From positions 1-64,000 of the forward strand of contig OY725494.1 of assembly GCA_963281255.1 (NCBI GenBank): 64,000 nt of DNA, read 5' to 3'. Of this stretch, positions 1 to 64,000 are shown piece by piece (within the stretch, counting starts at the first letter, position 1; the number at the start of each line of letters is the position of its first letter). Source of the stretch: Aphrocallistes beatrix. Taxonomy: Eukaryota; Porifera; Hexactinellida; Sceptrulophora; Aphrocallistidae. The position numbers and the translations under genes were made by a program. Below the pieces are notes generated by a model. That model did not search any database, was not told where the DNA came from, and saw only the letters and a program-made list of their open reading frames with translations.

Positions 1-3000
1 GAAAAATGCTCCAAATCACCGGCTATTTCAATTGCTTCCGAACTGAAAATGCTCACTTTCACTTTGCTCTTATAACAAGGTTTCTTACAGAAAATGCCTA
101 GCTTCGCTCTCATTTGGCCACATTCTTTTCTCAAAATGGCACTGTACCCCCCCACAGGGATGAAAAATGCTCCAAATCACCGGCTATTTCAATTGCTTCC
201 GAACTGAAAATGCTCACTTTCACTTTGCTCTTATAACAAGGTTTCTTACAGAAAATGCCTAGCTTCGCTCTCATTTGGCCACATTCTTTTCTCAAAATGG
301 CACTGTACCCCCCCACAGGGATGAAAAATGCTCCAAATCACCGGCTATTTCAATTGCTTCCGAACTGAAAATGCTCACTTTCACTTTGCTCTTATAACAA
401 GGTTTCTTACAGAAAATGCCTAGCTTCGCTCTCATTTGGCCACATTCTTTTCTCAAAATGGCACTGTACCCCCCCACAGGGATGAAAAATGCTCCAAATC
501 ACCGGCTATTTCAATTGCTTCCGAACTGAAAATGCTCACTTTCACTTTGCTCTTATAACAAGGTTTCTTACAGAAAATGCCTAGCTTCGCTCTCATTTGG
601 CCACATTCTTTTCTCAAAATGGCACTGTACCCCCCCACAGGGATGAAAAATGCTCCAAATCACCGGCTATTTCAATTGCTTCCGAACTGAAAATGCTCAC
701 TTTCACTTTGCTCTTATAACAAGGTTTCTTACAGAAAATGCCTAGCTTCGCTCTCATTTGGCCACATTCTTTTCTCAAAATGGCACTGTACCCCCCCACA
801 GGGATGAAAAATGCTCCAAATCACCGGCTATTTCAATTGCTTCCGAACTGAAAATGCTCACTTTCACTTTGCTCTTATAACAAGGTTTCTTACAGAAAAT
901 GCCTAGCTTCGCTCTCATTTGGCCACATTCTTTTCTCAAAATGGCACTGTACCCCCCCACAGGGATGAAAAATGCTCCAAATCACCGGCTATTTCAATTG
1001 CTTCCGAACTGAAAATGCTCACTTTCACTTTGCTCTTATAACAAGGTTTCTTACAGAAAATGCCTAGCTTCGCTCTCATTTGGCCACATTCTTTTCTCAA
1101 AATGGCACTGTACCCCCCCACAGGGATGAAAAATGCTCCAAATCACCGGCTATTTCAATTGCTTCCGAACTGAAAATGCTCACTTTCACTTTGCTCTTAT
1201 AACAAGGTTTCTTACAGAAAATGCCTAGCTTCGCTCTCATTTGGCCACATTCTTTTCTCAAAATGGCACTGTACCCCCCCACAGGGATGAAAAATGCTCC
1301 AAATCACCGGCTATTTCAATTGCTTCCGAACTGAAAATGCTCACTTTCACTTTGCTCTTATAACAAGGTTTCTTACAGAAAATGCCTAGCTTCGCTCTCA
1401 TTTGGCCACATTCTTTTCTCAAAATGGCACTGTACCCCCCCACAGGGATGAAAAATGCTCCAAATCACCGGCTATTTCAATTGCTTCCGAACTGAAAATG
1501 CTCACTTTCACTTTGCTCTTATAACAAGGTTTCTTACAGAAAATGCCTAGCTTCGCTCTCATTTGGCCACATTCTTTTCTCAAAATGGCACTGTACCCCC
1601 CCACAGGGATGAAAAATGCTCCAAATCACCGGCTATTTCAATTGCTTCCGAACTGAAAATGCTCACTTTCACTTTGCTCTTATAACAAGGTTTCTTACAG
1701 AAAATGCCTAGCTTCGCTCTCATTTGGCCACATTCTTTTCTCAAAATGGCACTGTACCCCCCCACAGGGATGAAAAATGCTCCAAATCACCGGCTATTTC
1801 AATTGCTTCCGAACTGAAAATGCTCACTTTCACTTTGCTCTTATAACAAGGTTTCTTACAGAAAATGCCTAGCTTCGCTCTCATTTGGCCACATTCTTTT
1901 CTCAAAATGGCACTGTACCCCCCCACAGGGATGAAAAATGCTCCAAATCACCGGCTATTTCAATTGCTTCCGAACTGAAAATGCTCACTTTCACTTTGCT
2001 CTTATAACAAGGTTTCTTACAGAAAATGCCTAGCTTCGCTCTCATTTGGCCACATTCTTTTCTCAAAATGGCACTGTACCCCCCCACAGGGATGAAAAAT
2101 GCTCCAAATCACCGGCTATTTCAATTGCTTCCGAACTGAAAATGCTCACTTTCACTTTGCTCTTATAACAAGGTTTCTTACAGAAAATGCCTAGCTTCGC
2201 TCTCATTTGGCCACATTCTTTTCTCAAAATGGCACTGTACCCCCCCACAGGGATGAAAAATGCTCCAAATCACCGGCTATTTCAATTGCTTCCGAACTGA
2301 AAATGCTCACTTTCACTTTGCTCTTATAACAAGGTTTCTTACAGAAAATGCCTAGCTTCGCTCTCATTTGGCCACATTCTTTTCTCAAAATGGCACTGTA
2401 CCCCCCCACAGGGATGAAAAATGCTCCAAATCACCGGCTATTTCAATTGCTTCCGAACTGAAAATGCTCACTTTCACTTTGCTCTTATAACAAGGTTTCT
2501 TACAGAAAATGCCTAGCTTCGCTCTCATTTGGCCACATTCTTTTCTCAAAATGGCACTGTACCCCCCCACAGGGATGAAAAATGCTCCAAATCACCGGCT
2601 ATTTCAATTGCTTCCGAACTGAAAATGCTCACTTTCACTTTGCTCTTATAACAAGGTTTCTTACAGAAAATGCCTAGCTTCGCTCTCATTTGGCCACATT
2701 CTTTTCTCAAAATGGCACTGTACCCCCCCACAGGGATGAAAAATGCTCCAAATCACCGGCTATTTCAATTGCTTCCGAACTGAAAATGCTCACTTTCACT
2801 TTGCTCTTATAACAAGGTTTCTTACAGAAAATGCCTAGCTTCGCTCTCATTTGGCCACATTCTTTTCTCAAAATGGCACTGTACCCCCCCACAGGGATGA
2901 AAAATGCTCCAAATCACCGGCTATTTCAATTGCTTCCGAACTGAAAATGCTCACTTTCACTTTGCTCTTATAACAAGGTTTCTTACAGAAAATGCCTAGC

Positions 3001-5276
3001 TTCGCTCTCATTTGGCCACATTCTTTTCTCAAAATGGCACTGTACCCCCCCACAGGGATGAAAAATGCTCCAAATCACCGGCTATTTCAATTGCTTCCGA
3101 ACTGAAAATGCTCACTTTCACTTTGCTCTTATAACAAGGTTTCTTACAGAAAATGCCTAGCTTCGCTCTCATTTGGCCACATTCTTTTCTCAAAATGGCA
3201 CTGTACCCCCCCACAGGGATGAAAAATGCTCCAAATCACCGGCTATTTCAATTGCTTCCGAACTGAAAATGCTCACTTTCACTTTGCTCTTATAACAAGG
3301 TTTCTTACAGAAAATGCCTAGCTTCGCTCTCATTTGGCCACATTCTTTTCTCAAAATGGCACTGTACCCCCCCACAGGGATGAAAAATGCTCCAAATCAC
3401 CGGCTATTTCAATTGCTTCCGAACTGAAAATGCTCACTTTCACTTTGCTCTTATAACAAGGTTTCTTACAGAAAATGCCTAGCTTCGCTCTCATTTGGCC
3501 ACATTCTTTTCTCAAAATGGCACTGTACCCCCCCACAGGGATGAAAAATGCTCCAAATCACCGGCTATTTCAATTGCTTCCGAACTGAAAATGCTCACTT
3601 TCACTTTGCTCTTATAACAAGGTTTCTTACAGAAAATGCCTAGCTTCGCTCTCATTTGGCCACATTCTTTTCTCAAAATGGCACTGTACCCCCCCACAGG
3701 GATGAAAAATGCTCCAAATCACCGGCTATTTCAATTGCTTCCGAACTGAAAATGCTCACTTTCACTTTGCTCTTATAACAAGGTTTCTTACAGAAAATGC
3801 CTAGCTTCGCTCTCATTTGGCCACATTCTTTTCTCAAAATGGCACTGTACCCCCCCACAGGGATGAAAAATGCTCCAAATCACCGGCTATTTCAATTGCT
3901 TCCGAACTGAAAATGCTCACTTTCACTTTGCTCTTATAACAAGGTTTCTTACAGAAAATGCCTAGCTTCGCTCTCATTTGGCCACATTCTTTTCTCAAAA
4001 TGGCACTGTACCCCCCCACAGGGATGAAAAATGCTCCAAATCACCGGCTATTTCAATTGCTTCCGAACTGAAAATGCTCACTTTCACTTTGCTCTTATAA
4101 CAAGGTTTCTTACAGAAAATGCCTAGCTTCGCTCTCATTTGGCCACATTCTTTTCTCAAAATGGCACTGTACCCCCCCACAGGGATGAAAAATGCTCCAA
4201 ATCACCGGCTATTTCAATTGCTTCCGAACTGAAAATGCTCACTTTCACTTTGCTCTTATAACAAGGTTTCTTACAGAAAATGCCTAGCTTCGCTCTCATT
4301 TGGCCACATTCTTTTCTCAAAATGGCACTGTACCCCCCCACAGGGATGAAAAATGCTCCAAATCACCGGCTATTTCAATTGCTTCCGAACTGAAAATGCT
4401 CACTTTCACTTTGCTCTTATAACAAGGTTTCTTACAGAAAATGCCTAGCTTCGCTCTCATTTGGCCACATTCTTTTCTCAAAATGGCACTGTACCCCCCC
4501 ACAGGGATGAAAAATGCTCCAAATCACCGGCTATTTCAATTGCTTCCGAACTGAAAATGCTCACTTTCACTTTGCTCTTATAACAAGGTTTCTTACAGAA
4601 AATGCCTAGCTTCGCTCTCATTTGGCCACATTCTTTTCTCAAAATGGCACTGTACCCCCCCACAGGGATGAAAAATGCTCCAAATCACCGGCTATTTCAA
4701 TTGCTTCCGAACTGAAAATGCTCACTTTCACTTTGCTCTTATAACAAGGTTTCTTACAGAAAATGCCTAGCTTCGCTCTCATTTGGCCACATTCTTTTCT
4801 CAAAATGGCACTGTACCCCCCCACAGGGATGAAAAATGCTCCAAATCACCGGCTATTTCAATTGCTTCCGAACTGAAAATGCTCACTTTCACTTTGCTCT
4901 TATAACAAGGTTTCTTACAGAAAATGCCTAGCTTCGCTCTCATTTGGCCACATTCTTTTCTCAAAATGGCACTGTACCCCCCCACAGGGATGAAAAATGC
5001 TCCAAATCACCGGCTATTTCAATTGCTTCCGAACTGAAAATGCTCACTTTCACTTTGCTCTTATAACAAGGTTTCTTACAGAAAATGCCTAGCTTCGCTC
5101 TCATTTGGCCACATTCTTTTCTCAAAATGGCACTGTACCCCCCCACAGGGATGAAAAATGCTCCAAATCACCGGCTATTTCAATTGCTTCCGAACTGAAA
5201 ATGCTCACTTTCACTTTGCTCTTATAACAAGGTTTCTTACAGAAAATGCCTAGCTTCGCTCTCATTTGGCCACATT
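1..5276. repeat. 161-bp satellite array, about 33 copies
   Basis: A head-to-tail tandem repeat with a 161-bp period runs from the left edge to 5276, about 32.8 copies. The copies I compared are identical. The last one breaks off after the motif ggccacattc and unique sequence follows. The array enters from outside the window, so its full length is unknown. Each unit holds a run of seven C before acagggatg. Short gaaaatgc-type motifs recur at about 45-bp spacing inside the unit, which hints at an older, shorter repeat. A 61-codon open frame occurs on the minus strand of every copy, but 161 is not a multiple of 3, so the frames overlap and cannot fuse. I read it as satellite DNA, not genes. Confidence 0.97.
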
Positions 5277-6262
5277 CCTTACAGAATTATGAATATTTTT
5301 TTACATAGTATGTTTATATCCATGTTCCAAAAATGTTTGTGGTTTGAGATACATTCTGTGATCAAAATTAGTGATAATTATGACCAATGTTACTTCCAGT
5401 ACTTCATTGTCACTTTAGTGCTTACTATTGTAGCGTTGATCGAGATGGATTATGCAGCTGAATGTGCTGGTGAAACTTAAGGACAGTCTTTTAAGATTCC
5501 TGCGAAGTTCCATCTATCCAGGAGCTACGCGTTTCTTGTGCGTATGTTTGGATACAAGGGAGAGAAACGTCCGTTTACTACCATCAGAGTTGCACTCGGG
5601 ACCGGCTGTTCCGCAAGCCCGCAACAGACCGCACAATACATACTACTCGACCACTGTCAGGTCAGTCAGGTCAGTCATTGACGACATAACTCGCCATCTT
5701 GTTAAGACGATTCGGGCGCAGATTATTTAAATCAAAATTCTTTAACATTCAACTATTTCACTTATGTTGCTAGGTTTACTTTGCTCTTATTCCAATTAAT
5801 TCTTCGTTGTTTTCTTTATTTTTCTCAACTATTGATACATGGATTGGAAAAAGATTTACTCTCCCCTTCTACTCTGAAACTAAGTAACTAGTTGTTTTTG
5901 AATTCATTCAGGGGGTTTGTTGATTTATTTTCCCGATAATTTACTTTAATGCACGCTGATATACATTTAAGACGATTGCAAATGCTATTTGCTATTGCTT
6001 ATGTTGCCAGGTTAGATGTCCTCAAATATGTATCGAAATTTATATATTTATTTTCTTGTTTTATTCGTTAGAATCAAGACTCAGAGTTGCCTACTTTCAC
6101 AAGATATATTTACACCATAGCTTTGGAATGGGAAGGTTTAACAATCACTAAATATATACTACTTATTCACCCTTTCATTTCTGATTTGTTTCTACCCCAT
6201 ATGACTAATTTAATTGTTATTTCTATAAGAATAAGTTACAATAGCATACATCGTAACTTATT
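5277..6262. other. Unassigned spacer right of the satellite
   Basis: AT-rich sequence with only short open frames. No splice-linked coding signal, RNA gene or element with clear ends was seen. Confidence 0.5.
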
Positions 6263-6299
6263 ATGACATCAAACATTAATGTTCACTCTTGTGGACGGT

Positions 6300-6890
6300 T
6301 CTGCTGTAACTGCGGCGTAGCCTTTACGAGGATATCCTGGAACTGTAGCGTTACCTTTCCGAAGATAACTTATAGCTGTAACGTAGCTTTCGCGGAGATA
6401 TGCTGTAGCTGTAACGTAGATTTCTCGAAGATATGCTGTAGCTGTAACGTAGCTTTCGCGGAGATATGCTGTAGCTGTAACGTAGCTTTCCCCAAGATAT
6501 GCTGTAGCTGTAACGTAGCTTTCCCCAAGATATGCTGTAGCTGTAACGTAGCTTTCGCAGAGATATGCTGTAGCTGTAACGTAGCTTTCGCGGAGATATG
6601 CTGTAGCTGTAACGTAGATTTCCCGAAGATATGCTGTAGCTGTAACGTAGCTTTCGCGGAGATATGCTGTAGCTGTAACGTAGCTTTCCCCAAGATATGC
6701 TGTAGCTGTAACGTAGCTTTCGCGGAGATATGCTGTAGCTGTAACGTAGCTTTCCCCAAGATATGCTGTAGCTGTAACGTAGCTTTCGCAGAGATATGCT
6801 GTAGCTGTAACGTAGCTTTCCCCAAGATATGCTGTAGCTGTGAAGTAGCTGTGACGTAGCTGTAACGAGCTTTCCCGGAGATATGATGTG
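6300..6890. repeat. 33-bp minisatellite (about 16-17 copies)
   Basis: Tandem 33-bp units built on tgtagctgtaacgtagcttt followed by a variable tail (cgcggagatatgc, ccccaagatatgc or cgaagatatgc). The tail variants alternate, so the array has diverged more than the satellite to its left. Because 33 is a multiple of 3, frames stay open on both strands (an 11-residue Cys-rich repeat on plus, alternative repeats on minus). Open frames on both strands are expected from the period alone, so I do not call a gene. The right end decays into ctgtgacgtagctgtaac-like pieces near 6840-6940. Confidence 0.93.
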
Positions 6891-7187
6891 GTTGTGAGGT
6901 AGATGTGGTGTAGGTATCCAGTTGCTGTCACGTAGCTAGCTATGATAAGTTGGAGCGAGAAGCCCATCAGATGAGTCGTTTGGAAGAGTGATGGAGAGCG
7001 AAAAGGATCTGTTGAAATTGTTCGAAACTGTGTTCATCACTTGTATATATACTCTACACCGTTCCATGCAGGAGAAGACACCTGTCGCAACCTCCTGTCT
7101 ATTGCAGTTATAATTAGAACTAACTCAGTAGTAAACACTTGTCAGAGGCAACACCTGCTTCAAAGGTGTCCGCACTCTAGTCTAGTC

Positions 7188-7300
7188 GACAGGTGTTTAG
7201 TCTTACAGGTGTCTACTCCAGATAATGATTGGCAGGTGTTTAGTCTTGCAGGTGTCTACTCCAGATAATGATTGCCAGGTGCCTACTGACAGATGCCTAC
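7188..7300. repeat. Short tandem duplication of an acaggtgt/ccagataatgattg motif
   Basis: The phrase tgtctactccagataatgat occurs twice, about 45 bp apart (near 7210 and 7255), with flanking caggtgtttagtctt and caggtgcctactgac variants. It lies just upstream of, or overlaps, the start of the minisatellite gene and could be promoter repeats. Function is inferred only from position. Confidence 0.6.
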
Positions 7301-7857
7301 TGCTGTGTGGGACCGGGGAGAGTATATATATACGGGTGAAGAAGCTTCAGAAACTATATTGCCGGCAATATTCGCTATACCTTCTTCAACGCTTCACCTC
7401 ATCACCCCCGGGGGCATCGCTACACAGCCAACTCTCCAGCAGGTCAGTATTATCCTACTCTTACACTTGACAAATAGACTTTACAAATAGACCGACCTGA
7501 ACTTTTCTCTTCTAGAATTCTCACCGTCAGATTCAGGCTGAAGGACTACCAGATCTTCAGACTGAGGGACTACCAGATCTTCTGACTGAGGGACTTCCAG
7601 ATCTTCTGACTGAGGGACTACCAGATCTTCTGACTGAGGGACTTCCAGATCTTCTGACTGAGGGACTTCCAGATCTTCTGACTGAGGGACTACCAGATCT
7701 TCAGATTGAGGGACTTCCAAACTGCCAGACCGTCGAGCTAAGGTATGTGGTAAATCTTAACGCCATCACTCACTTCTTTCCCATTTTCAATCTAATCAAC
7801 TCCCTCCTTCTTTCTAGGTGTGAGATGTCTCTAGCCTCATTCCTCACTCATCGCTAA
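7293..7857 (+). CDS. Predicted three-exon gene carrying an 8-residue minisatellite repeat
   Basis: Not a family I recognise. One continuous frame results if exons 7293-7442, 7516-7742 and 7818-7857 are joined. Exon 1 ends CCAGCAG|gtcagt, intron 1 (73 bp) ends ttttctcttctag; exon 2 ends GCTAAG|gtatgt, intron 2 (75 bp) ends ccttctttctag. Reading phases agree at both junctions (0, then 2), giving 138 residues. Exon 2 encodes about eight copies of the octapeptide TEGLPDLL, so its reading follows the 24-bp DNA repeat. An AATAAA lies at 7918-7923, about 60 bp past the stop. No signal peptide or membrane segment is visible. Caveat: a good TATA-like box sits inside exon 1 (near 7323-7334). If that is the promoter, the ATG at 7293 would not be transcribed and the RNA could be non-coding. 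Splicing looks more secure than coding. Confidence 0.5.
7533..7727. repeat. 24-bp minisatellite (about 8 copies)
   Basis: Units of ccagatcttctgactgaggg plus actt or acta repeat about eight times with few changes. The array lies wholly inside exon 2 of the predicted gene at 7293-7857. The 24-bp period keeps frames open on both strands; the plus-strand frame is the one that agrees with the flanking splice sites. Confidence 0.93.
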
Positions 7858-7917
7858 CTTCATCATTTCCTGGGTAGTAGGGTACATTATTTTGCAGTTA
7901 GGTCAGTAGACTAGGTT

Positions 7918-7923
7918 AATAAA
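7918..7923 (+). promoter_or_regulatory. AATAAA poly(A) signal
   Basis: Canonical hexamer about 60 bp downstream of the predicted stop of the minisatellite gene. Confidence 0.5.
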
Positions 7924-7934
7924 CTTTCAGTGCG

Positions 7935-8690
7935 CTTTATGAGGTATTCCAAATTATACCTCCCGTCTAGGTTCAGTTTATCGTTATCGTGCATACCCCT
8001 TAGAGGGGTATAGCTAAAAATTGTTGATTCTATTAGGTTTTGAAATTTTAGAATATTTGGGGGGAGGGGGGAGGGTTGTTAATTATGAGCTTCAAAGTTG
8101 TCTGTCCATGTGGTCTCCTCAATACATTCGTTAAGATAGGTTAAGGTTCAGCTTAAGGTCGAATAAGAGAGTAACTCTTCGTTTTCGTTCACGTGTAAAG
8201 TTAGGTTATAAGGTCGAATTCGAATATCGTTCAAAATTAAGTTCAGTGTAGGTGTAAGTTCGAATACCCTCGTATCGTTTAAAGTTCAGTTAAGTTAAGT
8301 TTAAATTAATGTCCGATTTAGTCATAATTTTACATCCAAATTCAATCGTACTCATTGTTGCATCCTAAGGGTATAGGGAGGTCCTTAAATGGTGTCAAGG
8401 TATAAGTATAGGTATAGTAAGTATACAGTTAGGTTACATAATGAGGGGTCTCTCAATTCGGAGGGGCTCCGGCCTTGACACCCTCCAATTCTAGCTCAGG
8501 TTGGGGAAAGGTACATGAATGCGTCCCAAGTGCATTCACAGTTAGCCACAAAACGGCTGCTGGAACCCTGAGGGGTCAACCTGAGTAATTAACTATAGGA
8601 ACGGGCGGGAGGGAAACATAGAAGGGGGCATACACAGCAGGGGGTCCACAGTTCGGCGACCGGAGAGGAAGGGATGGGGGTAGAGCCGGG
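7935..8690. other. Unassigned spacer with G-rich and gttaggtt-like motifs
   Basis: No gene seen. A G-run (ggggggaggggggaggg) lies at about 8060-8077. Scattered taggtta / gttaggtta motifs near 8130-8440 are irregular and do not form a telomere-type tandem array. Confidence 0.45.
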
Positions 8691-8698
8691 GCGGACTA

Positions 8699-8868
8699 AC
8701 ACGGACCGCGCCACTACACTGACGGAGGAGCTACACGGACCGCGTCGCTACACTGATGGAGGAGCTACACGGATCGCGTCGCTACACTGATGGAGGAGCT
8801 ACACGGATCGCGTCACTACACTGATGGAGGTGCTACACGGATCGCGTTGCTACACTGATGAAGGAGCT
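8699..8868. repeat. 34-bp minisatellite (5 copies)
   Basis: Five tandem copies of a unit built on acacggaccgcgtcgctaca plus ctgatggaggagct. A decayed sixth piece follows (gatgaaggagctaggttgatgaag). The unit length is not a multiple of 3. Confidence 0.9.
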
Positions 8869-8869
8869 A

Positions 8870-10119
8870 GGTTGATGAAGGAGCTGTTTGATGTTATATT
8901 ATTCTTGTCGTGTATGCATATTATCTACTCTGCTTTTGAACACAATTTGACTATTAAATTAGCTACAAATTTGGTCTCAATTCATATTGAACTACTGGGT
9001 AAATAAACAATGAATTACAAACGAGGTTCTGGGATGCATATTTTAACTAATCTAATATAGCAACATAAGAAGCCCTACCTCATTAGCCTCCGTTTCAGGT
9101 CTCTTAATTCTTAAATTGCTGGAATCAATATCAATTCGACATAACTATTTCATCATATTCATAACACACGTAACGCACATATTATACTTCACGTACCTGG
9201 CAACATAAGCACTCCATCTGCCATCCTTCATGACGTAAAGTTGATGATGATCTTAAGTTTTTTCTTGAAGAAACTATCTCAATGTGTGCCTTCTGGACTC
9301 AATCTAAATGCACTGTATATAACCCTCTATAGTGGTCCAAATCATTTCGTTGGTAACTGAATCTTAAGGCTCTATGGGTGAGGGGTTAGGTACCTGAGGA
9401 TGGACAGGATCGAAGCCGGTACATCGACAGAAACGAGACGGTGGTTGAGGTTCGTCATCGACAGCTGTGATGTGGATGTAATGCACTGACACAAATTCAT
9501 CGCTCCAAGCTCACTCCTCCAACGTTGCTCTATACACTCATCCTCATTTTGAATAGCAATATTACTATCTAGTATGTATGCAACAGTTGGTAATACTTTA
9601 CATATATATATATATATATATATAATAAATTTTATTACTTATAGAGTCCCAATTCTTTCATTCATTCCGCAAATAACTATCAAATTGTTTGATTTAACGA
9701 GTAGATTCAACCTTATAGGGAATGGCATATTTGAATTTAACTAACCTAGCAACATAAGGACGGGTATTAATCAATCCATTTGAATGGACGATTCATCCTC
9801 TCATTTCGGTGTATAGAAAGTAAATTCAAGAGGTAAGATTGATCATTGATCGAAAAGGCAGAAGCAAGTTGTCCGCAATGTCTCTATCTGTTTACTCATT
9901 TCAGGATGGCCATGATCATTGCTAATGGAACAGTTCGCAAACTGAAACAAAGTCGCTGAGTTTTACGATCAGAATTTGTTAACTATTAATATTCAGAAAC
10001 ATACATTCAATTGTAATCAAATGCTTCAAAAGAGCAAAAAGTAATCTCATAAAGCTTTAAAATCTGCACAGATTTGATTCATATAAAAATATACCCAAAT
10101 AAAATCCCTGAATTCAGCT
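8870..10119. other. Unassigned spacer with a (TA)n run
   Basis: AT-rich, no coding signal. A simple (TA)n tract of about 22 bp lies near 9603-9624. Confidence 0.5.
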
Positions 10120-11079
10120 TCATTTTTCTTTCTTGGAAATCTGCCTTCGGGGCGGCATTTTCTTCGGAGACTCCATATCTTCCCTTAGAATATTTCCTAA
10201 TTTTGCTAACTCTGAGCCTTCTGAAAAATCTTCGAATATAGCCTCTCGAGATGTTTTAGCTGTGTCTATCGATTTCTTTGGAGACAAATTTCTCACTTTA
10301 TTTGCCTTCTCTTTGCTGTGTAGCTTGCCAGTTCTTTTGCTACTCGTTTCTTGCGGTTTCAACCTTTGAACTTCATCCTCTGTCATTTCGTAATATATGT
10401 TCAGAGGCTGTGTCGTTGAAGCACTCTTCTCTGCTTTTGGAATGGCCACTCTTTCAATCGAGCTGTTGTTTGGATTTTTCTCGATTTTAAGCGGAATGGT
10501 TTGGTTCTGAGGAGCCAAATATAACATTTCAGATAATTTATCTTCTTTCGTCCCACAACTTCTTTTTGGGGACTTGTCTATTTTCAATTCTTTATTTGCA
10601 TTTATAGGTGGCAGTGGGACTATCTTCGACGCTGCCTGAGAAGCGAGTTCCAAGTAGTAATACTTGTGACAGTCTTGTGTGTCTTCTTCATTCTCCAAAA
10701 CACGTTTCATCTCAACATACACGTCTTGTTCAATTTCTTTGTCATCAAATGTTGCTATCAACTTGCCTATCTTACTTTCAGCCATTAAGCTATTTCCGCT
10801 GCGAACTGGACTCTGAGGTTTCGGGCTAGTTTGTATCTTGACATTTTGTGGATTAGTCTGAGACCTATTTCTCGAATGCTTTGCAAGACTCACTGGACTC
10901 GCATTGGGAGTTAGTATCTGATCGAGTTGAGGTTTCGGCAAAAGTTTTGGTTTCTCCTTTCCAGATTTCAAAGGCGTATACGGATTCTGGACTCTCACCT
11001 GCTCTCCTTTAACCGACTTTCGCGAATCGATATTTTGTCCATTCAAATGATCGAATTTAGTTTCTAACTTCTCACTCAT
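10120..11079 (-). CDS. Hypothetical disordered protein, 319 aa
   Basis: Intronless frame starting at an ATG at 11079. The product is rich in Lys, Ser, Pro, Glu and Asn throughout, with many SPK/SP and KTS-type stretches and no hydrophobic segment or signal peptide. It ends in a basic tail (PPRRQISKKEK). A more ordered patch near the middle (around residues 130-165, with CHKYYYLELA) may be a short helix. No family was recognised. The composition suggests a nuclear or cytoskeletal, largely unstructured protein, but that is a guess. Its left neighbour is repeat-rich spacer; the next gene on the right (11304-11928) is on the same strand. Confidence 0.6.
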   Translation of the reverse strand: MSEKLETKFDHLNGQNIDSRKSVKGEQVRVQNPYTPLKSGKEKPKLLPKPQLDQILTPNASPVSLAKHSRNRSQTNPQNVKIQTSPKPQSPVRSGNSLMAESKIGKLIATFDDKEIEQDVYVEMKRVLENEEDTQDCHKYYYLELASQAASKIVPLPPINANKELKIDKSPKRSCGTKEDKLSEMLYLAPQNQTIPLKIEKNPNNSSIERVAIPKAEKSASTTQPLNIYYEMTEDEVQRLKPQETSSKRTGKLHSKEKANKVRNLSPKKSIDTAKTSREAIFEDFSEGSELAKLGNILREDMESPKKMPPRRQISKKEK

Positions 11080-11303
11080 TCAAATATCACCACACAAAAT
11101 AAGGTAACTGTTGAAATGAATACGCTTATATGCCCCAGCATTGTACCTACCTATCAGTGCAACATAAAACCTCCGAGTTCTCTAAGCATTTATTTGTAGT
11201 TTAATCAAGAATTAAGTAACGTCAGTATTAGATTCAGATTAAAATGCTTTCAAGGAAATTATGGCGTGCTTGAACTTTCATATACGAATATCAAAAATAT
11301 CCT

Positions 11304-11928
11304 TTATTTCAATTCATCTGAGACATCATTACTAATCTCAGCAATTTCCCTCGTCAGAGCAGCATTCTTTTCTCTCTCCTGCTGCAAGCTAAGTTTCAAA
11401 CTAAGATTCTCTTTCTCCAATCTCTTGATCCTCTCGAGCAAGCAAGTGTCGCTATCTCCAACGCTATCCTCTGCTGCACACGAGTTGCTAGTTATACTCT
11501 CTTCTATCGCCATATATGGTGGTGCATCTACCTCCGGAGAAGTCTCAGTTTCTTCTGGAGAGTCAGTAACTTGCAATTCTTCGAGATCTACAACAGAAAT
11601 ACAAATATCATTGAGCAGCACGAGAGACGAGGATCTAAGGTCGCCTACCCTCTCGGACTATGGATATGTCTTCCTCGGACTCTACGAGGTCTGTTTCCGG
11701 CTCTTCGCCGCTGTGCATTCGAAGCAGAGACAGGCGCCGCTGATGGAACTCAATCTGCTTCTGCAGCAGAGACTGAATCTGGTCGTCTCTACTCACGGCC
11801 CGCACCAGCTCCAGCTGTCTGAGCAGCTTCGCGTATCCAGCCGCCAGGCCGGCATTGCTGGAGCTCTGCTCTGCACATCTCCAATAGAAGTGCGCCTGTG
11901 ATAGCGGAGACTCTCTTATCACGTCCAT
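11304..11928 (-). CDS. Two-exon coiled-coil protein, 187 aa
   Basis: Exon 1 is 11649-11928 and exon 2 is 11304-11587, joined over a 61-bp intron (GAGG|gtaggcgac ... tttctgttgtag|AT). The phase fits (G|AT makes Asp). The N-terminal half is helical (AHFYWRCAEQ, LLRQLELVRAV, LLQKQIEFHQRRLSLLRM). An acidic linker follows (ETETSPEVD region). The C-terminal 45 residues form a clear coiled coil with Leu/Ile heptads (LLERIKRLEKENLSLKLSL). No named family was recognised; a cytoskeletal, centrosomal or trafficking adaptor is possible. Confidence 0.7.
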
Positions 11929-12063
11929 TCGCTACTGCATGTTTAAACCAATTCGTAAATAAGTATTTCCATTATACATTCAAAGTAATATACGTAATGT
12001 TAAAATTGAATGTTAATTTGCTCTTTGTAGTATATATAATTCATCCAATCTAAGTGGTATATA

Positions 12064-12927
12064 ATGCAAGAAGTCCGTATCACTAAACTGAAGGGAGTTA
12101 GAAACGAGTCTCTCTGCTCGCCCCATTCCGTCTGCCTCATGGAGGATTGCAAGAGACTTGCGGTTATTGATCGATCAGCTGGAAAAGTCTGTAAGACGAT
12201 AGACCTGACTACAAATGAACCTCTTTTCTCTTTCGGAGATTACGGACTTGGTAGAGGAGAGTTCAGCTACCCCATTGATGTGGAAAGGATAGGAAGCTTG
12301 CTCGCAGTCGCGGACTACCTCCGTATCGTCATCGTTTTGTTCTCTCTAGAAGGAGACTTCGTGTCAGAGGTGGAGCTGAGTTGTTTCGCGGATTTAAGAA
12401 CTTTTTCAGAAGACAAACTGAGGCCCTGGTCCCTCAGCTACTCCGACCTAAGTTCAAACCTCTACGGATGTTTCCTGCTAGCGAATGCAATATTTCGATT
12501 CTCCTCCGACAAACCTTGCAGATACACTTTCGGGAGGAATGTCCTGAAGCAGCCGCTGGGAATTTGTGTAGGGGGAAATGAAAACGTTTTTGTTATCGAT
12601 AAAACGACATGTGTAACGCGTTTCCAGGAAGACGGAGGGGTTTTGGCGAGGATTGAGTTTAACAAAATCGATTCTTGGTGCTCTGAAACAATTGTTAGAT
12701 TTGCATTAGACTTGACAGGAAACTTCATTCTATGCCCTTCCTCCCTAAACCTTATCCTCGTCTTCTCACCCAAAGGAGAGCAATTATTTCCGTTAGGCGC
12801 CAAGGACCGGAGCATATTTTCACTCGACAACCCCCTGGACGTGACCCTATCTCGGAGCGGTGCACTGCTTGCGGTCAGTGACACCTACCACGGCGTGATT
12901 GAGCTATTCAACTATTCCTGCGACTAA
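12064..12927 (+). CDS. NHL-type beta-propeller protein, 287 aa
   Basis: Intronless frame from the ATG at 12064. The sequence is a series of about 45-residue units with a pattern like 'PxxVxx....(L/V)AVxDxxxxxVxLFs', seen for example at YPIDVERIGSLLAVADYLR, PLGICVGGNENVFVIDK and PLDVTLSRSGALLAVSDTYH. This is the look of NHL or six-bladed propeller repeats as in TRIM/LIN-41 and related proteins, but no RING, B-box or other domain is attached. It probably acts as a protein- or RNA-binding module; the partner is unknown. Upstream AT-rich sequence (tagtatatataattc near 12028) may hold the promoter. Confidence 0.7.
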   Translation: MQEVRITKLKGVRNESLCSPHSVCLMEDCKRLAVIDRSAGKVCKTIDLTTNEPLFSFGDYGLGRGEFSYPIDVERIGSLLAVADYLRIVIVLFSLEGDFVSEVELSCFADLRTFSEDKLRPWSLSYSDLSSNLYGCFLLANAIFRFSSDKPCRYTFGRNVLKQPLGICVGGNENVFVIDKTTCVTRFQEDGGVLARIEFNKIDSWCSETIVRFALDLTGNFILCPSSLNLILVFSPKGEQLFPLGAKDRSIFSLDNPLDVTLSRSGALLAVSDTYHGVIELFNYSCD

Positions 12928-13095
12928 ACTAAAGATTCATCCATTGTTAAACTCCTATTGTCTGGCTACCACCTTGATATACGTATTTATCGTATTCCTT
13001 TCAGGAGAATTTATGAATGCCGTTAGCCACAACATTACAAAATATGTATTGCACTGTTACAAATACGCAGCAATTCCAACGGGCATTGGATTCAG

Positions 13096-14016
13096 ATGGA
13101 AAAGACGAGCAACACCAGTTACTGGAATGACATCGATGGCGCGGCCTGGACGGCGATCAAGTTATTGATGTCTCTGTCCATTTTCGCAGAAGCCTTTCTG
13201 TCCGGCGTCCTGATCCTCCAACTCAAGAGACGCCGCCTCGTGTCGCAGGCGGTGCTCCGCGTGCTCGGTTCCTTCGCCACAGGCCTCGTCCTGGCCGGCG
13301 GACTCGTGGACGTCCTCCCCGACGCTCTGTCCGCGTACGGCCGTCACGCCCACAACTTCCAGCTGCCGCTGCTCGTGCTGGCCGCCACGGTGGCCTCGCT
13401 GCTGCTGGCGGACAAGAGCTTGTCCGTCCTGGCGCAGGCTCGCAAGCGCGCCAGGGTGAGGAGCTTGAGCGAGAGCGGCGAGCGGTTGTTGGCCGAGGAG
13501 GGAGGAGGGGACACACATCCCAGCTCAGACCTCCTGCACGGGCGCTGGTACGTCTCGCTGGTCGTGCTCGCCGGCCTGAGCATCCACTCTCTGTTCGAAG
13601 GGATCGGGATGGGAGCGGCCAGGACGAGAGAGCTGCTCCTCAGCATCTACGCGATGATAATCCTGCACAAAGGCTTCGTAGCGGCCAGCCTCGCCATCGT
13701 TCTTCTGCACAGCGCCCGCGAGCCGAGATTCAGATTCTACGCTTTGATGCTCGTCTTCTCCGGAATGTCGGGCCTGGGAGGGGTCGTGGGCGTGGTGCTG
13801 GGCCGGCTGGAGGGCGGGGCGTGGATGGTGGATGTGGCGTTCAACTGCATAGCCGCCGGGACCTTTGTTTACATCGCACTTCGAGAGTTGGTGCCGCAGT
13901 TCTTAGAGCAGACGGAGAGTGGAGTTTGCGTTGATTTGTGTAAATTATTCATGTTCTTAGCAGGGTTCATATTTCTTGTGAGTGTAATACTATCACTTTC
14001 CTTATACGGAACGTAG
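13096..14016 (+). CDS. ZIP-family zinc transporter (SLC39A1-3 like), 306 aa
   Basis: Intronless and GC-rich. About eight hydrophobic segments are present. Segment 4 carries HSLFEGIGMG and segment 5 carries HKGFVAASLAIVLL, matching the metal-binding His/Glu motifs of ZIP-II transporters (HSVFEGLAVG and HKGILAVSLSL in human ZIP1). The cytosolic loop between segments 3 and 4 is basic (RKRARVR) and lacks the His cluster many ZIPs have. Expected role: import of Zn2+ (perhaps Fe2+) across the plasma or an organelle membrane. The start at 13096 puts the first membrane segment at about residue 20. An AATAAA follows near 14126. Confidence 0.88.
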   Translation: MEKTSNTSYWNDIDGAAWTAIKLLMSLSIFAEAFLSGVLILQLKRRRLVSQAVLRVLGSFATGLVLAGGLVDVLPDALSAYGRHAHNFQLPLLVLAATVASLLLADKSLSVLAQARKRARVRSLSESGERLLAEEGGGDTHPSSDLLHGRWYVSLVVLAGLSIHSLFEGIGMGAARTRELLLSIYAMIILHKGFVAASLAIVLLHSAREPRFRFYALMLVFSGMSGLGGVVGVVLGRLEGGAWMVDVAFNCIAAGTFVYIALRELVPQFLEQTESGVCVDLCKLFMFLAGFIFLVSVILSLSLYGT

Positions 14017-14125
14017 CAATACATTATTTTCTGCTCTGCTATGATTACAGCCTACGCTAATATAGCCTAAGCTAATTACTTATCGCATCGATGTGTAAGG
14101 ATTTAAATCATCCTCTTGTGCTCCA

Positions 14126-14131
14126 ATAAAT
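14126..14131 (+). promoter_or_regulatory. AATAAA poly(A) signal of the ZIP gene
   Basis: Canonical hexamer about 110 bp past the ZIP stop codon and before the next gene on the same strand. Confidence 0.5.
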
Positions 14132-14177
14132 AGCCATTAGCAGTCTTACCACTGCCAACTAAATATCAGAGCTTACA

Positions 14178-15464
14178 ATGCGATATTTTGAACTTTTCCT
14201 ACTCACTTGTTTGTGTGCATTCACACACGGCGCTACATCTCCACAACAGCAGCGATGCGAGGCACTCAACTCAGCTGTTCAGTACGATAAGAGCCTCAAT
14301 CTAATCCAATGTTTAGTGGGAGAAGGCTGCTTCTCGCTGGACTGCCAACCCACAGTATTATCCGCGGCCTTGCTACAGGATTCTGATTTCCATATTTTCA
14401 TTGAGCCTTGCAAGCATCCAGTGTCAATCCTCGTTAACGCCAGTGTATTGGGAGTGCCGTACTCGCATGAGTTCACACATACCGAGACTGTCGACCTCCC
14501 AACTGTCGGTCCTATCTCTCCCAAACTAAAGGTCGTGATAAATAACAACGACAGTCAAGTGCTGGTCTTCTCCGTCGTTCTAATCATCAGTGCGAACACG
14601 AGCTACACTCTCGTTCCTCAGACGAACTTTCCACTGAACAACATCTCTTGTAGCAATGGACACTTGGTCACGCACCCACACACTCACGCATCCTACACAC
14701 ACACACAAACGCCCACGCCCATCCCTACCTTCTACTGCGGAGAGACGTGCCAAGCTGTGGATCGACTGGTCGCACGCACGAATTCGCTCTGTAATCCCAC
14801 TGATGAGAGTTGTCTCACGATTAAATGCGATTCTCCTGATAATCAACTATCTAATATCGGATCCTCCTACACAATCCTACCCTGCGAGCAGCCCCCCGTG
14901 GTACAAGTTCGCTTTTACGAACAAAACAATGATTTACATTATGTTAGGAACATCACACACAACACAACAGTCCCGGTTCCTAACTTTCCCGGTGTTCAGC
15001 TGCAGATAACGCTGGTAGACCTCAATCAGTACAGCATCCTATTCGGAGTTAATCTTTTAGCTTTTGGGCAGTCAATCACTATCCTTCCCAACCAAGTCAT
15101 ACCAATCGACAGGACAAACTGTTCCTGGTACACGGGTCCCCCTTGCACCGCTACAACTGCACCCATGTCTAGTGTTAACACAAACACAAACACCAACAGT
15201 CCTCATTCAAACCCATTCCACACCACATCCTCCACCACTGCTCACGCTAACACCTCCAGCGAGACAGGGGCAGGGAAAGGGTCTCCGGGCTCTAACGTGG
15301 GGACGATCGCCGGGATCGTGATAGGGACAGTCTTCCTCACTCTCCTCGTGGTTGTCGCCTCAGTGGCAGCGACTCTGTGTGTGGTCTACGTCTTCTATAA
15401 GAAGAAAGCCAAGGGAGAGTACACCTACAGCCAGTTCCGCGCCTTGGAGGAAGACGATTGCTAG
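14178..15464 (+). CDS. Type I membrane protein with two Cys-rich ectodomain repeats, 428 aa
   Basis: No known family recognised. It starts with a signal peptide (about residues 1-19, LFLLTCLCAFTHG). The ectodomain holds two homologous units of about 125 residues: one begins at C27 with CEALNSAVQYD, the other around residue 187 with CGETCQAVDRL. They share the order 'C-x(n)-C...C(F/L)x(L/I)xC ... PC...P ... NxT ... VP...GP ... L.P....P.....C'. A Thr/Pro/His-rich linker with (CACA)n-type coding sequence separates them, and a Ser/Thr/Asn-rich stalk follows. One membrane segment (about residues 375-403) is followed by KKKAKGEYTYSQFRALEED. Several NxS/T sites are present. The architecture suggests an adhesion or surface-recognition protein. 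Intronless. Confidence 0.75.
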   Translation: MRYFELFLLTCLCAFTHGATSPQQQRCEALNSAVQYDKSLNLIQCLVGEGCFSLDCQPTVLSAALLQDSDFHIFIEPCKHPVSILVNASVLGVPYSHEFTHTETVDLPTVGPISPKLKVVINNNDSQVLVFSVVLIISANTSYTLVPQTNFPLNNISCSNGHLVTHPHTHASYTHTQTPTPIPTFYCGETCQAVDRLVARTNSLCNPTDESCLTIKCDSPDNQLSNIGSSYTILPCEQPPVVQVRFYEQNNDLHYVRNITHNTTVPVPNFPGVQLQITLVDLNQYSILFGVNLLAFGQSITILPNQVIPIDRTNCSWYTGPPCTATTAPMSSVNTNTNTNSPHSNPFHTTSSTTAHANTSSETGAGKGSPGSNVGTIAGIVIGTVFLTLLVVVASVAATLCVVYVFYKKKAKGEYTYSQFRALEEDDC

Positions 15465-15642
15465 TTTGCCCCTCCTTCCTCCCCAGTAAATACTGTTTTT
15501 TAGCATTCGTGGATTCTTTTAGTTTCTCTGCCTGATTTTATGACAAACTTTTACATTTTAAAACTTCTTATTTTCTGATACGTATACTATGTTCCTTGTA
15601 ATTATCGCTTTAGAGCATGTTTTTTCTTGACACAAATGTGTA

Positions 15643-16459
15643 ACTTAGCTCAGACTACTCGCTGGCGGACCGAATTTCTGCGGAAACAAGGATCGGACAG
15701 ACCATCCTCGTCCTATCCGGCAAGGGGGGCGTGGGCAAGAGCACCCTCACCTCCCTCCTGGCGCTCAAGCTCGCCTCGGACGGACACAAGGTCGGCGTAC
15801 TCGACATAGATCTCTGCGGTCCTTCCATCCCCCGACTGCTCGGGGTCCAGGGAGCGAAGGTGCTGCAAGACGGGGCAGGGTGGCTGCCCGTGCGGACGCC
15901 AGGCCCCGCCCCCCTGCTCGCCATGTCCATCGGGTTCTTCCTGGAAAGAGACGACGACCCGGTCGTGTGGCGCGGACCCAAGAAAGCGTCCATGGTGAGT
16001 CAGCTGCTGGCAGAGGTCTCCTGGGGGCAGCTGGACTTCCTGCTGGTGGACACGCCCCCCGGCACGAGCGACGAGCACATCTCTGCGGTGGAGGGGACAG
16101 GGGCGGCGGAGAGGAGAGGCGCGGTGGTTGTCAGCACTCCGCAGCTCGTGGCGCTGAACGATGTGCGGCGTGAGGTCACTTTCTGTCAGAAACTGTCGCT
16201 GCCCGTGCTCGGGCTGGTCGAGAACATGAGTGGCTTCCTGTGTCCGCACTGCAGCGAGTGCACCAACCTCTTCTCTTCGGAAGGGGGGCGGGGTCTGGCG
16301 GAGGAGATGAGTGTCCCCTTCCTTGGCTCTCTGCCCCTCCTTCTGCACCTGAGCGAGGGAGGGGACAGCGGCTCTGGACTGAATCTGAAGGAGGGACACG
16401 TCGAGGCGAAGTTAGGGCAAATTGTAGAGAACTTGTACGCTTCCATTCCGAAGCATTAG
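15643..16459 (+). CDS. NUBP2: NUBP2-type cytosolic Fe-S assembly P-loop ATPase
   Basis: Mrp/NBP35 family. Motifs in order: Walker A loop [68 protein letters not shown]. The CPHCSEC cysteines bind the bridging [4Fe-4S] cluster. It lacks the N-terminal Cys-rich extension of NBP35/NUBP1, which identifies it as NUBP2/CFD1. With NUBP1 it forms the scaffold that passes Fe-S clusters to cytosolic and nuclear proteins. The frame is open from 15643, but I find no in-frame ATG before the Walker A loop. The true start must lie in an upstream exon or be spliced; two nearby ATGs (15588, 15636) are not in phase with obvious sites. The stop lies 54 bp before YEATS4. Confidence 0.9.
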
Positions 16460-16513
16460 AACCTTTTGTAGTTTCAATTAATGATTTACCATATATGGGC
16501 ATGCCGTAGCTAG

Positions 16514-17146
16514 ATGGATACAGGCTCGAACTACGGGCGGATGCGTGGAGTCACGATTGTGAAGCCGATTGTGTACGGAACCGTGGCCACTCCTCTGAGC
16601 GAGAAGCGAGAGGACGGACACACCCACTCTTGGACGCTGTTCCTCCAGTCCCTGGAGGGGGAGGACATGCCCTACGTGCACCAGGTGGAGTTCCGCCTCC
16701 ACGACAGTTACCACAGTCCCACTCGCGTCCTCGCCAAGCCGCCCTTCCAGGTCTCGGAGACGGGCTGGGGTGAGTTCGAGGCGGGAATTAAAGTAATCTT
16801 CGTCGACCAGAACGAGCGGCCGGTGCAGTTCTACCAGCCGATCAAGCTGTTCGGGGAGGAAGCGGGCGTGAAGGCTGCTGTCGTGGTTCAGACGTACGAC
16901 GAATTCGTCTTCATCGACCCAAGCAAAGTGCTACATCGCGGAATCATGAGCACCAAGCTGACGGACACCTTGGGGATGACTGTGGACAAACTGGACGTTG
17001 CGGGCACTGAGAAGGCAACGCTTCTCAAGTTGGAAACTGCGAATGCCAGCGTAAGTCGAGATATCACAGACGTAAGCAATCGGCTTAAAAAGCTGCAAAA
17101 AGGAGTCGCAGCACTAAAAGACGTAATCGAATTTGTAGACAATTAA
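16514..17146 (+). CDS. YEATS4: YEATS4 / GAS41 chromatin reader, 210 aa
   Basis: The YEATS domain covers about residues 10-140, with GVTIVKPIVYG, HTHSWT, YVHQVEFRLHDSYHSP, KPPFQVSETGWGEFE and INERP-like NERPVQFY, all closely matching human GAS41. The C-terminal 60 residues form a coiled coil (LKLETANASVSRDI...LKKLQKGVAALK), as in the family. GAS41 reads acetylated or other acylated histone H3 and is a subunit of the SRCAP and TIP60 complexes that deposit H2A.Z. Intronless, about 17 residues shorter than the human protein. It follows NUBP2 by 54 bp on the same strand, so the two may share a transcript or have overlapping 5'/3' ends. Confidence 0.93.
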   Translation: MDTGSNYGRMRGVTIVKPIVYGTVATPLSEKREDGHTHSWTLFLQSLEGEDMPYVHQVEFRLHDSYHSPTRVLAKPPFQVSETGWGEFEAGIKVIFVDQNERPVQFYQPIKLFGEEAGVKAAVVVQTYDEFVFIDPSKVLHRGIMSTKLTDTLGMTVDKLDVAGTEKATLLKLETANASVSRDITDVSNRLKKLQKGVAALKDVIEFVDN

Positions 17147-17281
17147 TTTGAGCTCTGTTATCCATGGTCCAGTCTTTAATATTAATGCTACAATTTTTCC
17201 ATTGTATCCATGATTCATCATACAAAACTGTAACTAGTCCAACGTTTACTACATTTCAACAAGTCAAATAACACTTTCAAT

Positions 17282-18412
17282 CTAGAGTATATTTACATCT
17301 TCGAGCTCAGATATCGCGACCGCCTTACCACCAGACCCACCTGGCCAATCCCTCACGTTCCTACAGCCGGACAGAGAGAGTGCCAGTGCCAGCTCTTTCC
17401 TCAGTAACTCCAGCACCAAGCACACGCCCTCTTCCCCCGCGTAGCTGAGTCCCCAGTAGACCGGCTGTCCTATGAACACTGCTCTCGCTCCCAGACACAG
17501 CGCCTTCAGCACGTCGGTTCCGTACCGCACCCCTCCGTCCACAAACACCTCCACCTCACTCCCCGCCCTGCGCAGCCCGGACACCACCTCAGCCAAGAGG
17601 TGCAGCGTCCCCGGGATTGTGTCCAGCATACGCCCCCCGTGGTTCGAAACCCACACCCCATTTGCCCCATGCTTCACAGCAAGAATCGCATCTTCTGCTG
17701 TGCAAATTCCTTTCACCACGATTGGTAGTTGGGTAATGGATACAAGCCATTCCACATAGTCCCACCCTAGGTTCCCTCCCACCGCGGCGTACGGGCCTTG
17801 GGGCTGGCCGGAGCTGGGGTCTCGCTTGAACTCGCCGGCTTCTCTACCCTCCACCACGACAGGAATGTGCGGCGGCACTGCGAATTGGTTTCGGTCGTCT
17901 TCATAGCGGCGCCCTTGCACCGGTGCGTCCACCGTCAGCACCAGGGCCTTGAACCCGAGCGTCTCAGCCCGGCGCACCCGGAACCGGATCTCCTCGCGCG
18001 AGGCGTCCATGACGTAGACCTGGTACCACCGGAGCCCCGCCCCGCTGCTGGCCGCCACCTCCTCCATGGGGCGCGTGGAGATGGTGGGGAGGCAGTAACA
18101 CGTGTCGCAGCGCCGCGCGGCCGCGGCTGCGGCTTTCTCTCCGTCCGCGTGCGCCAAACCTTGCAGCGCGGTTGGACCGACGCAGACCGGCATTGAGATC
18201 TTCCTGCCCAGGATCGTGGTGGACAGGTCCGGCCGGCCGACCGCCCTTAAGACGCGGGGTCTAAGTAAGAATTCCTTGAAGCTGTCTTGGTTGCCACGCT
18301 GAGTCAGGCCTTCGCAGCTCCCTTCGCTAAGGTATCCCCAGGTGGATCTGGGGAGAGATTCGGAGGCAAATTCTTCCAAGTCTTTCAGACACACCATCCT
18401 GTTCCTCTTCAT
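17282..18412 (-). CDS. FMN-dependent (S)-2-hydroxyacid oxidase, 376 aa
   Basis: Glycolate oxidase / HAO family. Seen: SMPVCVGPTALQGLAHADGE, RWYQVYVMDA, ALVLTVDAPVQGRR, PIVVKGICTAEDA, the catalytic block VSNHGGRMLDTIPGT (His base and Arg), then VFVDGGVRYGTDVLKAL and GARAVFIGQPVYWGL (FMN phosphate site). It oxidises a 2-hydroxyacid to the 2-oxoacid with production of H2O2. I took the start as the ATG at 18412 (MKRNRMVCLKDLEEF), which matches the length of human HAO1; the frame extends further upstream without an ATG. There is no clear SKL-type peroxisomal signal at the C terminus (it ends EDVNIL). Intronless, GC-rich and antisense to its left neighbours. Confidence 0.93.
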   Translation of the reverse strand: MKRNRMVCLKDLEEFASESLPRSTWGYLSEGSCEGLTQRGNQDSFKEFLLRPRVLRAVGRPDLSTTILGRKISMPVCVGPTALQGLAHADGEKAAAAAARRCDTCYCLPTISTRPMEEVAASSGAGLRWYQVYVMDASREEIRFRVRRAETLGFKALVLTVDAPVQGRRYEDDRNQFAVPPHIPVVVEGREAGEFKRDPSSGQPQGPYAAVGGNLGWDYVEWLVSITQLPIVVKGICTAEDAILAVKHGANGVWVSNHGGRMLDTIPGTLHLLAEVVSGLRRAGSEVEVFVDGGVRYGTDVLKALCLGARAVFIGQPVYWGLSYAGEEGVCLVLELLRKELALALSLSGCRNVRDWPGGSGGKAVAISELEDVNIL

Positions 18413-20585
18413 AGCGCCGCTTGCTAGCTCCGTTATGTGCAATATTATTTTGGATATCTTGCATATTCAAGAATTTGCAAATGTTGTATGAACTTAAATT
18501 AACTACGAATATGCTGTATATGACTTTTTTAAAAATCTGGCTTAATTCGAATATTATTATTCAGCAATTTAGCCTTAGAAGTTAAAACAGACCTGCGATG
18601 ATGATCCAATCAACATGTGTTGTGTTGATAGAGTAAACAAGTAAATATTTCAAGTTTCCTAATAGGAATTATTTTTTTCAAAGAATTTGGGACAAATTTT
18701 AGCTATGATTTGTAGCTCTTGAAAAGTTAAAATAAATTATGTGATAAATTAAATCTCAGCAGTTAGTAGCTCATAAGGTATTAATAAATAAACAAATCAA
18801 ACTGATTCCAATAATTTACTTGAATTAATTGTCTATTTCTATGTTGAAAGTGTTCCAATTTCTCTCTCACTTTGACTCTAGTTTAAAATGACATAATGCC
18901 TGAAAGAAGTTGCAACTCCAATACTGAAAGTAACCTCGACAGCACTTGAGACGGAAAATGAAATCAGGATATTGTCCTGTGGGCAAAGTAAGTTCGGTTC
19001 TGATAGACCGTCCATCCAAACTGCAATTCATCGCGCGCTTGAGGGAAGTTAGTTACAGTTTTCCAGTCTTGTTTACGAGAATAAAACTGGTCTTACAAAC
19101 ATTGAATAAATAACTAATTGTACTACACAAGCATTCTCTGAACATTGCAGAACTATGGTTAAACATTGTGTGTGATTTCAGCACAATTTCAGTCTAGCTC
19201 TACTTGGTAAGCTCTTATTTGGAGTTGAGACGGAGTATTAGCGGAATGGTTTGCGCGTGAGGGAATAGAGGAGTAGCTACAAACTCGATCGCCCATCTCG
19301 GCAGCATTATTCTCTCTGAACACGAGATAACATTCGAGGTATTGCAATTACTTCGCAATATTACAGGAATTGGTCGCGCACTTCGATTAGTTTAGAACTA
19401 TTATCACTCGATTACAAGAAACATTACGATTAGAAAACAGAATCAGTAACAACAACGGTTTCCCATAAAAAAGATGAGCCTGGACTAGAAAAGTGATTTT
19501 TGCCTGACAAGAGAGCTGGCACGGCTGTGGCGGTTCTGTAATACTTCTCTGAATAATTCACTCGTGATGCCTTAACATGGACTGACTGAGTTATTGATTA
19601 AACCGTCAATTTAATTATTTCAAACCTAAATTAACTGTACTTCACCTCGCATCACTGGGTAGCAAAGGGAAAAATATTAGGAGTTCTACTTTCAAAATAA
19701 ATAAAAACATTGCAATTCCTGGAAAAGTAACGAATGTTAGATTGCATTTCTAGACATAATTCTATGGAATTACTGACAGCGCAAAAGACTTGGACCTAGA
19801 ACTTTGAAATCGGTAGACTGCTTCAGTTCCAAAGGTTTGCCAGTGCAAGTGCTTTTAGTGTGGATACAATATTTATAGGGGCCGTTATCCTTTTTGACAA
19901 AATAAAATGCAAAATAATACTTTCAAGTTACTAAAAATAACTAAAGTGAACGCCCTGTGACTCACAATTTGCAATGATATCTAGCCATTCTTGCTGTGAC
20001 GTTAGTCACAGCAAGAATGGTTAGATATCATTGCAAATTGTGTAGATAATTATTACATTACGTAGAAGTGTAAATTCTTAGTAGAATCTTAATTAAAATA
20101 AACCCCTCCTAATATTATACATTTGCGTAAATTTAAAAACAGTATAAGCACTGAAGTTTGACAACAAACAATTATTTTCTAGTAGGATATAGCATGATAT
20201 ATTTCAGAATTGAAAGTATACCTAATGTACCTGTTTTGGGTATTTCATATTATCACAATTTAATATTTCACAAGTTTGCATTTCGTTTTTGTAATACGCT
20301 GACTCGTTAATTTTTATAATGAATGAGTCAAGTCGAAATGTATTATTGACACAAAACAACTGATCAGTCACAAGAAAGCTAATTTGGTCTTAGCTCTGTC
20401 ATTACAATGTTTTCCATCTGAGCTGTGGCGCGGGACTATCAGAACAGCAGAAGATACTGACTAATATTTAAGTGATTTAAACTGATCTGAAATTTATTCG
20501 AATTCTGAATGAAATAGTCACACTACTTAGCTCGAGTTATTTAGTCAAACTGAAAAAAAATATTTTTAGAAAAAGCATCAATTGT
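18413..20585. other. AT-rich gene-free spacer
   Basis: No gene recognised. The only clear structure is the 38-bp-arm palindrome at 19963-20042, listed separately. This is the start of a gene-poor tract that surrounds the Maf-like genes. Confidence 0.55.
19963..20042. repeat. Near-perfect 80-nt hairpin (38-bp arms, 4-nt loop)
   Basis: The left arm (19963-20000) and right arm (20005-20042) are reverse complements with one mismatch, around a gtta loop. The arms contain tgcaatgatatctagccatt and its complement. The loop is too small for a typical pre-miRNA. It may be a recent inverted duplication or a foldback relic. Confidence 0.9.
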
Positions 20586-20591
20586 TTTTTC

Positions 20592-20599
20592 TATATAAA
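20592..20599 (+). promoter_or_regulatory. TATA box of Maf-like gene 1
   Basis: TATATAAA lies 61 bp upstream of the ATG at 20653. Matching TATA boxes precede the other two Maf-like genes at similar distances. Confidence 0.65.
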
Positions 20600-20652
20600 G
20601 AATGAAAATCAACATTTAATAAAAAGTTGAGCAAAAAACAAATCAAGTTAAA

Positions 20653-21039
20653 ATGCCAAAACGTGTAATAATCAACACTTACGGAATTAGCGAGTTAGAA
20701 CTGACTCAAATGACTAATCTCGAATTCGCACAACTCACAAAAGAGAAGAGATTTTCTCCTGAACAAGTTGCGGTATTAAAAAACCACAGACGTCTCCTCA
20801 AAGTCAGAGGATACGGAAAAGATTTCCGGCGAAGAGAGAGGGACCACTTGGACACACTGAGAGAGGAGAAGCAGTTGTGGGAGGCAGAAAGGCAGCGACT
20901 GAGAGCGGAGATTGGTTGGTACAAGGAACAGGTGTCTGTGCTGGAGTCTATCCAGCTGCTAGATAACGTCCTGCAACCACAGGACACATATTTCACACCT
21001 ATATACTCACACCCTTACTTCCTATCAAATGATATCTAG
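20653..21039 (+). CDS. Small Maf-like bZIP protein 1, 128 aa
   Basis: The layout matches small Maf proteins. An extended homology region (ISELELTQMTNLEFAQL, compare LTDEELVTMSVRELNQHL) is followed by LKNHRRLLKVRGYGKDFRRRE, which aligns with [21 protein letters not shown]. A helical zipper follows (HLDTLREEKQLWEAERQRL...). Role: probably a sequence-specific DNA-binding or dimerising transcription regulator. Odd: the Maf Asn is Val and AASC is GKDF, so the usual bZIP base-contact residues are changed, while the RGY signature is kept. A short tail of about 30 residues follows the zipper. Intronless, with TATA at -61 and AATAAA at 21057-21062. The 3' part is nearly identical to gene 2. Confidence 0.75.
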   Translation: MPKRVIINTYGISELELTQMTNLEFAQLTKEKRFSPEQVAVLKNHRRLLKVRGYGKDFRRRERDHLDTLREEKQLWEAERQRLRAEIGWYKEQVSVLESIQLLDNVLQPQDTYFTPIYSHPYFLSNDI

Positions 21040-21056
21040 ACACATCACGTATCTTC

Positions 21057-21062
21057 AATAAA
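21057..21062 (+). promoter_or_regulatory. AATAAA poly(A) signal of Maf-like gene 1
   Basis: Canonical hexamer 18 bp past the stop codon. Confidence 0.55.
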
Positions 21063-22050
21063 TGCTCTATTTACATTCTCAAATGTATCACTTCTTACTT
21101 TGTTAAATCAATTTGTAACATTTTAATACAAATTCTAATTAAACAAATAATGATACGTCTTTTACTGAACTAATGAATGATAGCAAATCTTATGAGTTAA
21201 TCTAGCACTTAGCTTAGAGAAGAACTTCAAAAGCAAATTCGTTTATGGAATTTCTTTGAGGATTAGGTCTCGAATGGTAGATGGTCGGTTGTAATAATAT
21301 AAATACTGTAATTACTGTGCTGATGAATTTAATTTTGCCATTGAAAATGGCTTTAGAGTAATTTTAGTATATACAATTCTTAAATTACTGAATAAGACCA
21401 CAAAGGTAAAATAATTAAGAACCAATAGGAACAAGCGATTAAACGTAGTGAAACTTCTACAAAGACTGAGAACATGAACATCGTGTCTAACAGCAGTGGT
21501 GGAACCGCTGATGTATCCCATTGCCGAGAATGATTATCTGGATCTCACCTTGAATAGCTATCATATATCGCATCTCTTTTCCATGATTTTAATGCATCAA
21601 CATTCTATGATAGCTGATGCCATATAAACTCGTGGCCTGAAATTTCACAGCTTAGCTGATTCGTTTTGAAAAAAGTAATATAAGCTCAGTATTAGTGCTG
21701 AATGCCTTGTATGTTTGTTCGTAGAAAAAAACCGGTTCAGATGCAAGAGAGTATGGCTTATGATAGCTAATGATGAGAAGACACAAACTTAGACGAACCA
21801 ATCGAGTACTGAGCCTCTGCTTTCCAAGCAATCTCTCTTTCGAGGAGTTTAGTCTAGGACTGTTTCAATTTGTTAGAAAGTGAAACTAACAGAAAATACT
21901 CTACTGTCAAATGCTAAGCTGAGAATTGAATACACAATGCAGGATATACAGTAAAAAAACAACTAAGATTTCTACACCTAAATATTTAAACTAAAAGTTG
22001 CATGCAGAATCATCGAAATTCATACTCGCCGCTTTCTGATTGCCCCTTAA
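21063..22050. other. AT-rich spacer between Maf-like genes 1 and 2
   Basis: No gene or clear repeat was seen; only short non-coding frames are present. Confidence 0.5.
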
Positions 22051-22054
22051 TCCG

Positions 22055-22066
22055 TATATATAAAAG
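22055..22066 (+). promoter_or_regulatory. TATA box of Maf-like gene 2
   Basis: TATATATAAAAG, 58-69 bp upstream of the ATG at 22124. Confidence 0.7.
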
Positions 22067-22123
22067 GAGGTGCCGAGAAACTCAAATATAGAAACAAACA
22101 AACAAACAAATTCAAAGAAAAGA

Positions 22124-22426
22124 ATGCCTAAGAGACTAAGATTGGAATCGTTTGGGTTTAGCGAGGCAGAGATGGTTGAGCTGGAAATGCATGAGCTCCT
22201 CTCGTTGTGTCGGGAAAAGGGACTCACCGAAGAGAACCTAGAAGTCATTAAGAACTACAGACGCCTCCTCAAAGTCAGAGGATACGGAAAAGATTTCCGG
22301 CGAAGAGAGAGGGATCACTTGGACACACTGAGAGAGGAGAAGCAGTTGTGGGAGGCAGAAAGGCAGCGACTGAGAGCGGAGATTGGTTGGTACAAGGAAC
22401 AGGTGTCTGTGCTGGAGTCTATCTAG
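22124..22426 (+). CDS. Small Maf-like bZIP protein 2, shortened, 100 aa
   Basis: Starts at the ATG at 22124 (MPKRLRLESFGFSE). The extended homology region (FGFSEAEMVELEMHELLSL) differs from gene 1, but from 22261 on the DNA is almost the same as gene 1 from 20790: only four differences in about 236 bp. One of these turns the CAG Gln codon of gene 1 into TAG, so this protein ends at VLESI and lacks the 28-residue tail; the former tail coding sequence persists as 3' flank to about 22496. The basic region again reads RRLLKVRGYGKDFRRRE. It is either a functional shorter isoform-like paralog or in early decay; the zipper is intact. Confidence 0.72.
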   Translation: MPKRLRLESFGFSEAEMVELEMHELLSLCREKGLTEENLEVIKNYRRLLKVRGYGKDFRRRERDHLDTLREEKQLWEAERQRLRAEIGWYKEQVSVLESI

Positions 22427-23139
22427 CTGCTAGATAACGTCCTGCAACCACAGGACACATATTTCACACCTATATACTCACACCCTTATTTCCTGTAAAA
22501 CTCAACTACAAACTTCAAACATTAAATTAATTTTAATCGCATTTAATCATTAAATTGCTGCTTTACTCAATGCAAATCAACCTTTATATTAAATAAAAAA
22601 CTCCGAAAATATTCTTTAAATAAACTCACAATTTAGAATTATAAAACAGGAATGAGATACGTATGCTCTAAATGCAAATTACTTAAAGGACATTTGTTCC
22701 AGAAGCAGGCTATAGGTCATCCTACCGTTTGCTAATCTCCCTGATTAACTCGGAATTTGCTGAATTGATCCATTCAATAGAACCATTAGGTTAACAAATT
22801 TTAAAAATATCGGTCACAGAGCGATATTGCAGTTCAAATCGTGAAAATATGCATAAAGAAATGTTAATAACTCATTATGTATCCACTTTATGGCCATCTA
22901 GGATTCTAAGTAATAAAATACCCAAAATTAGCTGTTAGAAGCGATGAAATTTCGCGAGAAAGGTAAATGAAGTACATCCACAAAATAAAGTTATCCTATG
23001 TGCGAAATTTGGTAGGAATAGGACTGTTAAATTTCGCAGGATTTCACGGATGTAGCATACCGTCGATACCATGAGGACATGTCCCTATGGAAGCAGTACT
23101 AAAATCAAATGATGATCATTACGAAGATTCTTCATTGTA

Positions 23140-23319
23140 CAGTAGAACTCGGTTAGTTCGGTTAGTACGTACTCAGGATACAACGTACTTCGGCTTAGTA
23201 CGTACTCATTTCTCTGAACCAGAATTCATATATTATATAGATTCCTATGTAATATCAACTCGGTTAGTACGTACTTTTTTCCGCTTCCCGGAGGGGTACG
23301 TACTAACCGAGTTCTACTG
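23140..23319. mobile_element. Pogo/Tigger-like MITE, 'cggttagtacgtact' family
   Basis: A 180-bp element beginning CAGTAGAACTCGGTTAGT and ending in the reverse complement ACTAACCGAGTTCTACTG, flanked by TA on both sides (target duplication). The inner sequence repeats cggttagtacgtact. A second copy lies in a MED13 intron (59323-59448). The CAGTAGAAC-type ends and TA target are known features of pogo/Tigger-type Tc1-mariner elements. It has no coding capacity. Confidence 0.85.
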
Positions 23320-24582
23320 TAATAGTATCACCTCGCGAATCAGAGCAAACCAATACATTCAGTGATGTAGCTTTGAAATTAAGTTACAGTCATAAGACCT
23401 GATTTCAGCAACTAATCGCTATAGAGGCCGGCAGGATTCGTCGAACTGTTTAAGCAAGAAAGGCGGCGACATTGCATTGAATGTCTGACCAGCCCAGACA
23501 CTCAATAATACTTACGAATGGAAGTCTGTAATACAATGAAATACTTGATTAGACTCAATTCCGGTTCATAGTTATTTTGAGAAATTGAAACTCGCGAGGT
23601 AAGTTTCTAACAAATGATTATAATTCATAAATACAGATACTTATTTAATACACCGGATATGTAGATGTGGAAATTGTAATATTCCAAGGAAAATGTCAGT
23701 GAAAGTATATTAATATTATCATTTCAGTATAATCAAATAAAACAAATTTAAATTTGGAATTGCAAGATAAATCATTTCAGTTAAGAACAGAGTTTCACTG
23801 AAAATATCTCTTCAGTTTAGCAGGAATTTTATGATAAATGAAGTCAGGTTGTTTATAGCTATTGAATTTCACTGAGCGTCTTGCTGACAACAAAATCACA
23901 TTATTCCTTAGTCAATAAAAATGTTGTAATACAATACAGTCTTCATCTAGCTAGCTGGAATAGCACGAGGTTACTGGAATAGCTCAGCACAGCAATTACA
24001 AGAGACTTGTGTTACAGAGTCTGTTATCTCCATTATAGCATAGCTCCATGTGATCGAAATAAAGAGAAAAGCTCCAAATACAAACAATCTATTTATAGCC
24101 GAGCACGAGAGTGCTTGGAAAGGAGAATAGAAACAAGGACCCTGCACTCTACTTCCAGATGTAGCTGGAACTAAAAATGTTTAGAGTTTTCTATGATCTA
24201 ATAAAAATTGTAATATTTTTCTTGGTAGCACAAGACATATCTTGTGTTTGATAATATCACAGACAGATTACACATAGAGTCTCAAAATAGATGTTTACTA
24301 CTCTGCAGTGGCGTAAGGTACTTTTAAGTAAATTAATAGTTAGAAATAATGAGCCCCATGACCTGGTTCTAAAAACCCCACTTGATGATGGAGTCATAAA
24401 TTCAAGTGCAACATGTGAGGAAATATTTCAGGAAATATCAAATGTGATAAGACTTCAATAGTGACTAATTCCTGCAAACACAAATGGTCGATGCTGAAAT
24501 CACGCGTTTCGTAATCAAACGAGATAATTTCCAATAATAAACTGACTTAGCAATTAGTAGCAAATATTAGTTAATAATTATA

Positions 24583-24714
24583 AGACCCATACAAGATGCA
24601 ACTTTGCTGCATGAAAAATGTAGCATGGAAATAGTTCTACCGTAATTTCGTGCAACATTGTTGCATGAAAACTTGATTACAAATAACTTTGTTGCATCGT
24701 ATCAGGAGTCTTTA
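24583..24714. mobile_element. Degenerate inverted-repeat element
   Basis: The left end agacccatacaagatgcaac and the right end, read on the other strand, agactcctgatacgatgcaa are alike. Inner gttgcat/atgcaac repeats add to the fold. Probably an old non-autonomous DNA element; family unclear. Confidence 0.45.
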
Positions 24715-26614
24715 TGATTACAGAATAAATGTAGAAAAGATGATGCAATTATAGCATAGGACCTCTCTTCTAGGAAACCTAAGGAGTGAGTGGAGAGTGA
24801 AAGTAGATTTGCAGAGTTACCTAACACAACATAGACAGAGAAGTAGAAACTAACATAATTAACTACAAACAAATTTCAGTATGACGTCTTAGGAGATGAA
24901 CTCCGGAAGTATTATTTGTTGATCGAAGCACCTGCGAGAAACTTTATCGATTCAATCCGTGTTCTGTAATTAACTTGAACTTTCTGGTTTAATGAATGTG
25001 TATAATCAGGTTTTATAGAGTTTAATGAAAATTTGATTTACAAAAATTACTTGGATGTAGTTTACCAAAAAATACGTGCAATTACAATGATAAAATTGGA
25101 GTCAGCAATCTAAATTTAGAAAAGTATATCCGGATACACGCCTGCCGATGTGTAAGGGCAAACTCGTGCTTGCTCTAAAGCTCAATGCTAACCAGCGTTT
25201 TCCTGTAGCGAGAATAGTGAAAGAAAGTTCAAGCAGCTTATCTGTATTCGTTAATCCAAATAGTCATTATACTTATATGTAGCATAATACTATAGAAAAT
25301 ATACAGTGATTCAATGCTCCATATTATTATGTTGCAATGCGCCATTCCATTTACTGAGATAATGTATCTTTCGCAGATTTTTAAGAAACATTACTCAAAA
25401 AATAATATTCGTTTAAAAACAACGGAAGTGTTCGCATAATTATAAGAAATGTAAATAACTTGTGAGTTCAAAGTATTTTGTTTATCTCAAACTATCGAGT
25501 AGACACAACAAATTTTTAAAACTAAAAAGAGAAATTTAAAAGAGAAAACAGATTTCAGTGAACCTCAAATTCTGTTTCAACTTTCGCTGAAAAAACTCTC
25601 CAAAAAAAATCCAAAAATGTAGCAGCCAACTTTCAAGCAATTCAAAGTGAAAATGCTTAGCTTCAATTCCCCATCCACTCACAACTTGCTGATGGAATCA
25701 GATATCACTATGCACACCAAACCGATGTATCAGAGTGTTCTGTGTGTTCAGCCTGTACGAGTATCAGCCTCGATATTCGCTTAATATATGAAATATCATT
25801 AAATTTTAAATAATTATTCATCATTTCTCACGGTTAATAGTTTGATTGGGTTTTATTACAGCCAGAGAGGATGTATACTACTAACAGCACATAGATTCTA
25901 AACTAATTAAAAATAGACTTTCAAGGATAATGATTTGGAAAATAAGAATGAGAAGGAAATGATAATAATTCTAAGGTCCCCATCCATCTTACGACGACAT
26001 ACGTAGAAGCTCCAGCACAAGTCCCTGATTCGGAAGTAAGGTTTTTCGCAACAATGTTGGTTTCGATGTGACAAAACTAGTGCAAAGCCTTTCTGTTTGA
26101 ATTCTAAATAATATGAAATTTTCGTAAGATCATTATTGGTTATCAAAATTTTAATTATAATTGTGGTTCCTATGAAAGGATGTGTGCAGCTATTACTAAT
26201 AAAATATCTTCAAATTTCTTTGCAAATGCATGACTACAAAACTCGACGTAGGAATTCGAAGGAACTAACGTATCTTCTACAGAACAGATCTATCTTCTAC
26301 AAATCTGCTCAAAACTCGGTTAATTTAATTAAATTAATTAAGCCATTAGTAATACTGACAAACCCCAATAATATCTTATGAATAATATTCATAAGACGAA
26401 GATCTATAAGGTTCGGGGCTGTTAGAAGCACTTCAAGAATTCGTACGGATAAATTTTTGTGTTGACATCTGTTTTCTCCCTCGGTGTATATCTGGAGAGG
26501 AGTTAGGATTGAAAAATGTTGGAAACAAATCAGTAATGAAATAATACATAAAGCAAAAGGGCAGTAGAATTGACAGAATAGTGAAACTATACAGTCAGGA
26601 AGTAGAGCAAAAAG

Positions 26615-26622
26615 TATAAATA
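26615..26622 (+). promoter_or_regulatory. TATA box of Maf-like gene 3
   Basis: TATAAATA, 67 bp upstream of the ATG at 26682. Confidence 0.6.
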
Positions 26623-26681
26623 GGATTCAGAAGGGGAAAAATATCAAAATAATATTTATCAAAAATACATACTAAGTCAAA

Positions 26682-26975
26682 ATGCCAAGAAAAATAACAA
26701 AGGACACACACGGACTAACTGAACAAGATATCTGCACGCTTGGAAATGCAGATTTAAAGGCGAAAGCTAGCATTTTGGGTCTCACAGAAATTCAGTTGGA
26801 GGATATTAAGAAGTATCGGAGATTGCTCAAAGTCCGATGCTACGGAAAAAGTTTCAGAACAAAAGAGAGGTCAGAAATAAACCAACTTAAAAAGAGGAAA
26901 GACCTGCTGAAACAGGAACAAGAGCGTCTGCACCAAGAAATTTATTTCTACCAAACTTATCTCCGCCAGTTCTAA
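26682..26975 (+). CDS. Small Maf-like bZIP protein 3, 97 aa
   Basis: A diverged third member. The extended homology region reads HGLTEQDICTLGNADLKAKA, then LEDIKKYRRLLKVRCYGKSFRTKERSE aligns with the Maf basic block, followed by a Lys/Glu/Gln-rich helix (LKKRKDLLKQEQERLHQEI). Here RGY has become RCY and the AASC motif is GKSF; the Asn is again Val. The protein ends soon after the zipper, like gene 2. Intronless, with its own TATA. It shows no near-identity with genes 1 and 2 at DNA level, so it is an older duplicate that escaped their homogenisation. Confidence 0.7.
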   Translation: MPRKITKDTHGLTEQDICTLGNADLKAKASILGLTEIQLEDIKKYRRLLKVRCYGKSFRTKERSEINQLKKRKDLLKQEQERLHQEIYFYQTYLRQF

Positions 26976-27587
26976 ATCATCCGATTTGTGTGATTCTACT
27001 TCTAAATCTCTTATTTAAGATTCAATGCACTTTAAATTTACCGTTTGTAATTGTATGTTATTCACTTAAATTAAATTGAACTGGAAAAAGACTCAAATAA
27101 GATTAATACACAATATTAATTGCAATTATTCTAAATCTGAAAGAGATATAACATTGCACCTACAAAGGTTGAAATCTGATAGGTTGTACGTATCTAGGTC
27201 TGTAACAAGCATCACGTATCTTTCCCTAAGGAATCAATCCCAATAGCTCTATTGGCTGCAATATTTCAAGTCTGTTTCTCGGTTTTATCTCGAATTTATG
27301 CAAAACCTCAGGCTTTGATGCAAACATCTCGAAACACTCAAAAATTCTGTATGCGATGAATATACATACATAATGTAGATAGCAAAATGAGATATTTTCT
27401 TAATATAGTGATAAAATTTATTCTGCACATTCGCACGATTTCACAAGCTAGTGGAGAAACGTAAATCCCAAAACTCATTTGAAAAGTCAATAATTCAAAA
27501 TATCCATATATAAATAGCCATGCTCGATATGTTGATTTTATTGAAAATATAAACAAAAATAGGTCTATAAACATTTAAAACATTTGA
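26976..27587. other. AT-rich spacer
   Basis: No feature could be supported. It separates Maf-like gene 3 from the 3' end of the FEM1-like gene on the other strand. Confidence 0.5.
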
Positions 27588-30463
27588 TCAAGACAAAGTA
27601 ATCAACTGTCCGTAGGGTTTCCGCAAATTAACAAAATCTATCAAAGCTCTGTATCTGCACTGACTTAGACGGGATTTCAGGACACGTCTGTAGTCCAAGG
27701 AATGTCTGAGGATGCTGTCTCTAGCCAGGCTCTTCAAGCTCGGAATTGGAGAGATTAAAATGAATCGATCGCTGCTCTGTAATGCTTTGAGGTAATCCAT
27801 GCAAGTTTGGTCGCTGTAATCTACTGCGTTTGGATCTGCATTGAGTGCGAGCAGGTGCTGAGCTAATTCTCTGTTCTTGTAAAGGATACTAATGTGCAGA
27901 GGAGTTGTACCGTCGGACCCCCGGGCATTCAGATCCTCTCCGAACTCGAGGAGGAACTCCACTAACCCCTGAGGAGAAATCTTGACGATTTCCTTTAGAT
28001 TAGTGCAGAGTTCAAGTTTGGGAGAGTTAAAGGCGACAATAACACTAGACACAAGTGAGTATCTCCGACCGGCGAATCGTCTCCAAATGTCTAGAATCTC
28101 CCTTATATACTGATGGAGACTCTCCTGCGACGAAGGACAGAAAGTGGCGTGGTCGTAGCACAGCCATAGATACGTCACGGAAACGGAGATCAGCTCTTCC
28201 CATGCGACGCACGAGAGAGCCAAGCGATGGTTGAGAAGCTTCATAATGTTAAGACTGAAGTACTCGCTTACGATTGGATGGAGTGAGTCGAATATTTCCT
28301 GGTCTGTGAACTGACTGAGAACCTGTTGAAGGGACAAATAACAACCATCAAGCCCACTGCAATGAAGACATGGAAAAGCGAAAATAAATATAAAAGTGCA
28401 CATCTACACCATAGAGGTAGTCCACATGCAAAATTTGGTCAGAACCGTGCGTACGTAATAGTACACCGTTATAAGCCATAAGGGCATCTTCCTATACACT
28501 GCTTGGCCAAAAGTATTGGAACACATTCTAATATGTGCCACTTTTGCCAAAGTGGCACAACCCATTGAATACAATATTAAACAAGTGTAAACATTGTGAT
28601 ATCAATAGAAACTGTCCCTCCGACCTCTTCCACTAAACTTTTGTTGATTTCCTTCAATGGGCCCGTTTCCCTGCCACCTGTGCTACTTATGGCACATGGT
28701 GGCACACATTAGAATGTGTTCCAATACTTTTGGCTAGGCAGTGTAGGATCAGCACTAAGCTATGTCATAACATGCCTTGATGAGAGCGTAGAGTTCGCGG
28801 GAGATGTCTGTCTTGTGCAAGACATACTCGCTGAGTAGCCTACACTCCCTGAGACCAGGGAATGGATCCATGAACAACTGCAGGCAGCACGCGGTCAGCT
28901 GGTGGATTGGTGTGAGGTTAGCAACACCTAAGTTGTACTTCCGGTACTTCCGGTTACACACTCGCTTACAAGTGCGTCTCATCTCTATATCCAAAATGGG
29001 ATTAGGCATACCTATACAATGGATTATAAGATTTTAAGTGCATTAGGATGTAGGTACAAAATCGGATTAGAGGACATTAAACAGGAGAAATGGACAGGAA
29101 ACAGAAGAAATGGGCATCTACATTAAACTTAACAATGGACAACAACTGTTACACTTTTGCATGAGAATAATATTGGGTGACACACCAATACATAATGTAC
29201 AAATGCTACATATAAATTCAGCTATGTACAATGCTAACATACCAACACTAACGTCTCTGTAGAAGTAAGAGTTGATGAGAAGTTTGACAGCTGTCACAGT
29301 GAGTTGGTGGATGTCACTCAACTTTTCTGCGTCACAGAATTCGTCCATTAAGTAGCCGTGCTCTACCCTACCGGTAAGCATCCCGTGCTTAACACCGGTC
29401 ACCAGAGTCCGCCGCATTCGTTTCCGGTAAATGTATTTCTTCTCACTGCAGATAATGTTGAGATAGTGGCACTGCCGGACAGTGGGCACCGTTAGGTCGC
29501 AGTGTTCCAGTAAGAATTCGGTCATACGCTTGTCTACGTTGTAAAGAGAAGCCAGCAACGGAGTGAAATTCTGACTGTTCCGAAGGAGCTGGAGCTTAAT
29601 TCGACCCGATTCGATCAACTCTGAAATGATCGGAAACAGTTTATAAAGTCCCTTCTCTGCGATGTGGTGGAGACAGGTGTTGCCACTTGCGTCCGGTATA
29701 TTGACATCAGCGCCGCTCTCAAGCAGAAAACGAAATAGATCCTTGCTCACCCTGGAACTGTAAAACAAATAATGTTGTGGAGTATGGATAATACTAGCAT
29801 TTTTGTTCTTATCCATGGTCCTGAATAAATAAAGAGTCGACAGAATGAATTCATAGTCTAATTCTAAATGGCAACACACCGTGTGAGCATCACGTGGAGA
29901 CAGGTTTGCTTCTTGGGTCCAGGAGCTGAGTTGACGCCTGCGCCTCTCTCTAGCAGCGCGGCGACCAGTTGATGCACTATCATCACGTCGCACTCCTTTA
30001 CTGTCTCGATGAGAGGCGAGGAGAACACCAGAGGATTCGGGTGCAGGTCCAACGAGATGTGGTACTTACGGAGGAATAGATCGAGACAGTCCAAGTCTAA
30101 GCTGCGAGAGAGTGCGATGCCTGGAGAGACCAGGTGGCTACAGCAGTTGGAGAGGCCAGGGCAGTCGGGCGGGATTTGGTAGCGCTGTATCAACTCTTCA
30201 ATCCGCCGGTCCAGTCCGTTCCAGTTGCTGTGCAGCAGTTCCAACCAAGGACTCTGCTGAAAGGTGCACCAGCTGTATGGACTCGGAGGCCCCGCCCCGT
30301 AAACCAGTACCAGTCTGGCCTCTGTCGGGGAGAGGGGGTTCAGGAGAGAGAAGAATTCGTCCGAATTATCCATGAAAGGAATTAAATCCCAGACCTGAGC
30401 TTTGATGTTAGCTACCAGCAGCCTCCTCTCTACTCTGGACAGGGTATCCCCATGTGCAGACAT
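27588..30463 (-). CDS. FEM1-like ankyrin-repeat protein, four exons
   Basis: Exons on the minus strand: 29880-30463, 29243-29757, about 28770-28984 and 27588 to about 28362. Junctions 1-2 (CACG|gtgtgt...ttttacag|T) and 2-3 (GTTG|gtatgt...gatatag|AG) fit in phase. Ankyrin units are clear at TCLHVMLTR...LLESGADVNIPDASGNTCLHHIAEKG and at DLNARGSDGTTPLHISIL...ADPNAVDYSDQT. The last block, SLKSLARDSILRHSLDY...LIDFVNLR, resembles the C-terminal VHL-box of FEM1 proteins (TLQCLAARVIVNH...LETFVSLH), which recruits a CUL2 ubiquitin ligase. So it probably acts as a substrate receptor. The exon 3-4 junction is unresolved: the only phase-correct option I see is a GC donor (AAG|gcatgt) with CAACAG|GTTC. 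That intron is enlarged by a Tc1-like MITE. Confidence 0.7.
28497..28743. mobile_element. Tc1/mariner-type MITE, 247 bp
   Basis: Terminal inverted repeats of about 45 bp: the left end begins CACTGCTTGGCCAAAAGTAT, the right end complements to CACTGCCTAGCCAAAAGTAT, both continuing into tggaacacattctaat. TA flanks both sides. The core has no coding frame. It lies in the intron between exons 3 and 4 of the FEM1-like gene, only a few bases past the last open codon of exon 3. Confidence 0.9.
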
Positions 30464-30647
30464 TCTTTAAACCGATTGGGTTGCTAGGATGCTATGAACA
30501 CGTTTGAAATGATGAATTGGAGAAAATTTGAAACACAAACAATTTGGAAATATTGGCATCTTGATTAAAAGGAGTGCAATAATAACCAAAGAAACCATGG
30601 ATAAATCACTAAAGCGAGGTTCCTCCTTAACAGTACACAAGGAACAA

Positions 30648-32323
30648 CTATTCGGTTTCCTGGTCCAAGTAGCAGAGATAGAAGTGAGTGTTGGAGGCGA
30701 CGAGAAGGGAGTTGCCCTGTGGATGCCATCGAATCTGTCTGACAGAGAAACTATTCACTGATGGCAGATCGGCAACCACAGCTCCCTCACAGCCCTGTGA
30801 CCAGACGTACACCTTGTGTGAGCCGGTGCAAACGGCCAGCCGGGACTGAATGGGATCCCAGGCTAGTGAGCGTACCTCATTCAAGTGAGTCAGAAGCGCG
30901 ATTAGTGACACCTTCTTTACAGACCAAATCCATACAGAATTCGGCATGTTGTCGTTCTTGGTAGCGAGCAGCGAACTGTCAGCGCTGAACTCGAGTAGGG
31001 ACACGCCCATCTTCGGGTCTGGCTCCTTGGGAGTTGGCTTTCGGACGGGAACCGAGTAGTTCCCCTCTTTCACCTCGTAGCGAGTGGAAACTGGCTTCTC
31101 GTAGCGTTTCAGTTTACTCTCCAACTCCCGACTAAACCCAGGCTTACTCTCCGTTTCTACGAACACATTCACTTCCTTCTGCTCGATCTGAGACACGTGC
31201 TCCAGCTCTGCCAGTGCCGACCAAGTCAGATGGTTGAGGAGCCTAACCTGTACGAGACAGAGTCCGTATGACAGCGGTGGGCATTATGGCCCAGTTAAGG
31301 ATTAAAGTTGCTCGCCACTGCCGTATGATGACGTGTTAATGAATAAGGACACACACTCACCTTCTGGTCATAACCGCCGACCGCCAATAGTTGTCCCGCC
31401 GGAGACCAACTAACACTCCTCAGTCCTAGCGCGTGGGAGTAAGGAGAGAGCTCAGTGAGACAGCGTCCGTCGATGGAGTAGACGGCCAGCTTGCAGAAGA
31501 GGGGCGAGTCCAGGACGCAGAGATGTGAGCAATCGGGCGAAAATCGAATCTGTGCAAGGTCCTCCGTCACGACAGGGAAGTGAGAGAGCATCGCCCAAGA
31601 GGAGAGGTTGAACACACTCACGTGGTCCTTCCCTTCTCTGCGCTCTGCCAGCGCCATGAACTTGCCGTTGCTCGTGAACGAGAAGCTACCTGTAAGCAAT
31701 TGCCCCACTAATCCACTAGAAGGGCAATTTGTCCCGAAATGGACATTTGAACATACAAATTATTGAACTGACCTTTGTCCAACTTGGGCCATTTGAGGTA
31801 GGAGACAGTTTTGGTGACGAGAGACCAGACAGTGACACGGAGATGGAAGGTGCAGGTGGTGAGGATGTGTCTACTGTCCGGAGTCCATTGAGCGGACACG
31901 AGCCCGCAGAGGCCCTCATCGATCTTACAGCTCCACTCGCTGTGTTCGATCGACCAAATCTGAACGACCCCGCGCCTGTACAGAGCGCAGAGGATGTAAA
32001 GTGAATCGGGTGACCATTCTATGTAATTGATGGGGTCCAGGGAGGTATGCAAGTTCAGAACCTATTGGGAGAATCGGTGATTTAATACCGAACCACAATT
32101 GTAACAACTTACAATTGCTATATATTATAGGTTATGTGAAAAATATTAAGATGCATGGGTGGCTAATATTTGTTCTGGAAATTAAAGTCCATCAAACCTG
32201 TAAAGAATGCGAGTTTCGAATTGAAAGTCGACACTGACAGCAGTTAGCGAGGTAGCGTCCGTCTGGAGAGAACTCGCAGAGATAGAGACTGTGTTGGAAA
32301 GGATCTGAGAATGACACATTCAT
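30648..32323 (-). CDS. WRAP73: WRAP73 (WDR8) centriolar WD-repeat protein, 447 aa
   Basis: Four exons: 32198-32323, 31773-32061, 31361-31689, 30648-31247. All junctions are GT-AG and in phase; introns are 136, 83 and 113 bp. The product tracks human WRAP73 from end to end: [112 protein letters not shown] repeats form two propeller-like halves. WRAP73 works with SSX2IP/Msd1 and kinesin-14 in anchoring microtubule minus ends at centrosomes and spindle poles and in ciliogenesis. Length 447 against 460 in human. The stop is 184 bp before the start of the FEM1-like gene on the same strand. Confidence 0.95.
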
Positions 32324-33095
32324 TGCTAGCAAACAAACATAAATTTGAGTTGCAAAAGGTGTTTACTGAAAGGTAAGAACCATGATAGGTATTTCCATGG
32401 TCTATCTCCTCTCTGGATAATATTATCCACAACCAATTGATCAAGTTACTTTCTAGAATTTTCTCGTTACTACTTTATTCCAAACTAAAAATAGAATGAT
32501 ATCTCCAAAGAGGTATAAATACGAGGAGTGACTACAGTACTCAACTGTCTCTCCGCACCCATCGCTAAATAAACTTTCCATTGATCTTCTAAGAAAGATG
32601 GATTTGTTAAAAATGCTTACTTCGTGCTCTGTAATCGCAAGTTAACGCTGTGCTCGCCCTGACAGCACAGCGTGTCAGGGCTCTGCCAGCTTTCCCTTCT
32701 AAGGAAAAGCACAGCAGAAAACGTTTCTTGCCCCTCATCCCTAGGTTTCTGGATCGGTCCTGTCCTCTGTTCCAAACCACGCAATCCCCTACCGCGGTGG
32801 GGGCCAGTGGAGGGGATGGGACTGAGAAGGAAACCGCCCAAAGTGTACCCCTCAGGAACCACGATTGTGAACGAGGTGATTGAGAGGTATACTTCGGGCG
32901 ATTTATAAAAATAAGAAAAGGATTCACATTCTAGATAGGTCCATCATCTTTTCATTTGCATGATCTTGTCATTTTGGTTTGAGGAATATTAGACCAAAAA
33001 ACTGGTGGACTTGAATCGCTCATCTATAATTTATGCAAACAAACTCAGTACACTACCATATGATAAGCGCCCTTATGCATTATATCCTAATGGAA
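32324..33095. other. Spacer with a promoter-like segment
   Basis: A plus-strand TATAAATA (near 32513-32520) is followed by a GC-richer tract (32640-32860) that has open frames on both strands but no recognisable protein. It could be an untranslated transcript or part of a repeat. I cannot decide. Confidence 0.35.
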
Positions 33096-33127
33096 AGGAT
33101 TATATAGAGTCTTTCCATTGAAAGAGA

Positions 33128-33233
33128 GCTGTGTTGTAAGGGAGGAGAGACGGTTAGCAGCTCCCTCGATAAGGACGAGCAACACATAAAGGTAGAGGCA
33201 TACCATCAGCAAGATGGGCTACCTAGTTTTTTT
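33128..33233 (+). ncRNA. Candidate Pol III small structured RNA
   Basis: About 105 nt between a TATA-like box (33100-33107) and a run of seven T (33227-33233). Fold seen by eye: a 7-bp stem tgtgttg (33130-33136) with caacaca (33180-33186) enclosing a 6-bp stem agggag (139-144) with ctccct (161-166), then a second hairpin aggtag (33190-33195) with ctacct (33219-33224) just before the T run. An octamer-like ATGCAAAC sits upstream at 33033-33040. This matches a type 3 Pol III gene layout. The sequence is not U6, 7SL, Y, vault or a tRNA that I recognise. Confidence 0.4.
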
Positions 33234-33239
33234 GTCATT

Positions 33240-34395
33240 TTTTTAAAAAATTAGAAAGTGATAGTTTGTATATAGTAACTTTCTAGAACTATAATATCAT
33301 TAGGTATTTCTGTTCCTGTAAAGATACATTTTTCACACATTATTTTTACTTTTTAATAATGCCAAATTGTCAACCTGCATTTCAAGGAATGTGTAAATGT
33401 ATTCAAGGTAATTTTGTGGTAGTATTTTAAAATGTTTTCACTCAATAAAATGAAATATCAATCTTTCATGAGACATAAGCACAAGAGTATAGATATATTT
33501 TCACATTTCAATCTCCTTTTTCTTCTACACAACACTATCAGTCTGCCAACAAACACTTATTGGAATTGTTAAATTGCCCGAGGATCAAGAGATTTTATGT
33601 TAATTTTGGGAGATTGATTTCATTTCGATTGTATTAAGCACACAAACGCTTAATTTATGGAAATTATCTTCTGTTTACGATTATAATATCAAAAAGTTGT
33701 TTCTAACAGATGGAGAAGTTGCATTTCTAAGATATTCACATCAAAACATCTCGACAAAAATGCGATTAGTTTACTATCTTAATTAATTGTGTAAATTTTC
33801 TATAAATATCAACGTAATTAATGACAGCTTTTTTGAGTGAACCATTTCAACATATCAACATAGAGCAATTATTTGAAGGCTGACTCCTTTAAAATCTGAT
33901 CCTGATTTCCTATACAATTACGGGCAAGCAAATGAAAAGTTATTTTCCATCTATTGTATAACTCGACTAAATGTCTCTCATTCACACAAGAACTAATCTT
34001 GGAAATTGTCACAGCATCTAAATTCCTGAAAAATGTTGTACGGTTCTAATAAGACAACATAAGAACAACTGGACTCGAATGTCAGCTTTGAATGCAACTC
34101 ATTTACAAGGTTATTCACTCTCATGCGCAATGTTTGAAGAATAAAACAGAGATACTTCATCAAGCCGTAGAGTCTGCAGACTTGAAAACAAATGTGCTTT
34201 CTCTTGCAAGCGCAGATTTAGAAGCCAGTGAGCTTTCCAACCATCAGGCAGTTCGATTAGTTGGAAGCAAATTAATAATACATCGGAGCATAGAACACGA
34301 TATACTATCACGATCTCTCTATTGGAAACCTGACCTGTACTCTGCAATGAACAGTTGGCTGCCACTAACCTGTGTTCATTCCGAGATGCAAGTGA
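33240..34395. other. AT-rich spacer upstream of aquaglyceroporin 1
   Basis: No supported gene. An open frame of 116 codons over 34092-34442 overlaps the promoter region of the aquaglyceroporin and looks non-coding. Confidence 0.45.
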
Positions 34396-34398
34396 GCT

Positions 34399-34408
34399 TA
34401 TATATAAA
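34399..34408 (+). promoter_or_regulatory. TATA box of aquaglyceroporin 1
   Basis: TATATAAA-containing stretch about 85 bp upstream of the ATG at 34489. Confidence 0.6.
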
Positions 34409-34488
34409 CAGAAAATCTCACAACAATCACATAGACACATAACACAAGCAATTTTCAATTCAATTCATTGCACATAAGTCACAGTTCA

Positions 34489-35505
34489 ATGCAACCTGAA
34501 GTCGAACCCACTGTTCCGTACAAGGAACGCCCAGAGAAGTTTCTTCTCTTCCCATTCAATCGCCCCGCCGCCTTCTGGTATCCATTCAAACTGATGGAAT
34601 GGGGATGGAAAAAGGCGCTCAGATTCGTCGGTCCTGAGTTCATCGCCGAGTATTGGTCCACTGTTTTCCTGATTTCCTTCCCGATTGGAAGTGTCGCCCA
34701 GGTATTCTATGCTCAGAATCATGTCACTTTCTGGATCGGTGCAACATGGGGAACTATGATGGGTGTTATCTTCGGTATGTATACCGGTCTGGGTGTGTCT
34801 GGTGCCCAAATGAACCCAGCTGTCACTCTCTCGTTAGCAATCGTTGGTCGTTTTCCTTGGAAAAAAGTCCCGTTTTACTGGCTTGCTCAGTATCTCGGAT
34901 CTTTCACTGCAGCCGTAATTATCTATCTGTACTACTTCGACGCGATGAACAATTTCGATGGCGGATCTCGCGAGTTCAACGGAGTGAATGAGACGTATCG
35001 TGTGTGGGTAACTAGCCCACAACCTCACGTTGGCAACCTCAACAACATGTGGGATCAGTTCTGGTCGACATTCCTTCTCCAGTTCCTGACTCTCGCAATC
35101 TTTGACAAGCCCAACGCTGGTGTCCCCCATCATCTCCGTCCGATCGGCGTCTCCCTCATCCTCTTCACTCTCAACGTTTGCTTTCAGTACAACTGCGGTG
35201 CTGCAATGAATCCCGTCCGAGATTTCCCGCCTCGATGCTTCGTAGCACTCATGTGGGGTGCTGAGGTGTTCCGTGTGCACAACTACTACTTCTACGTCCC
35301 GATACTTGGACCTTTCTTAGGCGGACCCGTCGGTACCATTGCCTACATATTCTTCATCGAGACCCATCACTACCCGGCCCATAAGCCCCTCCCCATCTCA
35401 GAGGGATCTGCCAAGGACGAGGCAGTTCGCAACGGGAAGCAAGACGAACAGAACAGCATCCACATGTCTGTGATAAAGGAGGATGCGCCAGGACCTAGCG
35501 TATAG
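34489..35505 (+). CDS. Aquaglyceroporin-like MIP channel 1, 338 aa
   Basis: Six membrane segments and two half-helix loops. Loop B carries GVSGAQMNPAVTLSL (NPA at about residues 109-111). Loop E carries GAAMNPVRDFPPRCF: the second NPA reads NPV, followed by Arg and then Asp (about residue 245), the Asp being the mark of glycerol-permeable MIPs. Expected role: passive transport of glycerol, water or other small neutral solutes across the plasma membrane. The N terminus (PTVPYKERPEKFLLFPF) is shared with its neighbour on the other strand. I chose the ATG at 34489 because the frame above it has only non-ATG codons. Intronless, with a TATA promoter. Confidence 0.9.
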   Translation: MQPEVEPTVPYKERPEKFLLFPFNRPAAFWYPFKLMEWGWKKALRFVGPEFIAEYWSTVFLISFPIGSVAQVFYAQNHVTFWIGATWGTMMGVIFGMYTGLGVSGAQMNPAVTLSLAIVGRFPWKKVPFYWLAQYLGSFTAAVIIYLYYFDAMNNFDGGSREFNGVNETYRVWVTSPQPHVGNLNNMWDQFWSTFLLQFLTLAIFDKPNAGVPHHLRPIGVSLILFTLNVCFQYNCGAAMNPVRDFPPRCFVALMWGAEVFRVHNYYFYVPILGPFLGGPVGTIAYIFFIETHHYPAHKPLPISEGSAKDEAVRNGKQDEQNSIHMSVIKEDAPGPSV

Positions 35506-36495
35506 TGGACGCTGGAACTTTAGTAATCACTTGGGTAGCATTTCAAAATCCTATTATTTGTATTATGTATATCAGTTTTGTGTATCAAGCTGTAAAATAC
35601 TCCTCAGTAGTCTGTAGTCCAGTTTATTTTAGTGTGCTTCCTATACAATTATATAGGATATATGATCCTATATAATAACATAGGTGTACAGTACGGCAGT
35701 AATATCCACCCCCTAAAAGATAATGAGTTGAAAATTCGCACCTATCCCTTCTATTTTCAAAATATGACACAGAAAATAATATAAATTCATGCTTTTTTTA
35801 CTGAAAAAGTACAAATTTACCAATGGTGAGAGCTTGGATGAATTTATGATTGATTTGTTCAATATTGATCTCCCTACAACATATCTTAACTTCATCATGA
35901 TGATATTATGAAAACTCAGCGTAAACCTAAAATCGGGGTGCAGTGGCTCAATAACTTAACATTTCACACGTGAATTCTCACAGAATTATGTTGGAAACAC
36001 ACCCCATTCAGTCTGTGAGAGGTTTTTAGATAGAATTAATGTTATCAATCAATTATTCTTTCAAAGGTGAATGTTTCCTTAACAGTGAACAACTTTGCAC
36101 CATAATAATGCAGTTAAACTTTGAAATGAAAAGGAATCTTCAAAGTTGAAACAAGATATTATTACTTCCCACAATTAAGAATTGCAATAGCGGATTGTAC
36201 AGGACACAAACTTGCAGATGGAGAATAGGAATGTATGGCATCTCAAGTTAAGCCAGCAACTTCCTGGAACTGTTGTTATTCAGTATATTTGCAACAACAG
36301 CATTTACTCAATGGATTCAAATAACTTTGGATGACCGCAAAATCTAATTTGTATACTAGTGCTGCATTCCAACATCACTATGTGTGTTTCTAACTTCAAT
36401 AATATACAAGCATTCCAGGATACCATTACTGTAGCTAATCATATACACATCTATAGAAAATATATTCTCGTCTAAAATACTTTGGGTGTTCTGGG
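35506..36495. other. Spacer between the convergent aquaglyceroporins
   Basis: AT-rich shared 3' region. A short imperfect palindrome of tatatag/ctatata type lies near 35640-35690. No gene was seen. Confidence 0.5.
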
Positions 36496-37512
36496 TTACT
36501 GGATTTCTGACGCTGGGTCCAAATGGACCTGATTAGCTCCGTTTTTCTCCGACTGTGGAAGGAAATGTTCTCTCTCTGAGTTGGAGGAACGCGGCGTTCT
36601 TGAGTCGAATGAAGGATTGGAACTTGGGTAGTGGTGCGTTTCTATGAAGAATGTGTAGAGCAGAGCTCCGAACGGTGCTCCGACCAAGGGACCGATAATC
36701 GGAATCCAGAAGTAGTAATCGTGCAGTCCGAACAGCTCGGGGCCCCAGAGAATCGCGGCGAAACAACGCGGTGGGAAGTCTCTGATTGGATTCATAGCTC
36801 CGCCTGCATTGTAAGCGAAGCAGACACTCACTGCGAATATTATCAGTGAGACGCCCACCGGTTTCAAATAGTGGACTAAGCCTGCATTCGGTCTGTCCAT
36901 GATGGCTAGAATCAGGAACTGCAGTAGGAATGTACTGAACAGCTGGTCGAAGAAGATGTTGAGATTTGAAACGTGTTCTTGTGGATTCGTCGTCCAAACT
37001 CGATAACTTTCATTATTTCCGTTGTAGTATTCCATTATTCCTCCGTTGTAGTGATTCATCGCGTCGAAGTAGTAAAGATAGACAATGAAAGAAGCTGTGA
37101 AAGAACCCAAGAACTGAGCTATCCAGTAGAAAGGGACTTTCAACCAAGGGAAACGCCCAACCACTCCCAATGCAAACGTAACCGCAGGGTTCAAATGGGC
37201 TCCTGAGACGCCTAGGCAGGTGTACATTCCAAAGAATATCCCGATAGTCCCGCCCCATGTCCCTCCAATCCATCCCGTTTCCGACCGTTCACTGTAAAAC
37301 GCCTGTGCTGCACCACCCAGCGCGAATGTTATGAATATCATCGTGCCAAAGTACTCGGCGATGTATTCCCGACCGAAGAGACGTAGCAAACGTTTCCATC
37401 GCCATTCAAACTGCTTTCCGGGAAGCCAAATCAAGGACGGCCATTCGTAAGGGAACAGTAGGAACCTTTCTGGTCTGTGTTCGTACGGCACAGTTGGCTT
37501 CACCTCTTCCAT
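36496..37512 (-). CDS. Aquaglyceroporin-like MIP channel 2, 338 aa
   Basis: The same length and order as channel 1: N-terminal KPTVPYEHRPERFLLFPYEW, loop B GVSGAHLNPAVTFAL, loop E GGAMNPIRDFPPRCF. The second NPA is NPI here (NPV in channel 1), again followed by Arg-Asp. The proteins align along their whole length with differences mainly in the last 40 residues. The pair is tail-to-tail, about 1 kb apart, so it arose from an inverted duplication. Intronless. Expected role as for channel 1; the changed residue in the pore-centre motif may alter selectivity. Confidence 0.9.
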   Translation of the reverse strand: MEEVKPTVPYEHRPERFLLFPYEWPSLIWLPGKQFEWRWKRLLRLFGREYIAEYFGTMIFITFALGGAAQAFYSERSETGWIGGTWGGTIGIFFGMYTCLGVSGAHLNPAVTFALGVVGRFPWLKVPFYWIAQFLGSFTASFIVYLYYFDAMNHYNGGIMEYYNGNNESYRVWTTNPQEHVSNLNIFFDQLFSTFLLQFLILAIMDRPNAGLVHYLKPVGVSLIIFAVSVCFAYNAGGAMNPIRDFPPRCFAAILWGPELFGLHDYYFWIPIIGPLVGAPFGALLYTFFIETHHYPSSNPSFDSRTPRSSNSEREHFLPQSEKNGANQVHLDPASEIQ

Positions 37513-38493
37513 CTTAAGTTATCCTACAGGATTAAATGCAATTGATAAGGAGACAAAAGGTGATTTGCAAGCATATAATCTGTTGTGTAGTCTATTGACA
37601 GCAGTGCTATTCACTATAATGATTCTGCAAACTTGCAAATGAGCGCTTTGAATTAACCTTCACAAATGCATGACATCTTTTGAAAGTTTGCATTCGGGAT
37701 TATGATAACTTCAAAATGCTAATTCCTGAGCAACATGCTTGTAACGAGGGGGAAGTTGAGAATCTATGCATGCATTTGCGCCCCTTCATTGTTCATTAAA
37801 ATCAAATTAAGGAGGAGATTATAATATTCTTACAATATATAATTTATTTCTCTAATTAATGGACTATAAACACTTTTCAAATCCCTTCACTCAACTATAA
37901 CGAATGAGTTAAAACTGGGAGAGCAAAACATAAGACTAAATGCAGCACAAGAATACAATATTAATTACCTTGGGTAGATTGTACCTTAGTTTTCTCAATC
38001 TGTGATATGCCAAGAGTTTGAAATTTAATCTCAAAAGCTTTTCAGGGTATTAATACAGAACATAAGCGTGAGCCAATCCCTTCGCATGACCTCATTGGAC
38101 TCTATTGATTCCTCTTTATTAGAAAAGCTGTTATTACTTCAGTTATCAAAGCGTGATTTCATGAATACTCTCCTCGGTGATATAACCTTTTCATGTACTG
38201 TTATAGCTTTAGAGTTCCACCGTCGTACACAAGTCTGTTTTTTCAAGACTTTTATAACCATTATCGAGTTTTTTGTAAAGGATGAGATTTCCTGTTCTTA
38301 GGCATCAACACGATTACACTAAAACTTATCTGCATAAAGGAGCGTGTCGCGCTTATGTATAACTCCTTTCTTATACCACTGGTCCCCCCTTACCCTTACC
38401 TTTCCCTGTCAGTCTAAATCATAAAGGCTTCGTGTTACTTTGGTCTCACATTGTCCCAAATAAACTCCACTGCATTAGAGAGTGTATAAGTGA
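37513..38493. other. Spacer between aquaglyceroporin 2 and MPI
   Basis: AT-rich divergent promoter region of two genes. A 77-codon frame at 38068-38301 has no recognisable features and no ATG start. Confidence 0.5.
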
Positions 38494-39720
38494 ATGGCTG
38501 CGACGATCACTCCCAATCTATTTCCACTCAGGCCTGCGGTACAGAACTACGCCTGGGGTAAGGTCGGTGCTGCTAGTACCGTAGCTGCTCTGTTCTCCAT
38601 ACACTCCGATCAACCGGTAGACCCGGACAAACCGTACGCTGAGTTGTGGATGGGGACACATCCCAAGGGCCCGAACCTTCTGTCCGGCAGTGACAAGCCG
38701 CTGTCACAGCTCCTGACAGAGACTCCGTCTCTGCTAGGCAGCTGCAAGGACACGGCCCCTCCAGGACAGCTACCTTTCCTCTTCAAAGTCCTGTCCGTGC
38801 ATAAACCGCTCTCCATACAGGCGCACCCGAATAAGACGCTGGCTGCAGAGCTCAACGCTAAGCACCCAGACCGGTACCCCGACGCGAATCATAAACCGGA
38901 GCTCGCCATCGCTCTGACCCCTTTCCAGGCGCTCTGCGGGTTTCGTCCGCTCGACGATATCCGAGCTGGGATCTCAGAGAACCCTGAGCTCCTTGCGCTA
39001 GTGGGCGGCGAGCAGTTGGAGGCGTTGAAAACCGCGAAAACGGATGAAGAGTGCAAGTCAAGCTTGAAGGCTTGTTTCACTCGACTCTTCACTTCTGAAA
39101 CCGAACTCATGCAGGCTCAGCTTGCAATTCTCGTCGAACGTTTGAACACCAGCGAACATCCTCTCAAAGGCCTCATCCTCTCCACTCACGAGCACTTTCC
39201 AGGCGACGTCGGCTGCTTTTGCTGTTTCTTCCTCAATTACCTCACTCTGGAACCGGGCGAGTCCATTTTCCTGGCGGCTAACGAGCCGCACGCTTACTTG
39301 TACGGCGACTGTATTGAGTGCATGGCGTGCAGCGATAACGTGGTGAGGGCGGGACTCACTCCAAAGTTCATCGACAAGGAGACACTTTGTCAAATGCTTT
39401 CCTATCTCTGCCGCCCGGCGTTAGATAACAAATTCCAATCGGTCCCGCTGCCAGAGTTGAATTTCGTGTCTGTCTACGATCCGCCTGTCCCGGATTTCTC
39501 AGTCCGAGGGATACACCCGCCGGAATCTGTCAAGAGCTTCTCCCTCCCCTCTCTACCTGGCCCGAGCATCCTCCTGGTGATCAGTGGGAGCTGTAGCCTC
39601 AAGGAGGGGGCAGGAGGGCCGTTGGAGGTCAAGAAGGGGTCAGTTGTCTTCTTTGGGGGCGGAGCTGATGTCGTCTTTACAGAAGTTAGTTCTTTCGTGG
39701 CTTATCAAGGATATTATTGA
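38494..39720 (+). CDS. MPI: Mannose-6-phosphate isomerase, 408 aa
   Basis: Type I phosphomannose isomerase. N terminus FPLRPAVQNYAWGKVG, then AELWMGTHPKGPN, SVHKPLSIQAHPNKTLA (zinc ligands Gln109 and His111), NHKPELAIALTPFQALCGF (zinc ligand Glu136), NEPHAYLYGDCIECMACSDNVVRAGLTPKF (zinc ligand His266, catalytic Arg285). It interconverts mannose-6-phosphate and fructose-6-phosphate in the cytosol, feeding GDP-mannose and N-glycan synthesis. Length fits the family (423 in human). Intronless, ATG at 38494. Confidence 0.96.
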   Translation: MAATITPNLFPLRPAVQNYAWGKVGAASTVAALFSIHSDQPVDPDKPYAELWMGTHPKGPNLLSGSDKPLSQLLTETPSLLGSCKDTAPPGQLPFLFKVLSVHKPLSIQAHPNKTLAAELNAKHPDRYPDANHKPELAIALTPFQALCGFRPLDDIRAGISENPELLALVGGEQLEALKTAKTDEECKSSLKACFTRLFTSETELMQAQLAILVERLNTSEHPLKGLILSTHEHFPGDVGCFCCFFLNYLTLEPGESIFLAANEPHAYLYGDCIECMACSDNVVRAGLTPKFIDKETLCQMLSYLCRPALDNKFQSVPLPELNFVSVYDPPVPDFSVRGIHPPESVKSFSLPSLPGPSILLVISGSCSLKEGAGGPLEVKKGSVVFFGGGADVVFTEVSSFVAYQGYY

Positions 39721-39909
39721 GTGTTCTTATCCCTGGTCCAAGTTGTACGTTATTTATGAGATTGAGATTTTAGCTTTTTTGAGATTTCTTTGATCATGCT
39801 TTCATCCTATTTGGATTCATTTTGCTTTCAACCTATTATGTATACATTTTGCATAGTCGTTTGCTATTTAGATTATTATTATCCTTACTATTAAAACTCG
39901 ATTAATGTA

Positions 39910-39944
<35 letters not shown>

Positions 39945-40490
39945 CTGTAACGAATTGATTGAAGAAACTGCCTGGCGCAGAAAGCTGATTTTTGGCATGT
40001 GGAGTCTTTTGGCTATGGCTCCAGTAAGTTCTGAGCTCAGACGAAAATGTCTACTCATCATGGACTTATGACGTCATTGTCACATTTTTTAAAAGTTAAG
40101 CAACACAGTTATTCGGGCATAACTCAGCCATTATAGGAGATAGAAGGCTGAAATTTTAATAAAATGTGTATACTAACATACCTCACATATGACGCAACTA
40201 TCATCAAAAAAGGATGACTCATCACTTTGTTATGGCGTCATCATTACTCATCAAAAATTTTAAAAATTGACAAATTTGGTGAATTTCGAGTGATATCGAT
40301 TTTAAAACTAAGATGGGCATATTTAAAGATGATATCTCCCTTATAATTAACCAATTTCACCCCCAGGCGACCGAAGGGAGCCTCTGGCGGACACTTTGTG
40401 TCCGCCAGCCGCGCAGCGCAAGCAAGCGAAGCGCGCTTGTTATTACTAAGTATCCAGGGTGGTCCAATGGACCATGGATAATCTACTGAT

Positions 40491-40664
40491 ATAGAATCAA
40501 CTCTGCTTAATAGGGTCACATCGGTCAGAGGACATTTTGCCTCGGTTAAGCGGAGAACCTTATTAACCGAAAATATTTTGTATTAGCTTCTATGTGTGAG
40601 AGCTATTTCAGTCGTGCCAAAAGTGACCCGATTGAACAGTGACCCTATTAAGCGGAGTCGACTG
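40491..40664. mobile_element. Pogo-like MITE, 'ctccgcttaatagggtcac' family, copy 1
   Basis: The left end reads atcaactctgcttaatagg and the right end complements to cagtcgactccgcttaatag, followed by gtcac; TA-type flanks. The inner half has ggttaagcggagaacc and tgtgtgagagctatttc. Copy 2 at 40707-40873 is the same element in the opposite orientation. Confidence 0.8.
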
Positions 40665-40706
40665 TAATTTTAAAGCTAAACAAGAAATTTTAATTATGTT
40701 AAAATA

Positions 40707-40873
40707 CAGTTGGCCCTGCTTAGTGGGGTCACTGTTCAATCGGACCACTTTGGCAGGACTGGAATAACTCTCACACATAGAAGCTAATACAAAATATTTT
40801 TTGGTTAATAAGGTTCTCCGCTTAATCGGGGCAAAACGTCCTTTGACCGATGTGACTCTATTAAGCAGAGTAG
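40707..40873. mobile_element. Pogo-like MITE, same family, copy 2 (inverted)
   Basis: Begins cagttggccctgcttagtgg and ends ctctattaagcagagtagac. It matches copy 1 read on the other strand over most of its length, with only about 40 bp between the two. Confidence 0.8.
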
Positions 40874-41050
40874 ACTATCATTAATTTCAGTAGATTACCG
40901 TGGACCACCTGTACTTAGTTGTATGGAATAATCGCTCCCCCAAGAGACAAAGCTAAAACTTTAATTATTCCCCAGTAATGATATCCACATTTTTTATGAA
41001 TTATTCTAAAATGGTAGAATTCTATCACTTACTTCATAAAGATTGGCAGA

Positions 41051-41629
41051 ATGGATTCGAGGCTCACTTCGGACCTCAGACCCAGTAACAACCTCGCAAT
41101 TAGATTACTTCTCAAACCAGAACTGTATCTGCATATAATCGCGCTTCTTTTCGCGTTAATTGTCACCTCTTGTACCCTCGACGTGGCCAATGGACCTCAT
41201 GACGATTCCAAGACCTGCGCTTTTAATGATGAGATCAGCCTCTGTACTTTCTCAATAGTCTTCAGTTTACTGTCCTTGATATGCAACCTTGTATCGACTA
41301 GCTTAATTATTTCCATAGAGATATCGTATATGCCAGTCCATCACCGCATTGTAGCGTTAGCAATCCTAACCATTGACTTGCTCCTGGGTCTTATCTGGCT
41401 AATAATCGCCTCTATCCTCGCGAACAGGTGGATCCGTACCCCGAACCCCGCCTACTCCCTGATAGCCCCCGCTCGCACCGTGATCACGTTCTCTTTCCTC
41501 TCGTTCCTCCTCTACGTTATCATGAACGTGGTCGGCTTCTTTCGGGTGTTGAGAGGACCTGGGACCCTTTGGGATTGCGGCTACTATAAAAACTTATTCA
41601 CAACCGCCCACACTTACACCAGACTCTGA
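41051..41629 (+). CDS. Synaptogyrin-like MARVEL four-span membrane protein, 192 aa
   Basis: Four membrane segments, at about residues 27-46, 66-90, 100-125 and 138-164, in the MARVEL pattern. Matching spots with synaptogyrin: CAFNDEISLCTFSIVFSLL (compare CIYNRNPNACSYGVAVGVL), LGLIWLIIASILANRW (compare AFLWFVGFCYLANQW), ARTVITFSFLSFLLYV (compare ARAAIAFSFFSIFTW). Two Cys in the first lumenal loop could pair. Synaptogyrins sit in vesicle membranes and take part in trafficking and exocytosis. The usual long Tyr-rich cytoplasmic tail is reduced to about 25 residues. Intronless. Confidence 0.72.
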   Translation: MDSRLTSDLRPSNNLAIRLLLKPELYLHIIALLFALIVTSCTLDVANGPHDDSKTCAFNDEISLCTFSIVFSLLSLICNLVSTSLIISIEISYMPVHHRIVALAILTIDLLLGLIWLIIASILANRWIRTPNPAYSLIAPARTVITFSFLSFLLYVIMNVVGFFRVLRGPGTLWDCGYYKNLFTTAHTYTRL

Positions 41630-42098
41630 CGCTCTGCCTTTATGTATTCGCTTATGCTCGATAATTTTGGTTATTTTGCTCTTTAAATTTAAAATTAAAA
41701 CAAAATAAAAATATGTTTTCTGTACTGCATTTGCATTGATCTTAAGTTTTGTGTTTGTCAATTCTTCTCTCGTTACAAAATCCTGTCCAAACAAGAGCTG
41801 ACGAGAACTGACTTTGAGGCAGACAGAGAGAAAACTTGGAGGAGAGAACCTTACGGATTCGAGCCTCCAGTCTCTAACCCAAATCTTTTCAAAAATTCCT
41901 CAATGCGAGGTGCCACACAATAAAATCAATTACCTATTCCTTCTTTGGATATCTCTTACTATGCATTCGCCACATTGTATACACAATTAAGGGTTTAGAA
42001 AATGAATAAAGTCCTATTTTAACATAAAAAGGAACTTTTTTTCTAAACTATCAGTCAAACTTCCATTTTACTTTCTTTTCTCTAAAATTGAGCCAGCA
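41630..42098. other. Spacer between synaptogyrin-like and sema genes
   Basis: AT-rich with no supported gene or repeat. Confidence 0.5.
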
Positions 42099-45000
42099 AT
42101 GCTATTAGCAGCCATTCTTTGCTTATCTCTCATCTCTCCTATTCACTCAGCAACCTTCACGAATCTAGAAGATGCGTTAGGCCAAGAATACCGTTCCTTA
42201 GACCTTCAAACGCCTATTCAGTTGCCCAACTCTAACCCTGTCCTAACCACAGACTTCACCGAGATTCTCGTCTGGGATGAGAATATCACTTTCGTCGGAG
42301 CAGCGAATTATCTCCTCAGAATCGATGCTGATCTGAACGTCATAGCTTTGTGAGTAACACCTTTATCTAATTCATACGAGTCGAGAGATGGATGCCGGTT
42401 ATAAGCACCGTTGGGAACTGCATATAATGTTCTTATAACCGGCATAAATTATATGGGGTATATGTCAACCGTTTTCTAGTATAATGTTCTTATATCCGGC
42501 ATGTTCTTATATCCGGCATCTACTGTAGTTGGTGCAGCTCTGTACAAGCCATCCCGCGAAATTTTACGGCTTAATTATTGTCAAATTTCGTGTACCAAAT
42601 CCCTTATGTGTGTAAATATGTATCTCACTTCCCTTAAAAAACTGTAATTCCATTTGACATGAATTTATGCTTTTCGAAATGCACAATGTTTTAACAAAAA
42701 ATAATTTGATTTTGGCCATTTTCCCTGGCATCCAATATTTGTCACCAGATGTCAATTGTTAATGCATTGTTTAGTTACAACGCGACTATTTCAAACCCCA
42801 ATTGCTCCCGCCGAGAAGACATATTTCTGAACACTTGCGGCAATTACTTCCGAGTTCTACTCAACGTAACTGGGAGTCTCTACACTTGCTATACAAACCA
42901 AGCCAGCCCCGAGTGTCGATCTTTCAACACTAACCTTGGCACAGTAAATGTTCCTCAATTTTTTAGGGTACGAAAAAAATCTTTAGAAATTGTTTTACGA
43001 TTTAGTTTGTATATTTTGACACTTTTTTGTGTAGCAAAGAGACAATATTTCCGAGGGTTTCATATCCCCCACCCTTCCACTCCAGCTGTACCAGCGTAAT
43101 TTCATTATCTACGTTCCTGAGATGACCTACATAGTAACCGGGTCTATATTCAATAACAACGAACTGAACAGGATTACAGTCATGAACCCATTCACCCTCA
43201 CCTACCACCTGACCACATTCTACATCCCCACTCTAGTTAACATGATAACGCCCTACCTGGATGTAGCCTCGTTCTCGCGCACAGCGCACAATTATCTTAC
43301 TGGCAGCGACAACTATATATACTTTATGTTTTATGAACCTTCAAATAGTGAGGTAAGTGAGACTATATTTTGATCAGAAAATATGTAGAACTTTGATCAG
43401 AATTGTGGAATTTGCATTGTTAGTATTAAAATTCCTCAATTCTGATCAAAATTCTATATATTTTCTGTTCAAAAGATAGAGGCTGTATATTTTGATCAGA
43501 AAATATGTAGAATTTTGATCAGAAATGTGGAATTTGTAGTAATTAGTATTGAAATCCCACATTTCTGATCAAAGTTCTACATATTTTCTGACCAAAATAT
43601 ACTGTCTCGAGGTAGTCAATCCATTCATACCATATATGGAGATGGCATTATACGGATTATGTCACTCTAGATAGCTGGGATTTCCAAATCACGTGTAGCA
43701 CGCTTTTGCTTACAAGGTCCGAGTGATCCCGATCCCAGTGGTAGTGATACGGGTGAAATCCCTCTAATACAGACCTTTCTCAAGGCAGAACTTTCTTGTG
43801 GGGACGCATTCCCTTCTCTCGTACAAGATTGGCTCTTCGTAGAGGCGGGTTCCGATTTCCACTACTACGCAATATTCTCATCCTTGGATAGGGGACCAAA
43901 TGCTTCGTTTCTTTGTGTCTATAGTCTCAACAATATTCGTTCACTTATGGATGCTACCAAGCAATGTGGTGGTGCAAATTCACTTCAAAGTATTAACGAT
44001 GCGATAAGTCCTATATCTTTGTACAGCGGTCCTACACCCACTATTGGCCATGTCGGCGCTCTCTTCACTCAGATCCAAGTAAGTCCATTTTATCCATGAA
44101 GAGTCTATATATACTTAGAGGCGTGTGACAGGTGTCAACATGTGTGTACAGATGTACAGCAGGTGTTCACAGAGGCACGTGCTCAGATTCTTCAAATTTG
44201 AGCGAAATAAATGCATTATTTTTAAAAAATGTAGGTTATTGAGTTCTGATAGGAGTACGGAATACCAGAAACTAGAAAAAAATTGCCAGTGGGGGCCATT
44301 TTTTCTCTGTCACATGCTCATACTACTATATTATGCTCTCTGTTTCATTATATATGACTATCTATGTTCCTTTACCCTTTCTCTAATAGCGTTATCCTCT
44401 AACTTTTAACTCAACTCTGTACGATATTGTCTACATCTCCCTCACCAACGGCACTATCATCAAATACTGCATCAACTGTCTAGCTAGAGACCTCATACTG
44501 GATGTGATACAGGTGGTTCCTACACGCCTTCTGAACGAATCTCTCCCTTCCATAGACAGGCTACAGCTCGCCAATGGCTACCTGCTAGCTGGTGGGTACA
44601 CTGGGTTGTATCGAGTTCCTCTACAGACGTGTGCTAGCATCAGTTCTTTTGAGCTGTGTCTAATGGATCCAATGTGCTTTCACGATCTAAGTGAGTCCAT
44701 TTTGTGAGTTAAATGTCCAAGTAAATTTCACTGTTTTTTATTGGTAGCCTCCGTCTCCTGCAAACCAGTAACTAACAACGGCATTCTAACTGCCTCGATG
44801 CTCCACTATTCACAGTTCTTGAATGTTCCCATTCTCACCTCTCCCAACTGCTCCAGCCTAACAGGAAGTTACCAAGCGTGTATCAATGGGCTACGGTACG
44901 ATTGGAATTGCTTTGCAGATTCGGTAAAGGTAACGATCCAACTGTCTGATGGGTCGAATTTTGAATACGCGCATTCTGGCGGTAAGTTCTTATCTCCAAT

Positions 45001-47294
45001 TGAAATGTAAACAAACCTTGCATCTGTGTCTATTTTGTAGGTTCTGGCAATGAACAAGTTACAGTGGATTTGAACCTTGACTACCAGACTGTTTCATCTT
45101 TTTCGATCAGCCCTCTAAACGATTCCCCTTCCTTTCCTGCGTCTATTCGTGGACCCCTCTTCTTTGCAAACCTCACGTACCTCTTCAGCGATTGTCCTCC
45201 TCGACCGATTATCTGTGACACACCTGTGTGTCAAGATAGCAGCTCTTGTAATGACAGGTGTTTCAGTGTGCAGATAAATTGCAGTTTAGGGAGTGTTTCC
45301 AGTCCCATTGAATTTACATATAACGTTACTTCTCCGTCGGGTACGACGTCTTATACTATTCCCGACCTCAGCCAACCGATTAACGTAAGTGTTCATTATC
45401 TGATCAGAAAATTCATAAATTTAGTAAATTTCATTGCTTCAAGATTGAAAATCAATATTTTATACTTTCAACAGGTCACATCCAATCAATGTGGGAGTTC
45501 TGGTTGTTTGTTCCAAACATTCTCTCGGAACAGCACCGTCGGGCTGACGACACCTGGTTCTTCCTACTGGCTGCACCTCTTACCTCCTCTCTCCACCTAC
45601 ACACCTGTCATAACGGTGCCTGCGAACACGATTGAAGATACTCAGCTCAGTTTCTCCGCTGATTTCCCTCAGTTCAGCACTCACACCTGCATGACTCCCA
45701 CCATTGCCTACTCCGTGTCTTCTCCATTCACTATTACGCAATGCGTGACTACAATCAGAGCTAATGGCAGCGTTGGGGCATACACCTCAAAAACAGTAAA
45801 TCCAATGTTTATGAAAATCATTCAAAATATCTTGCATTCTATGATGCATTTCATTGTTTCCATAGGCAAATGTAACGGTTCTTTACAGTCAAGAGGCGCG
45901 ACCTCCTCTCTCGGTTACGCTGGTTGCTCCCTTGAAGAGAAGGATTGACGATTGTAGCTACGTTTCTGATGTCATTGTACAGTGGGCACATCCCAATTAT
46001 GGAATTCCTTCTGATTCCAGTAGCTACCAATATCAAGTTTTTGGTAAGAACACAGCACTCTTCGTATACTAAATGAGTAGACACCTTTATCTGTTACTGG
46101 AGTAGCCATCCTGTCAGGTGTAGCCACCTGTTCCCATATCATACTACCTCTTGTGTAACTAGGTCAGGCCTGTAATAACACAGACTTTGATGGAGGAGTT
46201 ATCGTTACCGGAGTTACAAACTACACCTGTAGAGATGTCGTGCTCAGCTACAATGTGGATTACAGCATCTACGTTGTCAGTTACGAACCATGCGGCATGC
46301 GTGACAACGCTATCAGTTCTGCAACTCAGAAATCTGTCTCTGGACCACCGGGTGCGCCTCAGGGATTGGGCTACGCGTTAACCGGAAATAATGTCACAAT
46401 CTCCTGGAATTCTCCGTTGTGCACCAATTCTGATAACGCTGCCCTGCAGTACAATGTCAAATTCAATAAGTTCGTTGCTACTTCGAGTGATAATATCGCT
46501 ATATAGGATAATGTGTTACTTTCCGGTGGCTATTTAGGTCATGTAGCTCAACCTCAACACTTGTATCGGATGAAACCATTTCATCTAAATCGAGAGAATT
46601 TGAATTGGATGCCACCAGTGGCAGTTTCCGTTACACAGCTGTTGTCACAGCTTCCTCAAGCCAGGATACTTCTAGCAGTAACGAAATATCCTTCACATTT
46701 CCAGATGATTCAGGTGGTATGTGTCAGGCCTGCAGAGTTAGAACTATTTCGATCTCTTCTTATCCTAATATCACATGGGAGGTAGGTTTAAAATTTCTCC
46801 TCTACGAATCTAGTTTACTCACTTTTTTTTCACTATTTTAGAAAACGGCAGGATGTAACGGTGTGACCATCAATGAGTATACATTGATGCTCATTAGAGA
46901 AGGTTCTCAAACTGCAACGCACTCTCAGACAGTAAATGGGCAGTTAAATGGAACGACTTCGACTTTGGGAGACACTTCATTAGCAACAGGTACCTACCGC
47001 ATTTCTATCCGCCTCAACATACAGGAACAGTCCAATTCAATGTGCGTTCAGTGCACTAGTCAGCCTACCAATGCTTTTCTGTACAACGAGATGGCAACTA
47101 CAAGATTCTCTAGGGCTACTAATCCTAACAATTCTTCGGTTACTTCCCCAGTTGTCGACACCTGTCAAGACAACAAGGCGTATATAATCATAGGTTTAGC
47201 TGCACTCGCCATAATCTGCGCAATCGGTAATATAGGATGTATGATTGTAGCTTGTTGTGTGTTTTGTGTGCCTAGGCGGAAAGTAATTTTCTAG
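42099..47294 (+). CDS. Sema-PSI-FN3 type I membrane protein, 12 exons, about 1166 aa
   Basis: Exons: 42099-42349, 42775-42967, 43086-43352, 43671-44078, 44390-44690, 44748-44981, 45041-45384, 45475-45795, 45866-46043, 46163-46469, 46538-46781, 46842-47294. All phases agree; exon 2 could instead end at 42943. A signal peptide (AAILCLSLISPIHS) is followed by a sema propeller with diagnostic ISKSRVARFCLQG and LKAELSCG. A PSI-like Cys cluster follows (CASISSFELCLMDPMCFHD). Then come about 500 residues of Ig/FN3-like beta domains (PGAPQGLGYAL...VTISWNSPLC). One membrane segment (IIIGLAALAIICAIGNIGCM) is followed by only about 15 residues, ending CVPRRKVIF. The ectodomain resembles plexin/MET-type receptors, but no kinase or plexin GAP domain follows. 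It is probably a cell-surface guidance or adhesion ligand or decoy receptor. Confidence 0.8.
42388..42525. mobile_element. Pogo-like MITE in intron 1 of the sema gene
   Basis: Ends near ccggcatctactgta; the left side reads gatgccggttataagc. Internal repeats of ttcttata(a/t)ccggcat occur three times. The terminal tctactgta links it to the other CAGTAGA-ended elements of this window. Confidence 0.65.
43366..43605. repeat. Two tandem hairpins in intron 3 of the sema gene
   Basis: A unit of about 110 bp, itself an inverted repeat (tattttgatcagaaaatatg with its complement), occurs twice in a row, near 43366-43475 and 43487-43605. The arms carry gaactttgatcagaa/ttctgatcaaagttc. It looks like a duplicated miniature element and accounts for most of the unusually long 318-bp intron. 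Confidence 0.85.
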
Positions 47295-47535
47295 AAATGT
47301 ATTTAAACTCTTTATTTCCCTCCCTCTAATATATCTCTACTTCTCTAGTCTATGTGCTCAATCTTATTATTTTGATTTTTAATGTTTTCATTCTTACTCT
47401 ATTGTGGTATATTGTATTGTCATATGTTATTTTACAATTATGGTTATTAATTCAATATTTATTAAAGAGATTAAAACTTGTATTCGGGACCATTACTAAA
47501 CGATATGGTACCTGTACATATCAACACTTAAGTTC

Positions 47536-47672
47536 AAAAGGTTGTGTTGCAGTCCAAATGCGTTTCGACGCCAAACGTGTTTGGCGGTGTGTTCGACATC
47601 TTTTCAAAACGCGTTTGGCGGCGTCTTTGGCGTCTTTTGATACGCTAAACGCATTTAGACCGCACAAGTTGT
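47536..47672. mobile_element. Inverted-repeat element with 'aaacgcgtttggcg' core
   Basis: Left ttgtgttgcagtccaaatgc and right gcatttagaccgcacaag are imperfect complements. Between them the phrase gtttggcg and its complement recur. Likely a miniature DNA element; family not identified. Confidence 0.55.
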
Positions 47673-47727
47673 ATATATTCAATCTTATCCCGACGAAATC
47701 TCATCACATTCATCTAATCGCCATTTC

Positions 47728-47799
47728 GTTAAGAAATTGCTTGCTCATAATATTCTTGCAGGGTAATGAAAGAATATTATGAGCAAGGATTTTCTTAAT
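47728..47799. ncRNA. miRNA-precursor-like hairpin candidate
   Basis: Two 30-nt arms (47728-47757 and 47770-47799) pair with about three mismatches around a 12-nt loop; 17 bp next to the loop (tgctcataatattctt core) are perfect. The size and loop fit an animal pre-miRNA-like hairpin, but they also fit a decayed miniature transposon. No expression evidence is available. Confidence 0.3.
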
Positions 47800-48262
47800 T
47801 CACTGTCCCAATATAAAGACAGCATATAGCATTTGCTTTGACTTGTTTTACTCTTAATATGGCATACCATTCCATTATTTATCGAGCCTTGCTTCTGAAA
47901 CATTACAACTACCCACTCCTGTACAGCCTGCACGAGAGATCTGAAATAGGCAAACAGCTGGAAGATCAAAATTGAGTTTTGCCTTCGAATCTGCTGATTT
48001 TGTAAGAGTTTATTAAGAGTCATTTAGTTGGCTAGAAACCATTACCATATTATAATTAATGGTTAGCAGCATGACCAGGAATTCAATTTACTTATACTCA
48101 GCAGGATATACTCATACTACACTTGACTGCTGCTTGTTTGTAGGCTTAAATATTTAACTGTAACAACTATGATATGCAAGGTGTGATATTTCGCTAATTA
48201 GCTGCATTTATAATTGAAGGATATACGTTCGTTGTCAAGTCGCTGGTTTTACACTTAGCAAC

Positions 48263-51200
48263 ATGAACTCTAATACACTCCCCCACTCCACCTCCAATGC
48301 CCCGACTGCCCCGCATCCCTACAGCCTCGATGCTTGTTCTTCCATCTCGAAATCCCTCATGAACTCACCCATGAATGTACTCAAACTGGTGGAGATAAAG
48401 GTAAGATGGAACTTATATGCGTGGATCCTTGGAACTGAGATTCTGATAACTGCGAGAGCCGTCTGGGCGTTTAAAAACTTTTACTGTAGAGTTTACCTGT
48501 CTAATAGTAAGCAGCCTTGATCAAGTTCCAAATCTGCTTATAAATTTATTTTCTTCGCAAAAATGAGAGCGAATTTCTTCACAAATTTCGGTGAACTCTA
48601 GTATGTTGCTCAAATTTCACTCGGCTACCAATAATTAGGATGACCAGATAGCACTTTTTATCATTGACAGTCCATTTTTGTCAAATATACGAGTTTTTTA
48701 CAAAGTTGCCCAGAGAGTCCAGGGATTCAAATAAAATGTTTTGCTTCTGGTAAAATTCCTCTGGTCACACTACAACCAGGGGCGCCGAACTTTTCGAAAT
48801 CTAAGGACAATTTCGGGGTTCCAGGGGGGGGCTCAGCCCTAAATTTTGTATTGCGTCTATGGGCCATCATCCAATCCAGGGAGGCTCGAGCCCCCCCTCC
48901 CAGTCCCCCCGGGTTCGGCGCCTATGCCTCCAACAATCAGTTCCACATAAGGATTCTTGTCCAGAGAAATGCATTGATCTATGAATTGTCTCTTCAGTCC
49001 GGGTTGAAATGGCACATGTACAGAGGCCGCACCCTCGCATCAGACCTGCCCTCTCACAGCGAAGTGCTGAAGAGCTTCAATCACTGTCTCAACGCCGGCC
49101 TGGCCTGCTGTTACCACGCCTTCCAATTCCAGGCCATGAATGGTCCCGTTCAGAACTCCACTAGATTGCTAGTGTACACTTTCAATCAAGATCACATCGA
49201 CTTGGCCAGTAAGGTTGATTCGAAACTCGTTTGGATAGGTAAGCTCCTACCTTTACTATAACATTAGGTGAACGAGGGATATAAACGGATTTAAGGACAC
49301 AGAGTTGTTCTCTGAATTGCTCTTCCTGGAAATTTGGAAAGCGCATCGATCGATAATCCTGAAGAAATGAGACTTCATTTTGATGGAATATTAACAAATA
49401 TGCGTATGCCTAGTTAGATCCCTGAACATAATCCATTACATTCAGAATATCCGTGGTCCGATTATACAATAACTATGCGTATAGGGACTGGAGAAGGAGA
49501 CGACGGTTTGACAGAAGAGATAAAAAAATATTTAGACCTAGCAATTCAGAACCTGATCGAGCGCATGCTGCACTCAGACGGGTACATAACACTGGGTGCT
49601 TGGTTCGCTCGACCGGATTGCCCCACCTCCGACTGTTCCCTCTCTCTCTACCGCTTCAACTACTTCAACCAGGACAGCACTTATTGGGTGTGTGCCTCTG
49701 TCTCAGTGAGAGAGGCCCCCATTCAACTCAGACTGTTATCGAGAGAGGAGCTAGACAACTGTGAGAAGATGCTCAAGGGACGCAAAGTTGTGTTGAGTCC
49801 GTGTGGCGTGTCTGGTCAACTCACAGGCCGCTCTTTCCACTCCGATACAGAAGGTAGGGAGATAGCAAGTAGCGCCTCCACTGGGGACCATGCCCCTCCC
49901 CAAATAGACTGATAAAGTTACTTTCTACTTTTTCTTTGGATTTTTATGCATCAAAATGAATGAATAGTTAGATAAATTAGATCAAAATTATTGCTCCATA
50001 GATGGTTAGAATAGCTATAAATCGATATTTCAGCGTCTAAGATTCGAAAACTTTATGGGGGGTAAGCCCCCCAGACACCTTTATTTGCTCGCTTCGTTCA
50101 CTCAGGACCCCCAAATCAAAATTCTGGCTACGCCCAAGCATTAACGCTGGTCTTCCCATTCTAGGACAGTCGAATTTTAATTGCCCCCCCCCCTAAATTA
50201 AAATATCTGGATCCGCCCCTGGAGATATCGTATATCCTGGAATAGTAAGCTCATCCTTTCAATTGCCTATTTCTCTAGGTTCCTTTGAGATTCTCCCAGA
50301 CTGGAAACTCGTGTACCCTAACATGTTCCTCTGTCCTGTCCTTCCTCCTCTCCTCGAGGTGTTGATTGCAGGTGTGTGTATGAAGTATCCGACTCAGTTC
50401 ATTCTCTCTTACGCGCGAGAGCAGTCTGCTCCCTCCAAGAAACAGATAACCTGCGAAAACTCACACCCTCCCATCTCTGTGAAGGAGTTGATTGATCCAG
50501 TCTACTGTATGGATCTGTTGCAAGCAGGAAGTAATGAGTTCTTGCCTTGGAACAGACTCTACATGAGGTAACGGCGAAATTAAGTATTTTCGATCTACGT
50601 TAAATGCTTCCAATTAAGGACCAGAAAACTTGAAGTAAAGGTGTGAAAAATTCATATCTATATACATCATATGTTAATATATTTTCGACATTCATAGTAG
50701 AATCGTTCAAGATCTCATTAATATTAATATTTCTGTATTAAAAGGTGAGAAATATAATTAATATATGTATATAGTATATACGTCCGGAAATCATAAAATT
50801 CGAAAAAACCCTACCAGATGCACATCTACATTATAAAGCGGTCCTACATCCCAAATTTAGTGAGGATCAAACTGCTAGTTTTCACAGAATACCGTGCACG
50901 GAAGGACAAAAAAATCCGTTCCCATCCATCCTTTAAGTGCATCTACTCATAGGGACTATGAGCTTTCTAAAACTTATAAATAAAATGAATATACTCGCAT
51001 GCAAGGCCGCAGAAATTTTCGAAATCTGACAATTTCGGGGTTCGATGGGGGGCTCAGCCCTAATTTTTTTATTGCGTCTATGGGCCATCTTCGAATCCAG
51101 GGGGGCCTCGAGCCCCCCCAGCCCCCCGGGTTCGGCGCCTATGCTCGCATATGTCAAATGTCTCGAAGAGAAGCAGAGGTTTATACAGCATTTCTCCTTA

Positions 51201-54200
51201 GACAAGCGTCCGTATCCTCTCCCATGACAGACCGTCTCTCCAGCCGCGCAGATACGCCCTGCTTCCACTCATCCCAGGACAGGAGAGCCAGTCTAGCGTC
51301 TAACACGGCTCTTGCCTTGATGACGTCATTAGACGGCGTAGAACACACTTCTGTGGGTTCCACGCCTGTCGCGGGGATGATAGAGGGCGCAGGGTTCTCG
51401 GATCGGATTGGTCCTAGACAACACGTACCCCCTCACACTCTCAAAATATTTAGAGACGATTCGAAGGTATGTTGTACTCAGTTTTTTGGGTAAATTACTC
51501 TATTTCAGACATGCCAACCTGAGCCATGATAAAAACGGGACGCAGCGTTGAATTTCGCGGGACATGGCGGGACGCAATAGAAAAGTATTATACATGAGTA
51601 AAAAAAAGGGGGACATAATGGGGAAATTTCATGTAAAAGCTGGACACTCGAGAAAAAATTAGCTCAATAGAAGAGAGAAAAAAAGCGGGACGTCCCGCCA
51701 AAAACGGGACAGTTGGCAAGTATGCTATTTTCACAGAATTTCGCAAGAAAGCGGACTGAAAGTTTCCTCTCGCAATCCCTAATTTGCGTTATTTCCTAAA
51801 AATGGCAGTTCACTAATTTGAAAGCGAAATTTAGGCAAAAGCGGCTTGGTATCGGTGACTGTATTTATTTCAGAATTATGTATGTTAGCCTGAAGACCGC
51901 AGCAATTGGCTTTCAACGACAGAAGCAAAGCCTCTCTCGCATAGAGCGAAGAACAGCATAGACACTGCGAGTGTCTGGGAATGCTACACCCTCCCGGAGA
52001 ATTCCGTCTCGTTAGAGAATCTCTACTCCAGCCATCCCTGCGTCCTGGACTATGGATACAGTGGTGTGTCCAACTCTGGCTTAATACATGGGGTCGGTTT
52101 GGGTGGATACGGAGGCGTGAGAGGTGGAGCGAATGGGAGACAGACAGGAAGAGCGAGGCGGAGTGAGTTCATTATCTTAATCCATGGTTATGCTTATACT
52201 ACCATTTCTAAAAAAATGGCCCAAAAATCGGGCATGCCTAATTTCCGGAACGGGACGGGTTAAGATACCTAATTCCCGGGACAGATCCCGTCCCGGAAAT
52301 TAGGTATCTAGATTTTCCGGGACGGTCCCGTCCCTTCCCGGAAATTAGACATGCTCCCAAAAATCGCTTTTTTAAGTTCGCTGCTAAAGTCCATCAAATG
52401 CTCAAAGAGGAAATTATGCATGATCTTGTAAATTTTGAGGCTTAAATTTCTTTCAATTAGCGAGGACGAGAACTCGTTCTGAGAAAGGTTCCACAAGCAA
52501 AGCTGTTACAAACCGCAAAAAGCGAGCCTCCAGGTCCGATTCCAAGAAGCAGCAGACCCCCACAGGACGGGAGGAGAGAACAACTCCCGCATTGCTCTCT
52601 CTCTCCGACAGAGAAATGCCGCCTCCTTCATCTGGACAGATCACACCTGCGCTAACACCTGTCACTCCAAACAATTCGCAAACCAACGGATCCGCCTTCA
52701 TCATTCCTCCTCAGGATATCCCGCCCAATTCTGAGCCAATGGACATGCGGACTCCTTTCTTGGACGTTCTGGTGGCCACTCCCACAGCCATCAACCCGCC
52801 ATTCATACTTCCGGTGCGTGGTTAATCTAAATTTTAACAACGGATATGGGTACTTTGACACCATATTTATATATGCTGAAAATACATCCCGAAGCTCTAT
52901 TCTGCGTTGTTAATGATTTTAGGCAGATCTTGTATTAGTTCAACCATCTTCGACCGCATCCCTAGTCCATTTTTGAGATTTAGATGGCAGGCCTTATTTA
53001 CATAGGGCTTTGGGGGGCAATTATCCCCCTCCTCATTCAAGTGCCCCCCTAGAAATAAAATGAAGCAATACAATGGCATAAATGAAGAGATGTGATCTAG
53101 TACCTGCCCCCTTTAAAACTTAGATATCCCAGATTGCCCCCCTTGCATGCAAATCCTGTATGAAACACTGACCTGTATAATCCGACATTGTTTCGTATCC
53201 CAATGAGTTTCATACAGTAGAACCTGCATGATCCGACACTCGTTGGGAAACGAAAAAAGTGTCTGATTACCAAATTGTCGGATTAAGCAGTACAAATTGA
53301 ATCGTATGAAGCTCATTGGAGTATGAAACAATGTCGGATTGTGGAGGTTCTATTGTAACATTCAATTTGTACTGCCTAATCCAACACTTTTTCGTTTCCC
53401 AACGAGTGTCGGATTATGCAGGCTCTACTGTATTAAGATCTTAAGCTTGCTTGAGAGCTAAAATATTGCTAATAAGAGAACTCCATTGTATAATTATCGA
53501 TTTTTCACAGGATCTTTCATCATCTGCCTTCACTCAAAGTCTCTCCACTTCCTCCCCTACCACTCCCCAGCACTCTCAGCCCTTGTCTCAACACAAGCAA
53601 GCCGTCCCACTCCCACACACACTCGGCAGCATCAAGATGCCAGAGCAGATATTCGAGTGGGAAGATGAGGACTCAGTCTCTATGGAACAGACCCACTCAC
53701 TCGAACAGAATCTGCACGTACGTATCTCTCTACGTTTGAGTATAAATACAGGTGACTCCGCTTAATCGGGACACTTTGGGCCCGGATATTTTGTCCCGAT
53801 TAAGCGGAGTTCCCGATTAACCGATGAAGTTTAGTATTAGATTGTATGGGAACCATTCCGTTCCTGGAGATTTTAGTTGATTTTAAGATCAGAGGCGTAA
53901 TCTACAGTCAACTCTGCTTAATCAGGATAACCGTTTAATTTCCCAATTAAACTGTTATCCCGATTAAGCTGAGTTGACTTCTCTGTTCTTGAAATCAACT
54001 ACTTCACCTTATTTATGTACATATCAGGATTCTGAATGCTCCAAGAAAGGTTCTCTCCACTTTAAAAACAACCACCTGGGTTTGGAGGAGTCACATCACG
54101 GTCACAACTTCCCGACTCCTCCTTCTGCTGGCAACAACAGCCACTCCCCTGCAAACAAGAAATTGAACCCCGTCAACTCAGAGGCGAATGAAGAGATCGG

Positions 54201-57200
54201 TCAAATCACAGAACTTATTCCTGATTCCTACAAGCCATTGTAAGAATTCTTCTTAAAAGGACTGTGTTGCATGTCTCTTATGTATAGATGATGCAGTACT
54301 TCCGCATATGCGATACTGCGAAATTTAATCGTCCGATTCTAACTAAATTTGGCATATAGGATCCTTATTTTGCGTAGATATGTACCTAAAATTAATCTTC
54401 GATAAAGAAAATGTTTCTAAACATATATAATATACATATACATTTTTTTCACACTTATGTATGCATAAATTTCAACTATTTTGAATTTCTGTTTTTAGTT
54501 TTAAATTGAAGACACTTGAGAAATCTGACCAACGAGAGTATCAACTCAGCCCACACGAGTCTCCTCACAATATCTACAAACCCAGAGCTACTCTCAGCAG
54601 GGATGCCAGTCAGCTCAACGAGGCTACGCCTGAGAACAGGTTGGAAGAGCTTATAATTGTTCAGTACATAAGTTCACTGACTTGATATCAGGGTATTGTA
54701 CAGCCCTTCTGACATACGCTCCTAGTCTCAAACCCATAAATATTTATACAGTAGACATCGGGGTTTTTTGACATTTTTCCATGCAAATGGGGTGTCAAAA
54801 AACCCCGATGTCTACTGTACTCCTAAATCGATGAATAACTTTATAATAAGAGTAAATTGGGTAATATTCAAGGGATTATCTAGCAGCGCGAGACGCTCCT
54901 TTAAGTGTATGATTTTAAGCCCGAAAGTGTTTAGGAGTGTGAACATTTAGAATAGTACCCAATTTACCCTACGTATATTAGAATGGTATTTATCGATTTA
55001 GGCGTATGAAAATGTATAGATTTGAGATTAGGAGCATATCTCTGGAGGGCTGTACAATGCTCTGGTAATATTCCAAATTTTCACGCTCCTAAACACTTTC
55101 GGGCTTAAAACAATACGCCTAAAGGAGCATCTCGCGCTCCTAAATAATCCCTTGCTTGACATAGCCTCGATGTAGAGATATAATAAATCTCTCTTTATGT
55201 TTAGAGGTAGCTTTATAGAGACAGGAATAGCGGATAATAATCTCCCCTCTACACCCAGCACCTTTGTCACTCAGCTCTCAAAGCCTACTTCTGAATGTCA
55301 TAGTATTAAGAAGGAAATGTCAGGTATTTAGAATCTATCTAACACTCTCATTCAGGAAGCAACGGATCATTCTACATTGAATTTCGTTTAGAATCTGATG
55401 TTATGTTACCTCCTGGTGCTGAAAGGTCTGTGAGTATGACTGATCCCGAGTCTCAGACAAACAATCCTGAAGCACATGCTCTCCTCCTCAACTTCATGCT
55501 GCTAGGTCCCTTATTATAGCTTTACTTATGCAGGAAGTGACAAAAGTGGGGTGTCCAGCCAAAAACGGGACAGTTTTTGGCTGGACACCCTGCTTTTGTC
55601 ACTCTTCTATTGAGCTAATTTCACGAGTGTCTCCCTTTTATGAAATTCCCCCATTATGTCCAGCTTTTTATTATATGTACTTTTCTATTGCGTCCCGCCA
55701 TGTCCCGCGAAATTCAACGCCGCGTTCCGTTTTTATCATGGCTCAAGTTGGAATGTATGAATCACATACATGCCGACCTGAGCCATGATAAAAGCGGGAC
55801 GCGGCGTTGAATTTCGCGGGACATGACGGGACGCAATAGAAAAATATTACACACGGAACCAAAAAACGCGGGACATAATGGGGAAATTTCATGTTAACAA
55901 AAACGGGACGGTTGGCATGTATGAGCTAGACATTTTCCCAAATTGGACAAAGACCTCGGCAATGATACCTTATTACAATACAGGAATATTTTCCGATATT
56001 CGGACCATGGATGCAATTATTTATTTTAAAAATTTTAGATCCGCAGCAGATATTCGCAGAACCACCTCCCATCACTCCGTTCGTGCCGCCCGTGAGTGCC
56101 CACTCCTCCCAGCCGAACCACTTCACATTCCCAGCCTCTCAGTTCCCCGCACAAGACGATTTGGCGTTTGATTTGGATGCTTTCTTAAATTTTGGCGCTT
56201 CGCGTGACCTTTCAATCCCAACACTTGGTTTCTCGAATGAACATCTGAACGGAAACTTTGTACAAGGATATTTGGCCTCATACAACACGAGACTCTCTTC
56301 ACACTTTGCCCCAACTGGCTACGCCTCTGTGTCCAACAAGCAACCTTTAAAGCCAACAAATTTTATGCCAAAATTCCTTGATCCAAATGCTCCAGATCCT
56401 CTGTCCTTCGTTCTCCCTACTGCACACGATCCAATTCTCATATACGTGTTAGAGCTGATACAGAGACAATGTTTATCTGCCATTGCCCCCCTGGCCCCCC
56501 TTGGACACCCTCTAGAGCACACCCTCTCCTCGATGGGTGTCATCGACCTCTACGACCGGCCGTTACTTACCAGCAAGCTGAGAGAGTCGTGTAGATTCTA
56601 TGCAGAGAATTTGGAGGAGGTAGAAGCAGTGATGGACATTGGAACAAGCACACAATCGGATATGAAGGAATCTTCTCCGACGAGTGCTTCAATGATGGAG
56701 GAGACTAGTCAGACGGAAACAGGTGGCGACACCAGTCAGCCCCTGGAGTCAGATGACAGCAGTCAGCAGGAGGAGGATGAAGGGCCTAATCTACACATAG
56801 ACTTCTCGCTAGGTAATGATACAAAATGCACATTGAGATATCCAATTACTATCGCATTCAGTTTAAAATTCTTCCTCATAGTCTCAAGTTCCACAATTCC
56901 ATTTACATATTTACGACTACATCGTATAGACATCGATAATGATGGTTCCTGGTTCTCCTCAACACAGCAGAGTTCGGACAAGAAGGCCAGCAAACTTATC
57001 AGAAAAATTCAGACGTCTCTCCCCAAATCTATGCTCCGTCCTCGCATCATTTCTCCTCTCACCTGGAACGAACTGTTCCAGATTCTTGCGCCCGCACAAA
57101 CCACAGACAGCCTATACACCCCCACGAATGTCCCCACCCCTCTCCCCATACCCTCCCTGCTCGTGGGCCAGGAGGCAGACTGGGTGGAGGTAGCTCCCTA

Positions 57201-60200
57201 TGACATCAGCAGCTGGGATAAGCTGTCTCTCTCGCCTTATGCGTCAAGAGAGGATGTTAGCTACCTGGTGGTGTCACCTGCTGGAGAGAAAATTGAGAGT
57301 AGAGTGAGTTTTTGAATTAAAAATAACACCATTCGTCATTGCACCCCGCTTTAATTTTATATATGCCAACTTGAGCTATGATAAAAGCGGGACGCGGTGT
57401 TGAATTTCGCGGGACATGCATACTTTCCAACTGTCCCGCTTTTGGCGGGACGTCCCGCCTTTTTTCACTCTTCTATTGAGCTAATTTTACGAGTGTCCCG
57501 CTTTTACACGAAATTTCCCCATTATGTCCCGCTTTTTTAATTCTATGTATAGTACATTTCTATTGCGTCCCGCCATGTCCCGCCAAATTCAACGCTGAGT
57601 CCCGCTCTTACCATGGCTCAGGTTGCCATGTATGGACATGGCGAGACGCAATAGAAAACTATTATACTTAGAATTAATAATCGGGACACTCGTGAAAATT
57701 AGCTCTTTAGAAGAGTGAATAAAGCGGGACGTCCCACCAAATACGGGACAGTTAGCATGTATGTAATTTGGTAACTTAGCTCCACGGGTTACAAATGGTG
57801 TTTATTAGGTACAGCACTATTTCAAACAACTCTCCGCTATCTACCAAGACTCAGAACTGGGTCGGCACCGGCCTATTCCTCACACTAAGACACGTGCAGA
57901 CGGACTCTACACGTTCTCTCCCACCTCTCCTACCTACCTCGAGCTGGAAACACTCTCAGCGATAAAAAATTTGTTTACACAAATATTCGCAGAGCTAACA
58001 GTCATTCCCTGGTCGCAGCGTAAACATCCTAAAACAACAGAAGACCCTACTTCCTCCACACAATCCTGTAACGTGACGTCAGATGGGGAGGGGCCGCCTG
58101 GCCTGGTGCTATACTTCCTCAATATCGGACCAGCTCATCAGCAAATTGATATCATGAAAGTTCTGGCTGAGGCTCTCTCAGACGTGAGTCGAATTCATCT
58201 TTCACCTTCAGTTGATTGCTTATCTTTCTACCGCAGCTCCTGTAGGAGAGATATCACTTCCGTCCGTATGTATCTCCGTACGCGCGCTACTGCGAAATCT
58301 AACAGTCCGATTTTTACCAAAGTTTGCATGTAGGATCTCTTTATGGTGTAGATGTGCACCGTAAATTACTTTTCGCAAAATCAAACCAATTCCGGTTTCT
58401 ATAAGAGTATATTCATAATTTAACACCTCCACTGCAACGCCTTGTTTACGATTACATTCATGATTACAAATGCCTGTATAGAGACAATTGTAATCGAATT
58501 ACATTTTCAAATTCTATAGTGTCAATTGGATGCAGACCTGGCGAAGAGATTAATTCTGTCTGTCATCCCCGCCAAGGAAGTGATCACACAGAGGAGAATT
58601 TCATCTCAGACCTTGAGAACAATCTGTTTGGATGTTTTCTCAAAGTGCAGGTACATATTAAAGCTGTGAACACATTCTCTTGTAATGACGTCATGATCTT
58701 ATCAAATGTTATAATACAGATATTTTCACAAACCCTGGCTTCCGAATCGAGGAATGAACTTCGCTGAGAATTGCGATGATTGGCGTGCAATGCTCTACCA
58801 AGATAAAGACCAGCCTACCTCTAAGTCTATGGTCACAGTTTGGATGTATCGGCCGCCTTACATCCTAGCCAAGGCCATAGATATGAAGCCAGATACTCTT
58901 CCTCCGTCGAAGAAGTCCGTCCCTTCCTCCTCACAGAACGAGAGCTCTCTTCTCAACTTCCAATTAGGTACTTGCGTTACATTCTCTTTTGCCGCAGAAA
59001 TAAATTCTGAGGTTGCTATTGTATCAATTGTGGATATTGATTTTGTTAGGTGAGAAGGCTCCGAGCACTCTCTTCTGCGGTTACTGTATCTCTCCTGGCA
59101 GCTGCTACCTCCTGGCTGTCTGCTGTGACTCGCAGGGTTCTCTCCTCAATTCTGCAGTCTTCGGTCTTAAGTATCCTGGTGAGTGTAAATGTCCCTCCAT
59201 GGGGGGCCCAGGATTTTACAAAAATATGGGTCGAAAAGTAAAATCCGGGGCAAAGCTACAGATTCCGCCCTTAGACTTTGGTTAAATTGTTTATGGAACG
59301 AAACTTTGATAGAAATATTGGGACTCGGTTAGTACGTACTCATTTCTCTGAACCAGAATTCATTTATTATATCCTATGTAATATCAACTCGGTTAGTACG
59401 TACTTTTTTCCGCTTCCCGGAGGGGTACATCTTATCCGAGTTCTACTGTATTGTAGGTAAGGTAGATCAGTTTCGAGCGAAAGAAGAAGCGCTCAGAGAT
59501 CTCTGGACCTACATTCTCTCCATCATAAGCCAGACCGTGCTAAGCTGGCATGTGGTCATCACTCGACTCGGCCGGCCTTCCAACGAAGAGTTGCACGATC
59601 TCAACAGAGTAGTGAGAGATCTGGACAAGGTGCAGTTGGACCTCACACGCTCCTGTATGTCTTGTGGCTGTAAATGTAACACCCACTCACCTTCTGTTCT
59701 CTCCGTGCATGTGCTCTCTTTCTTACCGGAGAAGAATTTCAGGGTTTTCTTAAATGGTACGAAAATATTTTAAAACTTTTTAGATGCCTTTTTTTGCTGT
59801 CCTGGATAAATACTGTTTCTATCTCTAAACTTTTGTCTAAGACAGCAAAAATTTTCAATTGGAAAATCCATCAAATCTGGAAATGTTTTTGTGATTACAT
59901 TTTTAAGATTCATCTTTGTTTCCAGGAGACAGCTACCCTCACACATATACACAAGGGCACAGCGTAACGTATATCCTGGTGCAACCAGGTCCCAACGCAA
60001 CAGACACATACGCAGGCGATTTCGATCCTCTTTCCGCCATCGACCATCTGGACAACATGGAATTTCCTGGACAACTACAATCAACAGAAGACGATATAAA
60101 CGAAATGTCCATTTTAGGGGACATATTCCGAATTGACGATATCAGAATTTCAGCACCCGATTCCGTAGATAACTACCATGCTGTGGGGTATTTGCTATCT

Positions 60201-60482
60201 TCCGCCAGTCCCGGTCCTCTACCGGACGCGTTCTGGGGCGAGAGTAAGCAGAGAAACGCGTTTTTTCGCGCACAATTACACAAACAAATCTACCTCGATT
60301 CCAACACCAAACATCCTAGTTACGAGGAGAGTATGAAAAAGATCCTAGAACAGTTCGATGCCCTCTCCTGGCTGATTCTGGACCCTGAGCATGAGGGCAG
60401 AGTCTGTTCCCTGCCACTGCATCTCTACACCCTCTGCAACTTATACCATCTCATGCGGTGGCTGAGCTTAAAGCCGATTTAA
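48263..60482 (+). CDS. MED13: Mediator subunit 13 (MED13), about 20 exons, about 1916 aa
   Basis: Exons: 48263-48400, 48965-49238, 49446-49853, 50279-50567, 51169-51466, 51889-52162, 52461-52813, 53511-53717, 54028-54239, 54499-54639, 55205-55323, 55356-55505, 56039-56812, 56930-57303, 57809-58183, 58520-58650, 58720-58967, 59050-59178, 59457-59756, 59926-60482. All are in phase. Uncertain: exon 2 may start at 48941, and exon 11 may end at 55302. Matches to human MED13: SGLKWHMY; LSPCGVSGQLTGRSF (human LCPFGLNGTLTGQAF); ISPLTWNELF; PLPIPSLLVG; LSAIYQDSELGRHRPI; FSKCRYFHKP; YRPPYILAKAID; GYCISPGSCYLLAVCCD; VITRLGRP; AVGYLLSSASPGPLPDAFWG; LEQFDALSWLILDPE. MED13 links the CDK8/cyclin C kinase module to core Mediator in the nucleus, repressing or tuning Pol II transcription. 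Most long introns contain miniature DNA elements. Confidence 0.95.
48778..48926. mobile_element. 'ggcgccgaac' inverted-end element, copy 1 (MED13 intron 1)
   Basis: Begins aggggcgccgaac and ends gttcggcgcctatg, giving a roughly 12-bp inverted end. The core has runs of G and C around ctcagccct and tattgcgtctatgggccatc. It ends 38 bp upstream of MED13 exon 2. Family unknown. Confidence 0.75.
50060..50222. repeat. Repeat-like 'gctacgccc ... ggatccgcccctgg' segment (MED13 intron 3)
   Basis: C-rich and G-rich ends (ggggggtaagccccc; gcccccccccc...gatccgcccctgg) around AT-rich sequence resemble ends of widespread non-autonomous repeats. The boundaries are not clear. Confidence 0.4.
51005..51144. 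mobile_element. 'ggcgccgaac' element, copy 2 (MED13 intron 4)
   Basis: Same core as copy 1 (ttttcgaaatct...acaatttcggggttc...ctcagccct...gcgtctatgggccatc) and the same end gttcggcgcctatg, in the same orientation; the left end has decayed. It stops 24 bp before MED13 exon 5. Confidence 0.75.
51510..51724. mobile_element. 'atgccaac...gttggca' MITE (MED13 intron 5)
   Basis: Begins catgccaacctgagccatga and ends gggacagttggcaagtatg. Inner phrases are gaatttcgcgggacatgg, gggacgcaatagaaa and cgggacgtcccgcc. The same family occurs in introns 12 and 14. Ends are short inverted repeats (catacatgccaac). Confidence 0.85.
52232..52357. mobile_element. 'catgcctaatttccgg' inverted-repeat element (MED13 intron 6)
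   Basis: Outer arms gcatgcctaatttccggaac and the complement of cccggaaattagacatgc enclose an inner palindrome (agatacctaattcccggg with its complement, about 52263-52310). Nested inverted repeats of the same consensus suggest two fused copies. Confidence 0.75.
53215..53430. mobile_element. Pogo/Tigger-like MITE, 216 bp (MED13 intron 7)
   Basis: Starts CAGTAGAACCTGCATGATCC and ends as the complement of CAGTAGAGCCTGCATAATCC, with TA on both sides. The inverted repeats run for about 50 bp (gacactcgttgggaaacgaa). A piece of the same sequence lies just upstream (53174-53213), so a second copy may be nested here. Confidence 0.88.
53749..53979. mobile_element. Pogo-like MITE cluster, 'ctccgcttaatcggga' family (MED13 intron 8)
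   Basis: Two hairpins in a row: 53749 to about 53820 (caggtgactccgcttaatcg with gtcccgattaagcggagt) and about 53903-53979 (cagtcaactctgcttaatca with attaagctgagttgac). They resemble the elements at 40491-40873. Confidence 0.75.
54690..55160. repeat. Interleaved inverted repeat (MED13 intron 10)
   Basis: Four blocks lie in the order A-B-A'-B', where A' and B' are reverse complements of A (near 54692-54745, tgtacagccctt..tcctagtctcaaa) and B (near 54865-54950, ttaagcccgaaagtgtttagg). A simple palindrome would run A-B-B'-A'. The left A block is followed by the small MITE at 54749. Confidence 0.8.
54749..54817. mobile_element. 69-bp pogo-like micro-MITE
   Basis: Perfect 25-bp ends, CAGTAGACATCGGGGTTTTT and on, with their exact complement, around a core of about 20 bp; TA on each side. 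It is among the smallest inverted-repeat elements here and looks young, since the arms have no mismatch. Confidence 0.92.
55557..55922. mobile_element. Two head-to-head 'atgccaac' MITEs (MED13 intron 12)
   Basis: One copy reads on the minus strand (about 55557-55757), the other on plus (about 55768-55922). They meet at the catacatgccgacctgagcc end. The left copy starts with a private hairpin (gtgtccagccaaaaacggga with its complement). Confidence 0.75.
57358..57763. mobile_element. Nested 'atgccaac' MITEs (MED13 intron 14)
   Basis: An outer copy (about 57358-57763) is split by an inner full copy, 57419-57634 (216 bp), inserted in opposite orientation. The six bases gacatg stand on both sides of the inner copy (57413-57418 and 57635-57640), while the uninterrupted family reads gcgggacatggcgggac. 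This fixes the ends as catact...gtatg and suggests a 6-bp target duplication. Confidence 0.85.
59323..59448. mobile_element. Pogo-like MITE, 'cggttagtacgtact' family, copy 2 (MED13 intron 18)
   Basis: Same sequence as 23140-23319 with the left tip shortened. The right tip ttctactg lies 8 bp from MED13 exon 19 (acceptor ttgtag at 59456), so the element supplies the sequence upstream of that splice site. Confidence 0.85.
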
Positions 60483-61486
60483 CAAGACTTGCCTGTCAAA
60501 AAGCGCATAGATCACTTTGGTTTATATATATCGGCTAGCTTGAAGCCCGCTACGACCAATGTCCTCCTACCCTCGCCCCACTCATCAACCACCCCCCACT
60601 CTAATTTAAACCGGACACCTGCAATCTCTAACTTTTATCCATTTTCTATATTTTACATATGTATATATTGCAGATGGTTAGTCTTCTTATATAGTAGTGT
60701 TTTGTTTTGTTTTGTTTTGTTGTTATTGTGTAATTTGACACTGCGTTCTGCCTCTGTGCTTCGAAACTATTAATTATATTATTAATCACTATTAACAGGT
60801 GTTATTTCCCTGTTATTTTGTTTATGTTGTCAACTTTACACATTGGGACTGTTATAATTATTTGCACTTTTAAAAATTGTATATACCTATAATGGAAACT
60901 CAGATATTTTAATACAGATGGGGGGTTCGCCATAAGCTAACTTAGGTTTCAAGCATGAGCTTATACAGTGGGGTCGTCTAATATCAATTCGAATTTTGAA
61001 GAAATTCGTTTGCTAATACATTGCCTGATCAAAATTATTTAGATGCACAATTTTTCTCATCTTAATAATGCTGAAATGGGTCTATTTCTGTAGGCAATTC
61101 ATAAATTACGTATGTATATCTAATATCAAATTCATATTCTACGCATTTGTATACCTTTTTAGGATGTTGTGTAGGGAATTAATCATTTCTGATCACTTCT
61201 AACCATCATGTACAATGATCATGCCTAATAGACAACTGGTTGAGCTATCAGCATTAGCCTTATTACAAAGATTAATTCCGTATACAACTTATTAATTGTG
61301 TATTTCGAATGCGTAGAAAAGGAATTTGATATATCAAAATAGAGTATCTGTCATAGTTTCAATGAATTTGCCACAGATAGAGACCCATTTCAGTATTATT
61401 AAGATTGAGAAAATTCGTGGCTATTAAGGGTACGACTCTCTCAGTACCTGAATCCATATGATTGTTTTATTCATTGTTAGCTTTGA
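60483..61486. other. Spacer between MED13 and RNF41
   Basis: 3' flank of MED13 with a (TTTTG)n run near 60700-60720, then a foldback element at about 61040-61425 (listed). A possible 5'UTR intron acceptor (tcattgttag) lies 6 bp before the RNF41 ATG. Confidence 0.5.
61040..61425. repeat. Foldback element with arms of about 140 bp
   Basis: The left arm (ttttctcatcttaataatgc, tgaaatgggtctatttctgt, ttctacgcattt) and right arm (complement tttctcaatcttaataatac, tgaaatgggtctctatctgt, ttctacgcattc) match imperfectly over about 140 bp on each side of a central spacer. Probably a non-autonomous DNA element close to the RNF41 promoter. Confidence 0.7.
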
Positions 61487-62837
61487 ATGGGTTACGAGTT
61501 GACACGGTTTCAAGATGGTGTCGTTGACGAGGAGTTACTCTGCTCCATATGTCGTATGGTGCTAGAGAACCCAGTACAATTCAAGCACTGCGAACACGCT
61601 TTCTGTGACCTGTGTATTACTGAGTGGCTCAGACGTAAGAATGAGTGTCCTATCGATAGAAACCTCGTTTCTAAATCTGACCTTATTCCAACGCCTAGGA
61701 TTCTCAGAAACCTTCTTGGTGAGGATATTTTTGCTTAAAAACTTAACCTGATTTCAAATTTTAATCTTATAGGCAAACTCTCAATCTCTTGTAACAATAA
61801 AGACATGGGATGTCCAGAACGGATACCTCTAGAAACGCTACACTTACACATAGACGTGTGTAACTTCAATCCTACAAGACAAGTAATTACACATAAATTA
61901 AATTGTAAATTAATATTTTTAGAGACTAGCAACGATTCTTCTTTTATACGAAATATCTATACTATTATATTAACACAGATGTGGCACCTGTGCTTCAATA
62001 TATTTACAGCACATGTTCTATAATTGAATTGACAAGGTGTATCACCTGTTTTTAATATATTACTGACATAGTAACGCCTGTCGTTATACCCGTACGTATT
62101 ATGATCAGGTACAGTGTGAAGCAGGGTGTGGCTGTTTAATCGAGGTCAGACACCTCTCGAAACATAACTGTCTTTTTACACTTGGTTCGATGATCCGAGA
62201 GAGAGATGAGGATATTGTCAAACTCAACATGCAAATAAAAGAATTGAAACAGGTAGAGAGGATACTTCTTGCTTTTCTTTGAATCAATTTTATCCATCGA
62301 TCATCAGGTGGTATCGGATCAACACAGGGAAATAATGTTAGTGAAAGAAATGGTACGCAACCTCCGTCTCTCTTCGATTTCAGCCGGATTGACATCTGAA
62401 TCGGAGACAGAGACGATCCGAGCTCGAGTCTTATGGTTGTCTTCCCTCCAGCCGGCTAAGATAACCAGGTGGGGAGGGATGATATCAACACCTGATACAG
62501 TACTTCAATCAGTGGTGAAACGGGCACTCGTGGATAGCGGATGTCCTGTAGAGCTAGCGAGCCAGCTTATCAACAATTCACACGAAAGACGGTAAGTTTC
62601 AATGGTAAAATAATCTCTAAGTAGCAATCGCTTATTTTATCCATTATTAGGTGGCCGTCGGGCTTGAGTATGCTAGAGACGCGCCAGTCTAACAGACATC
62701 GCTACGAAGAGTTTATACCGAAACGTATCCCGACCAAACAAGCCGTGGTCCTAATGTCATGTGAGAATGAGCATATGGGGGAGTCTATGATGAGGGAGCC
62801 TGGATTCGTTATCATTTTTGCACATGGAGTTGAGTAG
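61487..62837 (+). CDS. RNF41: RNF41 / NRDP1 E3 ubiquitin ligase, 318 aa
   Basis: Five exons: 61487-61718, 61773-61882, 62109-62252, 62308-62591, 62651-62837. All are GT-AG and in phase; introns are 54, 226, 55 and 59 bp. The N terminus MGYELTRFQD matches human MGYDVTRFQG. A RING finger with CSICRMVLENPVQFKHCEHAFCDLCITEWL...CPIDR follows, then a TRAF-type zinc region (CNNKDMGCPERI, CEAGCGCLIEV, HLSKHNC) and a helical stretch. The C-terminal substrate-binding domain is highly conserved (SLQPAKITRWGGMISTPD, LETRQSNRHRYEEF, PTKQAVVLMSCENEHMG, FVIIFAHGVE). The family ubiquitinates receptors such as ErbB3 and regulates cytokine receptors and parkin. Length is nearly the human 317. Confidence 0.97.
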
Positions 62838-63395
62838 TAAAACATCGAAAGAAATGCTTGCTAAAAATCACAAGACACGGAGGTCTGGGTTTAAAGGAAG
62901 GAACCGTTGCTCCTACCATTTTATACGATTCACTTCGGTGTGTTAACTTGAATTCTCAAGTTATACCTGTATATTGACATAAATTAATGTATTATTTTTA
63001 TTTATTTGGGGGCGAAGGTAAAATAAATATGATTTGGCACAATTCAAATATGAGAAAATGGCTTATTAAACTGGTCTATGATCATCTCTAAAACGAGACT
63101 CATTTTTTTGTTTTGTAACCGCCCCAAATCTTTCGTAGAATTTTCCTGTGATATTTTTGTGTATTCCCTTCGCAAACAAACACGCTCACTTCCCGTTACA
63201 ACTATCAAATGATAGTCAATTGTTTTCAACATATATAAGGAGTCTTCTTACAATGCCAGATGCTTCCCTTGTGAATGAATAACTTGAGGAGCTTCCCATA
63301 TAAAAGGAACAACTTATGACCGAATAGCTCGCTACACTCTCTATATAATGTATTAATGCTATGGAGGTTGATTAAATTGATCACTGTCCTACGCA
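62838..63395. other. Spacer right of RNF41
   Basis: AT-rich 3' flank; no gene could be supported. Confidence 0.5.
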
Positions 63396-63397
63396 AT

Positions 63398-63905
63398 TTG
63401 GGGGACGCTGTATTAGATCGAATTCTTAGGTTGTCGATAAATCGAATATGAACAGTTGTCGATAGATCGACTCCATTTCTAAGGAGATTGTGACAAAACT
63501 GCCTCATTTTTCTATGCCGAAAATTGATACTCAAATCACTACGCCGAAAAGCCTAAAATGCTCAGTCATTTGATCGCCATTCCTCATCTGAAATGCCTTT
63601 CGAGACCCCTTCAGAAAGAAATGCTACTTTCACTTTCAGCTTCATACTGATCTAAAAAATGTATATTTTCCTTGTTCTTGAGTTGATCTATCGACAACCT
63701 AAGATTGATCTAATGCAGCGTCCCCAAAGTAGCATTTCTTTCTGAAGGGAGTTTCGAGAGGCATTTCAGATAAGGAATGGCAAACAAAAGACTGACCATT
63801 CTAGGCTTTTTGGCATGGTGATTTGAGTATCAATTTTGGCATAGAAAAATGAGGCAGTTTTGCCACAATCTCCTTAAAATGGACTCGATCTATCGACAAC
63901 AGGTA
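63398..63905. repeat. Large foldback repeat, arms of about 175 bp
   Basis: The left arm (about 63456-63632) and right arm (about 63726-63902) are imperfect reverse complements. Both contain aaaactgcctcatttttcta, gatactcaaatcac, ttcagaaagaaatgctactt. The outer tips carry gttgtcgatagatcga, and the same motif also appears at 63430 and near 63690. The arms are diverged by scattered substitutions. No coding frame. Likely a foldback or MITE-type element. Confidence 0.8.
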
Positions 63906-64000
63906 CCCAGTAATTTCAATTGATATTGCGTTTCAACTTTTTTCAGACATGAACCGCTATTAAGTCCTGATACAAAATATGTTTTATCCACAGGTAGTTT

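Follow-up and report, generated by a model that had tools for sequence, protein, structure and literature searches.

A large family of small Maf-like bZIP genes with replaced DNA-contact residues in the glass sponge Aphrocallistes beatrix

Three Maf-like bZIP genes lie in the window, a stretch of 64,000 nucleotides at the start of contig OY725494.1 (assembly GCA_963281255.1) of Aphrocallistes beatrix. They are probably functional and part of a radiation specific to this lineage, which comprises about a hundred Maf-like bZIP genes that are small, intronless and TATA-driven and in which recognition of the DNA half-site is predicted to have been altered subfamily by subfamily. Few DNA-contact residues in eukaryotes are as conserved as the Asn and Arg of the bZIP basic region, and it is the Asn that is replaced in all three genes. 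An earlier note on this DNA had proposed either a Maf branch with new DNA specificity or a set of dominant-negative dimer partners; the first is the reading favoured here. Its scope has to be widened, as the cluster in the window makes up only three of the hundred or so such genes in the genome.

Each of the three genes reads without interruption from ATG to stop, and each has a TATA box, so that the intronless and TATA-driven structure first described for the cluster stands. The features of the window are as follows.

20592..20599, plus strand: TATA box of gene 1, TATATAAA, 61 bases upstream of the ATG (sequence)
20653..21039, plus strand: gene 1, Maf-like bZIP of 128 amino acids, single exon (ATG-to-stop frame; bZIP_Maf 37.1 bits; fold match to MafA, MafG and MafB)
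20692..20748, plus strand: extended homology region (EHR) of gene 1, two predicted helices, residues 14-19 and 22-32 (structure model, residue numbering)
20779..20841, plus strand: basic region of gene 1, residues 43-63, with R9, R14, Y16 and R21 kept and N13 changed to V, A17 to G and C20 to F (alignment)
20803..20805, plus strand: codon GTC of gene 1, Val at bZIP Asn position 13 (alignment)
20779..21029, plus strand: gene 1 copy of a 251-bp tract shared with gene 2, 96.8% identical (conversion or partial duplication)
22055..22063, plus strand: TATA box of gene 2, TATATATAA, 69 bases upstream of the ATG (sequence)
22124..22426, plus strand: gene 2, Maf-like bZIP of 100 amino acids, single exon (ATG-to-stop frame; bZIP_Maf 39.0 bits; TAG where gene 1 has CAG)
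22250..22500, plus strand: gene 2 copy of the tract; past 22426, behind the stop, it is a remnant of the gene 1 C-terminal tail
22274..22276, plus strand: codon GTC of gene 2, Val13 (alignment)
26615..26622, plus strand: TATA box of gene 3, TATAAATA, 67 bases upstream of the ATG (sequence)
26682..26975, plus strand: gene 3, Maf-like bZIP of 97 amino acids, single exon, with RCY and GKSF (ATG-to-stop frame; bZIP_Maf 39.0 bits)
26832..26834, plus strand: codon GTC of gene 3, Val13 (alignment)

The assignment to the Maf family, originally made by eye, is borne out by profile, PDB sequence search and predicted fold. All three proteins score over the curated cut-off of 22 bits for Pfam bZIP_Maf (PF03131), with E values of 4.8e-9, 1.2e-9 and 1.2e-9 for genes 1, 2 and 3. 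The closest solved structures to gene 1 are MafA (E 2e-4) and MafG (E 5e-3), and its predicted fold superposes on MafA, MafG and MafB, with an identity to MafG of 25-28% in the structural alignments; a Foldseek search with the same fold gave no match at E < 0.001. The extended homology region is retained as two short predicted helices N-terminal of the basic helix. The Maf-specific Tyr16 is present in all three genes, and the RGY signature claimed for the cluster holds for genes 1 and 2 and gives way to RCY in gene 3. Leucine zipper heptads follow the basic region, their d-positions occupied by L W L Y L in genes 1 and 2 and by L L L Y F in gene 3. An activation domain is not apparent within the 97-128 residues of these proteins.

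The replacements in the basic region agree with those first noticed. In place of the Asn13, Ala17 and Cys20 of canonical small Mafs the three genes carry Val, Gly and Phe, the AASC motif being GKDF in genes 1 and 2 and GKSF in gene 3, and the N-x7-R pattern of the bZIP superfamily is broken at the Asn with Arg21 retained. The view that in small Mafs these residues make contact with the TGA(C/G) bases has to be amended, as in MafG the Asn meets the flanking G:C pair and the protein's contacts lie mainly with the outer bases rather than the inner TRE (PMC9756947).

That the whole cluster shares the change had been taken as an argument against random decay. This argument is weakened by the tract common to genes 1 and 2, which differ there at 8 positions in 251 bp and are unlike in the flanks; their basic regions are therefore not independent witnesses. 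It is repaired by gene 3 and by the pair C8:4496831 and C8:4499173, near the opposite contig end, which serve as independent witnesses and share V13, Y16, F20 and R21 with one another at otherwise low identity. The C-terminal tail of gene 1 is absent from the gene 2 protein, with the DNA for most of it still present; either the TAG cost gene 2 the tail or gene 1 acquired it.

Genome-wide, bZIP_Maf has 109 matches, 93 of them over the cut-off. The family is intronless and spread over 18 contigs with several tandem and inverted pairs, gene clusters near contig ends are commoner than expected, and a TATA box was found in 61 of 64 genes. Tyr16 is present in 64 of the 105 aligned members and Asn13 absent from 74. 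These 74 Asn-less genes carry 46 distinct five-residue motifs; Tyr16 is kept in 59 of them and stands together with Arg21 in 47. Four canonical Mafs of the same genome, at C18:38730-54220, have Asn13, Tyr16, Ala17, Cys20 and Arg21.

The basic region is better conserved than any other part of the protein in the Asn-less subfamilies that were compared, in groups picked by basic-region motif, a choice that favours that region. The base-contact positions tend to be constant inside subfamilies and to differ between them. Together these patterns speak against both decay and simple dominant negatives. Proteins of the latter kind would pair with canonical Mafs or other bZIPs and hold these off DNA because their own base contacts are gone. 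The idea draws on the short proteins with no evident activation domain, on the loss of Asn13 in 74/105 genes and of Arg21 in 22 of those 74, and on the Lys or Arg found at zipper a-position 35 in 52/74 and at position 42 in 32/74 Asn-less genes; basic residues at a-positions tend to disfavour homodimers. However, an inhibitor needs no conserved DNA-reading helix, the new residues are mostly fixed per subfamily, and R8 (73/74), R9 (66/74) and K12 (53/74) are retained. Dominant-negative action, the second reading of the earlier note, is thus unlikely.

Also improbable is binding of nucleic acid or chromatin with no sequence preference, or contact of the basic helix with another partner, the contact positions having changed under other constraints. 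The great diversity of the replacements would fit such a role, as would the failure to find a candidate target site upstream of family genes. Against it, positions 13, 17 and 20 are among the columns that best separate the subfamilies, whereas positions 8 and 12, phosphate-facing in MafG, come 85th and 39th among the 87 columns. The retention of Tyr16 in most Asn-less genes likewise counts against it. The ranking depends on how the groups are defined: when they are drawn only from the EHR and zipper, the ranks are 1-3 for position 17, 1-10 for position 13 and 3-28 for position 20, and the hypergeometric count is significant in just one of six settings (p 0.0048; 0.065 in the other five). Position 14 likewise meets a phosphate in MafG; with these groups it falls from rank 3 to 16-43, so that the contrast is not clean.

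Recent duplicates in decay, or functionless relics, are a very improbable explanation. Some pairs do evolve fast, with dN/dS of 0.6-0.8 (0.62 for C7:1009908/1013203 and 0.84 for the C6 pair among close pairs) and above 1 in two close pairs, both with few changes, and gene 2 may have lost its tail to the TAG. Yet only one of the 109 matches has an internal stop, dN is below dS in 75 of the 78 pairs listed, and the TATA box is nearly always kept. On a tree of the family the loss of Asn takes 8 changes, one of them forced by starred branches, against 27 with shuffled labels; the count is rough because 90 columns and 105 rows, from this genome alone, leave 49 of 101 inner branches open, with 12 starred. 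Spread by a virus or transposon is suggested by the lack of introns, the dispersal over contigs, the paired copies and the clusters near contig ends, but has little to commend it, as three of the four canonical C18 Mafs were likewise read as single ORFs with a TATA box and gene 1 has no relative in a viral contig collection, where a scan gave two pattern matches only.

A radiation of functional Maf-like regulators would work through short nuclear proteins that most likely dimerise via the leucine zipper and bind DNA in the Maf layout. The EHR is expected to pack against the start of the basic helix, with Arg9, Tyr16 and Arg21 holding the helix on DNA, and the base-choosing residues 13, 17, 20 and perhaps 14 would have been rewritten one subfamily at a time. 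For each subfamily the half-site is probably different from the MARE. The Asn of MafG reads the flanking C directly, so Asn-less proteins are expected to have given up this preference for a different one; in the three window proteins, Val and Phe would lean towards van der Waals contact, the methyl group of thymine being one candidate. Some members may be weak DNA binders, because 22 of the 74 Asn-less genes lack Arg21 as well. With no apparent activation domain, the proteins would be expected to repress or to serve as partners for other bZIPs.

MARE, TRE and CRE sites are not enriched upstream of or near family genes, and autoregulation through them was rejected on that ground. A k-mer scan found the ISRE-like GAAANNGAAA upstream of 7/57 genes and downstream of 2/57, against a mean of 1.85 and a largest value of 6 in 100 dinucleotide shuffles; it is a lead only, as the k-mer was chosen after looking.

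The small Mafs MafF, MafG and MafK resemble the window genes in having an EHR, a basic region with Arg9, Tyr16 and Arg21 and a zipper in a short protein with no evident activation domain. They differ in keeping Asn13, Ala17 and Cys20, whereas the sponge genes are also intronless and number about a hundred. The split between small and large Mafs is dated after the cnidarian-bilaterian divergence (PMC4736632), and the window genes are therefore not expected to be strict small Maf orthologs. The large Mafs MafA and MafB share the order of EHR, basic region and zipper and the same contact residues R9, R14, Y16 and R21, which are the DNA-contacting residues mutated in MAFA and MAFB (PMC11626809); the window genes lack their long N-terminal part and have Asn13 replaced.

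Loss of the Asn has precedents. An expanded family of novel-class bZIPs in the oomycete Phytophthora sojae and its relatives has it replaced, in C-R, R-R and V-R classes, and of the 71 bZIP candidates in P. sojae, all classes counted, most are transcribed (PMC4046829). These resemble the sponge family as an expansion with the conserved Asn replaced. They are non-animal, however, and the accessible text of that report does not describe a Maf EHR or Tyr16 in them, while the Asn-less sponge genes form the majority of one Maf-like family. An Asn-to-Ser mutant of Zta, a laboratory protein, binds a new sequence (PMC13228511, preprint). The replaced residue is the same, but the mutant carries one engineered change, in contrast to natural families with several linked replacements. 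Zta is not known to have a Maf EHR or Tyr16.

Among 896 bZIPs from 49 eukaryotic genomes only three kinds of exception were recorded at the Asn and Arg positions together, exceptions to N-x7-R are known from oomycetes and Giardia, and the animal bZIP set is described as remarkably stable (PMC4736632). It is conceivable, and so far tentative, that one animal lineage broke this near-universal code, turning a Maf gene into dozens of subfamilies with their own half-sites and zipper-combined pairs. Gene conversion, as perhaps between genes 1 and 2, could then place a DNA-reading helix downstream of another EHR and promoter, and the family would be the bZIP equivalent of the large radiations of zinc-finger genes seen in other animals. 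One genome with this many Asn-less Maf-like genes is a natural mutant library, in which one can ask how the bZIP half-site code is rewritten and which residues must stay. It also supplies many candidate regulators in an animal group from which Wnt ligands are reported to be missing (PMC10282587). A wnt search found no match in this genome, a result weak by itself as the control genomes were equally without a match.

In the open-licence literature no comparable Asn-less Maf expansion was found in an animal. The terms 'bZIP' and 'Maf' do not occur in the main text of the published Oopsacas genome paper, and in the accessible text of the published Aphrocallistes genome paper 'maf' occurs only within MAFFT. 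The latter paper does report one bZIP factor as upregulated.

The Maf-like genes of the window are neither an artefact nor ordinary: they are altered Maf-type bZIPs, three of about a hundred in the genome. The three open reading frames are:

20653-21039 (+), gene 1, Maf-like bZIP
22124-22426 (+), gene 2, Maf-like bZIP
26682-26975 (+), gene 3, Maf-like bZIP

A genome scan with the bZIP_Maf profile (100.5 Mb, 28 contigs, labelled C1, C8 and so on) gave at least 65 matches at E≤1e-3 and at least 109 at E≤10, all match counts being lower bounds. Of these 109, 93 are over the cut-off, with an internal stop in one; five (C1:2972713, C1:6360349, C12:1318582, C16:531467 and C18:1963692) are taken for ordinary bZIPs. 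The alignment comprises 105 open reading frames, made up of 104 of the 109 matches and one further frame; C16:531467, C18:1963692, C9:3010305, C8:2879272 and C8:2885099 are left out. With residues numbered as in PMC4736632 (Asn13, Ala16, Ala17, Ser/Cys20, Arg21), Asn occupies position 13 in 31 of the 105 frames and another residue in 74: Met (25), Ser (18), Lys (9), Val (7), Ala (4), Ile (3), Arg, Leu and Cys (2 each), Gln and Gly (1 each). The 31 consist of three ordinary bZIPs, four canonical Mafs on contig C18 and 24 small Maf-like genes. The Asn is missing from 64 of the 91 aligned genes over the cut-off and from 47 of the 65 matches at E≤1e-3, 45 of these 47 having Tyr16. For 896 bZIPs from 49 genomes, a published survey describes departures at positions 13 and 21 of three kinds; it also gives 446 bZIPs for 20 holozoan genomes (PMC4736632).

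The canonical genes lie together:

G000:C18:38730-54220 (contig C18 of this genome), four canonical Mafs with Asn13, cluster 39 kb from a contig end

One pair among these four shares 83% identity across 350 residues. The 24 small Asn-bearing genes form a second branch (examples at C1:443058-461220, C11:621279-622955 and C13:20492-27550) that keeps Asn13 but has Ala, Thr or Ser for Tyr16 in 21 cases. Their zipper part, judged by eye in the alignment, often has seven additional residues.

The basic-region alignment confirms the Val for Asn that the earlier note had read in all three window genes. They carry V13, Y16, G17, F20 and R21, and retain R9 and R14. Residues of MafG and MAFA were mapped to positions 9-21 by our own alignment. 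In MafG, Asn61 (position 13) hydrogen-bonds a flanking cytosine with Tyr64 (position 16) beside this contact. The next guanine is the target of Arg57 (position 9), and MafG contacts are mainly to the outer bases and not the inner TRE (PMC9756947). MAFA and MAFB contact DNA through the equivalents of positions 9, 14, 16 and 21, and mutants at these four are debilitated, with the exception of R272A in MAFA (PMC11626809). From these contacts it follows that the window genes keep the anchoring residues and have replaced the Asn with which MafG selects its flanking base.

The same note had the change common to the whole cluster; it is present in all three genes, but genes 1 and 2 do not count as independent cases. 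They share a 251-bp tract (20779-21029 and 22250-22500) that is 96.8% identical between unlike flanks and runs from the basic region to just before the gene 1 stop. Their EHR (Maf extended homology region) halves differ. The tract is a conversion or partial duplication, through which one DNA-reading helix with its zipper has come to stand behind two different EHRs and promoters. A CAG of gene 1 is TAG in gene 2, behind which most of the C-terminal tail of gene 1 persists as DNA. Gene 3 is separate; compared with gene 1, it has identical residues at 6/36 positions of the EHR, 14/20 of the basic region and 9/33 of the zipper. Near the other end of C8, the contig that holds the window, C8:4496831 and C8:4499173 also have V13, Y16, F20 and R21 and are near copies of one another.

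Six groups (four lacking the Asn) were compared, and in each conservation is highest in the basic region, above EHR and zipper, the groups having been picked by basic-region motif, which biases the comparison towards that region. Counts for basic region, EHR and zipper are 108/120, 108/181 and 152/276 in the MSQYN type, 35/60, 24/108 and 31/117 in the window type, 138/200, 203/360 and 182/498 in the MKKYR type, and 72/120, 89/202 and 146/284 in canonical Mafs. Codon counts over whole frames are independent of this choice of groups. The 78 listed pairs overlap and are not independent of one another; in 75 of them dN is smaller than dS. C8:4496831 and C8:4499173 differ by six synonymous changes and one nonsynonymous, and MSQYN-type pairs have dN of 0.21 to 0.35 with dS saturated. 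Other pairs have higher dN/dS, up to 0.84, with values above 1 in two pairs with few changes.

When 87 columns are ranked by within-group minus between-group identity, positions 17, 13, 14 and 20 take ranks 1-4 with groups drawn on all columns. Because these groups rested on all columns, they were redrawn from EHR and zipper alone in six settings (three thresholds, each with all genes or Asn-less genes). Position 17 then ranks 1 to 3, position 13 1 to 10, position 20 3 to 28 and position 14 16 to 43, so that position 14 departs from the pattern of the other contact positions. The one setting of six with a significant hypergeometric count is the strictest threshold applied to all genes, where ranks 1, 2 and 3 go to positions 13, 17 and 20. 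The contact-position signal is present but depends on the grouping.

The proteins would dimerize, zipper d-positions being Leu in most genes, and are predicted to fold on DNA as Maf does and to read subfamily-specific half-sites. They may act as repressors or partners, no activation domain being evident. Dominant-negative action is possible, but leaves the conserved basic helix unexplained. The Asn replacement has precedents in novel-class oomycete bZIPs, which include a Val class and for which most of the P. sojae candidates are transcribed (PMC4046829), and in a laboratory mutant that gains a new site (PMC13228511, preprint).

Of 64 genes with sufficient flank, 61 carry TATAWA in the 200 bases upstream and 26 carry it downstream at equal G+C. 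With similar promoters removed it is found in 54 of 57, where dinucleotide shuffling gives a mean of 24.7, the comparison sets being downstream flanks and shuffles. The ISRE-like GAAANNGAAA, picked post hoc from a k-mer scan and a lead only, lies within 300 bp upstream in 7 of 57 genes (downstream 2 of 57, shuffled mean 1.85). The 110 places, ordinary bZIPs and five unaligned matches included, form 60 clusters. On 18 contigs of known length, seven clusters are found no more than 50 kb from a contig end, not necessarily a chromosome end, against 1.1 expected (p about 1e-4), in a count for which either cluster end suffices and which favours wide clusters.

A search for wnt genes found no match in this genome, and its control was likewise empty. 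The mitochondrial COX1 contains 11 TGA and 11 AGA codons, several of the latter at what we take, by eye against the general COX1 pattern, to be conserved Ser places; AGR is read as Ser in bilaterians too. Glass sponges are reported to read AGR as Ser, and the demosponges tabulated alongside are not (PMC2267718); two glass sponges are reported to be without Wnt ligands (PMC10282587). Jointly, though not singly, the wnt and COX1 observations make a glass sponge the probable host.

Other features of the window are:

1-5277, tandem array at the very start of C8, 161-bp unit, 32.8 copies, 100% matches, possibly a subtelomeric satellite
6302-6850, minisatellite, 33-bp unit, 16.6 copies, several frames open
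7538-7719, minisatellite, 24-bp unit, 7.6 copies
23138-23321 and 59323-59404, ACTCGGTTAGTACGTACT, a short repeat with five occurrences when up to 2 mismatches are allowed, resembling a small mobile element or MITE
23138-23160/23299-23321, 23-nt inverted repeat with ACTCGGTTAGTACGTACT
34486-35505 (+) and 36496-37515 (-), two convergent aquaporin-family (MIP) genes, one open frame each
27588-28403 and 29118-30466 (-), ankyrin-repeat gene adjoining the Maf cluster

More ankyrin-like open frames were seen by eye beyond this last gene.
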